A stretch of DNA of 43,399 nucleotides from an uncultured Gammaproteobacteria bacterium (GCA_913042085.1 CAJWKH010000003.1:1-43399), one strand, 5' to 3'. Shown: positions 1-43,399, counted from the first letter of the stretch. The notes: generated by a model not told the origin, from the letters alone. Numbers and translations: made by a program.

Positions 1-1929
1 CTTGGTGATTCATCTGCAGCTAGAATTGTTGCTTACAGCGACACAAAAGGTGGCTATATTGATCAAGTTGCAGGACTTATTGACGCAAGTGGGTCTGCAC
101 GTTTCAGAGCAGCAGGCACAATGAGACAAAATGGCGTTGCTGTTAATTCTTCTAGAGGAGGCTTCCAAGCTGGAGCTGATCTTTCAGGAGCCTATTTAAC
201 GCCTGCAGGCGCAATTATGAAAGATGACGCTAACGAATTAACTTATACGGGTTTTAGGTTAAGTGTTGCTTCTGAAATTAATGAAAATTGGGATGCACTA
301 GCTACTGTGGCACAGCAAAGTATTGAAGCTGACGGTGTATTTTTTGTAGACCCAAATTTAGGTGATCTAGAAATCCAAAGATACACTGCAGATAAGATTG
401 ATGATGAATTCGATAACATGAGTTTAACTCTTGAGGGTTCAATAGGCGATCTTGAAGTAGTTTATGCTGGAGCGTATACAGACCGAACAACTGAACAAAT
501 GGTTGATTACACTGACTACTTGTTTGTTGGTCAGTATCTTCCTTACTACATTTGTGATTACTATGTGACCTATACTACGTATGCGCCTGGTAACGTTCCT
601 ACAGGAACTTGTGGTGCTCCTAACTTATTAGTTGATTCAACAACTGAGCTAGAAGTTACATCTCACGAATTCCGTATAAATGCAGATATAAATGACACTA
701 CATCATTAACAGCTGGTGTTTTCATGAGTGATACTGAGCTTACTGAGTTGAATTTATTTAATTATCCGGGTTCAGTAGGTAATGATATTACATACGCTGC
801 TAACTATGCGTTGACAGATACATCTGTAAGTGGATCGATTAATAATGCAAGTCCTGGTTGGTATTCCGCAGGGCCTTATTCAGAACCAGTCATCTTCTTT
901 AATGATATCAAGAGAACTGATGAACAAAGAGGTGTTTTTGGTGAAGTAAGTTTTGCAATGACCGACACAACAGAACTCTCAATTGGTGCTCGTTGGTATG
1001 ATATTGCGGTTGATTTTGAAGGTAGTGCTAACTCATCATTTTATAATGGGTTCGGTGCTCCAGATACACAACAGTTTGGATCTAACTTATCCGCACAATA
1101 TGCACCAGGTAATGCAAATGGTTATCCAGATAAAGCTGAAACTGATGGTGTGATTGGAAAGGTAACATATTCTTGGAAACCTAGTGAGGATAAGATGTAT
1201 TACGTCACTTGGTCAGAAGGGTTTAGACCAGGTCTTCTAAACAGACCTGTTGGTAGAACAAGTGCTGACGGATCTTACTCTGTACCACCTTCTGTTGATT
1301 CTGATGAAATCACTAACATGGAGTTTGGTTGGAAAAACGTACTTCGAGACGGCCGACTTAGATTCAATGGTAGTATCTTTAGGGTTGATGTAAGTGGATT
1401 ACAAAGTACTATTTTTGATCCTAGTATCGTTAACTTATTCTTCTCTGATAACGCAGCTGATGCTGAAATAAAAGGAGTTGAAGGAGACTTTATTTACTAC
1501 ACTGAAGGCGGCTTAATACTATCAGGTGCGTTTTCACTACTTGATACTGAAATCACTAAGAGTTTAATTCCAACAGGTGACATTGTTGTTGGTCAGGATT
1601 TAGCATTTGCACCTGGATTCCAGGCTAACTTGAGTGGTAGAAAAGAGTGGACAATGGAAGGCGGCAATACTGGATTTTGGCAACTTCAGTTCTCTATGTC
1701 AGATAAAAGTTATTCTGACATCATGCAACCTAACAGGGCCAAGCAAGATAGTTATAACCTAACTAATCTTAGAGCTGGTATCAGTACCGACGATTGGACA
1801 GCAGAAATGTATGTCGATAACCTTACGGATGAAAGGGCTGAAATAAGCAATACTTTCGTCTTTGACAGGCAACGTGTAGCTGTTGTAAGACCAATGACCG
1901 TTGGCCTTAGGTATAAAATGAAATTTTAA
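1..1929 (+). CDS. TonB-dependent receptor, C-terminal part (5' truncated by window edge)
   Basis: Frame 1 is open from base 1 (LGDSSAARIVAYSDTKGG...) upstream of the listed ATG at 121. Beta-barrel repeats, 'YYVTWSEGFRPG' and C-terminal '...VGLRYKMKF' ending in Phe are typical of TBDR barrels. Confidence 0.9.
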   Translation, partial: LGDSSAARIVAYSDTKGGYIDQVAGLIDASGSARFRAAGTMRQNGVAVNSSRGGFQAGADLSGAYLTPAGAIMKDDANELTYTGFRLSVASEINENWDALATVAQQSIEADGVFFVDPNLGDLEIQRYTADKIDDEFDNMSLTLEGSIGDLEVVYAGAYTDRTTEQMVDYTDYLFVGQYLPYYICDYYVTYTTYAPGNVPTGTCGAPNLLVDSTTELEVTSHEFRINADINDTTSLTAGVFMSDTELTELNLFNYPGSVGNDITYAANYALTDTSVSGSINNASPGWYSAGPYSEPVIFFNDIKRTDEQRGVFGEVSFAMTDTTELSIGARWYDIAVDFEGSANSSFYNGFGAPDTQQFGSNLSAQYAPGNANGYPDKAETDGVIGKVTYSWKPSEDKMYYVTWSEGFRPGLLNRPVGRTSADGSYSVPPSVDSDEITNMEFGWKNVLRDGRLRFNGSIFRVDVSGLQSTIFDPSIVNLFFSDNAADAEIKGVEGDFIYYTEGGLILSGAFSLLDTEITKSLIPTGDIVVGQDLAFAPGFQANLSGRKEWTMEGGNTGFWQLQFSMSDKSYSDIMQPNRAKQDSYNLTNLRAGISTDDWTAEMYVDNLTDERAEISNTFVFDRQRVAVVRPMTVGLRYKMKF

Positions 1930-1951
1930 CTTTAGATAAGTTAAAAAATAT

Positions 1952-1977
1952 AAAAAGGGAGCTTAGGCTCCCTTTTT
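1952..1977 (+). terminator. Rho-independent terminator after TBDR
   Basis: aaaaagggagc-ttag-gctcccttttt: perfect stem plus T-run directly after the stop codon. Confidence 0.9.
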
Positions 1978-2026
1978 AATTTAATTAGAAATTAGATTTT
2001 GTTATATTTGTTAGAATAAAATTCCA

Positions 2027-4057
2027 ATGGAAGAAGATCAGTTAAATATAGATGAAACAACACTTACAGTTGAATTAAGCGAAGCTACAGACTCTGTAAG
2101 AGATGGCAGTTTTGAACATGCGCTTAATTTACTGAAGGTTATCCTTAAAGACCATCCTGACCATATTGATAGCTTATATCTAGCTGCTGTTTCATCTAGA
2201 TATTTAAAACAATTTGATGATTCAAAAAAATATATTGAACAATTGTTGATGATTGCCCCGGATATGGGACGTGCTTATCAAGAGTTGGGCCACCTTAATA
2301 GAGACATGGGAGATGAAGAGAAAGCTGTCGTGCACTATAGACAGGCCTGTGAACTTAACCCGGCACTAATGGCGGGTTGGAATTTTCTATACCAATACTT
2401 TGTAAAAAACAACAACAAGCCAGCAGCCGATCATGCCCTAGAACAAATTAATAAACTAAAATCACTTCCGGGCGTACTTTTATATATAGATCAGATTTTA
2501 AATGAAGGCAGGTTAGGCATGGCTGAAGCGAAGTGCAGAGCTTTTCTTAAAGAAAATCCCACTCATACCTACGCAATGTCATTACTTTCAGAAATAGCTA
2601 ATCGTTTAGGCTATTTTGACGATGCTGAATTCTTACTAGAAAAGGCAGTTGAATTTCAACCAGACGATGGCGACCTAAGAATGAAATACGCGTCTATTCT
2701 TAGAAAAAAACAAAAATTTGCAAAGACCATGGAACAAGTAAATATATTGTGTGATAAATACCCTGAAAATCTAAATTATCAAGCCCAAAAAGCTAGTGAA
2801 ATTATGCAAAATGGAGACCATGAAGAAGCAATTAATTTATTGGATGATATTCTAACCAAGAACCCTTATAACTTTAGCACTCTTACATCAAAAGGCCATG
2901 CACAAAAGACTCTTGGTAGAGCAGATGAGGCCATTAAGAGTTATCAGTCTGCCTATCAAATAAAACCAGACCATGGCGAAGCTTTCTTTTCTTTAGCCAA
3001 CCTCAAAACTTATTCCTTTACAGGAAATGAATTAGATAGCATGAGGGAACAGGTTGAGAGGGTAGATCTATCATTAAGAGATAAAGCATATTTTCATTTT
3101 GCCCTCGCTCAAGGTTGTGAAGTGAATGGTGAATATGATGAAGCGTTCTTTCATTTAGAAAGAGGGAATAGAATAAAAAATGATCAAAGCCAATACTCGA
3201 TTGAAAGAATGGAAAAAGAACTTCAAGCCCAAATAGACGTTTGTGATGAAACTTTCTTTAAAGATTTAGGTAACGGAGGACATGAAGCAAGAGATCCTAT
3301 ATTCATTCTTGGCTTACCTAGAGCAGGCTCTACCCTTATAGAGCAGATCTTAGCATCTCACTCCATGATTGATGGAACATTAGAGCTTCCGAATATTCTT
3401 TCTATTGCTCAAAGCCTAAGAGGGGATGATATTTACGGTAAGTTAGGCAATTACCCTAAAAGCATGGAATCATTAACACTGGAACAAAGAGAAGCTTTAG
3501 GCAAGGGATACATTGAAGATACCCAAATGCATAGAAAAGATGCTCCAATGTTTACAGATAAAATGCCCAATAATTTCAGACACATCGGTTTAATCCACCT
3601 TATATTACCGAACGCAAAAATTATTGATGCTAGAAGATATTCTTTAGACTGTTGTTTTAGTATGTTCAAGCAGTTATTTGCTCAAGGACAAGAGTTTTCG
3701 TACGGCCTAGCCGAGGCAGGAAGTTATTATAATAACTATGTTAAGTTGATGGATCACTGGGATGGAGTATTGCCCAACAAGATATTAAAAGTAAATAACG
3801 AAGATATCATCGAGGACCTTGAAGGCCAAGTTAGGAGAATGCTTGAATTTTTAGAGTTACCTTACGAAGAAGAGTGCATTTCATTTTATGAAACAGACAG
3901 ATCAGTTAGAACGGCTAGTTCTGAACAAGTAAGAAGACCAATCAACAAAGATGGTATGGAGCGTTGGAAACCTTATTCAAAACACTTAAAACCTTTACTT
4001 AATTGCTTAGGTGAAGGCTTATTGAAACCTGAAGATATAGCTTCGATAAATAGATAA
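2027..4057 (+). CDS. TPR-repeat protein with C-terminal sulfotransferase domain
   Basis: N-terminal TPR-like helical repeats; 'FILGLPRAGSTLIEQILASHSMIDGTLELPNI' matches the PAPS 5'-phosphosulfate-binding motif of the sulfotransferase superfamily. Confidence 0.88.
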   Translation: MEEDQLNIDETTLTVELSEATDSVRDGSFEHALNLLKVILKDHPDHIDSLYLAAVSSRYLKQFDDSKKYIEQLLMIAPDMGRAYQELGHLNRDMGDEEKAVVHYRQACELNPALMAGWNFLYQYFVKNNNKPAADHALEQINKLKSLPGVLLYIDQILNEGRLGMAEAKCRAFLKENPTHTYAMSLLSEIANRLGYFDDAEFLLEKAVEFQPDDGDLRMKYASILRKKQKFAKTMEQVNILCDKYPENLNYQAQKASEIMQNGDHEEAINLLDDILTKNPYNFSTLTSKGHAQKTLGRADEAIKSYQSAYQIKPDHGEAFFSLANLKTYSFTGNELDSMREQVERVDLSLRDKAYFHFALAQGCEVNGEYDEAFFHLERGNRIKNDQSQYSIERMEKELQAQIDVCDETFFKDLGNGGHEARDPIFILGLPRAGSTLIEQILASHSMIDGTLELPNILSIAQSLRGDDIYGKLGNYPKSMESLTLEQREALGKGYIEDTQMHRKDAPMFTDKMPNNFRHIGLIHLILPNAKIIDARRYSLDCCFSMFKQLFAQGQEFSYGLAEAGSYYNNYVKLMDHWDGVLPNKILKVNNEDIIEDLEGQVRRMLEFLELPYEEECISFYETDRSVRTASSEQVRRPINKDGMERWKPYSKHLKPLLNCLGEGLLKPEDIASINR

Positions 4058-4065
4058 GCAATTAA

Positions 4066-5628
4066 ATGAAAGAAGACGCTTATAACATTTCTATTTCAGA
4101 AAAAGAGAGGAGACCCAACACAAAGTTTCTTGGGTTGGATGTAAATTTACCAGTATTCTCTATCAGTTCAGGTTTAGCCGTTTTCTTTTCCGTTCTCGTA
4201 TTGATCTATCCAGAAGTATCTTATGAGTTACTTAATAATGCTAAAAACTTTGTAGTTGTTTGGTTTGGTACCTTATTCACGTTATCTATGTCCGCCATAA
4301 CATTGGTCATCTTCTTTCTAATTATCTCGCCATTTGGAAAAATAAGGCTTGGAGGAAAGGACTCAATTCCAGAATTTAGTTTCGTATCTTGGGTCTGTAT
4401 GTTATTTGCTGCTGGAGTAGGTATAGGGATGACTTTCTACGGGGCAGCGGAACCTCTTTCGTATTACACGGGAGTTTTTGGAACACCTCTAAACGTTTCT
4501 CCTGAATCTGAAGAAGCTTATCGATTGGCTTTCAGTGCAACCATTTTTCATTGGGGTCTTAACGCTTGGTCAGTGTATGCAATCATAGGATTATCTCTTG
4601 CCTTTTTTTGCTATAACTGGAAATTACCTTTAACTATTAGATCTATCTTTTATCCTCTTTTAGGTAAACGAATTTGGGGATGGCAGGGCGATATAATTGA
4701 TATCATAGCTGTTCTCGCTACACTTTTTGGCCTAACAACATCTTTGGGATTGGGTGCACGACAAGCATCTTCTGGCCTTTTTTATCTATTTGATCTGCCC
4801 AACAATCTTTTAACCCAATCTCTAGTAATACTGTTTATAACTTCGGTAGTGATTTTTTCTGTATACAGAGGTTTAGATAAGGGTGTAAAGGTTCTTAGTA
4901 ACATAAATATAGGGCTTGCTCTTGTTTTACTGGCCTTTGTCGTGCTTGCTGGACCAACCTTCAAGATAATTATGGCCTATGGAGAGAATTTAATTTTTTA
5001 CTTTCAAGACATTGTTCGTTTAAGCAATTGGAATAGACCTGAAGACCTACAGTGGTATCGTGACTGGACAATTTTCTATTGGGCCTGGTTTATTTCTTGG
5101 TCTCCCTTTGTAGGGATGTTTATAGCAAGAATATCAAAAGGAAGAACCATTAGAGAATTCCTTTCTGTTGTAATGTTCGTGCCGCTTTTATTTTGCACAA
5201 TATGGTTTACTTCGTTCGGTGAAACTGCAATTTTTCAATTTCAAGAAGGAATAGGTAATTTAAGCGAACCAGTTGGAGATATTTCTCTTGTACTTTTTTA
5301 CATGTTAGATAATCTTTTATTTCCTGTTGTTTCAAGCATATTTTCTTTGTTCATGTTGGTACTATTTTTTGTAACTTCATCTGATTCAGGGTCGCTAGTT
5401 ATCGATACTATTACTTCTGGAGGTAAAGATAATACCCCTAGAATCCAAAGAGTAATATGGGCTATTGTTCAAGGATTAGTTGCAACCGTTTTATTAGTAG
5501 CCGGAGGTTCATACGCATTATCAGCAATACAATCAGGGTCGATATCGATGGCTTTACCTTTTGTATTTATTTTAATAGCAGCCACAATAAGTTTGTTACG
5601 AGGTGTATACATAGAGCTCTATAATTAG
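4066..5628 (+). CDS. BCCT family betaine/carnitine/choline transporter
   Basis: 'GVGIGMTFYGAAEPLSYY', 'FHWGLNAWSVYAIIGLSLAFFCYNWKLPLTIRS', 'WTIFYWAWFISWSPFVGMFIARISKGRTIREF', 'TSSDSGSLVIDTITSGG' are BCCT signatures. Confidence 0.95.
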   Translation: MKEDAYNISISEKERRPNTKFLGLDVNLPVFSISSGLAVFFSVLVLIYPEVSYELLNNAKNFVVVWFGTLFTLSMSAITLVIFFLIISPFGKIRLGGKDSIPEFSFVSWVCMLFAAGVGIGMTFYGAAEPLSYYTGVFGTPLNVSPESEEAYRLAFSATIFHWGLNAWSVYAIIGLSLAFFCYNWKLPLTIRSIFYPLLGKRIWGWQGDIIDIIAVLATLFGLTTSLGLGARQASSGLFYLFDLPNNLLTQSLVILFITSVVIFSVYRGLDKGVKVLSNINIGLALVLLAFVVLAGPTFKIIMAYGENLIFYFQDIVRLSNWNRPEDLQWYRDWTIFYWAWFISWSPFVGMFIARISKGRTIREFLSVVMFVPLLFCTIWFTSFGETAIFQFQEGIGNLSEPVGDISLVLFYMLDNLLFPVVSSIFSLFMLVLFFVTSSDSGSLVIDTITSGGKDNTPRIQRVIWAIVQGLVATVLLVAGGSYALSAIQSGSISMALPFVFILIAATISLLRGVYIELYN

Positions 5629-5697
5629 TTAATATTTTTTTCATTTTTTAAGAAAAAATGATTAATCAAATTTAAATTTATCAATTATAATGCTGCG

Positions 5698-8295
5698 ATG
5701 AAGTCATCCAAGTTTCCTACCCAAGCAGAAATAGTCGTAGTTGGCGTAGGGGGTATAGTTGGATCCATGCTTGCATACTGGCTTGCAGAACTAGGCCAAA
5801 AGAACATCGTAGGCTTAGAAAAATCTACAGTAATTCCTTCTGATATAGCATCCACCGCACACGCTTCGGATTTTGTTTACAACACAACTCACGACAAACT
5901 GGGTAATTGGACTACTGCCTTTAGTCGAAAATTTTATGAAGAAAATGGCTTCTTTTTAAAAAAGGGTGGCCTAGAGATTTGTCGCAAAGACGACGATGCA
6001 CGTTGGGAGGAATTAAAACGAAAGGTAGAATCAGGCAAAGCCTTTGGAACTAACGTTACCTTGATTTCTGCTGCCGAAGCCAAAGAAAAGTTTCCTTTAC
6101 TAGATGAAGAATCAATAAGAGGTGCAATGTGGGATCCCGATGCAGGTTTAGTAGTACCTCGTTCGCAAGATGTTGTTAACTTTGCTGTAGAGAAAGCAAA
6201 GGAGAAAGGTGCATTGGCAACTTACACTGACACACCAGCTGTAGGTTTTGAAATTGAGAATGGTCGTGTCATTGGAGTAAAAACAGATAGAGGAACCATT
6301 AAGGCCGATAAAGTTGTTATTTCATCAGGAATTTGGGGACCTTTACTAGGAAAAATGGCTGGTGTTCCAGTACCGCTTTCACCCGTAGAACATCCTTTAT
6401 TATTTTTTGGACCGTTACCTGAAGCACAAGGAGCAGAGGATTTTCTTGTCTATCCACTACTTCGTGATCAAGGCAATTCGGCTTACGTTAGAGATACAGG
6501 CAGGCTACATGGTGGAATGCTTGAATGGGGATATTACGAAGATAAAGAGCCTCGATTGGTTGATCCAGAGGACATTGGTAATCCTGAAAAGACCATGACT
6601 TCTGATTCAATGAGGCACCTTAACCTTGAAGAAATTGCTGAGCCACTTGAAAAAGCATTCGAAACCACACCTATTCTTAATGAATTGGGTTGGGATGAAA
6701 GAAGTTCATTTAATGGCTTGCTATCCGTAACTCCTGACGCTGGCTCTTTATTAGGAGAGAGTCCTGAAGTCAGAGGTTTTTGGCTATGTGAAGCAGTTTG
6801 GGTAAAAGACGGTCCTGGTTGTGCAAGACTGTGTGCTGAACAGATGGTAAATGGTAAGACACAAGTGGATATGCACTCTTTTGATATTTCTAGATTTTAT
6901 CCGGCGCAAAAAGAAAAAGAGTTTGTTAAATCGCGATCTTTCGAAAATTCACAAACTATTTATACCCCTGCTGTTCACCCTAGAGAGCCCTATATTAGCA
7001 ATAGAGAAATGTTTGTTAGCCCTTTTTATTCTAGGGAAAAAGAACTTGGAGGCTACTTTGATAATGAAATAGGCGGTTGGGAACGTGCCCTTGCTTATGA
7101 GAGCAACCGAGAAAAACTAAATAATTATTTACAAGAGGTCCCAGTTCGAGAAAATGAATGGGATCGTCGCCACGTACCCTACGAGATAGCTAACGCGGAA
7201 CATCTGGCCATGAGTGAATCGGCAGGGATGATCAATCTATCTCACTTTGCGATCATGGATATAAAAGGCCCAGATACGGAACGTATGTTAGAACATCTTT
7301 CTGTGGCAAAGGTAGGAGGAGATACTGCTGAAGGTCGAATTATCTATACTAATTTTTTAGACGAGGATGGTGGCGTCCATGCGGACCTAACTATAGCTCG
7401 CTTAGGTGCAGATAGTTATCGAGTAATTACTGGCGGTGCAGATGGCAACAGAGACTGGGTGACCTTACGCAATTATCGTGATGATATGGGGCTAGATGCT
7501 GACATTAATATTCGAACCCATGACGTATCAACTTTAGGATTATGGGGGCCTCAAGCTAAGGAAGCGCTTGGTCATTTTATAGACCCTAATGAGATAAGCA
7601 TTGAGAACTTTCCTTTTGTTGGAACAAAAAACCTTACGCTTAATTTAGCTGGTGGAAAAAAGATCGATGTCTGGGCTGCTCGCATTTCGTACGTCGGAGA
7701 GAGTGGTTGGGAATTATATTTAAATAATGACAGTGAAGAAGGTCTGGCGCTTTATGATTCTTTATTAGAAGTTGGGGTTGTACCCGTAGGTATAGAAACT
7801 TATGCTAACAGCCGGCGCCTTGAAAAGAGTTTTAGGCTTCAAGGAGCAGACCTAGAGACCGAATATAATGCTTGTGAATCGGCTGTTGAAAGACCTAAGG
7901 TCAAGGAAGCAGACTTTCATGGCAAAGCAGCTCATCTCGCTCATCGTGAAGAAGAGCCTAGTGCAATTCTGTGCACAATGACGTTGGATAATCTCAATGT
8001 TTCAGGCTCTGGTTCACGCTATCCAGTTGGCATCTCTCCAATTATTGACCCTGATACAAGAGAAGTCCCTGTAGATAGTAAAGGTCGTAGGTCTTATAGC
8101 ACTAGTATGTCTTACTGCCCATCACTTAAAAAACACGTAGTTATGGGTTATTTACCTAAAAATATAGCTGTACCAGGGAAGTCCCTGGAACTGCATTACT
8201 TCAATGAAAGTGGTGATGGTATTTACCCTATGACCGTTCAAATAGTTGGTAAGGGATCTCTTTATGATCCTAAAAATGAGAGGGTTCGTATTTAA
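5698..8295 (+). CDS. FAD-dependent oxidoreductase fused to GcvT domain (dimethylglycine/sarcosine dehydrogenase family)
   Basis: N-terminal GxGxxG-type FAD motif (VVGVGGIVGSMLAYWLAELG); 'ASTAHASDF' aligns with the covalent-flavin His motif of DMGDH/SARDH; C-terminal half is GcvT-like ('ISYVGESGWELYL', 'GIETYANSRRLEKSFRLQGADLETEYN'). Confidence 0.9.
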   Translation: MKSSKFPTQAEIVVVGVGGIVGSMLAYWLAELGQKNIVGLEKSTVIPSDIASTAHASDFVYNTTHDKLGNWTTAFSRKFYEENGFFLKKGGLEICRKDDDARWEELKRKVESGKAFGTNVTLISAAEAKEKFPLLDEESIRGAMWDPDAGLVVPRSQDVVNFAVEKAKEKGALATYTDTPAVGFEIENGRVIGVKTDRGTIKADKVVISSGIWGPLLGKMAGVPVPLSPVEHPLLFFGPLPEAQGAEDFLVYPLLRDQGNSAYVRDTGRLHGGMLEWGYYEDKEPRLVDPEDIGNPEKTMTSDSMRHLNLEEIAEPLEKAFETTPILNELGWDERSSFNGLLSVTPDAGSLLGESPEVRGFWLCEAVWVKDGPGCARLCAEQMVNGKTQVDMHSFDISRFYPAQKEKEFVKSRSFENSQTIYTPAVHPREPYISNREMFVSPFYSREKELGGYFDNEIGGWERALAYESNREKLNNYLQEVPVRENEWDRRHVPYEIANAEHLAMSESAGMINLSHFAIMDIKGPDTERMLEHLSVAKVGGDTAEGRIIYTNFLDEDGGVHADLTIARLGADSYRVITGGADGNRDWVTLRNYRDDMGLDADINIRTHDVSTLGLWGPQAKEALGHFIDPNEISIENFPFVGTKNLTLNLAGGKKIDVWAARISYVGESGWELYLNNDSEEGLALYDSLLEVGVVPVGIETYANSRRLEKSFRLQGADLETEYNACESAVERPKVKEADFHGKAAHLAHREEEPSAILCTMTLDNLNVSGSGSRYPVGISPIIDPDTREVPVDSKGRRSYSTSMSYCPSLKKHVVMGYLPKNIAVPGKSLELHYFNESGDGIYPMTVQIVGKGSLYDPKNERVRI

Positions 8296-8336
8296 TAGAT
8301 TTCTAATATAATTCATTAAAAAAAGGGGAGAAAAAA

Positions 8337-9644
8337 ATGAAAAAACATCCAAATCATCCAAGTGTGGATCAAAGTGATCGAGTGGTTCCATACAATCTCA
8401 GGCAGAGTGGTCGCACACCTACTGAGCTATTGATATCAACTCGAGTTAGGAAATCACCTTTCTGGCATCTGTCACACGAAGCAGGATGCTGGAGGGCTAC
8501 AATCTACAATCGCATCTATCACCCCAGAGGGTACGTCAGGCCTGAGGACGGCGGAGCTATGGTCGAGTACGATGCCCTGGTTAATCGAGTTACTATGTGG
8601 AACGTTGCTGTTGAAAGACAAATAAGAGTAAAGGGTCCGGATGCAGAGGCTTTTACAGATTACGTAATAACTCGAGACGCAACTAAAATTGAACCTGGAA
8701 ACGGAAAATACGCAATATTGTGTAATGAAAAAGGAGGGGTTCTTAACGATCCTGTTTTATTAAGATTGGCTGAAGATGAATTTTGGTTTTCTCTTTCTGA
8801 TAGCGATCTTATGCTCTGGCTACAAGGTGTAAATGTTTCTAAGAAATTTGATGTCGAAATTGATGAGATAGATGTTTGTCCTGTACAAATCCAAGGCCCT
8901 CTATCAGAAGATCTTATGGCTAAACTTGCCGGTGAAGAGCTTAGAGAAATTCCTTATTACGGTCTTATGGAAACTAATATTGAAGGTGCGGATGTAGTCA
9001 TCAGTCAAACCGGATTTACTGGAGAGAAGGGTTATGAGATTTATGTGCGCGATGCGCATGAGAATGCTGAAATTGTATGGAATGCAGTCCTTGAAGCTGG
9101 TAAAGAATTTGGTTTAATGGTTATTGCACCAGCTCATCACAGAAGGATTGCAGCAGGTATTTTATCCTGGGGTCAAGATTTAGACCTAGAAACTTCACCT
9201 TTTCAGGTTAATCTGAGCTATCAAGTACCACGAAATAAAGAAGCCGACTACATAGGCAAAGAAGAGTTAGAACGACAACGAGAGGTAATTGATGCAGGAG
9301 ACTTCCCGTTCAAAATGAGAATGGTTGGATTGACTCTTGGCGGTAAAGAAATTACTGACTACGCGCCTGATTTCTGGCTGATTGCAGATACAGAGGGTAA
9401 CGACATGGGTTACGTTACTTCTCCTTGGTGGTCTCCTGAGCTAAATACAAATATCGCACTAGGCTGGGTACCATGGTCTTCATCTGAGATTGGAACCAAA
9501 TTACTGGTCAGACTACCTGATGAATACTCTGAGTCATCTGGAGTCCCGGTTGAGGGTGAAATTGTTGATGTACCGTTTAGAGAGTCTGTTACTCCAAACA
9601 AAAGAGAAGTCCAAAAGGAAAAAGGACTAGATTACGCAGACTAA
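8337..9644 (+). CDS. Standalone GcvT-family, DmdA-like tetrahydrofolate-dependent demethylase/aminomethyltransferase
   Basis: 'MWNVAVERQIRVKGPDAEAFTDYVITRD', 'NEKGGVLNDPVLLRLAEDEFWFSLSDSDLMLWLQGV', 'QTGFTGEKGYEIYV' resemble DmdA/GcvT family blocks. Strong Shine-Dalgarno (aggggag) before the ATG. Confidence 0.85.
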   Translation: MKKHPNHPSVDQSDRVVPYNLRQSGRTPTELLISTRVRKSPFWHLSHEAGCWRATIYNRIYHPRGYVRPEDGGAMVEYDALVNRVTMWNVAVERQIRVKGPDAEAFTDYVITRDATKIEPGNGKYAILCNEKGGVLNDPVLLRLAEDEFWFSLSDSDLMLWLQGVNVSKKFDVEIDEIDVCPVQIQGPLSEDLMAKLAGEELREIPYYGLMETNIEGADVVISQTGFTGEKGYEIYVRDAHENAEIVWNAVLEAGKEFGLMVIAPAHHRRIAAGILSWGQDLDLETSPFQVNLSYQVPRNKEADYIGKEELERQREVIDAGDFPFKMRMVGLTLGGKEITDYAPDFWLIADTEGNDMGYVTSPWWSPELNTNIALGWVPWSSSEIGTKLLVRLPDEYSESSGVPVEGEIVDVPFRESVTPNKREVQKEKGLDYAD

Positions 9645-9652
9645 AAAAAGTC

Positions 9653-9688
9653 ACGAGGTCGGTTAGTGGTACCGACCTCGTTTTTTTT
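9653..9688 (+). terminator. Rho-independent terminator after DmdA/GcvT-like gene
   Basis: acgaggtcggt-tagtggt-accgacctcgt followed by a T-run. Confidence 0.95.
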
Positions 9689-9793
9689 CAATACCATATT
9701 CCTAAATTTCTTTAAGAAGATTCACTTTACATTCTTTAATTCTTGTTTTTACATAGGCAGACTCACCATTATTTAATTATTGGAAATTAATTA

Positions 9794-10588
9794 ATGAAAC
9801 ATGTTAAGAACTTAAAAATAGTAATCACGGCGGGAGCATCAGGTATTGGTTCTGAGATAGCCATGATTCTTTCACAGGCCGATGCTAAAGTGATTATTTG
9901 CGATAAAGATCAAGAGGTTCTTGATCAATTCTCTAAAAATAACCCTGAAATAATCACCTTAAAAGCTGATGTATCGCGTGAAGAAGAAGTGGCATCTTTT
10001 TTTAATGAAATAAAAGACCATTTTGGAGAAATTAATGCTCTCATCAATAATGCAGGTATTGCGGGACCATCGGCTAAGTTAGAAGACACTAATTTTAATG
10101 ATTGGAAGAATACATTAAGTGTAAATTTAAATGGAACATTTCTAAGCACTAAATCAGCAATTCCTCTTTTAAGATCTGCAGGTGGAGGATCTATTATAAA
10201 TATTGGTTCAACCTCTTCATTCATGGGCACTCCTCTACGATCTTCATACTCGGCAACAAAATGGGGGTTGATAGGTTTAACTAAAACTTGGGCCATGGAA
10301 TATGGCGAGGATAATATTCGTATTAATACTATTTGTCCTAGCTCGGTAAACGGTGAGCGTATTGAACAAGTCATAGAACGAGAAGCCAAGTATCGAAGTG
10401 TTTCACCAGAAGAAATTAAGGCTGCCTATTTAAGTCAAACATCAATGAAAACCTTTATTGATGCAGAAGAGATTGCCGGAATGATAGTGTATTTATTATC
10501 TCCTTTAGCAAGAAAGATTACAGGACAAATGCTTGCTATTGATGGCCACACAGAAAGCCTTTCGATGATTAATAAAGAAGATGATTAG
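9794..10588 (+). CDS. Short-chain dehydrogenase/reductase (SDR)
   Basis: TAGASGIG cofactor motif, NNAG, catalytic Ser (IGSTSS) and YSATK; C-terminal DGH. Confidence 0.93.
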   Translation: MKHVKNLKIVITAGASGIGSEIAMILSQADAKVIICDKDQEVLDQFSKNNPEIITLKADVSREEEVASFFNEIKDHFGEINALINNAGIAGPSAKLEDTNFNDWKNTLSVNLNGTFLSTKSAIPLLRSAGGGSIINIGSTSSFMGTPLRSSYSATKWGLIGLTKTWAMEYGEDNIRINTICPSSVNGERIEQVIEREAKYRSVSPEEIKAAYLSQTSMKTFIDAEEIAGMIVYLLSPLARKITGQMLAIDGHTESLSMINKEDD

Positions 10589-10657
10589 AATGAAATTAAA
10601 AGTTTGGACAAGTTATTTTCAGTTAAAGTTACTGTATGAAAAGAGGGGAGGTTTGCT

Positions 10658-11566
10658 ATGCCATTAGAAATAAAATCTAATATTTTTATTACTTGTGCGA
10701 TTACTGGATCAGGCAATACGCAAGAGCGAAGTTCAAATGTCCCTCGCTCACCAAAACAAATTGCTGATAGTGCTATTGCAGCAGCTAAAGAGGGTGCTGC
10801 TATTGTGCATTGCCATGTACGAGATCCTGAGACAGGAGCTCCTTCTCGAGATCCAGCCCTTTACCGAGAATTAACTGACCGTATTAGAGACTCAAAAACT
10901 GATGTTGTTTTAAACCTCACATCAGGCATGGGAGGAGATATGTTCTTTGGCCCGCCATCAGCACCACTGCCCCTAAAAAATGATACGGATATGGGAAGTG
11001 CAGAAAGTAGGATGGAGCCTATTGCTGATTGCTTACCTGAAATATGCACCTTAGATTGTGGAACGATGAATTTTGGGGAAGGAGATTATGTGATGACTAA
11101 TACCCCTGATATGTTAAGGACTATGGGTAGAATGATGACAGAACTAGGGATTAAGCCTGAAATTGAAGCATTTGATACAGGCCATCTATGGTTTGCTAAG
11201 CAGTTAGTTGAAGAGGGCATTATAGAGAATCCTGCCTTAGTTCAGCTCTGTATGGGTATACCTTGGGGCGCTCCTAATGATTTAAATACCTATATGGCTA
11301 TGGTTAATAATATCCCAAGCGATTGGAACTGGTCTTCTTTTTCAATTAGCCGTGATCAGATGCCTTATGTCGCTGCATCTGTTTTGGCAGGAGGAAATGT
11401 ACGCGTTGGTTTGGAAGATAATATTTGGTTAGAAAAAGACGTATTAGCTACAAACGAATCCTTAGTACATAAGGCCACTACTATTATTGAAGCTATGGGT
11501 TCAACAATTATGAATCCGCAACAAGTTAGAAACCTTTTAGGCCTAACCAAACGCGAACCTCGATAA
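10658..11566 (+). CDS. Beta-keto acid cleavage enzyme (BKACE, DUF849), probable 3-dehydrocarnitine cleavage enzyme
   Basis: 'ITCAITGSGNTQERSSNVPRSPKQIADSAIAAAKEGAAIVHCHVRDPETGAPSRD' (metal-binding HCH) and 'NLTSGMGG' are BKACE family; substrate inferred from the adjacent carnitine dehydrogenase. Confidence 0.88.
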   Translation: MPLEIKSNIFITCAITGSGNTQERSSNVPRSPKQIADSAIAAAKEGAAIVHCHVRDPETGAPSRDPALYRELTDRIRDSKTDVVLNLTSGMGGDMFFGPPSAPLPLKNDTDMGSAESRMEPIADCLPEICTLDCGTMNFGEGDYVMTNTPDMLRTMGRMMTELGIKPEIEAFDTGHLWFAKQLVEEGIIENPALVQLCMGIPWGAPNDLNTYMAMVNNIPSDWNWSSFSISRDQMPYVAASVLAGGNVRVGLEDNIWLEKDVLATNESLVHKATTIIEAMGSTIMNPQQVRNLLGLTKREPR

Positions 11567-11583
11567 TTATTTTTTGCTTATAA

Positions 11584-12996
11584 ATGATCAAGTCTGAGGA
11601 AAAGACACAGTTTGCTGTTATTGGAGGTGGAGTTATTGGCGGTGGCTGGGTCGCCAGGTTCCTATTAATGGGTTTTGATGTAAAAGTTTTTGATCCTGAC
11701 CCTGAAGCCGAACGAAAAATTAATTTAGTGATTGAAAATGCTCGTCGCTCACTGCCTGGTTTATTTGAATACCTATTACCTGATGAAGGATCTTTGATGG
11801 TTTGCTCCAATATAGAGGAGACTGTCGAGGACGTTCAATGGATTTGTGAGGCAATACCTGAACGCTTAAATTTAAAACAGGAAGTTTTTGCAGAAATACA
11901 AGCTCACTGCTCTATGGATGCAATCATAGCTTCGTCTGCATCAGGTTTTAAGCCTTCTGAGCTTCAATTCATGTCATCGAATCCAGAACAAATTATTGTT
12001 GCGCATCCTTTTAATCCGGTTTACTTAATTCCATTAGTTGAATTAGTAGGAAATTCTAAAACCACGGAAAAAGCAGCCACGATATTGAAGCAATTAGGTA
12101 TGCACCCTTTAACCGTTCGTAAAGAGATTGATGCCCATATAGCAGATCGTTTACTTGAAGCAGTGTGGCGGGAGGGTCTTTGGCTAATAAATGATGGTGT
12201 AGCTACTACAAAAGAAATTGATGACGCTATTCGTTATGGCTTTGGTTTGCGATGGGCTCAAATGGGTATGTTTGAAACTTATAGAATAGCAGGCGGTGAA
12301 GATGGTATGGCGCATTTTATTCAACAATTTGGCCCTGCATTAAAATGGCCGTGGACAAAACTCACGGATGTGCCAGAGTTATCTGAAGAATTAACTAAAA
12401 AGATTGCTCAGCAATCTGATCAGCAGTCAGGCCATTATTCAATTACTGAGCTGGAACGTATTCGTGACGACAATCTAGTCGCTTTGATGAGATCACTTAA
12501 GACCAAAGACTGGGGCGCTGGAAATCAACTTAATCAGGTAGACACATTATTGGAAAGCACATCGGTTAAGCCTTCTGAAATACTTACTCAACGATCGCCT
12601 GTGCTGACCTCTAATCGTGTTGTACCTACCAGTTGGCTTGATGCTAACGGTCATATGAATGATAGCCGCTATGCTGAAGTATTTTCTAAGGCCAGTGATA
12701 TCATTTTGCGTCGTATAGGATCTGATGTTGGCTATATTGCTAAAGGTTTCAATTACTTTACCGTTGATATGCAAATTAGTTATCTAAACGAGTGCCTTGC
12801 TGGAGATAAAATAACCGTTTTTACTAGCATTCATTTAGCTGAAGGAAAAAAATTAGATTTAAGACATGAAATGAAAAACGCCCAAGGAACAGTTTGCGCT
12901 ACATGCACCCAGTTTTTAATTCATGTTGATTTGGCTTCACGTAAATCTTGCTTACCCGTCGAGCCTGTTGCCGGCATATTGATGGCATTAGACTAA
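11584..12996 (+). CDS. lcdH: L-carnitine 3-dehydrogenase fused to hotdog (betainyl-CoA-type) thioesterase
   Basis: N-terminal 3-hydroxyacyl-CoA-dehydrogenase-type NAD motif 'AVIGGGVIGGGWVARFLLMGFDVKVFDPD', 'AHPFNPVYLIPLVELV'; C-terminal hotdog region 'VPTSWLDANGHMNDSRYAEVFSKASD...FTVDMQISYLNECLAGDKITV'. Confidence 0.87.
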   Translation: MIKSEEKTQFAVIGGGVIGGGWVARFLLMGFDVKVFDPDPEAERKINLVIENARRSLPGLFEYLLPDEGSLMVCSNIEETVEDVQWICEAIPERLNLKQEVFAEIQAHCSMDAIIASSASGFKPSELQFMSSNPEQIIVAHPFNPVYLIPLVELVGNSKTTEKAATILKQLGMHPLTVRKEIDAHIADRLLEAVWREGLWLINDGVATTKEIDDAIRYGFGLRWAQMGMFETYRIAGGEDGMAHFIQQFGPALKWPWTKLTDVPELSEELTKKIAQQSDQQSGHYSITELERIRDDNLVALMRSLKTKDWGAGNQLNQVDTLLESTSVKPSEILTQRSPVLTSNRVVPTSWLDANGHMNDSRYAEVFSKASDIILRRIGSDVGYIAKGFNYFTVDMQISYLNECLAGDKITVFTSIHLAEGKKLDLRHEMKNAQGTVCATCTQFLIHVDLASRKSCLPVEPVAGILMALD

Positions 12997-13037
12997 TAAT
13001 TTGTATCCTTAATATCTAGAAAGGTATAGTTACAAAT

Positions 13038-14240
13038 ATGAAAGAGCTGGTTTTTAAAAAAGAGCTGATTAATCCAATTTCTTTATTAATCCTCATGTCC
13101 ATTGCCATGCCTGTAGCTTTTAATGCCTGGTCTGCAATGTTAAATAATTTTGTTGTAGAAAAGGCTGCTTTTACTGGAGTTGAGATTGGAATCTTGCAAA
13201 GTCTTAGGGAGGTTCCTGGATTCCTATCATTTACCCTAATATTTGTTCTTCTTATTATAAAGGAGCAAACCTTCGCAGTTTTTGCTTTGGCACTATTAGG
13301 GTTAGGTGTTTGTATGACAGGATTTTTTCCGACTGTCTATGGTTTGTATTTCACTACAATCTTAATGAGCACGGGGTTCCATTACTTTGAAGCGGTAAAA
13401 CAATCATTAAGTTTACAATGGTTATCTAAAGAAGAAGCTCCAATGGTGTTAGGAAGGTTGTTGGCCGTTGGTTCTTTAACTTCTTTAATAGTTTATGGAT
13501 GTTTGTGGGCCCTATTGGAGGTCTTCCAATTACCTTATTTCATAAACTTTGTAATAGCAGGAGGCATTTGCATTTTATTGGCTTTTGTTATGTACATAGG
13601 GTTTCCTACCTTCCCCTCTAAAGTTGAACAAAATCAGAATTTAGTTCTTAGAAAACGTTATTGGCTTTATTACTTACTAACTTTTCTTTCTGGTGCCAGG
13701 AGGCAAATTTTCGTAGTTTTTGCTGCCTTTCTGATGGTTGAGAAATTTGGCTATAGCGCCTCTCAAGTTACCTTACTTTTTTTAATTAACTATGCTTTTA
13801 ATTGGGTGTTTGCAGAAAGAATAGGACAGCTTATTGGAAGATTTGGAGAAAGAAGGGCTCTTACTTTTGAATACATCGGTTTAATCATGGTTTTTATTGC
13901 TTATGGACTGGTTCAAAATGCTACGATTGCGGCCTTTCTATATATTTTGGATCATATGTTTTTTGCAATGGCCATTGCAATAAGTACGTATTTTCAAAAG
14001 ATTGCTGACCCGAAGGACATGGCCAGTAGCGCTGGCGTTTCTTTTTCAATTAATCATATTGCCGCAGTAATTATTCCTGCAATTCTAGGACTCGTATGGA
14101 TATGGTCACATTCTCTAGTTTTTTACATTGGAGCGTTATTCGCTTTGTTGTCTTTAATAGCAGCTCAGTTTATTCCTAAAGCTCCTTCTCCTAATCAGGA
14201 GACTAGGTTCTCTTTAGCGGCTGGTTCAACTAGACCCTAA
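13038..14240 (+). CDS. MFS transporter
   Basis: About 12 hydrophobic segments with MFS-like loop 'ERIGQLIGRFGERRAL'; close behind the carnitine dehydrogenase gene on the same strand. Confidence 0.8.
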   Translation: MKELVFKKELINPISLLILMSIAMPVAFNAWSAMLNNFVVEKAAFTGVEIGILQSLREVPGFLSFTLIFVLLIIKEQTFAVFALALLGLGVCMTGFFPTVYGLYFTTILMSTGFHYFEAVKQSLSLQWLSKEEAPMVLGRLLAVGSLTSLIVYGCLWALLEVFQLPYFINFVIAGGICILLAFVMYIGFPTFPSKVEQNQNLVLRKRYWLYYLLTFLSGARRQIFVVFAAFLMVEKFGYSASQVTLLFLINYAFNWVFAERIGQLIGRFGERRALTFEYIGLIMVFIAYGLVQNATIAAFLYILDHMFFAMAIAISTYFQKIADPKDMASSAGVSFSINHIAAVIIPAILGLVWIWSHSLVFYIGALFALLSLIAAQFIPKAPSPNQETRFSLAAGSTRP

Positions 14241-14245
14241 TTACC

Positions 14246-15217
14246 ATGAAAAAGACTTTTAAATGGATAGGAATTTTAATAATTGTTATTTTTGTTGTTC
14301 TTATCTATTCAGGCACTTATTTAGATATTTCTAGAGAAGAATTAGAAGCCAAGTACGCCACAGGCTCTTCTCAGTTTTTAAATCTGCCCGATGGCGCAAG
14401 AATTCATTTTAGAGATGAAGGAAAAACTGAAAGCCCAGTAATAGTACTATTGCATGGCTTTAATGGATCGTTATTTAATTTCGAAAGGTTAGTCCCTTTG
14501 TTAGCTGATGATTTTAGACTTATCAGCATAGACCTCCCTGGCTTTGGGCTAACTGGAGCCATACCTTCTGCTGATTACACCACAGAAAGCTTTATGGATA
14601 CGATAACGAAATTAACTAACCAGCTTGGAATAGAAAAATTTTCAATAGCAGGTAATTCCATGGGAGGAGGTGTTGCCTGGAGATATACTTTGGAACACCC
14701 AACAAAGGTTGAAGGTCTAATATTGCTTGCCTCAAGCGGCGTAGGATCCAAAGAAGATGTTAAGAAATTTAAAGAAAGAGAAAGTAATACGCCTATTGTG
14801 TGGAAGCTGATGAATTCTGCTTTACTAAAGAAATTTCTTCATTATTACACGCCTAAGTTTTTTGCAACTGAAGGCCTTAAAAGATCAGTTTATGACCAGC
14901 AATTTGCTAATGCCGATCATGCCAATCAATTTCATGAACTAGTTTTGTTACAGGGATCTAGGAATGCTATTCTTTCTATGACTATGGGCGGCAGAAGAAA
15001 AATGCATGGTCCTGAATCATTATCCAAGATAACTGCTCCTACGTTAGTTATTCACGGAGAAGAAGATAACATAATTGGATTTGAGAGATCTTTAGTCTTT
15101 AAAGAGAATATTGATAATGCGGAAATAAAAATTTATCCAAAAATAGGCCACTTACCAATGTATGAAGATCCAGCCAGAACTGCAGACGATATTCTTAAAT
15201 TCTTTCAAGACCTTTAA
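14246..15217 (+). CDS. Membrane-anchored alpha/beta hydrolase
   Basis: N-terminal TM; 'VLLHGFNGSLFNFERLVPLL', nucleophile elbow GNSMGG, 'APTLVIHGEEDNIIGFERS', C-terminal GHLP. Confidence 0.92.
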   Translation: MKKTFKWIGILIIVIFVVLIYSGTYLDISREELEAKYATGSSQFLNLPDGARIHFRDEGKTESPVIVLLHGFNGSLFNFERLVPLLADDFRLISIDLPGFGLTGAIPSADYTTESFMDTITKLTNQLGIEKFSIAGNSMGGGVAWRYTLEHPTKVEGLILLASSGVGSKEDVKKFKERESNTPIVWKLMNSALLKKFLHYYTPKFFATEGLKRSVYDQQFANADHANQFHELVLLQGSRNAILSMTMGGRRKMHGPESLSKITAPTLVIHGEEDNIIGFERSLVFKENIDNAEIKIYPKIGHLPMYEDPARTADDILKFFQDL

Positions 15218-15219
15218 AA

Positions 15220-15726
15220 ATGAATAAATCAATAACACTAATAGGTATGGCTGGAGCTGGAAAGAGCACCATAGGAAGAAAATTAGCAAAGGTATTAGAT
15301 TTTAATTTCTTGGACGGAGACGCAATCATTGAAGAAAGGATCAATAAGTCTATTCAAAGCTACCTTGATCAGCATGGCGGGAAAGAATTTACAAAAATTG
15401 AGGAAGAGGTCTTGCTCTCCATTAGTTTAGATAAAACTGTTTTAGCTACTGGCGGTAGTGCTGTTTTATCTGATGCAGCTATGAATTTTTTAAAGAAAGA
15501 ATCTGAAGTAATCTTCTTAGATGTGTCTTATGAGAATATATCCGAACGTATTTTGAATCTCTCAGAAAGGGGTTTAGTCAGGGGACCAAATCAAAGTCTT
15601 CAAGATACTTATAACGAAAGATTGAGCTTATATAAAAAATACGCTGACCATACTGTTATCAACGATGGAGATGTAGATTCATGTTTAAAACAGTTGCTTG
15701 TCTTATTGGGGAGCTTAAAGAGTTAA
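15220..15726 (+). CDS. Shikimate-kinase-fold kinase (divergent AroK-like)
   Basis: Walker A 'GMAGAGKST', 'FLDGDAIIE', 'VLATGGSAVL', 'SERGLVRGP', 'NERLSLYKKYADHTV'. Starts 3 nt after the preceding stop codon. Confidence 0.75.
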   Translation: MNKSITLIGMAGAGKSTIGRKLAKVLDFNFLDGDAIIEERINKSIQSYLDQHGGKEFTKIEEEVLLSISLDKTVLATGGSAVLSDAAMNFLKKESEVIFLDVSYENISERILNLSERGLVRGPNQSLQDTYNERLSLYKKYADHTVINDGDVDSCLKQLLVLLGSLKS

Positions 15727-15729
15727 TTA

Positions 15730-16362
15730 TTAACTAAATAAATTAGGTTGAAGCAACTTAAATTCAGCTTTCATTTTTTTTGTGTTACCACTTTCTGAGA
15801 TTTCTGTAGCAATCTTTTTGCAACGTTTTAATAATTGTTGCGGTTCAACTATTTCGTTAGCAAAATTATTACTAAGAGCCTCATCACAACTCATTATCCT
15901 CCCGGTAAGACATATATCTCTAGCTACAGCTCCAGGAAGTACAGTGCTCATTAAATCAAAGGCAGCTTCAATTCCCATCTTTACTTGAGGTTGGCCAAAC
16001 GAAGATTCGGTCGAAATTATTCTTAAATCGCACATTGCAGACAGATCCATACCGCCAGCTAAAGCTTTACCATTAACTGCAGCAATTAACGGTTTGGAGA
16101 AGTTATAAACTTTATGATGATATTTAACAGCATGTTTGAATACAGTTTCTACATCTTCTGTTTGAAATTCAGATATATCAAATCCAGCGCAAAAAGAAGG
16201 TCCAGATCCAGTTAAAATAGTTACATCAATATCTTCGTTGCCTTCAATCTTATCTAAACAATCAGTAAGCTCATCCCTAAGTTTTCCCGATAGTGCGTTA
16301 TGTTTTTCAGGGCGATTCAAAGTAATTGTAGCTACTCTTGAGTCTTGCTCGTAAATAAGCAT
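15730..16362 (-). CDS. Enoyl-CoA hydratase/isomerase family protein
   Basis: 'VATITLNRPEKHNALSGKLRDEL', 'GSGPSFCAGFDISEF', 'KPLIAAVNGKALAGGMDLSAMCDLRI'. Confidence 0.92.
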   Translation of the reverse strand: MLIYEQDSRVATITLNRPEKHNALSGKLRDELTDCLDKIEGNEDIDVTILTGSGPSFCAGFDISEFQTEDVETVFKHAVKYHHKVYNFSKPLIAAVNGKALAGGMDLSAMCDLRIISTESSFGQPQVKMGIEAAFDLMSTVLPGAVARDICLTGRIMSCDEALSNNFANEIVEPQQLLKRCKKIATEISESGNTKKMKAEFKLLQPNLFS

Positions 16363-16371
16363 ATTTAGTGT

Positions 16372-16743
16372 TTAACCAGAGAAAGGTTTAGTGAAAGTGT
16401 TCATGTCAAAATAATCTCTCCAAACTTTTATTTTTCCTTCTTCCATCAAGAAAACGCCACAACAAGGCAAATCTACTTTAATATCCCCTACCTCTGTTCT
16501 ATCTAGACGCTCCGCTATTACTAAGTCCCCTTCTCCAATTATATTAAGAGTGTCCCAGGTTGTTTTCGTCCAATTGGCAATAAATCCACCAATAAATAAT
16601 TTTAATTGATCTTTGCCTTGGACTGGTTCAGCTGGCATGTTGTAGTAAATACCATCTTCAGAAAAATAAGATGCTAGTTCTTCTGCATCTAGATTTGACC
16701 ATGCTTCTATAAAGTTTTTAATTACTGTTATATTGTTATTCAT
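16372..16743 (-). CDS. SnoaL-like / limonene-1,2-epoxide hydrolase-like (NTF2-fold) protein
   Basis: 'VIKNFIEAWSNLDAEELASYFSEDGIYYNMPAEPVQGKDQLKLFI' and 'KVWRDYFDM' typical of the NTF2-fold family. Confidence 0.8.
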   Translation of the reverse strand: MNNNITVIKNFIEAWSNLDAEELASYFSEDGIYYNMPAEPVQGKDQLKLFIGGFIANWTKTTWDTLNIIGEGDLVIAERLDRTEVGDIKVDLPCCGVFLMEEGKIKVWRDYFDMNTFTKPFSG

Positions 16744-16752
16744 GAAATTCTC

Positions 16753-19059
16753 CTAAATTTTAATCTTCTTAATTAGTATACCCTGATCTCCTCTATGTAC
16801 TGGCGAGAATATACCGGTACGAGCTTTATATAACTCATCAAGATGACTGGGAAGTTTAGTGCTTATATCAATAAGGTAGCCATTGATTTCCTCTTGATTC
16901 GTATCGAAGTTAAGAGTTAATTCAACTTCTTTATCATAAATTCCGTTCAAATAAATAGCATAAAATCCTTTTGTAAAACCCCATCTGCTTAATGCTGTCT
17001 CTATTTTTAGAGCTCCTAAGTTAAATGAATTTAAGTTAGATTCTTTTGGTAGGAGTAAAACCATTCTACTTGCTGATCTGTCACTTTTTAGATTCACTTT
17101 TATTGATTTTCCATTATTTAACCGTTTCTTGTTTTGTATTGCAGGGCCTTTCCATCCACTGGAATTAGTTTCGGCCCAATATCTAGACGAATAGTCTTTT
17201 GCGAAAGAAATTAGTGATTTAGAGCTTACAGTGTTAACGAATGAGGATAACGGTTCTATTAAAGGTTCAGGATCATTGGCTGCAACATTTTTATAATTGC
17301 CGGATAAATGAATATATGATTCATCTGAATCAATATTCTCGTAAAAATGAATATTAACGTGTTGAGGTCTATGTTCGGTGTAAAGATTTATCAAACTTCC
17401 TGACATTAATGCAATTAGAGTAATTGCACCCACATAAGAGATAGCAGATCTTATTTTTAGAGAATACAAGAAAGGAGAAATAATTAGAGCGTACAGCCCA
17501 GCAAACGGCAATACTGCCCAAACTAATTTATACCCCTGACTTTGCTCTAAAGAAAATATAAGTCCTAAAGTTAAAGGCAAGGTAACGACTAAAGTAAGTA
17601 AAAGGAAATAGGGCTTGTATCTTTCTTCTAAAAGAACTGCAAGAAGGATTAAAGGACTTGCAAAAATTAGAGGAAGAATAAATGTATTGGCAGCATCAGG
17701 TAAGAGAGTAGTGATAGCAAAAGTTAATACAAGCCAGAACAACCAAGACCCGAAAATCATCTCTTGTTCATTTATAAACCTTCTACTTATGGCTGTTCCT
17801 ATTAAAGCACCTAAGGTTGTAGAGCTAATTAGTAAAAGTCGATAAGGCCAATCTATACCGGGCCAACTAATGACATTGCCTGAGAGTAAAGATAATAGAT
17901 AGAACCCAGCTGCACCAGAAAGGACTGTAGTGGATAACGTAATTGGAGAAAATACAATTCCTAAAGCTGTTCTTTTTAGGTTGATCTTAGATTTTATAAG
18001 AGCAGTAATTAATATGAAGGTTGCAAGTATACAGATTAATATACTGTTACTTGATTTCCATTGAGTCCAGAAACCATAAATTTCTCCTCCGTATATATAT
18101 TCATCTCCCATGTCTTGCCAATCTGCTGATAACAATTCTCTTGAAGCAGGTAATATATTTTCTCCATGATGCTGGATGGTTCTAAGGTCGATATTCTCTA
18201 AAGTATCGTTTGGCGTGTGATAGTGGTTTCTTTCTCCTGCAAATGCAAAGTCTATCCCAGGAATATTTGCTCTTTCAACTACGCTAAAATCCGTGTCATT
18301 TGGCATCCTCTTAAAGACTTCTTTTACAAAAGAAAAGCCATAAGGACTCTTATGTTCCTTGGAATAACTTTTAATCAGTAATTCATTGTTGCTAGATGTC
18401 CTAAGAACCATGCTGCTTCCTGAAGAGCCACTTCCTTCAACGTTTAAAACGATTCCAACTTTTTTAGCTAAAGGATGCTGGTTAAAGAAAGCTTCAGCAC
18501 CTATCAATCCATTTTCTTCAGCGTCCGTAAGAATAAGCATAATGGGATGATTGAAAGGAGCTTCTAATTTCAATGCTCTAGCCGCCTCAAGAATAGCGAC
18601 AACTCCAGCTCCGTCATCTCCAGCACCAGGTGCCATAGGAACGGAATCATAATGAGCCATCAAGGCTAAATAAGGCAGGTCTGCCTTCCCCGGAATAATT
18701 CCTATTAAGTTTTCGACTTCTGCGCAACTAGGAAATCTCGAAGCACAAGCCCAAGTCTTTTGCTCTTCGTATTCGATTCCTAATTTATCTAATTCAATTT
18801 TTAATCGTTCTTTGATAACTCTATTAAGATCCGAACCCACGGGATGAGGTTGATTTTCTTTTAATAGACTTTGAAGAATATTGTAAGCTCTAACCGCAGA
18901 GAACTCGTTTTGAGGAGCATCTAGTCCCTTAGGGGCAGGGGGTTGAGTACTAAAATGTTGAATACAAAAAAGTAATACAGTTAAGAGTATTGCTAATATT
19001 GGGATTCTATTTTTGGTCACTACGTTATTTATAATGTCCTGAAGTACCTTTAATAACAA
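16753..19059 (-). CDS. M28 family metallopeptidase with C-terminal multi-TM region (ERMP1/vacuolar-protease-like architecture)
   Basis: 'LALMAHYDSVPMAPGAGDDGAGVVAILEAARAL', 'LILTDAEENGLIGAEAF', 'NDTDFSV', 'YHTPNDTLENID' are M28 zinc motifs; multiple TM segments follow. Confidence 0.9.
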   Translation of the reverse strand: MLLKVLQDIINNVVTKNRIPILAILLTVLLFCIQHFSTQPPAPKGLDAPQNEFSAVRAYNILQSLLKENQPHPVGSDLNRVIKERLKIELDKLGIEYEEQKTWACASRFPSCAEVENLIGIIPGKADLPYLALMAHYDSVPMAPGAGDDGAGVVAILEAARALKLEAPFNHPIMLILTDAEENGLIGAEAFFNQHPLAKKVGIVLNVEGSGSSGSSMVLRTSSNNELLIKSYSKEHKSPYGFSFVKEVFKRMPNDTDFSVVERANIPGIDFAFAGERNHYHTPNDTLENIDLRTIQHHGENILPASRELLSADWQDMGDEYIYGGEIYGFWTQWKSSNSILICILATFILITALIKSKINLKRTALGIVFSPITLSTTVLSGAAGFYLLSLLSGNVISWPGIDWPYRLLLISSTTLGALIGTAISRRFINEQEMIFGSWLFWLVLTFAITTLLPDAANTFILPLIFASPLILLAVLLEERYKPYFLLLTLVVTLPLTLGLIFSLEQSQGYKLVWAVLPFAGLYALIISPFLYSLKIRSAISYVGAITLIALMSGSLINLYTEHRPQHVNIHFYENIDSDESYIHLSGNYKNVAANDPEPLIEPLSSFVNTVSSKSLISFAKDYSSRYWAETNSSGWKGPAIQNKKRLNNGKSIKVNLKSDRSASRMVLLLPKESNLNSFNLGALKIETALSRWGFTKGFYAIYLNGIYDKEVELTLNFDTNQEEINGYLIDISTKLPSHLDELYKARTGIFSPVHRGDQGILIKKIKI

Positions 19060-19152
19060 CCCCAGAATTTAATTATTCATTATTTTGATATAGTAGAAAC
19101 ATGATCTATGTCTATATTTATTAATACAATATTTTTAAAGGAGTAATTAGTA

Positions 19153-19539
19153 ATGAACAAAAAATTATACAGAACTGGCCCGTATGCTGATTTCTTTTCA
19201 CAAGGCGTACAAGTAGGTAACGTTTTAACTTTAGCAGGTCAATTAGGCGACAGTGAAGATGGCAGTGTTCCTGGAGATATTAAAGATCAAATGATTAATT
19301 GTTATAACAATATCAAGAATGTTCTTTCTGAATTTGATGCAACTTTAGACAATGTTATTGATGAAACTTGGTTTGTTACTGACGTTAATGAATGCATGGA
19401 GAATGTTTCTGAAATTTTTGATGAGAGAGAGAATATTTATGGTTGTAAACCAGAAGTCAGTCAAACCTTAGTAGGAATAAGCGCTCTAGTACAACCTCAA
19501 TATAAACTGGAAATTAAGGTAATAGCTTATATTGGCTAG
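19153..19539 (+). CDS. RidA family (YjgF/YER057c/UK114) protein
   Basis: 'FSQGVQVGNVLTLAGQLG', 'QMINCYNNIKNVLSEFDATLDNVIDETWFVTD', 'LVQPQYKLEIKVIAYI'. Confidence 0.9.
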   Translation: MNKKLYRTGPYADFFSQGVQVGNVLTLAGQLGDSEDGSVPGDIKDQMINCYNNIKNVLSEFDATLDNVIDETWFVTDVNECMENVSEIFDERENIYGCKPEVSQTLVGISALVQPQYKLEIKVIAYIG

Positions 19540-20245
19540 TCCAGACCATAAATATTTCAATCCATTGTGGGCAATTTTCTTTGTTCTGCTTACGTTTGAA
19601 GTTTCAACACTACCTGTCCTTTATCTTTTAGATACTTTAGGGGATTGGGTATATCAAAACCCAATAACGGTCGATATGACTTATATAGGTGCAGTTGAGA
19701 TGTATCCGATTAGGGATAATTTAGTAGGTTTCTTAGCCATGCCAATGGCTATTTTCTTTATTTTATGGCGAATGAAAAAAAGGAAAATACCTTTATCTGA
19801 ATTAGGTTCGTTAGAAATACAAAGAAAACCTTTGTTTTTAAGTATTTTTCTGTTGGCTGCATTCTTATTGTTTGAAGAGTTGTATTTTTACGTTCTTGGT
19901 ATAGAAATGCCTGAATCATTCATTGAATTTATGCTAGCTGAGCCTATTTTTAGTTTCATCTCAGTGGTATTAGTGGCTCCTATTATTGAAGAATTCCTCT
20001 TTAGAGGCTTTCTGCACTCACAATTACGTAGATCTTTCTTAAAGGACTGGGGTGCTATTGCAGTTTCTAGTCTGGTTTGGACCGCTATTCATTTTCAATA
20101 TGAAATAGGTATATTATTCTTTTTATTCCTATTCGGCCTTTTTCTTGGCTACTTCAGAATAAAATACAATTCATTGCTAATACCCACAGCCCTTCATGCT
20201 ATTAACAATTTATTGAGTTTTTTGCTAGTTATTTACTTTCCTTAA
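19532..20245 (+). CDS. CPBP family intramembrane glutamic endopeptidase
   Basis: 'APIIEEFLFRGFLHSQLRRS' (EExxxR) and 'SSLVWTAIHF', 'PTALHAINN'; TTG start overlaps the RidA stop codon. Confidence 0.87.
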   Translation: MASPDHKYFNPLWAIFFVLLTFEVSTLPVLYLLDTLGDWVYQNPITVDMTYIGAVEMYPIRDNLVGFLAMPMAIFFILWRMKKRKIPLSELGSLEIQRKPLFLSIFLLAAFLLFEELYFYVLGIEMPESFIEFMLAEPIFSFISVVLVAPIIEEFLFRGFLHSQLRRSFLKDWGAIAVSSLVWTAIHFQYEIGILFFLFLFGLFLGYFRIKYNSLLIPTALHAINNLLSFLLVIYFP

Positions 20246-20389
20246 ATTTAAATTTTTCTTGAAACATTAGTAAAATAGAGGTAATTTGTTAGTTATATCC
20301 AGCTGATCTAGGGAGAGATCGCTAAAAATTTATAAAAAAATGTAAAAACTATAAGGATTGATGTTTTTACGCAACTTTGGGGAGTTTTA

Positions 20390-23266
20390 ATGAAAAAGTT
20401 AACTTATATCATTTCTCTTTCTTTGGTTTCTCTGTTTGCTTATGCAGCAGATGAAGAAAGAGGTGGAATCGAAGAGGTTATCGTTACAGCTGAGAGACAA
20501 CAGTCTTCTATTCAGGACACTGCTATCTCTATTACGGCTTTTGATGAGAACCTAATTGAAGATTTAAACCTTAGAAACCAAGAAGATTTGCAGAATTACA
20601 TACCTGCAACAACTATTCAGCCTTATGATATCTCTATTAGAGGTATTGGAAGGATGTTTAGGGCATTAGGTGGAGATCCTGGTGTTGGTACTTATGTTGA
20701 CGGCGCTTATTCTGTTGACTTTGGTATTGCTTCTACAGATAACGGTTTGTATGACGTAGAAAGGATTGAGATCCTTAGAGGGCCTCAAGGTACTCTATAC
20801 GGAAGAAATAGTATTGGTGGAGCTGTGAACTTTATCACCAAAAAACCTTCTAGAGAGTTTGAAGCAGAAATTAGGACAATAACTGGTAGCTATGGTATGG
20901 CTGAAGGTTATGGTTTTATTAACATGCCTATAACTGACCATCTAAGTGCAAGAGTTATTGCTGTTAATAGAGGAAGAGACGGTACTGTTGAAGATTTAGG
21001 TGCCGGAGATGATTTAGATAGTTATCAAGACGAAAACTACACATTGTCTATCAGGTGGGAGAATGATAATCATACTTTTGATATAAGAGGTAACGAAAGA
21101 AGTTACGGTAGAGTCTTAAGTTCAGCACAAGGTGCTGGTCTTATAACAACCAGTGAATACGGTGGTAGTGTTAGAAGAAATGACTTAATGGTTCATGGTT
21201 ATAGAGCTGTTGACCCTAACGTTCAGTGTTCTAGCTTAACGGATAGAACTGTTCCTAATTGTTCAACCCCTGGTTATGACATTCATACATTTAATCACAA
21301 GGGATTAACAAGATACGGTCAGTTCTTAGTTCCTGGTGTTGACCCTGCTGTGACTGCAGGAACAGCAGTTAGCCCCAACTTCGCTTATGGATATGATCAA
21401 AACATATTAAATGCGACTATGATTGGCGATGGTAAAAGCGTTCCTTCACTAAGTGGAGATGATCTTATCACTTCAACTAATGGAATGAATGATGAGTATT
21501 TTGATCACCAAGGTGGTCTTATTAATTACGTTTGGGATGTTCAAGATAACTTAACCATTAAGTACATTGGTGCTTATACTGATTATCTTTACACAAGGGT
21601 AACTGACGATGATAGAACGGGAAACCCAGTGTATGACGAACAATTCCACGCTATGCAAGAAAACGAAAACTGGCAAAATGAAATTCAAGTATTTTGGGAT
21701 ATTGCTGATAATTGGAGTTTCGTAGGTGGTTTATTTGAGTATCATGAAGAAATTGACCAAGACTTAGATTTCTTTAACCCAAATGGTGATCCAAGATACG
21801 CAACTGCAGCTAATTATGGTGCTACTGTAGATGCTGTAGCTGGAGCTGATGCTTCTGATTACATGAAAATGTTAACTGCCGTGGCAGTTTACGGTGGAAC
21901 TAACCCAACAGTACCTGCATACTCAGCAGGAACTGCTAACGCTTATTCAGCTAGAGATGTTGGTTGTGGTGTGGCAAGTTTATTAGGATTATATGGTGTT
22001 CCTGACTTTGCAGATCCTTCGTTGACGCAAGTGTGTATTATTTCTGGACCTTGGTCTGGAGAAAATGCGGTGCTTAAACATGGACCTGACCCTTCAGTTG
22101 GAACAACTTTTGTTTGGCAAACTGAAAATAAAACAGATGCTTACGCTGTTTATTTCCAAACTGAATATCAAATCAATGAAACTTGGGCTATAACGCTTGG
22201 TGGATCTTACAGTGAAGATGAAAAGGACGCTGAAGAAAACTTAGTTCAATACGGTGAGGCAGAGTTAACTTCTGCTAATCTTTTGGCTTTTAACGTAGCT
22301 ACAGGCGCCTTAAACGCTGATGGTACGCCTACTGGAACGGGTGTTATAAGATTTAAAGGTATTCCTTATTCTAGATCTTTCTACAGATCTATGGAAAGGG
22401 ACTTTGAAGAGTCTAACTACAGAGTCAATATTGATTACTCTCCTACAGACAATGTACTTTGGTATTTGTCTCAGACAACTGGACACAGAGCTGGTGGATT
22501 TAACTTAGGATATTTCTCAGCTTTCCCAAGCTATGATTCTGAGAGAGTAGAATCAACTGAGCTTGGCTATAAAGGATCTCATTTAGATAACACATTGCAG
22601 ATTAATGCTTCTATGTATCACTACCTGTATGAGAATATTCATGGGCAATTTGCTGCTCAGAGTTTCTTAGGCGGAACAAGCACTTCTGTAATCGGTTATC
22701 CTGAGTCACAAACAGATGGATTTGAGATGGAAGTCATTTACATGCCTCGTCCAAACTGGTTAATTGGAGGTAACTACAGTTACACCGATGCAAGATATTC
22801 TAAAGAATTAGTTGATGCATTTGGTAATGTTGGAAACATTGATACTAATAACCCTAATGCCCCTGGATCACTTTATTCTATAAAAGAAAGAGAGGTGCCA
22901 GTCTTAAATAGAAGGATGGAGAGAATACCTCAGAACAAGATGTCTTTTTATTCTAATTACACTCAAGATGTATCAGGTGGAACCATTGACTATTTAGTAG
23001 GATACTCTTGGACTGACTCGATACTTTGGGATGATGCTGGTTTACCTTTAGATACTTCTCCTGCTTTTAGTAGATTAGACCTGAAAGCAACATGGAAAAA
23101 TAATGAAGGTGATATGGACATAATGTTCTTTATTAACAACGTTACAGATAAGATCGGTGTTAGAAACATGTCGAGTGATGATGAAACTCAAGGTTTCTTA
23201 AGATCAGTTACTCCAACCTTACCTAGAATGGGAGGCATATCCTTTACTAAGAGGTTCGGAGGTTAA
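20390..23266 (+). CDS. TonB-dependent receptor
   Basis: Signal peptide; TonB-box-like 'IEEVIVTAER'; plug 'VERIEILRGPQGTLYGRNSIGGAVNFITKKPS'; barrel repeats. Confidence 0.97.
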   Translation: MKKLTYIISLSLVSLFAYAADEERGGIEEVIVTAERQQSSIQDTAISITAFDENLIEDLNLRNQEDLQNYIPATTIQPYDISIRGIGRMFRALGGDPGVGTYVDGAYSVDFGIASTDNGLYDVERIEILRGPQGTLYGRNSIGGAVNFITKKPSREFEAEIRTITGSYGMAEGYGFINMPITDHLSARVIAVNRGRDGTVEDLGAGDDLDSYQDENYTLSIRWENDNHTFDIRGNERSYGRVLSSAQGAGLITTSEYGGSVRRNDLMVHGYRAVDPNVQCSSLTDRTVPNCSTPGYDIHTFNHKGLTRYGQFLVPGVDPAVTAGTAVSPNFAYGYDQNILNATMIGDGKSVPSLSGDDLITSTNGMNDEYFDHQGGLINYVWDVQDNLTIKYIGAYTDYLYTRVTDDDRTGNPVYDEQFHAMQENENWQNEIQVFWDIADNWSFVGGLFEYHEEIDQDLDFFNPNGDPRYATAANYGATVDAVAGADASDYMKMLTAVAVYGGTNPTVPAYSAGTANAYSARDVGCGVASLLGLYGVPDFADPSLTQVCIISGPWSGENAVLKHGPDPSVGTTFVWQTENKTDAYAVYFQTEYQINETWAITLGGSYSEDEKDAEENLVQYGEAELTSANLLAFNVATGALNADGTPTGTGVIRFKGIPYSRSFYRSMERDFEESNYRVNIDYSPTDNVLWYLSQTTGHRAGGFNLGYFSAFPSYDSERVESTELGYKGSHLDNTLQINASMYHYLYENIHGQFAAQSFLGGTSTSVIGYPESQTDGFEMEVIYMPRPNWLIGGNYSYTDARYSKELVDAFGNVGNIDTNNPNAPGSLYSIKEREVPVLNRRMERIPQNKMSFYSNYTQDVSGGTIDYLVGYSWTDSILWDDAGLPLDTSPAFSRLDLKATWKNNEGDMDIMFFINNVTDKIGVRNMSSDDETQGFLRSVTPTLPRMGGISFTKRFGG

Positions 23267-23282
23267 TAACTTAATCTTGACT

Positions 23283-23314
23283 AAAAAAAACCTGCTTCAA
23301 AGCAGGTTTTTTTT
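23283..23314 (+). terminator. Rho-independent terminator between convergent genes (could act on both strands)
   Basis: aaaaaaaacctgctt-caa-agcaggtttttttt: A-run/stem/T-run. Confidence 0.95.
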
Positions 23315-23319
23315 ATCCT

Positions 23320-25749
23320 TTAAGTAAATAGTTCTTTGGGAGATTTCTTAACAATTCCGTTGATGAGGTAGAAACAAAGACCTGACACAACAACAAGACC
23401 AATGAACGGGCCTAATACAAATAGTTCTGGATAAAAGTTAGCAGTAGTTTGGAACACTTCTGTTTCGATAAAATAAACACCTGAATACGACATTAAGGCA
23501 CCCAGGATTCCTGAGATCAGGCCAAGTAGTGCAAATTCAATGAGAGCTGAATTTTTAATTAAAGAATTTGAAGCGCCTAAAGTTCTTAGAATAGCTGATT
23601 GATGCCTTCTAACACTAAAGCCATCCTGGAGTGCTGAAAGTGCTAGGAAGATAGCACTTAAACAAGTAAGTAGTAAAATAGAATTTAGCGCTTTAGTAAC
23701 TTGATCAATAATTTCTTTGACTTGTTTAATCAATTCTTCAATCGAAAAGACAGAAATAGTTCTAAACTCTCTCATAAGCTCAGCAGCGTTTTCTTGCTTC
23801 TCTTTGGGTATATAAAAAGATGTAATAAAAGTTGAGGGGATATCCTTAAACAGTGAGGGGTGGCCAATCACAAAAAAGTTAGGGGAAAAATTATCCCAAT
23901 TAATTGTTCTTATACTCTGCACAAAAGTTTTAATGTCTCTGTCTTCAACTTTAAGATAAACCAAATCTCCAACACTTAGGTTATATCTTTCTGAGATCTC
24001 ATCTGATACTGAAATTCCGTTTTCATTCTCATCAGAAAACCATTCACCTTCTAAAACTTGATTCTGCTCAGGCAAGTTATATATCCAAGTAATATTGAAG
24101 TTTCTATCAATCTGGATTTCTTCGTCAACCTCAATTTTTGAAATGCTAGCATTTGCTACTGGAAAAAAGGTAGTAGCCTTTATATTGTTTTCTTTTAGAA
24201 ATAACTCCATCTGGCCTTTATCTTCCTTCGTAATATTTATCGCAAAGTTATTTGGAGAATCTTCCGGAATAGAATTTTGCCAAGACCCTAATAAATTCTT
24301 ACTGGCAGAAAAAGTAATCAAACTCAGTCCTATTGCAACAGTAAACGCAAAAATTTGAAAAGAGTTTCCTAATTTACGCCTTCTTAGTTCTGATAGAGCC
24401 AGATTAAAAGGACTCGAAGCTCCCAAGCCAAGGCTCTTGCTTCCAAGTAAAAGATATATGGACCCTATGCCTACAAAAGAAAAACCAATTACACCCAAGA
24501 AGATTATTAAAGATAGAGTTATTTGGTTTGTATAGAGGTATAGGAGTACAAAAAATGCAAGTAATCCAGCAGAGATAACTGATATAGATCCCTGATTTAA
24601 ACCAATGTCATCTTTTAAGACTCTCATTGGCGAGATAGATAGAAGTTTCAAAATATGAGGATATATAAAACCAAATTGACAAATAAATGCTGTTAAGCAG
24701 GTAACTACTAGCGGGTATAAACCTGGTGAAGGTAGCTCTGTAGGGAAGTATGTTGACATTATGTTAATAAAATTATTTTGTAGTAACCAACCGAAGAAAA
24801 GCCCAAAGATTAAAGTCAATATGGTTGTATAAAAGAAGATTAGAAAATATAAAGCTCTTATATGGAGAGTTTTCATTCCCAAAGTCTTCAAAATTGCCAC
24901 ATAACTTATATGACGCCTTGTGAATCTTTGAGAGGCTATGCTGATGGTACATGCCGATAACAGAACAGCTATGAGACCGCCAAGAAGAAAAAAGTTTTCA
25001 GATCTATCAACTGCTCTACCAAGAGAACTAGAATCCTCATCCAGCATTTCAATCTCATCTCCGCTTTCTTTTATGTCTTTAAGAAAATTTCTAATATAAA
25101 GAATTTCATTTTCTGGACCAGTAAACAAATAGTTATATTCCACACGGCTTCCAGGCTGAATAATCTGAGTTGATTCAAGATCAGACATATTCATTATAGT
25201 TTTAGGTGCAAAAGAGAAATTTCCTGAAGCTCGGTCGGGTTCGTAATTGATAGTGTCAGTAAAGATAAAGCTTGTATCTCCAATATAAACCTCATCTCCA
25301 TAATTTACTTTTAATAAATTCTGAAGACGTTCGTCCATCCAGACCGTTCCAGGTTTAGGGCTACTCTTTATTAAATAGACACCTTCTGAATTTTCTAATT
25401 CGAGTGAACCTATTAAGGGATAGGAATTATCTACAGCTTTAACAGAGCTTAATTGCATTTCCTTATCAGAGAATATTACTGATGCAAATAAAGCCATTTC
25501 CATGAACTGGGAATCTTTTATATCTAAATCTTTTAATAACGGCTGTAATTTATTTTTATTTGATTCAAACTTAAGATTTCCGCCTAGAAATTCCTCAGTT
25601 TGTGTACTTAAAGCCTGTTCTAGTCGATCGGTAAAAAGAGAAATCCCTGAAACAATTGTAATTGCAAGAGTTAAAGAAACTAACATAGAAGTCAGATAAC
25701 CTGATCTTATTTCTCTTATGAAGAGTTTTATAGATAAACCTAAAAGCAT
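23320..25749 (-). CDS. ABC transporter permease, FtsX/MacB-like (YbbP-like)
   Basis: FtsX-type permease regions ('RRHISYVAILKTLGMKTLHIRALYFLIF', 'RRHQSAILRTLGASNSLIKNSALIEFALLGLISGILGALMSY'); 809 aa; start overlaps the upstream ATPase stop. Confidence 0.92.
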   Translation of the reverse strand: MLLGLSIKLFIREIRSGYLTSMLVSLTLAITIVSGISLFTDRLEQALSTQTEEFLGGNLKFESNKNKLQPLLKDLDIKDSQFMEMALFASVIFSDKEMQLSSVKAVDNSYPLIGSLELENSEGVYLIKSSPKPGTVWMDERLQNLLKVNYGDEVYIGDTSFIFTDTINYEPDRASGNFSFAPKTIMNMSDLESTQIIQPGSRVEYNYLFTGPENEILYIRNFLKDIKESGDEIEMLDEDSSSLGRAVDRSENFFLLGGLIAVLLSACTISIASQRFTRRHISYVAILKTLGMKTLHIRALYFLIFFYTTILTLIFGLFFGWLLQNNFINIMSTYFPTELPSPGLYPLVVTCLTAFICQFGFIYPHILKLLSISPMRVLKDDIGLNQGSISVISAGLLAFFVLLYLYTNQITLSLIIFLGVIGFSFVGIGSIYLLLGSKSLGLGASSPFNLALSELRRRKLGNSFQIFAFTVAIGLSLITFSASKNLLGSWQNSIPEDSPNNFAINITKEDKGQMELFLKENNIKATTFFPVANASISKIEVDEEIQIDRNFNITWIYNLPEQNQVLEGEWFSDENENGISVSDEISERYNLSVGDLVYLKVEDRDIKTFVQSIRTINWDNFSPNFFVIGHPSLFKDIPSTFITSFYIPKEKQENAAELMREFRTISVFSIEELIKQVKEIIDQVTKALNSILLLTCLSAIFLALSALQDGFSVRRHQSAILRTLGASNSLIKNSALIEFALLGLISGILGALMSYSGVYFIETEVFQTTANFYPELFVLGPFIGLVVVSGLCFYLINGIVKKSPKELFT

Positions 25750-26411
25750 TATTCGACTATTTTTCCTAATTTAAGGCTTATAGTTTTATCACATTTTTTC
25801 GCTAAATCATGGTCATGAGTAACAACGACTAGGGCATTGTCAGTTTCGGAATTCACTTCAAATAATAAATCTGATATTAGCTTTCCGTTCTTTGAATCTA
25901 GATTACCTGTAGGCTCATCTGCAAATAATATTTTAGATGAACAGGCAAAAGCTCTAGCGATAGCAACTCTTTGCTGTTCACCACCTGATAATTGATTTGG
26001 GTAGTGATGTTGTCTATCTTTTAAGCCGACTCTTTCCAGAAAGTATTCGGCATTGCTTTTAGGATCTGCTTCAGACTTTAATTCAGAAGGGAGCATGACG
26101 TTCTCAAGAGCAGTCAAGCTTGGAAGAAGTTCAAAAGATTGGAATACAAATCCGACTTTTTCTTTTCTAATTGAAGCTCTTTCCTCTTCATTTTGGTCAT
26201 GGATCAGTATGTTGTCTAAGAAAATTGTTCCACTTGATGCACTATCTAAACCAGCCAATAATCCTAAAAGTGTTGATTTTCCAGAACCAGATGGCCCAGT
26301 TATGGCTAAAGATTGACCTTCTTCCAAGCTGAAAGAAACATCGTCTAATATTATTAATGAAGAGTCACCAGAAGTTACCTCTTTCCTGAGATTATTTACT
26401 TTTAAAATCAT
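25749..26411 (-). CDS. ABC transporter ATP-binding protein (LolD/YbbA-like)
   Basis: Walker A 'GPSGSGKST', signature 'LSGGEQQRVAIARAFA', Walker B 'ILFADEPTGNLD'. Confidence 0.95.
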   Translation of the reverse strand: MILKVNNLRKEVTSGDSSLIILDDVSFSLEEGQSLAITGPSGSGKSTLLGLLAGLDSASSGTIFLDNILIHDQNEEERASIRKEKVGFVFQSFELLPSLTALENVMLPSELKSEADPKSNAEYFLERVGLKDRQHHYPNQLSGGEQQRVAIARAFACSSKILFADEPTGNLDSKNGKLISDLLFEVNSETDNALVVVTHDHDLAKKCDKTISLKLGKIVE

Positions 26412-26519
26412 TTTTGTGATTAAATAGGTGTATTATATAACTATAACACCCCTTAATTACGAAAGAAAATTTATTCTCAACTTGCAATGAATAAAAATCC
26501 CGAAACTTACTTGTAGGCT

Positions 26520-27134
26520 ATGAAATATCTCTCAATTTTAGTTATATTAATATTTCCATTATCAACCTATGCGGATTCTAAGAGAGAATCTTTATTGATA
26601 TATGGTGATAGCATAAGTGCTGGATATGGCATGTCCAAAGAAAAGCAATGGTCGGTAATACTTCAAGAAAAAATAAACAAAGAAAACCTTAAGATCAAGG
26701 TTATTAACTCAAGTATTTCTGGAGAGACTACTAGCGGAGGTCTTGCAAGAATAAGCCAAACAATTGAATCAATTAAACCGGATTATTTATTACTTGAATT
26801 AGGAGGGAACGATGCTCTTAGGGGCTATCCGCCTAGGCAGATTGCTGCTAATTTAGCTGAAATGATTAAAATAGCGGACTCTGCGAACGCAAAGGTCCTT
26901 TTGATGCAAATAAGGATTCCACCAAATTATGGATCAAGATACCAGAAGGCTTTCGAATCTATTTACTCAAGTATAGCTAGTGAAACCAGTGCAACGCTTA
27001 TACCTTTTATGCTTGAAGAAGTAGCCTTAAACGAAGACTTAATGCTTCCAGATGGCATTCATCCAAAGGCTTCAGCACAGCCTTTAATTGCTGATTATGT
27101 TTATCGTCAACTTAAGCCTTTATTGATCCATTAA
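26520..27134 (+). CDS. tesA: Arylesterase / acyl-CoA thioesterase I, GDSL-type
   Basis: 'LLIYGDSISAGYGM', 'ELGGNDALRG', 'LPDGIHPKASAQ'; divergent to the YbbA-like ATPase gene as commonly seen for tesA. Confidence 0.93.
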   Translation: MKYLSILVILIFPLSTYADSKRESLLIYGDSISAGYGMSKEKQWSVILQEKINKENLKIKVINSSISGETTSGGLARISQTIESIKPDYLLLELGGNDALRGYPPRQIAANLAEMIKIADSANAKVLLMQIRIPPNYGSRYQKAFESIYSSIASETSATLIPFMLEEVALNEDLMLPDGIHPKASAQPLIADYVYRQLKPLLIH

Positions 27135-27189
27135 ATGCAGTTAAATTGCACAATATTTAGATAAGAGTAAGATTGTTTTAGGTGAAATT

Positions 27190-27963
27190 ATGTTAAATAA
27201 GTTAGATATTGCTAAAGATTGGCTTCCAAGATACACAGGAATGCCGTTAGATAAGTTTGGAGAAAATATATTACTTACCAATTTTTCGGATTATGTAGAG
27301 AATTTTTCTGATCGTTTTAATGCAGATGTGTACGGAGAGAAAAGGCCCATGCAGGCATGCACAAATTCAGATGGCCTAACAATCATTAATTTTGGAATAG
27401 GATCTCCTAATGCTGCAACTATCATGGATCTATTAACAGCCTGTGATCCTAACGGAGTTTTATTTTTAGGAAAGTGTGGAGGGTTAAAGAACTCTAGTGA
27501 GATAGGCCATTTTATTTTACCTATAGCTGCAATAAGAGGAGAGGGTACTAGTGATGACTATTATCCTTCTGAGGTTCCTGCTTTGCCTTCTTTTAAATTG
27601 CATAAGTTCGTTTCAGAAAAGATAATTGAAAAAGGGTATGAATACAGAACAGGAGTTATACACACAACGAATAGAAGAGTGTGGGAGCACGATCAACCTT
27701 TCTTGGAGCACTTAAAAGACACAACCTGTATAGGGATAGACATGGAAACGGCGACTATATTTATTGTAGGTCACTATAATGAGATTTCTAGAGGTGCTTT
27801 ACTGCTAGTCTCAGACGTACCAGTGGAACCGGATGGAGTTAAGACTGAAGAATCAGATAAAGAGGTTACAAAGCAATGGTCAGAACAGCATCTTGAGCTA
27901 GGCATAAACTCCATGACTGAAATTGGTAAGAGTGGGGAGCAAATACAACACTTTAGGTATTAA
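27190..27963 (+). CDS. amn: AMP nucleosidase (short form)
   Basis: 'DWLPRYTGMPLDKFGENILLTNFSDYV', 'RPMQACTNSDGLTIINFGIGSPNAATIMDLL', 'LFLGKCGGLK', 'HTTNRRVWEHDQPF', 'GIDMETATIF'. Confidence 0.93.
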   Translation: MLNKLDIAKDWLPRYTGMPLDKFGENILLTNFSDYVENFSDRFNADVYGEKRPMQACTNSDGLTIINFGIGSPNAATIMDLLTACDPNGVLFLGKCGGLKNSSEIGHFILPIAAIRGEGTSDDYYPSEVPALPSFKLHKFVSEKIIEKGYEYRTGVIHTTNRRVWEHDQPFLEHLKDTTCIGIDMETATIFIVGHYNEISRGALLLVSDVPVEPDGVKTEESDKEVTKQWSEQHLELGINSMTEIGKSGEQIQHFRY

Positions 27964-27968
27964 TATAA

Positions 27969-28553
27969 ATGGCTAGCTTGCTAAAAATATTAAATAATCC
28001 TTTAACCTTACTGGTTGTTTTTGCTGGAGTTTGGTACACGACTCGAGACTTCGTGATTTTTACTTCTGCAATTATGGCTTTCGTAACCTTGCAAGTTGTT
28101 TTAGAAAAGATACTTCATGGCAAGGTACCAACTTTTTTATTTGGATCCTGGTGTCTGCTTCTTCCTTTAGGAGCTATGACATTGATTTTTAGAGATCCGG
28201 CATTCCTACAATGGAAATTCTCTATTGTTCATTGGCTCTTTGGTTTAATTCTTATAGGCGCAAGAATAATAGGTAAAACTGACATATTAAAAACTCTACT
28301 TTCTGCTGCCGGTCCAGAAATGCACAAAATTGATAACATTTACTGGAAGAGAGTAAATTTCTATATGGCCTCTGGCTTCATAATGCTAGGCTTTATAAAT
28401 CTATATATTATGAGAATTTATGATTTCGATTTTTGGGTTAATTTTAAGCTCTATGGAGTTTTGATTTATAATCTTGTCTTAACATCTTCAGCTCTTTTTT
28501 ATCTTTTCTCTAAAGCAGATAAGGTTTCAAATAAAGAAGAAATTCAAGCATAA
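27969..28553 (+). CDS. yciB: Inner-membrane septation protein A family (IspZ/YciB)
   Basis: 'FRDPAFLQWKFSIVHWLFGLILIGARIIGKTDILKTLL' and 'FWVNFKLYGVL' match YciB. Confidence 0.87.
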   Translation: MASLLKILNNPLTLLVVFAGVWYTTRDFVIFTSAIMAFVTLQVVLEKILHGKVPTFLFGSWCLLLPLGAMTLIFRDPAFLQWKFSIVHWLFGLILIGARIIGKTDILKTLLSAAGPEMHKIDNIYWKRVNFYMASGFIMLGFINLYIMRIYDFDFWVNFKLYGVLIYNLVLTSSALFYLFSKADKVSNKEEIQA

Positions 28554-28697
28554 AATAAGCCTTTTCCGTCCATTTAACTCGTCCTTAAAAAGATTTGCGT
28601 AAATGCAACAAATTGGGCATAGTAGCTACAGAAAAGTAACTTTTTATAACAAAATGACCGCTTGGAACTATAGACCGAGGGGTTTCTGGGGTAAAAC

Positions 28698-31600
28698 ATG
28701 AAAATTAAATCAATTTTATTTATTATTTTTGGTTCTTCGTTACTACTTTCTGGCAACTTATTTTCAGCTGATGAAGAGGAAGAAAATGCTAGAGATAGAG
28801 GCGGTATTGAAGAAATAACTGTAACTGCGGAGAAAAGAACATCCACCGTTTCTGACACTTCAATGTCAATTACGGCTTTTGATTCTTCTTTGCTAGAAGA
28901 TTTAGGTATGCAAGGTGCAGATGATCTTATGGATCAATTGCCTGCTACTACAAGAGACGCTTATGACGTAAGAATTAGAGGAGTTGGAAGAAACTTTAGG
29001 GCTCTTGGTGGGGACCCGGGCGTAGCGACTTATTACAACGGTGTTTATTCACCAGACTTTGGTATTGCTGCTTCTGAAAGCTATCTTTACGACGTTGAAC
29101 GTATTGAGGTTTTAAGAGGACCTCAAGGAACTCTATACGGACGTAACTCAATAGGTGGTGCAATTAACTATTTAACCAAGAAACCTAGCTTTACTGGAGA
29201 AGGTGAAGTTAGAACAGTGCTTGGTGATTACGGCATGGAGCAATATTTCCTACTAAGTTCAGCTCCAATAACAGAAAACCTAGCTTATAGATTCAATGCT
29301 TCTTCGGTTGAAAGAGATGGAGTACAGAAAAACCCTGGAACTGGACCAGACGCTAACTCATGGGATGATGAAAACATCGTGATGACTTTGCTTTGGAATA
29401 TTAACGATGACATGAACTTTCAAATCAGAGCCAATGACAGAATAGCTGATCGTATTATTAATAGCAGAGTTCTTCTTAATGAAGGATACGGAGCTAACAG
29501 AGGTACAAGAGATACTGCGAACGCTGTATACGGTTTAAGAAAGGTTACATCGACTACTCCAGGCGCCATCAAATTTGTTAATACAATTACAGGTGTTACT
29601 GCTTACGGTGCTCCTAGAAGAGCAGGTGTGGACCAAGTTGGTTTCCCTTGGAGATTAAATCCTATGTATGGAAGAAGCGATGCTCCTAATATCGTAGGAA
29701 CTTTTCAAGTAGATAATAACCACGATACAAATTGTGAAGATTTCCCTTATGGACCTCCTGCTTGCGACTCTCAGCACGTAAAATTTGATCAAAGAGGTAT
29801 TCAAGGAAAATACGAATGGGATATCAATGAAGACACTACCTTAACCTATCTTTATGGAATGGTAGACTTTGAATACATGTTCAACTATGACATAGATGAC
29901 ACAAATAACTCTCAATTCTCTGACTACAGATCAACAGTTTTAGAAGATGTTCACATGATAACTCATGAAATTAATATCAACTGGATGTTGGGTGAAAACG
30001 TAGAAGTGACTTCAGGTGTATTCTTCATGGATGAGAATAGGCAGCAAAATTATTCATTAAGTAATAACTCTCCTTATATTTTAAATGCAGCTAATTACGG
30101 ATTATTGGATACTCCTTTATCGACTGTAACTGCTTTAACTGGCATTCCACTAGGCTTTGCACCAAGTGTCATGGCTATATTAGGATGGCCAAATGATGCC
30201 TTAACACCCCATGTTAGAAATGGTGACGCTCCTTTAGGTTCAACTATTTCTGGAAGGTGGTCAGGAGATAATAGCGGAGCGGTTTACCGTCATAAGAATG
30301 AAGTACAGACAGATGCCGTTGCATATTTCACACAAGGAACATGGCAAATCAATGATGAGTTTGCATTAGTTTTAGGAGCTAGATACGCGGAAGATGAGAA
30401 GGAAGCATTGGAAGTAAGAGGAGGTTACGCTGAGCTATACGCTAGTGCCGTAGCTGGATTCTTACCGGTTGTAAACCTGTTAGCAGGACAACCTTACATT
30501 CCACTTGGTCCTGACGCTACTGCTGTGGCTCACACTAACGTTGCAATGGGAAATGCAGTGTTTAAGTTTGATCCTGCCTTGGTAGCTTTATACTCTCAAT
30601 ACGCAGCCTTAGGCTTGGTACCGGCTGGTGCGGTTTATCCATTGTCTTTGGATACAACTGATGTTTTAACACCTACTTGTGCTATTACAGCAGAAACTTG
30701 TGCAACTCCTTTAAGAGTAGGGCAAGGTATTCCTTATAGCTATACAAGTAAAATAGGTAATTCTGATACATGGAGTGATACCAACTTTAGAATAAATCTG
30801 GACTATTCTCCTAATGATTACCAACTTTACTACTGGTCAGTAACCACAGGTTACAGGTCAGGTGGTTACGCTTTAGGTGTCTCAGGACAGCGTGATGACG
30901 CTAGGGATGCAAATGGAATACCAAATGGAACCGGTCAAGTGCTAGTCTCTTATGACAAAGAAGAAGTAAGCGCTGTAGAATTTGGCTATAAAGGTTTACA
31001 TCTTGACGATACTCTTCAAGTATTCGCTTCGATTTATCATTACGACTACGACGGTTATCAAGATGAATTAGAGCAATTTGATCCAATCAGAGGATCGGGA
31101 GCTAATTTCGTTTCAAATGCTAATGGAATAACTAACCAAGGTTTTGAAATTGAAATGAACTACGCCGCGTCTGATAGGTTGACTATAGCAGGTAACTTCA
31201 GTTTTACTGAAACTGAATACGGTGAAGATTACTTAGTCTTTATGACTGATGATCCTGTTAATCCAGTACCTGTTTTTGGAAGCTGTGAACAAGGATACGT
31301 GGGTTGTAGTGTTATTACAGAAGCACAAGCACAAGACTACACTGTAAACTTGAAGGGCGGACCTCTAAAAGGTATCCCTGAGCTTAAATATACTGTTAGA
31401 GCTACTTACGAAGTGGATTCTAGATGGGGTCCAATTTGGTTGTTAGCCAGTTACTCATACACAGGTGAATTCTCTGCTTCAGGAATTCAACGTGAACTTG
31501 ATGAGATCGATGCTAGAGACACAACTAACGTAAGTGCTTCTTGGTGGAGTGAAGACGGTAAGGTTAGTGTTAGAGCCTACGTCAATAACGTAATGGATAA

Positions 31601-31709
31601 TGATCAATATTATTCATTAGGTACAGGCGATCATGAAAATAACTTTGCTCAAACGGCAGGTGCTCTTTCACCAAGAACTATGGGTATAGATCTTAGATAT
31701 AAGTTCTAA
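28698..31709 (+). CDS. TonB-dependent receptor (paralog of the 20390 gene)
   Basis: 'IEEITVTAEKRTSTVSDTSMSITAFD', 'RIRGVGRNFRALGGDPGVATYYNGVYSPDFGIA', 'VERIEVLRGPQGTLYGRNSIGGAINYLTKKPS'; ends in Phe. Confidence 0.97.
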   Translation: MKIKSILFIIFGSSLLLSGNLFSADEEEENARDRGGIEEITVTAEKRTSTVSDTSMSITAFDSSLLEDLGMQGADDLMDQLPATTRDAYDVRIRGVGRNFRALGGDPGVATYYNGVYSPDFGIAASESYLYDVERIEVLRGPQGTLYGRNSIGGAINYLTKKPSFTGEGEVRTVLGDYGMEQYFLLSSAPITENLAYRFNASSVERDGVQKNPGTGPDANSWDDENIVMTLLWNINDDMNFQIRANDRIADRIINSRVLLNEGYGANRGTRDTANAVYGLRKVTSTTPGAIKFVNTITGVTAYGAPRRAGVDQVGFPWRLNPMYGRSDAPNIVGTFQVDNNHDTNCEDFPYGPPACDSQHVKFDQRGIQGKYEWDINEDTTLTYLYGMVDFEYMFNYDIDDTNNSQFSDYRSTVLEDVHMITHEININWMLGENVEVTSGVFFMDENRQQNYSLSNNSPYILNAANYGLLDTPLSTVTALTGIPLGFAPSVMAILGWPNDALTPHVRNGDAPLGSTISGRWSGDNSGAVYRHKNEVQTDAVAYFTQGTWQINDEFALVLGARYAEDEKEALEVRGGYAELYASAVAGFLPVVNLLAGQPYIPLGPDATAVAHTNVAMGNAVFKFDPALVALYSQYAALGLVPAGAVYPLSLDTTDVLTPTCAITAETCATPLRVGQGIPYSYTSKIGNSDTWSDTNFRINLDYSPNDYQLYYWSVTTGYRSGGYALGVSGQRDDARDANGIPNGTGQVLVSYDKEEVSAVEFGYKGLHLDDTLQVFASIYHYDYDGYQDELEQFDPIRGSGANFVSNANGITNQGFEIEMNYAASDRLTIAGNFSFTETEYGEDYLVFMTDDPVNPVPVFGSCEQGYVGCSVITEAQAQDYTVNLKGGPLKGIPELKYTVRATYEVDSRWGPIWLLASYSYTGEFSASGIQRELDEIDARDTTNVSASWWSEDGKVSVRAYVNNVMDNDQYYSLGTGDHENNFAQTAGALSPRTMGIDLRYKF

Positions 31710-31727
31710 TCCAATTAGCTCAATAAG

Positions 31728-31755
31728 AACGGGTCCTCTTGGACCCGTTTTTTTT
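31728..31755 (+). terminator. Rho-independent terminator after TBDR
   Basis: aacgggtcc-tctt-ggacccgtt plus T-run. Confidence 0.95.
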
Positions 31756-31802
31756 GTGGCTTTCTTAAATAACTTCAGTAGAATCCGCATCCTTCATTGA
31801 TT

Positions 31803-33209
31803 ATGAAAAGAACTAAAATAATTTGCACTATCGGACCTGCTACTGAAAGTTTTTCTAGCCTGAAGAAACTTTATAAAGCAGGCATGAATGTTGCTAGATT
31901 AAATATGTCGCATTCTGACCATAAGTCAGCTAAGAAAATTATTGAAAGAATTAGAAATCTTAATAAAGAAGTAAAGACACCAGTTGGCATACTGCTAGAT
32001 ACTCAAGGACCTGAAATTAGGACTGGTGATTCAACTTCTATAGTAGATTTAACTCCAGGACAGTTAGTTTCCTTTACCGTGAGAGATGCAGTTGACGTAG
32101 AGACTACATCTATTCGAGTGAATTATGATGAGCTTATAGACAGTGTAAAGGTTGGAACACTTATCTCATTAGATAATGGTCTGCTAAATTTTAAAGTTTT
32201 AAAGAAACATAAAAATGAACTTGAATGCAAGGTAATAGATGGAGGGAAGTTAGGTAGCAAAAGACATGTGAATCTTCCTGGAATAAGGATAAATCTTCCT
32301 TCAATCACGGAAAAAGATAAGGATGATATAGCTTTCGGTCTAAAAGAGGATGTGGACTTTATTGCTTTGTCGTTTGTAAGGTCAGCAAGTGATATTAAAG
32401 ATTTAAGACTGCTATTAAAAAAGCAAATTAAGAAAGTAAAAATAATTTCTAAAATAGAAGATAGTGAAGGTTTAGCTAATATTGATGAAATCACTAAAGC
32501 TTCTGATGGAGTTATGGTTGCAAGAGGAGATCTGGGAATAGAAACAGATTTATTCAATTTACCAAATATACAAAGGAAGATAATGTCTAAATGTGCCAAG
32601 TATGGTGTTAGATCTATCGTAGCAACCCATCTTTTGGAGTCGATGATTGAAAATCCAACGCCAACTAGAGCTGAGGTAACTGATATTGCTAATGCAATAT
32701 ATGAAGGTGCTGACGCTGTTATGCTCTCTGGAGAAACAACCATAGGTAAATATCCAGTGGAGTGTGTGGATTTTATTTCTAAGATAGCCAATCAAACTGA
32801 AAAATATCGAACTTTAGGTTATGAATCTAAGTTAATTGTAGATACGGATTGGCAGCATTTAGGTATTGCAGCTAAATCAATGGCAGAATCAATTCAAGCT
32901 GATGGGATTATTGCCATAACTAGATCTGGACAAACAGCGGAAATAGTTTCAAATGCTAAACCTTTTATGATTCCAGTTTACGCATTTAGTAGTAATAAAA
33001 AAACTTTAAAGCAGCTTTCTTTAGCAGGTTCCGTAAACTCTTTTTATTCGAAAATGCATTCAGACCATGAAAAAAATGTTAACTCTGCATTAAAGATCAT
33101 AAAAAAAGAACTCAACCCTAATAAAAACCTAAAATTTATTGTTATTTCAGGTATTTTGTCTGAGAAATCTGCAGACTCTATCGAGATCAGAAATCTGATA
33201 ATCAAATAA
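31803..33209 (+). CDS. pyk: Pyruvate kinase
   Basis: 'KRTKIICTIGPATESFSSLKKLYKAGMNVARLNMSHSD', 'GVMVARGDLGIE', 'PTRAEVTDIANAIYEGADAVMLSGETTIGKYPVE'. ATG at 31803 preferred over the listed TTG at 31797. Confidence 0.96.
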   Translation: MKRTKIICTIGPATESFSSLKKLYKAGMNVARLNMSHSDHKSAKKIIERIRNLNKEVKTPVGILLDTQGPEIRTGDSTSIVDLTPGQLVSFTVRDAVDVETTSIRVNYDELIDSVKVGTLISLDNGLLNFKVLKKHKNELECKVIDGGKLGSKRHVNLPGIRINLPSITEKDKDDIAFGLKEDVDFIALSFVRSASDIKDLRLLLKKQIKKVKIISKIEDSEGLANIDEITKASDGVMVARGDLGIETDLFNLPNIQRKIMSKCAKYGVRSIVATHLLESMIENPTPTRAEVTDIANAIYEGADAVMLSGETTIGKYPVECVDFISKIANQTEKYRTLGYESKLIVDTDWQHLGIAAKSMAESIQADGIIAITRSGQTAEIVSNAKPFMIPVYAFSSNKKTLKQLSLAGSVNSFYSKMHSDHEKNVNSALKIIKKELNPNKNLKFIVISGILSEKSADSIEIRNLIIK

Positions 33210-33248
33210 CAAAGCCTAATAATTTAAACATTATGGTAAAGTTTTGTT

Positions 33249-34088
33249 ATGAAGCCATTCTCAATAGCTGCATTACAGCTAGATTTAGACTATTCAGACA
33301 ACTTTAATCTAGTTGTAGAAAAGACTTACCAAGTTGCTAAAAGGTACTCATGGGTTCAGATGATTGTTATGAGCGAACTAGCTGTTGGTGGTTCAAGTCG
33401 TTCATTGGAGTATTCTTTAGAAAAACAACTACCTAAATTCCAGGACATCGCAAAAGAATTAGGTGTTTGGTATATCCCTGGTTCATTTTATGATCATACT
33501 AAAGATGAAGTGAAAAACATTGCTCCCGTGATCTCTCCTAAAGGTGATCTAGTAGCTACTTGCACTAAAACTTATCCTTTCTTGCCTTATGAAACAGGAA
33601 TAACGTCAGGGGTAGAACCATGTGTTTTTGAGATACCGGAAGTTGGTATCTTTGGTATGCATATATGTTATGACCTATGGTTTCCGGAAACCAGTAGATC
33701 GCTTGCCATGAACGGTGCGCAGGTAATATTACATCCAAGCCTTACGGATACTTGTGACCGAGATGAAGAAAAAATAATGGCCAGAGCAACGGCTATACAG
33801 CAACAATGTTATTACATTGATGTTAATGCAGGTGGAAAACAAGGTAGAGGACTTTCTATTGCTTTAGGACCTGAAGGGGAAGTATTGAATGAATCTAGTG
33901 AAGCTGAAGATATTGTTTTGATTGAAATTGATACGAATAAAGTGGATAGAGTGAGAAAAAGAGGCATTAAGGGCTTGGGTCAGCCTTTGAAAAGCTTTAG
34001 AGACAACCCTGAACCTTTTACTAAAAAAACCACAAATAACGAATATCTTAAAGATTTAGGTGTTTTAGAAATTCCAAAAAAGGAATAA
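33249..34088 (+). CDS. Carbon-nitrogen hydrolase (nitrilase superfamily)
   Basis: Glu-Lys-Cys triad: 'MSELAVGG', 'CTKTYPFLPYE', 'HICYDLWFPETSR'. Confidence 0.9.
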   Translation: MKPFSIAALQLDLDYSDNFNLVVEKTYQVAKRYSWVQMIVMSELAVGGSSRSLEYSLEKQLPKFQDIAKELGVWYIPGSFYDHTKDEVKNIAPVISPKGDLVATCTKTYPFLPYETGITSGVEPCVFEIPEVGIFGMHICYDLWFPETSRSLAMNGAQVILHPSLTDTCDRDEEKIMARATAIQQQCYYIDVNAGGKQGRGLSIALGPEGEVLNESSEAEDIVLIEIDTNKVDRVRKRGIKGLGQPLKSFRDNPEPFTKKTTNNEYLKDLGVLEIPKKE

Positions 34089-34098
34089 ACTTTATTTA

Positions 34099-34917
34099 AT
34101 GAAAGCCTTAAGTATATTTATAGCTACATTCATATTTTGTTTTTCTTCTTATGGTGTTTCTGAAGAATTACCTAGAGGGCCAAATGGTAAGCCTGATTTA
34201 AATGGAGTTTGGCAAGTTTTAAATAGAGCAAACTATGATTTAGAAGCTCATCCTGCAAGAGCAGCAATGCAGTTAGTAGAAGGTCCTGTAGTGCCTGTTC
34301 CTCATCCTGATATTTTAGCTTTAGGTGCTGTGGGTTCTGTGCCAGCAGGACTGAGTGCCGTTGTTGGCGGTAAAATACCTTACACAAAGAAAGCCTTAAA
34401 ACAAAGAGATGAAAATAAAAATAATTGGTTAGAAAGAGACCCTGAAATTAAGTGTTATTTACCCGGAGTACCAAGAGCTACTTACATGCCATATCCTTTC
34501 CAAATATTTCATAGTGAATCTAGCTTCTTTATAGCTTATGAGTACGCAGGTGCTACTCGAAATATTTACTTAAAAGATCCTGGAGAACCTCCAGTTGATT
34601 CTTGGATGGGTCAATCTTGGGGGCAATGGGAAGAAGATTCTTTTGTAGTAGAAACAAAAGGCTTTAATGGTCAGACTTGGCTGGATAGATCAGGAAACTT
34701 TCACAGTGATCAATTAAAGGTTACTGAAAAGTACACTTTAATGAATGAACACACAATGCAATATGAAGCAACGATTGAAGATTCTGAGATCTTTACTCGA
34801 CCTTGGACTATACAAATGATGCTTTATAAGAAGGTAGGAAGGGATGCAGAATTACAGCAGTTTAAATGTGTGGAGTTTGTTGAGGAGCTTATTTATGGTG
34901 AATGGAGGGCAAAGTAA
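34099..34917 (+). CDS. Secreted protein of unknown function, 'PDLNGVW' family
   Basis: Signal peptide; 'GPNGKPDLNGVWQ'; 'GQWEEDSFVVETKGFNGQTWLDRSGNFHSDQLKVTEKYTL'. Shares motifs with the next gene. Confidence 0.8.
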   Translation: MKALSIFIATFIFCFSSYGVSEELPRGPNGKPDLNGVWQVLNRANYDLEAHPARAAMQLVEGPVVPVPHPDILALGAVGSVPAGLSAVVGGKIPYTKKALKQRDENKNNWLERDPEIKCYLPGVPRATYMPYPFQIFHSESSFFIAYEYAGATRNIYLKDPGEPPVDSWMGQSWGQWEEDSFVVETKGFNGQTWLDRSGNFHSDQLKVTEKYTLMNEHTMQYEATIEDSEIFTRPWTIQMMLYKKVGRDAELQQFKCVEFVEELIYGEWRAK

Positions 34918-34924
34918 TAGTCTG

Positions 34925-35893
34925 ATGAAAGTTCTTTTAATATTTATTATTAGTTTGCCATTAGTCTTATTGGGAGAAGAATACGAGGTGCCTAAGACTT
35001 GGTTTGGAGATCCTGATTTACAAGGAACTTGGACAAATGCAAGCTTAACTACTCTAGAAAGACCTGATGAGTATAAATCCCTAATCGTTAACGAAAGGGA
35101 CGCGTTGATTGCAAAGAGAATGACGAAACAATTTGTTGATGCCCAGGATAATTATTTAGAACCAGGAGAGACACCAAAAGCTGGTGCAGACGTCGGAGGG
35201 TATAACACTGCGTGGATGGATTTTGGAACTGAATTATTTAAAATTGATGGAGATTATAGAAGTTCTATTATTACATATCCTGAAGATGGTAAATTGCCTA
35301 GACGATGGATAGGTTGGGGAAAAGAAGCTATAGCTATAGCAAGAATGTTTAGGCAAGCAGATCATCCTGAATTAAGATCTTTAGGGGAAAGGTGCATTGT
35401 TGGGTTTGGTTCTAGTGGAGGACCGCCTATGTTAAACGTTCTTTACAATAATAATTACCAAATAGTCCAATCTCCCGGTTATGTCATGATTATGGTTGAA
35501 ATGAACCATGACGCTAGAATTATTAGACTTAATTCTGAGTTTAATCCAGACAACATGAGAAGGTGGTTGGGAGACTCTATAGGTTCTTGGGAAGGTAATA
35601 CTTTAGTGGTTAAAACAAAAAATCATCACCCACAGCAAAAATTTAGAGCAGCGATAAGGCATCAGATATTAATATCAGAAGGAGCGGAAATTACTGAAAG
35701 ATTTACTAGGGTAGGGAAGAATGAAATTCTTTATCAATTTGAAGTTAATGACAATGAAGCTTACAAAGATGTATGGAAAGGCGAGATGCCTTTAAGAGCA
35801 TCCCAAGAAAAAATTTATGAATACGCATGTCATGAAGGAAATTATGCCATGGCTAATATTTTGGCAGGCGCAAGAGCTGAAGAGGAGCAATAA
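34925..35893 (+). CDS. Secreted protein of unknown function, 'PDLQGTW' family
   Basis: The listed ORF starts at 34844 inside the previous gene; ATG at 34925 gives a signal peptide MKVLLIFIISLPLVLLGEEYEVPKTWFGDPDLQGTW. Shared 'GSWEGNTLVVKTKN' block. Confidence 0.82.
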   Translation: MKVLLIFIISLPLVLLGEEYEVPKTWFGDPDLQGTWTNASLTTLERPDEYKSLIVNERDALIAKRMTKQFVDAQDNYLEPGETPKAGADVGGYNTAWMDFGTELFKIDGDYRSSIITYPEDGKLPRRWIGWGKEAIAIARMFRQADHPELRSLGERCIVGFGSSGGPPMLNVLYNNNYQIVQSPGYVMIMVEMNHDARIIRLNSEFNPDNMRRWLGDSIGSWEGNTLVVKTKNHHPQQKFRAAIRHQILISEGAEITERFTRVGKNEILYQFEVNDNEAYKDVWKGEMPLRASQEKIYEYACHEGNYAMANILAGARAEEEQ

Positions 35894-35895
35894 TT

Positions 35896-36327
35896 ATGAG
35901 GAATATATTTAGTTACGTTGTTTTTTTAATTCTCTTCTCATTTAGTTATACAATTTATGGCCATCATGCTTTTACAGCAGAATTTGATGCTAATGCACCT
36001 ATTAACATCACAGGAAAGGTGGTAAAAGTTGAATGGATTAACCCTCACGCATGGGTGCATGTTGAAGTTCTAAAAGAATCAAAAGCAACCATATGGATGG
36101 TAGAAGGAGGCACTCCAAATACTCTGATTAGAAATGGACTTACTAAAAATTCTATCAAACCAGGAACTGTGATTAACGTTAGAGGCTATCAAAGCAAAGG
36201 GAAACTTTGTCGTCCTAGGTGCATAGCTAATGGAAGAGATATAACTTTTCCTGATGGCAGTAAAGTGTTTATGGGTTCTTCAGGAACTGGAGCACCCAGA
36301 GACGGTTCGGATCCAAAAGAAAGGTGA
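35896..36327 (+). CDS. DUF6152-like secreted protein
   Basis: Signal peptide then 'HHAFTAEFDANAPINITGKVVKVEWINPHAWVHVEV...WMVEGGTPNTLIRNGLTKNSIKPGTVINVRGY'. Confidence 0.78.
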   Translation: MRNIFSYVVFLILFSFSYTIYGHHAFTAEFDANAPINITGKVVKVEWINPHAWVHVEVLKESKATIWMVEGGTPNTLIRNGLTKNSIKPGTVINVRGYQSKGKLCRPRCIANGRDITFPDGSKVFMGSSGTGAPRDGSDPKER

Positions 36328-36752
36328 AGAATTTAGTTTTATTATTTTTCACATTAACTTTTTCTCCTTTTAATGTAGCAAGCGAAGATGAGCATGGCGA
36401 TATGCATGATTTTATGGCTCATCTCTTAACCCCTGCCTCCGAGGCCATTTGGGAGTCTTCCGGTTACGTTATAACGGAAGAGGGTGAGTTTAGTCTAGAA
36501 CCAACTAACGAAGAAGAATGGGAAAGAGTTTTATATGGTGCAAAGGTTATAACAGAGAGCGCCTCTTTGCTTAGCATCCCTTCAAGATCTAAAAATAGAA
36601 ATGAATGGATAGTTTTTGCGGGCCTTCTTGAAGGAGTAGGGCAGAAAGCTTTTGAGGCGGCGGAAAAAAAAGACGCTAATGCTTTATTTGAGATAGGGGC
36701 TGAACTTTATCAAGTATGCGTGGCTTGCCATCAAGTTTATATGAATGAATAA
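36324..36752 (+). CDS. Periplasmic class II (cytochrome c'-like) cytochrome c
   Basis: Signal peptide; helical protein with single C-terminal heme motif CVACH ('LYQVCVACHQVYMNE'). GTG start overlaps the preceding stop by 4 nt. Confidence 0.78.
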   Translation: MKNLVLLFFTLTFSPFNVASEDEHGDMHDFMAHLLTPASEAIWESSGYVITEEGEFSLEPTNEEEWERVLYGAKVITESASLLSIPSRSKNRNEWIVFAGLLEGVGQKAFEAAEKKDANALFEIGAELYQVCVACHQVYMNE

Positions 36753-36757
36753 GAAAT

Positions 36758-37336
36758 ATGCTTGATTTAGCCGTTTGGTTGTCTGAAACAGAATGGAGTA
36801 TAGCGTTACATGAGTCCTTGTACCTTTACCCTTGGATAGAATCAACTCACGTTTTATCTATTTGTTTGTTCTTCGGAACGTTATTGTTTGTTGATTTAAG
36901 GTTAACTGGCAAAGTATTCAAAAATCTTTCTATATCTGAAATGAATAGAAAAGTTTTACCGTTAACTATATTTGGATTTTTAGTTATGTCCGTAACAGGA
37001 CTATTATTATTTTATGCCATTCCAGTTAGGAATTACCAAAATATATTTTTCAGAATAAAAATGCTCCTAATAGTTATTGCGGGAATAAATGCTTTTTTCT
37101 TTCATAGAAGAATGTCTAAAGAAGCAAAGATTTGGGATAAAGATTCTTCTATACCTAAATCCATGAAGAATAGCGCTATAACATCTTTAGTTTTATGGTC
37201 TTCGGTGATAATTAGCGGAAGAATGATTGCATATAATTGGTTTGATTGCGACAGACAGCCCCAGCCTAGATGGATTAATGAATTAACTAGCTGTGAAGTT
37301 GATTACAGTCTTTTTGAGGGAATAGATGGTTTCTAA
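36758..37336 (+). CDS. DUF6644-like integral membrane protein
   Basis: 'YLYPWIESTHVLSICLFFGTLLFVDLRLTGKVF', 'RIKMLLIVIAGINAFFFHRRM'; several TM helices with conserved His. Confidence 0.7.
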   Translation: MLDLAVWLSETEWSIALHESLYLYPWIESTHVLSICLFFGTLLFVDLRLTGKVFKNLSISEMNRKVLPLTIFGFLVMSVTGLLLFYAIPVRNYQNIFFRIKMLLIVIAGINAFFFHRRMSKEAKIWDKDSSIPKSMKNSAITSLVLWSSVIISGRMIAYNWFDCDRQPQPRWINELTSCEVDYSLFEGIDGF

Positions 37337-37799
37337 AGAGTTAATAGATATTTTCTATGTATTAGAAGATACCTTCATAGGGGAGTATGTAAGGAGCTCT
37401 TTATGGCTTTTTCCAGTTATAGAAAGTTTCCATTTAATTGGCTTAGGTATATTAGGTGGATCTGTTGTCATAATGGACTTTAAGTTAATGAAATTAATTT
37501 TTAGAGGCACTAATAAAATTTACGTATTAGAACAAACCAAAAATTTTTTTATTTTAGGCCTCTCACTCTTAATCCTAACTGGTGTACCACTTTTTCTCTC
37601 TGAAGCAGTTAAATGTTATTACAGTCGTGCATTTTGGATAAAGATGATTGGTCTTGTAATTGGGGTGCTTTTTGTTTACTTTGCACGTAACCCTTTAATT
37701 GTTAAAAAAGAAGGAACAATTTTGATTCTTATAGGCTTTGTATCATTCTCTATCTGGACGGTGGTAGCAGCTTCAGGAAGATGGATTGGTTTCTCTTAA
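37326..37799 (+). CDS. DUF6644-like integral membrane protein (paralog of preceding gene)
   Basis: 'WLFPVIESFHLIGLGILGGSVVIMDFKLMKLIF' and terminal 'VVAASGRWIGFS'; overlaps previous CDS by 11 nt. Confidence 0.7.
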   Translation: MVSKELIDIFYVLEDTFIGEYVRSSLWLFPVIESFHLIGLGILGGSVVIMDFKLMKLIFRGTNKIYVLEQTKNFFILGLSLLILTGVPLFLSEAVKCYYSRAFWIKMIGLVIGVLFVYFARNPLIVKKEGTILILIGFVSFSIWTVVAASGRWIGFS

Positions 37800-37811
37800 T
37801 AACTGAATATT

Positions 37812-39152
37812 TTGAGTGCACAAAAGCTAACTCTTAAAACTCGTATTGGCTACGGAATAGGCGATATATCTATTTGTCTATACTGGAGTGGAGTTGGTTT
37901 ATACCTTCTTTATTTCTATACAGATGTAGTAGGCATTTCTCCTGCACTTGCAGGAGTTATATACGGGATTGGAATGATGTGGGATGCTCTTACAGATCCA
38001 TTTATGGGGTATTTAGCTGAAAGGACAAGAACAAAGTGGGGTGTCTATAGGCCTTATATTCTTTTTGGTAATCTGCCTTTAGCCATTTCCTTTTTTCTTT
38101 TATTTTGGGTACCACCATATGAAGGGACGGCTCTTTTCGTAATACTTTTATTAATAAATTTATTACACCGAACTTGCTTTACCATTGTTAGCGTTCCTTT
38201 TTCTTCATTAACTCCCAGGATAACTGCAGATAGCGAAGAAAGGACAAATCTTACTGGATTTAGAATGCTTGGAGCCCAAACGGGTACAAACTTAATGGCT
38301 CTATGTGCTTTTCCAATTATTTTTATGTTTGGTGAAGGGGATGAAGCTAAAGGATTTATTTACTTGGCTTTAATTGCTGGAGTTGTTGCCATGATGATTC
38401 ATGCTGTAACTCTTTATACTGTTAGAGAGCCTAGTACTAGCCAAGGAATTGATCGAGTTAGTGGAAGTTTAATAGAGACCGCTAAATCTATTGGAAAGAA
38501 TAAGCCTTTTTGGCTGGTTTTTTCTGCTACGCTCATAGTCGGTGTTACTACTATTTTCTTTGGGAACAACCTAGTTTACTTTACAAAATACGCTTTAGAT
38601 CTACATCAATATCAAGGGACTATTTTATTTACAAGCGGGATCATTTCTTTTGCTTCTATACCTGTTTGGTGGTGGATATCTAATAGAATTGGTAAGAGAA
38701 AGACCTGGTTAGTCTCATCTACCATCACTTTCTTTTGTTTATTGTTATTCTTTATCTATCCAATTCAAACCCTTCTAGAACTTTTAATTTTAGTTGCTTT
38801 GATAGGGGCAGGTTCAGGAGCAGGTGGCATTTTATTTTGGTCTATGTTGCCTGATACCATTGAGTACGGTGAAGTTAAAACAGGTATCAGAAGTGAATCA
38901 TCTTTGTATGGCTTTATGACATTTGCTCAGAAGGGTTCAATAGCGATAGCTATAGGCATATTAGGGTTTACTCTGAATTTCATTGGATTTGAACCAAATG
39001 AAGCACAAAGTGAACAAACGATAAGTTCTATGAAATCGATCATGAGTTTAATTCCTGCTTTGGGAGTAGCAATAAGCTTCGTAATAATTTATTTTTACCC
39101 TATTGATTCTGAGAAACATAAAGAACTTTTAGAGCAATTAAAAAACAAATAG
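37812..39152 (+). CDS. GPH-family (glycoside-pentoside-hexuronide:cation symporter) MFS transporter
   Basis: 'GYGIGDISICLYWSGVGLYLLYFYTDVVGISPALAGVIYGIGMMWDALTDPFMGYLAERTRTKWGVYRPYILFG' is GPH-type; TTG start. Confidence 0.9.
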   Translation: MSAQKLTLKTRIGYGIGDISICLYWSGVGLYLLYFYTDVVGISPALAGVIYGIGMMWDALTDPFMGYLAERTRTKWGVYRPYILFGNLPLAISFFLLFWVPPYEGTALFVILLLINLLHRTCFTIVSVPFSSLTPRITADSEERTNLTGFRMLGAQTGTNLMALCAFPIIFMFGEGDEAKGFIYLALIAGVVAMMIHAVTLYTVREPSTSQGIDRVSGSLIETAKSIGKNKPFWLVFSATLIVGVTTIFFGNNLVYFTKYALDLHQYQGTILFTSGIISFASIPVWWWISNRIGKRKTWLVSSTITFFCLLLFFIYPIQTLLELLILVALIGAGSGAGGILFWSMLPDTIEYGEVKTGIRSESSLYGFMTFAQKGSIAIAIGILGFTLNFIGFEPNEAQSEQTISSMKSIMSLIPALGVAISFVIIYFYPIDSEKHKELLEQLKNK

Positions 39153-39160
39153 GAAAAACA

Positions 39161-41158
39161 ATGACTAAGTGGGGAATTGCAGGAACAGGAATGATTGCTA
39201 AGTCGTTTGCGGAAGCATTAAAGGAAACAGATTCTGTTTTGCATGCTGTAGCCAGCACCTCAGGGAGGTCAGAAAAATTTGCTAATAATTATGAATGTTT
39301 AGCGTATGAAGGTTATGAACAGTTAATTAATGATCCTGATGTTCAAGCAATATATATAGCTACACCTCACCCTTCACATTTTGATATCGCTTTAAGCGCT
39401 TTAAAAAGTAATAAAGCGGTCTTGTGTGAGAAGCCCATGACTATGAATGCAACGCAAGCCATGATTCTCATCGATGCATCTAGAAAGAACAATACCCCGT
39501 TAATGGAAGCGTTCATGTATAAGTCTCACCCCCAAACAATAAAAATCTGTGAAATATTAAAAGAATCTTTTAAACCACCATTAACAATTGATGCAGAGTT
39601 TTGTTTTCAAGTAGAAGTACCTGAGTCACATAGACTAGTTAATAGAGAACTAGGCGGTGGGTCCATTCTAGACATCGGATGCTATCCAATGTCTATTTCA
39701 AGGTTAGCAGTTGGTAAAGTAAATGGAAAAGATTTCCTTAATCCAAATGGAATAGAGTGCGAATCAGAATTAAATTCGCAGGGCGTAGATTTAAATGCTC
39801 AAGCAAATCTAACTTTTGAAGACGGATCAACTGCTCATATTAAATCAGCAACCAACTTGGCTTCAGAAAGCACGGTAACAATAAAAGATGCTTCTAATAC
39901 ACTTATCATAAATCAACCTTGGCATTGCGGAGAATATACGGAAAGGGCATCCTCATTAGAGCTGCAATTAGGATCTCATGAATTTGAGACTATAGGGATA
40001 TCTACAGAGAAGGGTATTTACGCAATTGAAATAGAGCATTTTGAAGAGTTAATAGAAGCTGGGGATATAGAATCAAAGATCGTTCCTCATAATGACTCTC
40101 ACGGGAATATGATAGCGCTTGATCGCTGGAGAAAAGGCTCTGGGGTTTATTATGAGAGTGACAAAGGAGAAAATGTTACAGGCTCTTTATTTTCATTTGA
40201 TATAAAAGAGAATAGAAAAGAAATAAAGAGAGCTAATTTACCCGGAATAGAAAAAGATCTTTCTCGATTAGTTTTTGGATGCGATAACCAGTCAGATAGC
40301 AATCATGCTTTCGCCATGTTCGACCACTTTTATCTCAGTGGAGGCAATGTATTTGATACTGCCTATATATATAACAATGGAAAAAGTGATGGTTATTTAG
40401 GTAGATGGATAAATGCCAGAGGTTTAAGAGATGAAGTTGTTATCTTAGGTAAGGGTGCGCATACTCCAGATTGCTATCCCAATAAAATTAGACCACAACT
40501 AGAAGAAACTTTAGAAAGAATGGGTACTGACTACCTTGATATTTACTGCTTGCACAGAGATAACTTAGAAGTTCCAGTTAGTGAATTTATAGACGCTCTT
40601 AGTGAGCTAAAAGATGAAGGTCTAATTAATGTATTTGGAGGGTCGAATTGGTCTTTACCTAGATTTAAAGAAGCTATTGATTACGCAAATGAGAATAATA
40701 AGACACCTTTTTCAATGCTCAGCAACAATTTTAGTTTAGCTAGAATGTTAGAGCCAGTTTGGCCTGGTTGTTTTAGTTGTTCTGAAGAAGATTACAAGTC
40801 GTATCTAGAAGAACATCAGATAGCTATTTTCCCTTGGTCCAGTCAAGCGAGAGGTTTCTTTCTTGAGTCTCAAGAGTTTCAAGGATTACAACACGTTGCC
40901 GATCCTAACAAAGATGAACAAGATAGGGTTTGGACAAATGAAGAAAATCTAGAAAGACGAAGAAGATGTTTTCAAATGGCTCAAGAGAAAGGACTTGAAC
41001 CAATACAAATATCTTTAGCTTTTGTTCTGAATCAGCCTTTTCCAACGTTCCCTTTAATAGGTGCCAGGAATCTATTTGAAACTGAAAGCTCTTTAGAGGC
41101 CTTAAATTTAGACCTTTCTTCAGAAGAGGTTAATTGGTTAGATTTAAGCGAGAATTAA
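39161..41158 (+). CDS. Gfo/Idh/MocA oxidoreductase - aldo/keto reductase fusion
   Basis: N-term 'WGIAGTGMIAKSFAEAL', 'AVLCEKPMTMNATQA', 'GGSILDIGCYPM'; C-term AKR motifs 'VFDTAYIYNN', 'VILGKGAH', 'GTDYLDIYCLHRDN', 'GGSNW'. Confidence 0.9.
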   Translation: MTKWGIAGTGMIAKSFAEALKETDSVLHAVASTSGRSEKFANNYECLAYEGYEQLINDPDVQAIYIATPHPSHFDIALSALKSNKAVLCEKPMTMNATQAMILIDASRKNNTPLMEAFMYKSHPQTIKICEILKESFKPPLTIDAEFCFQVEVPESHRLVNRELGGGSILDIGCYPMSISRLAVGKVNGKDFLNPNGIECESELNSQGVDLNAQANLTFEDGSTAHIKSATNLASESTVTIKDASNTLIINQPWHCGEYTERASSLELQLGSHEFETIGISTEKGIYAIEIEHFEELIEAGDIESKIVPHNDSHGNMIALDRWRKGSGVYYESDKGENVTGSLFSFDIKENRKEIKRANLPGIEKDLSRLVFGCDNQSDSNHAFAMFDHFYLSGGNVFDTAYIYNNGKSDGYLGRWINARGLRDEVVILGKGAHTPDCYPNKIRPQLEETLERMGTDYLDIYCLHRDNLEVPVSEFIDALSELKDEGLINVFGGSNWSLPRFKEAIDYANENNKTPFSMLSNNFSLARMLEPVWPGCFSCSEEDYKSYLEEHQIAIFPWSSQARGFFLESQEFQGLQHVADPNKDEQDRVWTNEENLERRRRCFQMAQEKGLEPIQISLAFVLNQPFPTFPLIGARNLFETESSLEALNLDLSSEEVNWLDLSEN

Positions 41159-41172
41159 ATTTAAAAACAGGT

Positions 41173-41191
41173 ATTTAATCTTTGATTAAAT
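41173..41191 (+). repeat. Perfect inverted repeat ATTTAATC-TTT-GATTAAAT just downstream of the Gfo/Idh-AKR stop
   Basis: 8-bp arms, 3-nt loop, read directly. Confidence 0.75.
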
Positions 41192-41245
41192 CTTGTTAAT
41201 CTTCATACAGGTGTCCCGCATTCAATTTAACACAAGGGGGATTGA

Positions 41246-41323
41246 ATGTTCGGTTTCTTTGTTACCCTTTACAGGAGGTGGTCAAAATTAGTATTTATTT
41301 TAATTCAGGAACAACAGGAGTAG
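41246..41323 (+). CDS. Possible 25-aa small protein MFGFFVTLYRRWSKLVFILIQEQQE
   Basis: ATG with Shine-Dalgarno-like AAGGGGG 5 nt upstream; not in the ORF track because of size. Confidence 0.35.
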   Translation: MFGFFVTLYRRWSKLVFILIQEQQE

Positions 41324-41403
41324 CCTTCTGACACGGGTTAACCCGGTTCCGGCTGGCAGTCTTAGAACAGTCAGTTGAAAAGTAGTTGAGATACGCTTTT
41401 CGG

Positions 41404-41433
41404 AAATCCCCGCCTTAGTGTGGGGATTTTTTT
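41404..41433 (+). terminator. Rho-independent terminator (+ strand)
   Basis: AAATCCCC-gccttagtgt-GGGGATTT followed by T-run. Confidence 0.92.
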
Positions 41434-41830
41434 ATTGTCTTGCCCCTTCACTATCAAAAATTCTTAAGTAGGTGAGTTGTTCATGATCAGAGTTATTCTT
41501 TACTTTGATGTAGTCACCTTCTTCAGCTAAGACAATATCTCCTGAAACAATTGAAAGTTCTGCTTTATGCTCAATACCAAAACTTGGATTAGTGCCATGA
41601 CCAGCTTCGTGGTTGGCGTATTCAATCACTTCCATTTGCCCTATCCCAGATAGAAAAACATAAACTACTTCTGACTCAATTAGCCTATGTCCTCCAGTAG
41701 AGCCTCCAGGTTTAATTACTGTCTTACCAGCAACTAATTTTCTTAATAAGTCATTGGTCCATGCCGAATAACCATTGCTTTCTTTTGAAAGGTTTTCACC
41801 AACTGAGAAGTTTTCGTATTTTTTAGCCAT
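41432..41830 (-). CDS. Cupin-domain protein
   Basis: 'VIKPGGSTGGHRLIESEVVYVFLSGIGQMEV...SIVSGDIVLAEEGDYIKVKNNSDHEQLTYLRIFD'. Confidence 0.82.
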   Translation of the reverse strand: MAKKYENFSVGENLSKESNGYSAWTNDLLRKLVAGKTVIKPGGSTGGHRLIESEVVYVFLSGIGQMEVIEYANHEAGHGTNPSFGIEHKAELSIVSGDIVLAEEGDYIKVKNNSDHEQLTYLRIFDSEGARQ

Positions 41831-41928
41831 AATTCTTCATAAAAAAAAGAAGCATTCTATCATCACTTCATCTTTGCTGTTTACTAACATGCAATATAAG
41901 ATGAAAATATATTGAAATAGGGGGATTT

Positions 41929-43399
41929 GTGAGAAAAAGAAAATTCTGGGGATGGGGTTATGCTGATGAATTACTTTCTGCAGAGGAAGAAAAGAATATT
42001 GATTCTAGAATAGCCAAAACCTTCCAGTTAGATGACATAGAAACTTTGCCTATACCTAAAGTCGAAGATATAGACTTACCTAAGCCTCGCCTAGTTGCTC
42101 CATCAACACTTGTAAAAGTTATATCTGAAGATAAAGAAGAAAGGCTTAATCACACTTACGGAAAATCTTTTCCTGACGCCGCTAGATCTTTATTAAGAGA
42201 TTTCTCTTCACCTCCTGATTTGGTCGCTTTTCCTAATACAGAGGATGAGCTTATCAATGTTATGGACTGGTGTGACGAAAGCAATATTGCAGTCATTCCT
42301 TATGGTGGTGGTTCAAGCGTCTGTGGAGGCGTAGAAACCCAAGTGGGCGATTCTTATTCAGGAGTTGTTTCTCTTGATTTAAGAAACTTAAATAAAATTA
42401 TAGAAATAGATAGGGAAAGCAGAAGTGCAAGAATACAAGCAGGTATCTTAGGGCCTGACTTAGAGTCTAATTTAAAGAAAGAAAATCTTACGATGAGGCA
42501 TTATCCCCAAAGTTTTGAATTTTCTACTTTGGGTGGGTGGATAGCTACACGTTCGGGAGGACATTATGCAACCCTATACACACATATAGACGACTTCGTT
42601 GAATCAACAAGAATGGTAACTCCATCGGGAGTTTTAGAAAGTCGAAGATTACCAGGATCTGGTGCTGGACCAAGCCCAGATAGATTAACTATAGGTTCTG
42701 AGGGAATATTAGGAGTAATCACTGAAGCTTCGATGAGACTGCAAGATCGACCTACCTTTAGGGCTTCAACGAGTGTTGAATTTGCTGATTATAAGGATGC
42801 CTTGAATGCTTTAAGACAGATAAGCCAATCAGGTTTATTTCCTGCTAATTGCAGACTGCTGGATAGTAGCGAAGCCGTGATGAATGGTGCAGGTGATGGA
42901 TCAAAGCACATCCTTATACTTGCATTTGAATCTGCTGATCACGATAAAACGGCTGCATTGAAAAGAGCATTAGAAATTTGCTCTGACAATAATGGATTAT
43001 ATGAAGAACCAGATAGTAATAAGAAAGATGCACATAGAACTGGATCTTCAGGAAACTGGAGAAGTAGTTTTATTAAAGCTCCTTACTTCAGGGAAAGCTT
43101 TACTAGGAGAGGAATAATTCAAGATACTTTTGAGACTTCGATTACCTGGGAAAGAGCGCATTCGTTTATAACAGAAATAAAAAGTGATATTTCTAAAACG
43201 ATAGAACAGATTTCAGGAAAGCCCTCTTTAGTAACTTGTAGGATAACTCATAGCTACCCTGATGGATTGGCTCCTTACTTTACATTTGGTGCCTTTGCTA
43301 AACCTTCCACAATGATTGATATTTGGAGAGAGATAAAACTAGCCACTAATGAAATATGTATTTCTAAAGGTGGTACTGTAACGCATCATCATGCAGTAG
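41929..43399 (+). CDS. FAD-binding oxidase, alkyldihydroxyacetonephosphate-synthase-like (3' truncated)
   Basis: GTG start after a GGGG run; 'MRKRKFWGWGYADELLSAEE', 'VIPYGGGSSVCGG', 'ARIQAGILGPDLESNLKKENLTMRHYPQSFEFSTLGGWIATRSGG', ends '...GGTVTHHHAV' at the window edge. Absent from the ORF track because no stop lies in the window. Confidence 0.93.
   Translation, partial: MRKRKFWGWGYADELLSAEEEKNIDSRIAKTFQLDDIETLPIPKVEDIDLPKPRLVAPSTLVKVISEDKEERLNHTYGKSFPDAARSLLRDFSSPPDLVAFPNTEDELINVMDWCDESNIAVIPYGGGSSVCGGVETQVGDSYSGVVSLDLRNLNKIIEIDRESRSARIQAGILGPDLESNLKKENLTMRHYPQSFEFSTLGGWIATRSGGHYATLYTHIDDFVESTRMVTPSGVLESRRLPGSGAGPSPDRLTIGSEGILGVITEASMRLQDRPTFRASTSVEFADYKDALNALRQISQSGLFPANCRLLDSSEAVMNGAGDGSKHILILAFESADHDKTAALKRALEICSDNNGLYEEPDSNKKDAHRTGSSGNWRSSFIKAPYFRESFTRRGIIQDTFETSITWERAHSFITEIKSDISKTIEQISGKPSLVTCRITHSYPDGLAPYFTFGAFAKPSTMIDIWREIKLATNEICISKGGTVTHHHAV

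Follow-up and report, generated by a model that had tools for sequence, protein, structure and literature searches.

The closest described systems are CopC-CopD and YcnI-YcnJ, in which an exported protein with a metal-binding N-terminal His is combined with a membrane partner whose conserved His is essential (PMC13344008, PMC12362106) and which support respiratory metalloenzymes. YcnJ, a CopC-CopD fusion, depends on its N-terminal-His site as well as on a membrane His (PMC13344008). His occurs at position 1 of secreted proteins at a base rate of 2.6%, and four N-terminal-His protein classes have been shown to bind metals; in DUF4198, DUF6702 and the anglerases the His is exposed by signal peptidase and chelates metal, and anglerases are joined to membrane permeases (PMC12537917). 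Here we describe a gene cassette in which DUF6152 and DUF6644 proteins show a comparable pair of features, although they are not members of CopC and CopD: DUF6152 has no Pfam match to CopC and is predicted to form an OB fold instead of a beta-sandwich, and DUF6644 has no Pfam match to CopD. The cassette further differs from CopC-CopD by a His-His in place of one His, by the attached PDL and cytochrome genes and by massive paralogue expansion. No paper naming DUF6152, DUF6644 or their accessions was found in the open-licence literature, and DUF6152 is not named in the main text of PMC12537917.

The analysed stretch of 43,399 nucleotides, referred to as the window, comes from a SAR86 genome (1.17 Mb, 74% complete), the best matches in the genome-collection scan all being SAR86. 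It carries the following features:

28698..31709, + strand: TonB-dependent receptor, recognised by plug/barrel sequence, probably heading the ancestral operon
31797..33209, + strand: pyruvate kinase, recognised by sequence, between receptor and nitrilase here
33249..34088, + strand: carbon-nitrogen hydrolase (nitrilase superfamily; CN_hydrolase PF00795, 1.4e-22), accessory, in one SAR86 arrangement only
34099..34917, + strand: PDL1, secreted PDLNGVW-type protein, 272 aa, core gene 1, PDL2 homologue by HMM cross-match
34925..35893, + strand: PDL2, secreted, PDLQGTW, 322 aa, core gene 2, orthologues in every complete SAR86 cassette
35896..36327, + strand: DUF6152 (PF19649, 1.6e-28), predicted OB fold, core gene 3
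35962..35967, + strand: His23-His24 codons of DUF6152, predicted mature residues 1-2, candidate metal ligands
36046..36048, + strand: His51 codon in the N-P-H motif of DUF6152 (mature His29), second candidate ligand
36324..36752, + strand: class II (cytochrome c'/c556-type) cytochrome c, core gene 4, invariant C132, C135, H136 and Met31
36758..37336, + strand: DUF6644-a membrane protein (PF20349, 5.5e-11), invariant His31 in ESxH, core gene 5
37326..37799, + strand: DUF6644-b membrane protein (PF20349, 6.8e-26), invariant His36, core gene 6
37812..39152, + strand: GPH-family symporter (MFS_2/GPH 9.4e-99; TIGR00792), accessory, TTG start uncertain
39161..41158, + strand: Gfo/Idh/MocA - aldo/keto reductase fusion (GFO_IDH_MocA PF01408, 3.7e-24; Aldo_ket_red PF00248, 6e-53), accessory

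An earlier note, made from the sequence alone, had described nine tightly packed plus-strand ORFs at 33249-41158, and our gene calls bear out this layout. The junctions measure, in gene order, 10, 7, 2, -4, 5, -11, 12 and 8 nt, so that the two overlaps it quoted (36324/36327 and 37326/37336) are correct; the start of PDL2 was corrected to the ATG at 34925. Four secreted proteins had been claimed, and N-terminal signal sequences are visible in four, signal peptides being called from an AxA-type motif and hydrophobicity. The symporter was assigned with 341.7 bits to TIGR00792, above the NCBIfam cut-off of 231.35.

The same note had taken all of these genes for one candidate undescribed redox module. 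A six-gene core does recur, but the boundary as first drawn was wrong: the conserved unit consists of the six middle genes only, in the order PDL1-PDL2-DUF6152-cytochrome c-DUF6644a-DUF6644b. A genome-collection scan with DUF6644-b retrieved 17 SAR86 loci and several Acidobacteria, and blast searches with all nine proteins demonstrated that this order is kept in the SAR86 loci, with an extra PDL2 in five of them (L014, L019, L023-L025) and some contigs truncated. The same families are clustered in Acidobacteria (L026, L027, L028, L031), where the cytochrome gene is adjacent but on the opposite strand in L027, L028 and L031; gene calls in the high-GC comparison loci are approximate. The nitrilase, the GPH symporter and the Gfo/Idh-AKR fusion occur in only one of two SAR86 arrangements, being absent from the second (L013, L015-L018, L020, L021) and from the acidobacterial cassettes. 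That these three genes are part of the module is not supported.

Two arrangements surround the core in SAR86. The nitrilase-type arrangement has a TonB receptor directly 5' and cupin, FAD oxidase and GH3 beta-glucosidase genes 3', whereas the other has FMO-like flavoprotein, pseudoazurin, saccharopine-dehydrogenase-like and glyoxalase-like genes instead, together with a convergent PQQ-propeller/cytochrome c gene. A single glycoside pathway was considered as the core function; since this second arrangement lacks GPH, Gfo/Idh-AKR and GH3, the idea is disfavoured. The TonB receptor immediately precedes the nitrilase in L009, L011 and L023-L025, and no pyruvate kinase separates the two in L009; the operon probably starts upstream at the receptor (28698-31709), with the pyruvate kinase as an insertion here. 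TonB receptors occur at 3.2 per 100 kb at module loci compared to 1.0 in controls. This receptor had been missed at first, as had the PDL superfamily and the stand-alone DUF6152-DUF6644 unit described below.

The clustering exceeds chance, since 17 SAR86 loci and the Acidobacteria share one gene order, while control acidobacterial DNA (twenty 20-kb stretches taken from genomes of like kind) contained 0.25 PDL, 0.25 DUF6152 and 0 DUF6644 per 100 kb, corresponding to one PDL and one DUF6152 gene, which were adjacent to each other. Absence of co-occurrence elsewhere had been named in the earlier note as grounds for giving up the module, and the survey went the other way. Among 199 genomes of the SAR86 order co-occurrence was perfect, with DUF6152 in 20 and DUF6644 in the identical 20, always as one DUF6152 and two DUF6644 proteins, all in the window's own family. 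In one acidobacterial class, 41 of 151 genomes carried DUF6644 and 43 carried DUF6152, and the 41 were common to both (41/41). At 40 DUF6644 loci, sampled as one per genome, tandem pairs were present in 33, and within 5 kb DUF6152 was found in 29/40 and PDL in 23/40; a cytochrome c' was seen in 4/40. Conversely, loci sampled via DUF6152 alone had PDL or DUF6644 at most 1.5 kb away in 61 of 65 cases. Some genomes carry at least 49 DUF6152 copies. Related cassettes, partly present, were also located on sphingomonad plasmids (L089, L092, L095, L096), and on a plasmid of Novosphingobium humi (L088) both DUF6644 genes and the cytochrome gene are divergent from PDL and DUF6152, the cassette adjoining ETF and beta-oxidation-type genes. 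Sphingomonads are degraders of pollutants.

In a FastTree phylogeny of DUF6152 the SAR86 proteins formed one clade (support 1.0) within acidobacterial cassette sequences (0.92, 0.85). As the SAR86 clade is nested in this way, the cassette was probably acquired by SAR86 horizontally; other gammaproteobacterial members of DUF6152 are only 22-29% identical. The two DUF6644 proteins of the window share 24% identity with each other compared to 51% and 43% with their counterparts in the acidobacterial locus L027, so that the DUF6644 pair is older than the transfer.

DUF6152 was assigned to PF19649 with 99.1 bits against a gathering cut-off of 27. Its most informative feature, on which the earlier note was silent, is the pair of histidines at the mature N-terminus. 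Of 141 complete DUF6152 proteins, 140 have His-His immediately behind the hydrophobic signal sequence, and position -1 is A, S or G in 139 of these 140. As judged by the AxA-type motif, signal peptidase cleavage leaves a conserved His1, as in histidine-brace or N-terminal-His metalloproteins. The only invariant residues in an alignment of 40 diverse members are H1, H2, G18, P28, H29 and G68, the Pro-His among them contributing an internal His as second candidate ligand. The N-terminal His is conserved in 99% of DUF6152 proteins compared to 79% in DUF4198 and 65% in DUF6702 (PMC12537917). AlphaFold2 predicted an OB fold (pLDDT 83.8) with OB-fold matches in the PDB and moderate confidence for the N-terminus (pLDDT 73), which sets DUF6152 apart from the beta-sandwich of those classes; searches of the PDB by sequence or profile gave no credible match. 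The residue pattern is the expected one for an N-terminal-histidine metal protein, with copper as the probable metal.

Both DUF6644 proteins pass the gathering threshold of 27 for PF20349, DUF6644-a with 43.3 and DUF6644-b with 91.7 bits. The invariant residues (DUF6644-a numbering) are H31, G81, K101, W147, G154 and R155, which include a single membrane His and Lys. By sequence or profile no credible match was obtained in the PDB, and the Pfam lists for these proteins comprise DUF6644, UPF0093 and DUF2214, CopD not being among them. DUF6644 resembles HemJ/UPF0093 in size, in the His in the first and the Lys in the third membrane segment, which are similarly spaced, and in a weak profile match (DUF6644-a, 1.3e-4; 22.7 bits, below the cut-off of 34.2). 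Nevertheless, hhalign returned a probability of 20% and the remaining HemJ invariants are missing, and kinship with HemJ is therefore only a suggestion.

The two PDL proteins, presented originally as a PDLNGVW pair, are indeed related secreted proteins, but the motif of PDL2 reads PDLQGTW. Neither matched Pfam or NCBIfam. They belong to one superfamily, as each profile matches members of the other, with invariant Gly, Trp and Asp and near-invariant Cys119 and Cys257 (PDL1 entry); in PDL2, Cys158 and Cys303 are conserved. No credible PDB match was found by sequence or profile, and a Foldseek search of the PDB with the predicted PDL1 structure (pLDDT 82.5) gave nothing at E<=0.001 and weak lipocalin-like barrels only.

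The class II cytochrome c had been recognised correctly: it has a C-terminal CxxCH, and although the window protein alone has no Pfam match, its family profile matched cytochrome c' in the PDB (best E 0.0035). C132, C135 and H136 of the CxxCH and helix-A Met31 are invariant in 18 sequences. The invariant helix-A Met points to electron transfer, as it suggests a c556-like carrier with six-coordinate heme and not a gas-binding cytochrome c'. The N-terminal half has diverged so far that Pfam no longer recognises it. Further c-type cytochromes adjoin the acidobacterial copies, and PQQ-cytochrome c and pseudoazurin genes adjoin SAR86 cassettes.

For the extended cassette, the many paralogues and the PDL partners, together with TonB receptors and recurring cytochromes, speak for a metal unit that serves substrate-specific periplasmic chemistry. 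On these grounds we tentatively favour the view that the six genes are an envelope metallo-redox cassette that moves horizontally, in which DUF6152-DUF6644 may work like CopC-CopD, since they combine the two features of YcnJ, and PDL may be the client. DUF6152 would be exported and cleaved just before His-His, and would bind metal, most likely copper, via the N-terminal His and the Pro-His histidine on its OB fold. DUF6644 would be its dedicated inner-membrane partner, taking metal or electrons through the invariant membrane His as CopD does from CopC. The PDL proteins would be periplasmic substrate-handling clients of DUF6152, the substrate being a compound imported by the neighbouring TonB receptor, and electrons would be carried by the c556-like cytochrome. 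In this SAR86 lineage, uptake and processing of the product would probably fall to the GPH symporter and the Gfo/Idh-AKR fusion. Two-gene DUF6152-DUF6644 units beside copper, heme or other metal genes, described below, also fit this view, whereas pairs lacking such neighbours, the moderate model confidence at the N-terminus of DUF6152 and the missing fold match for PDL speak against it.

A doubtful alternative is metal-free redox catabolism, in which PDL enzymes or carriers would oxidise a substrate of glycoside, aromatic or steroid-like type, electrons would reach quinone by way of the cytochrome and a pair of heme-b DUF6644 proteins, and DUF6152 would be an assembly or lipid/ligand-binding OB protein. 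The enrichment of TonB receptors and the invariant Met of the cytochrome would fit, as would the GH3, GPH and Gfo/Idh genes of one SAR86 arrangement, the FMO-like flavoprotein, pseudoazurin and PQQ-cytochrome c of the other, and the beta-oxidation-type and GH39-like genes in Novosphingobium. It leaves unexplained, however, why 140 of 141 DUF6152 proteins have His-His at the mature N-terminus and why DUF6152-DUF6644 pairs exist without PDL or cytochrome.

Such pairs bear on copper acquisition or metallation as the sole function, an analogue of CopC-CopD or YcnI-YcnJ feeding oxidases or cuproproteins, with PDL and cytochrome as clients or bystanders and no dedicated catabolic role. Some Acidobacteria and alpha-, beta- and gammaproteobacteria, single-copy genomes included, have only a minimal stand-alone unit in which DUF6644 comes after DUF6152. 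Its neighbours include DUF411 (L033), FecCD ABC transporters (L034, L036) and, in L158, an adjacent CtaA-CtaB-DUF420 with ferrochelatase and CcmC nearby, DUF420 being CtaM, which is needed for heme-copper oxidase assembly (PMC13344008). In addition, Rhizorhabdus has a relative of the class II cytochrome within a Cus/Mer island, and YcnJ relies on the same pair of features (PMC13344008). Nevertheless, the CtaA-CtaB-DUF420 adjacency, sought in relatives of L158, occurred in one genome only, no metal neighbour was present at several two-gene pairs (Paracoccus, S. meliloti), and metal neighbours were counted at about 5 of 14 two-gene sites. Copper homeostasis alone is disfavoured as a full explanation because of the at least 49 DUF6152 copies per genome, with PDL beside most paralogues, and the catabolic neighbours in sphingomonads also speak against it; we regard it as unlikely. 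Equally improbable in our judgement is a bolder version, in which PDL-DUF6152 would be a new class of secreted copper enzyme, with an OB-fold His-His copper site and PDL, driven from the membrane by a heme-b DUF6644 pair via the c556 cytochrome and existing in dozens of substrate-specific acidobacterial versions. Heme or cytochrome biogenesis, with DUF6152 handling heme like CcmE and HemJ-related DUF6644 supplying it for maturation of adjacent cytochromes, is very unlikely, because the UPF0093 match and the heme genes in L158, together with the recurrence of cytochromes nearby, are set against the low hhalign probability, a heme-gene context that is not conserved and many pairs without a nearby cytochrome (cytochrome c' at 4/40).

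The six-gene cassette is undescribed as far as the open-licence literature shows, and its six components, the cytochrome aside, had not been studied. An N-terminal-His metal protein with a membrane partner is of a known kind, while the gene setting has no described counterpart. The perfect co-occurrence of the two families identifies DUF6644 as the partner of DUF6152, and, given the mature His-His, a single purification would allow the long-uncharacterised DUF6152 to be tested directly as a metalloprotein. SAR86 are among the most abundant bacteria of the surface ocean, and the same holds for Acidobacteria in soil. An undescribed envelope cassette common to ocean and soil, of which some soil genomes carry dozens of paralogues, probably fills a considerable gap in the picture of how these bacteria process organic matter or metals.

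Downstream of the operon, the window carries two genes whose order is conserved in three further SAR86 loci (L009, L012 and L014), where they are followed by genes for an HD-type protein and a GH3 beta-glucosidase:

41432-43398: small cupin (minus strand), then an alkyl-DHAP-synthase-like FAD oxidase

Elsewhere in the window, a gene run looks like one for carnitine/betaine catabolism, as judged from the sequence alone, with the following predicted members:

4066-12996: BCCT transporter; dimethylglycine-dehydrogenase-like flavoprotein; GcvT-like protein; SDR; BKACE-type enzyme; 3-hydroxyacyl/carnitine dehydrogenase fused to a thioesterase

The cassette protein DUF6644-a is the sole UPF0093-like match in the window's genome, which is 74% complete. 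An ordinary HemJ was not found in this genome, an absence that may mean nothing given such incompleteness.

Relatives of the cassette genes were observed beside heme and metal genes. In an acidobacterial genome (G429), a CtaA-CtaB-DUF420(CtaM) run ends in a DUF6152-DUF6644 pair (L158:6680-14059), with genes for ferrochelatase, a globin and CcmC located upstream in this region. An unannotated relative of the class II cytochrome is encoded on the Rhizorhabdus wittichii plasmid pDC01 (L094:12962-13345) within an island containing CusA/CzcA, CusF-like and mercury resistance genes. DUF6152 itself is present in at least 49 copies per genome in three acidobacteria (G316, G469 and G470).

In loci of one SAR86 arrangement (L015, L017 and L018; about 8.6-12.3 kb), a gene encoding a PQQ-propeller/cytochrome c protein is convergent with the cassette, and a pseudoazurin gene lies on the opposite side. 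These two proteins are possible redox partners.
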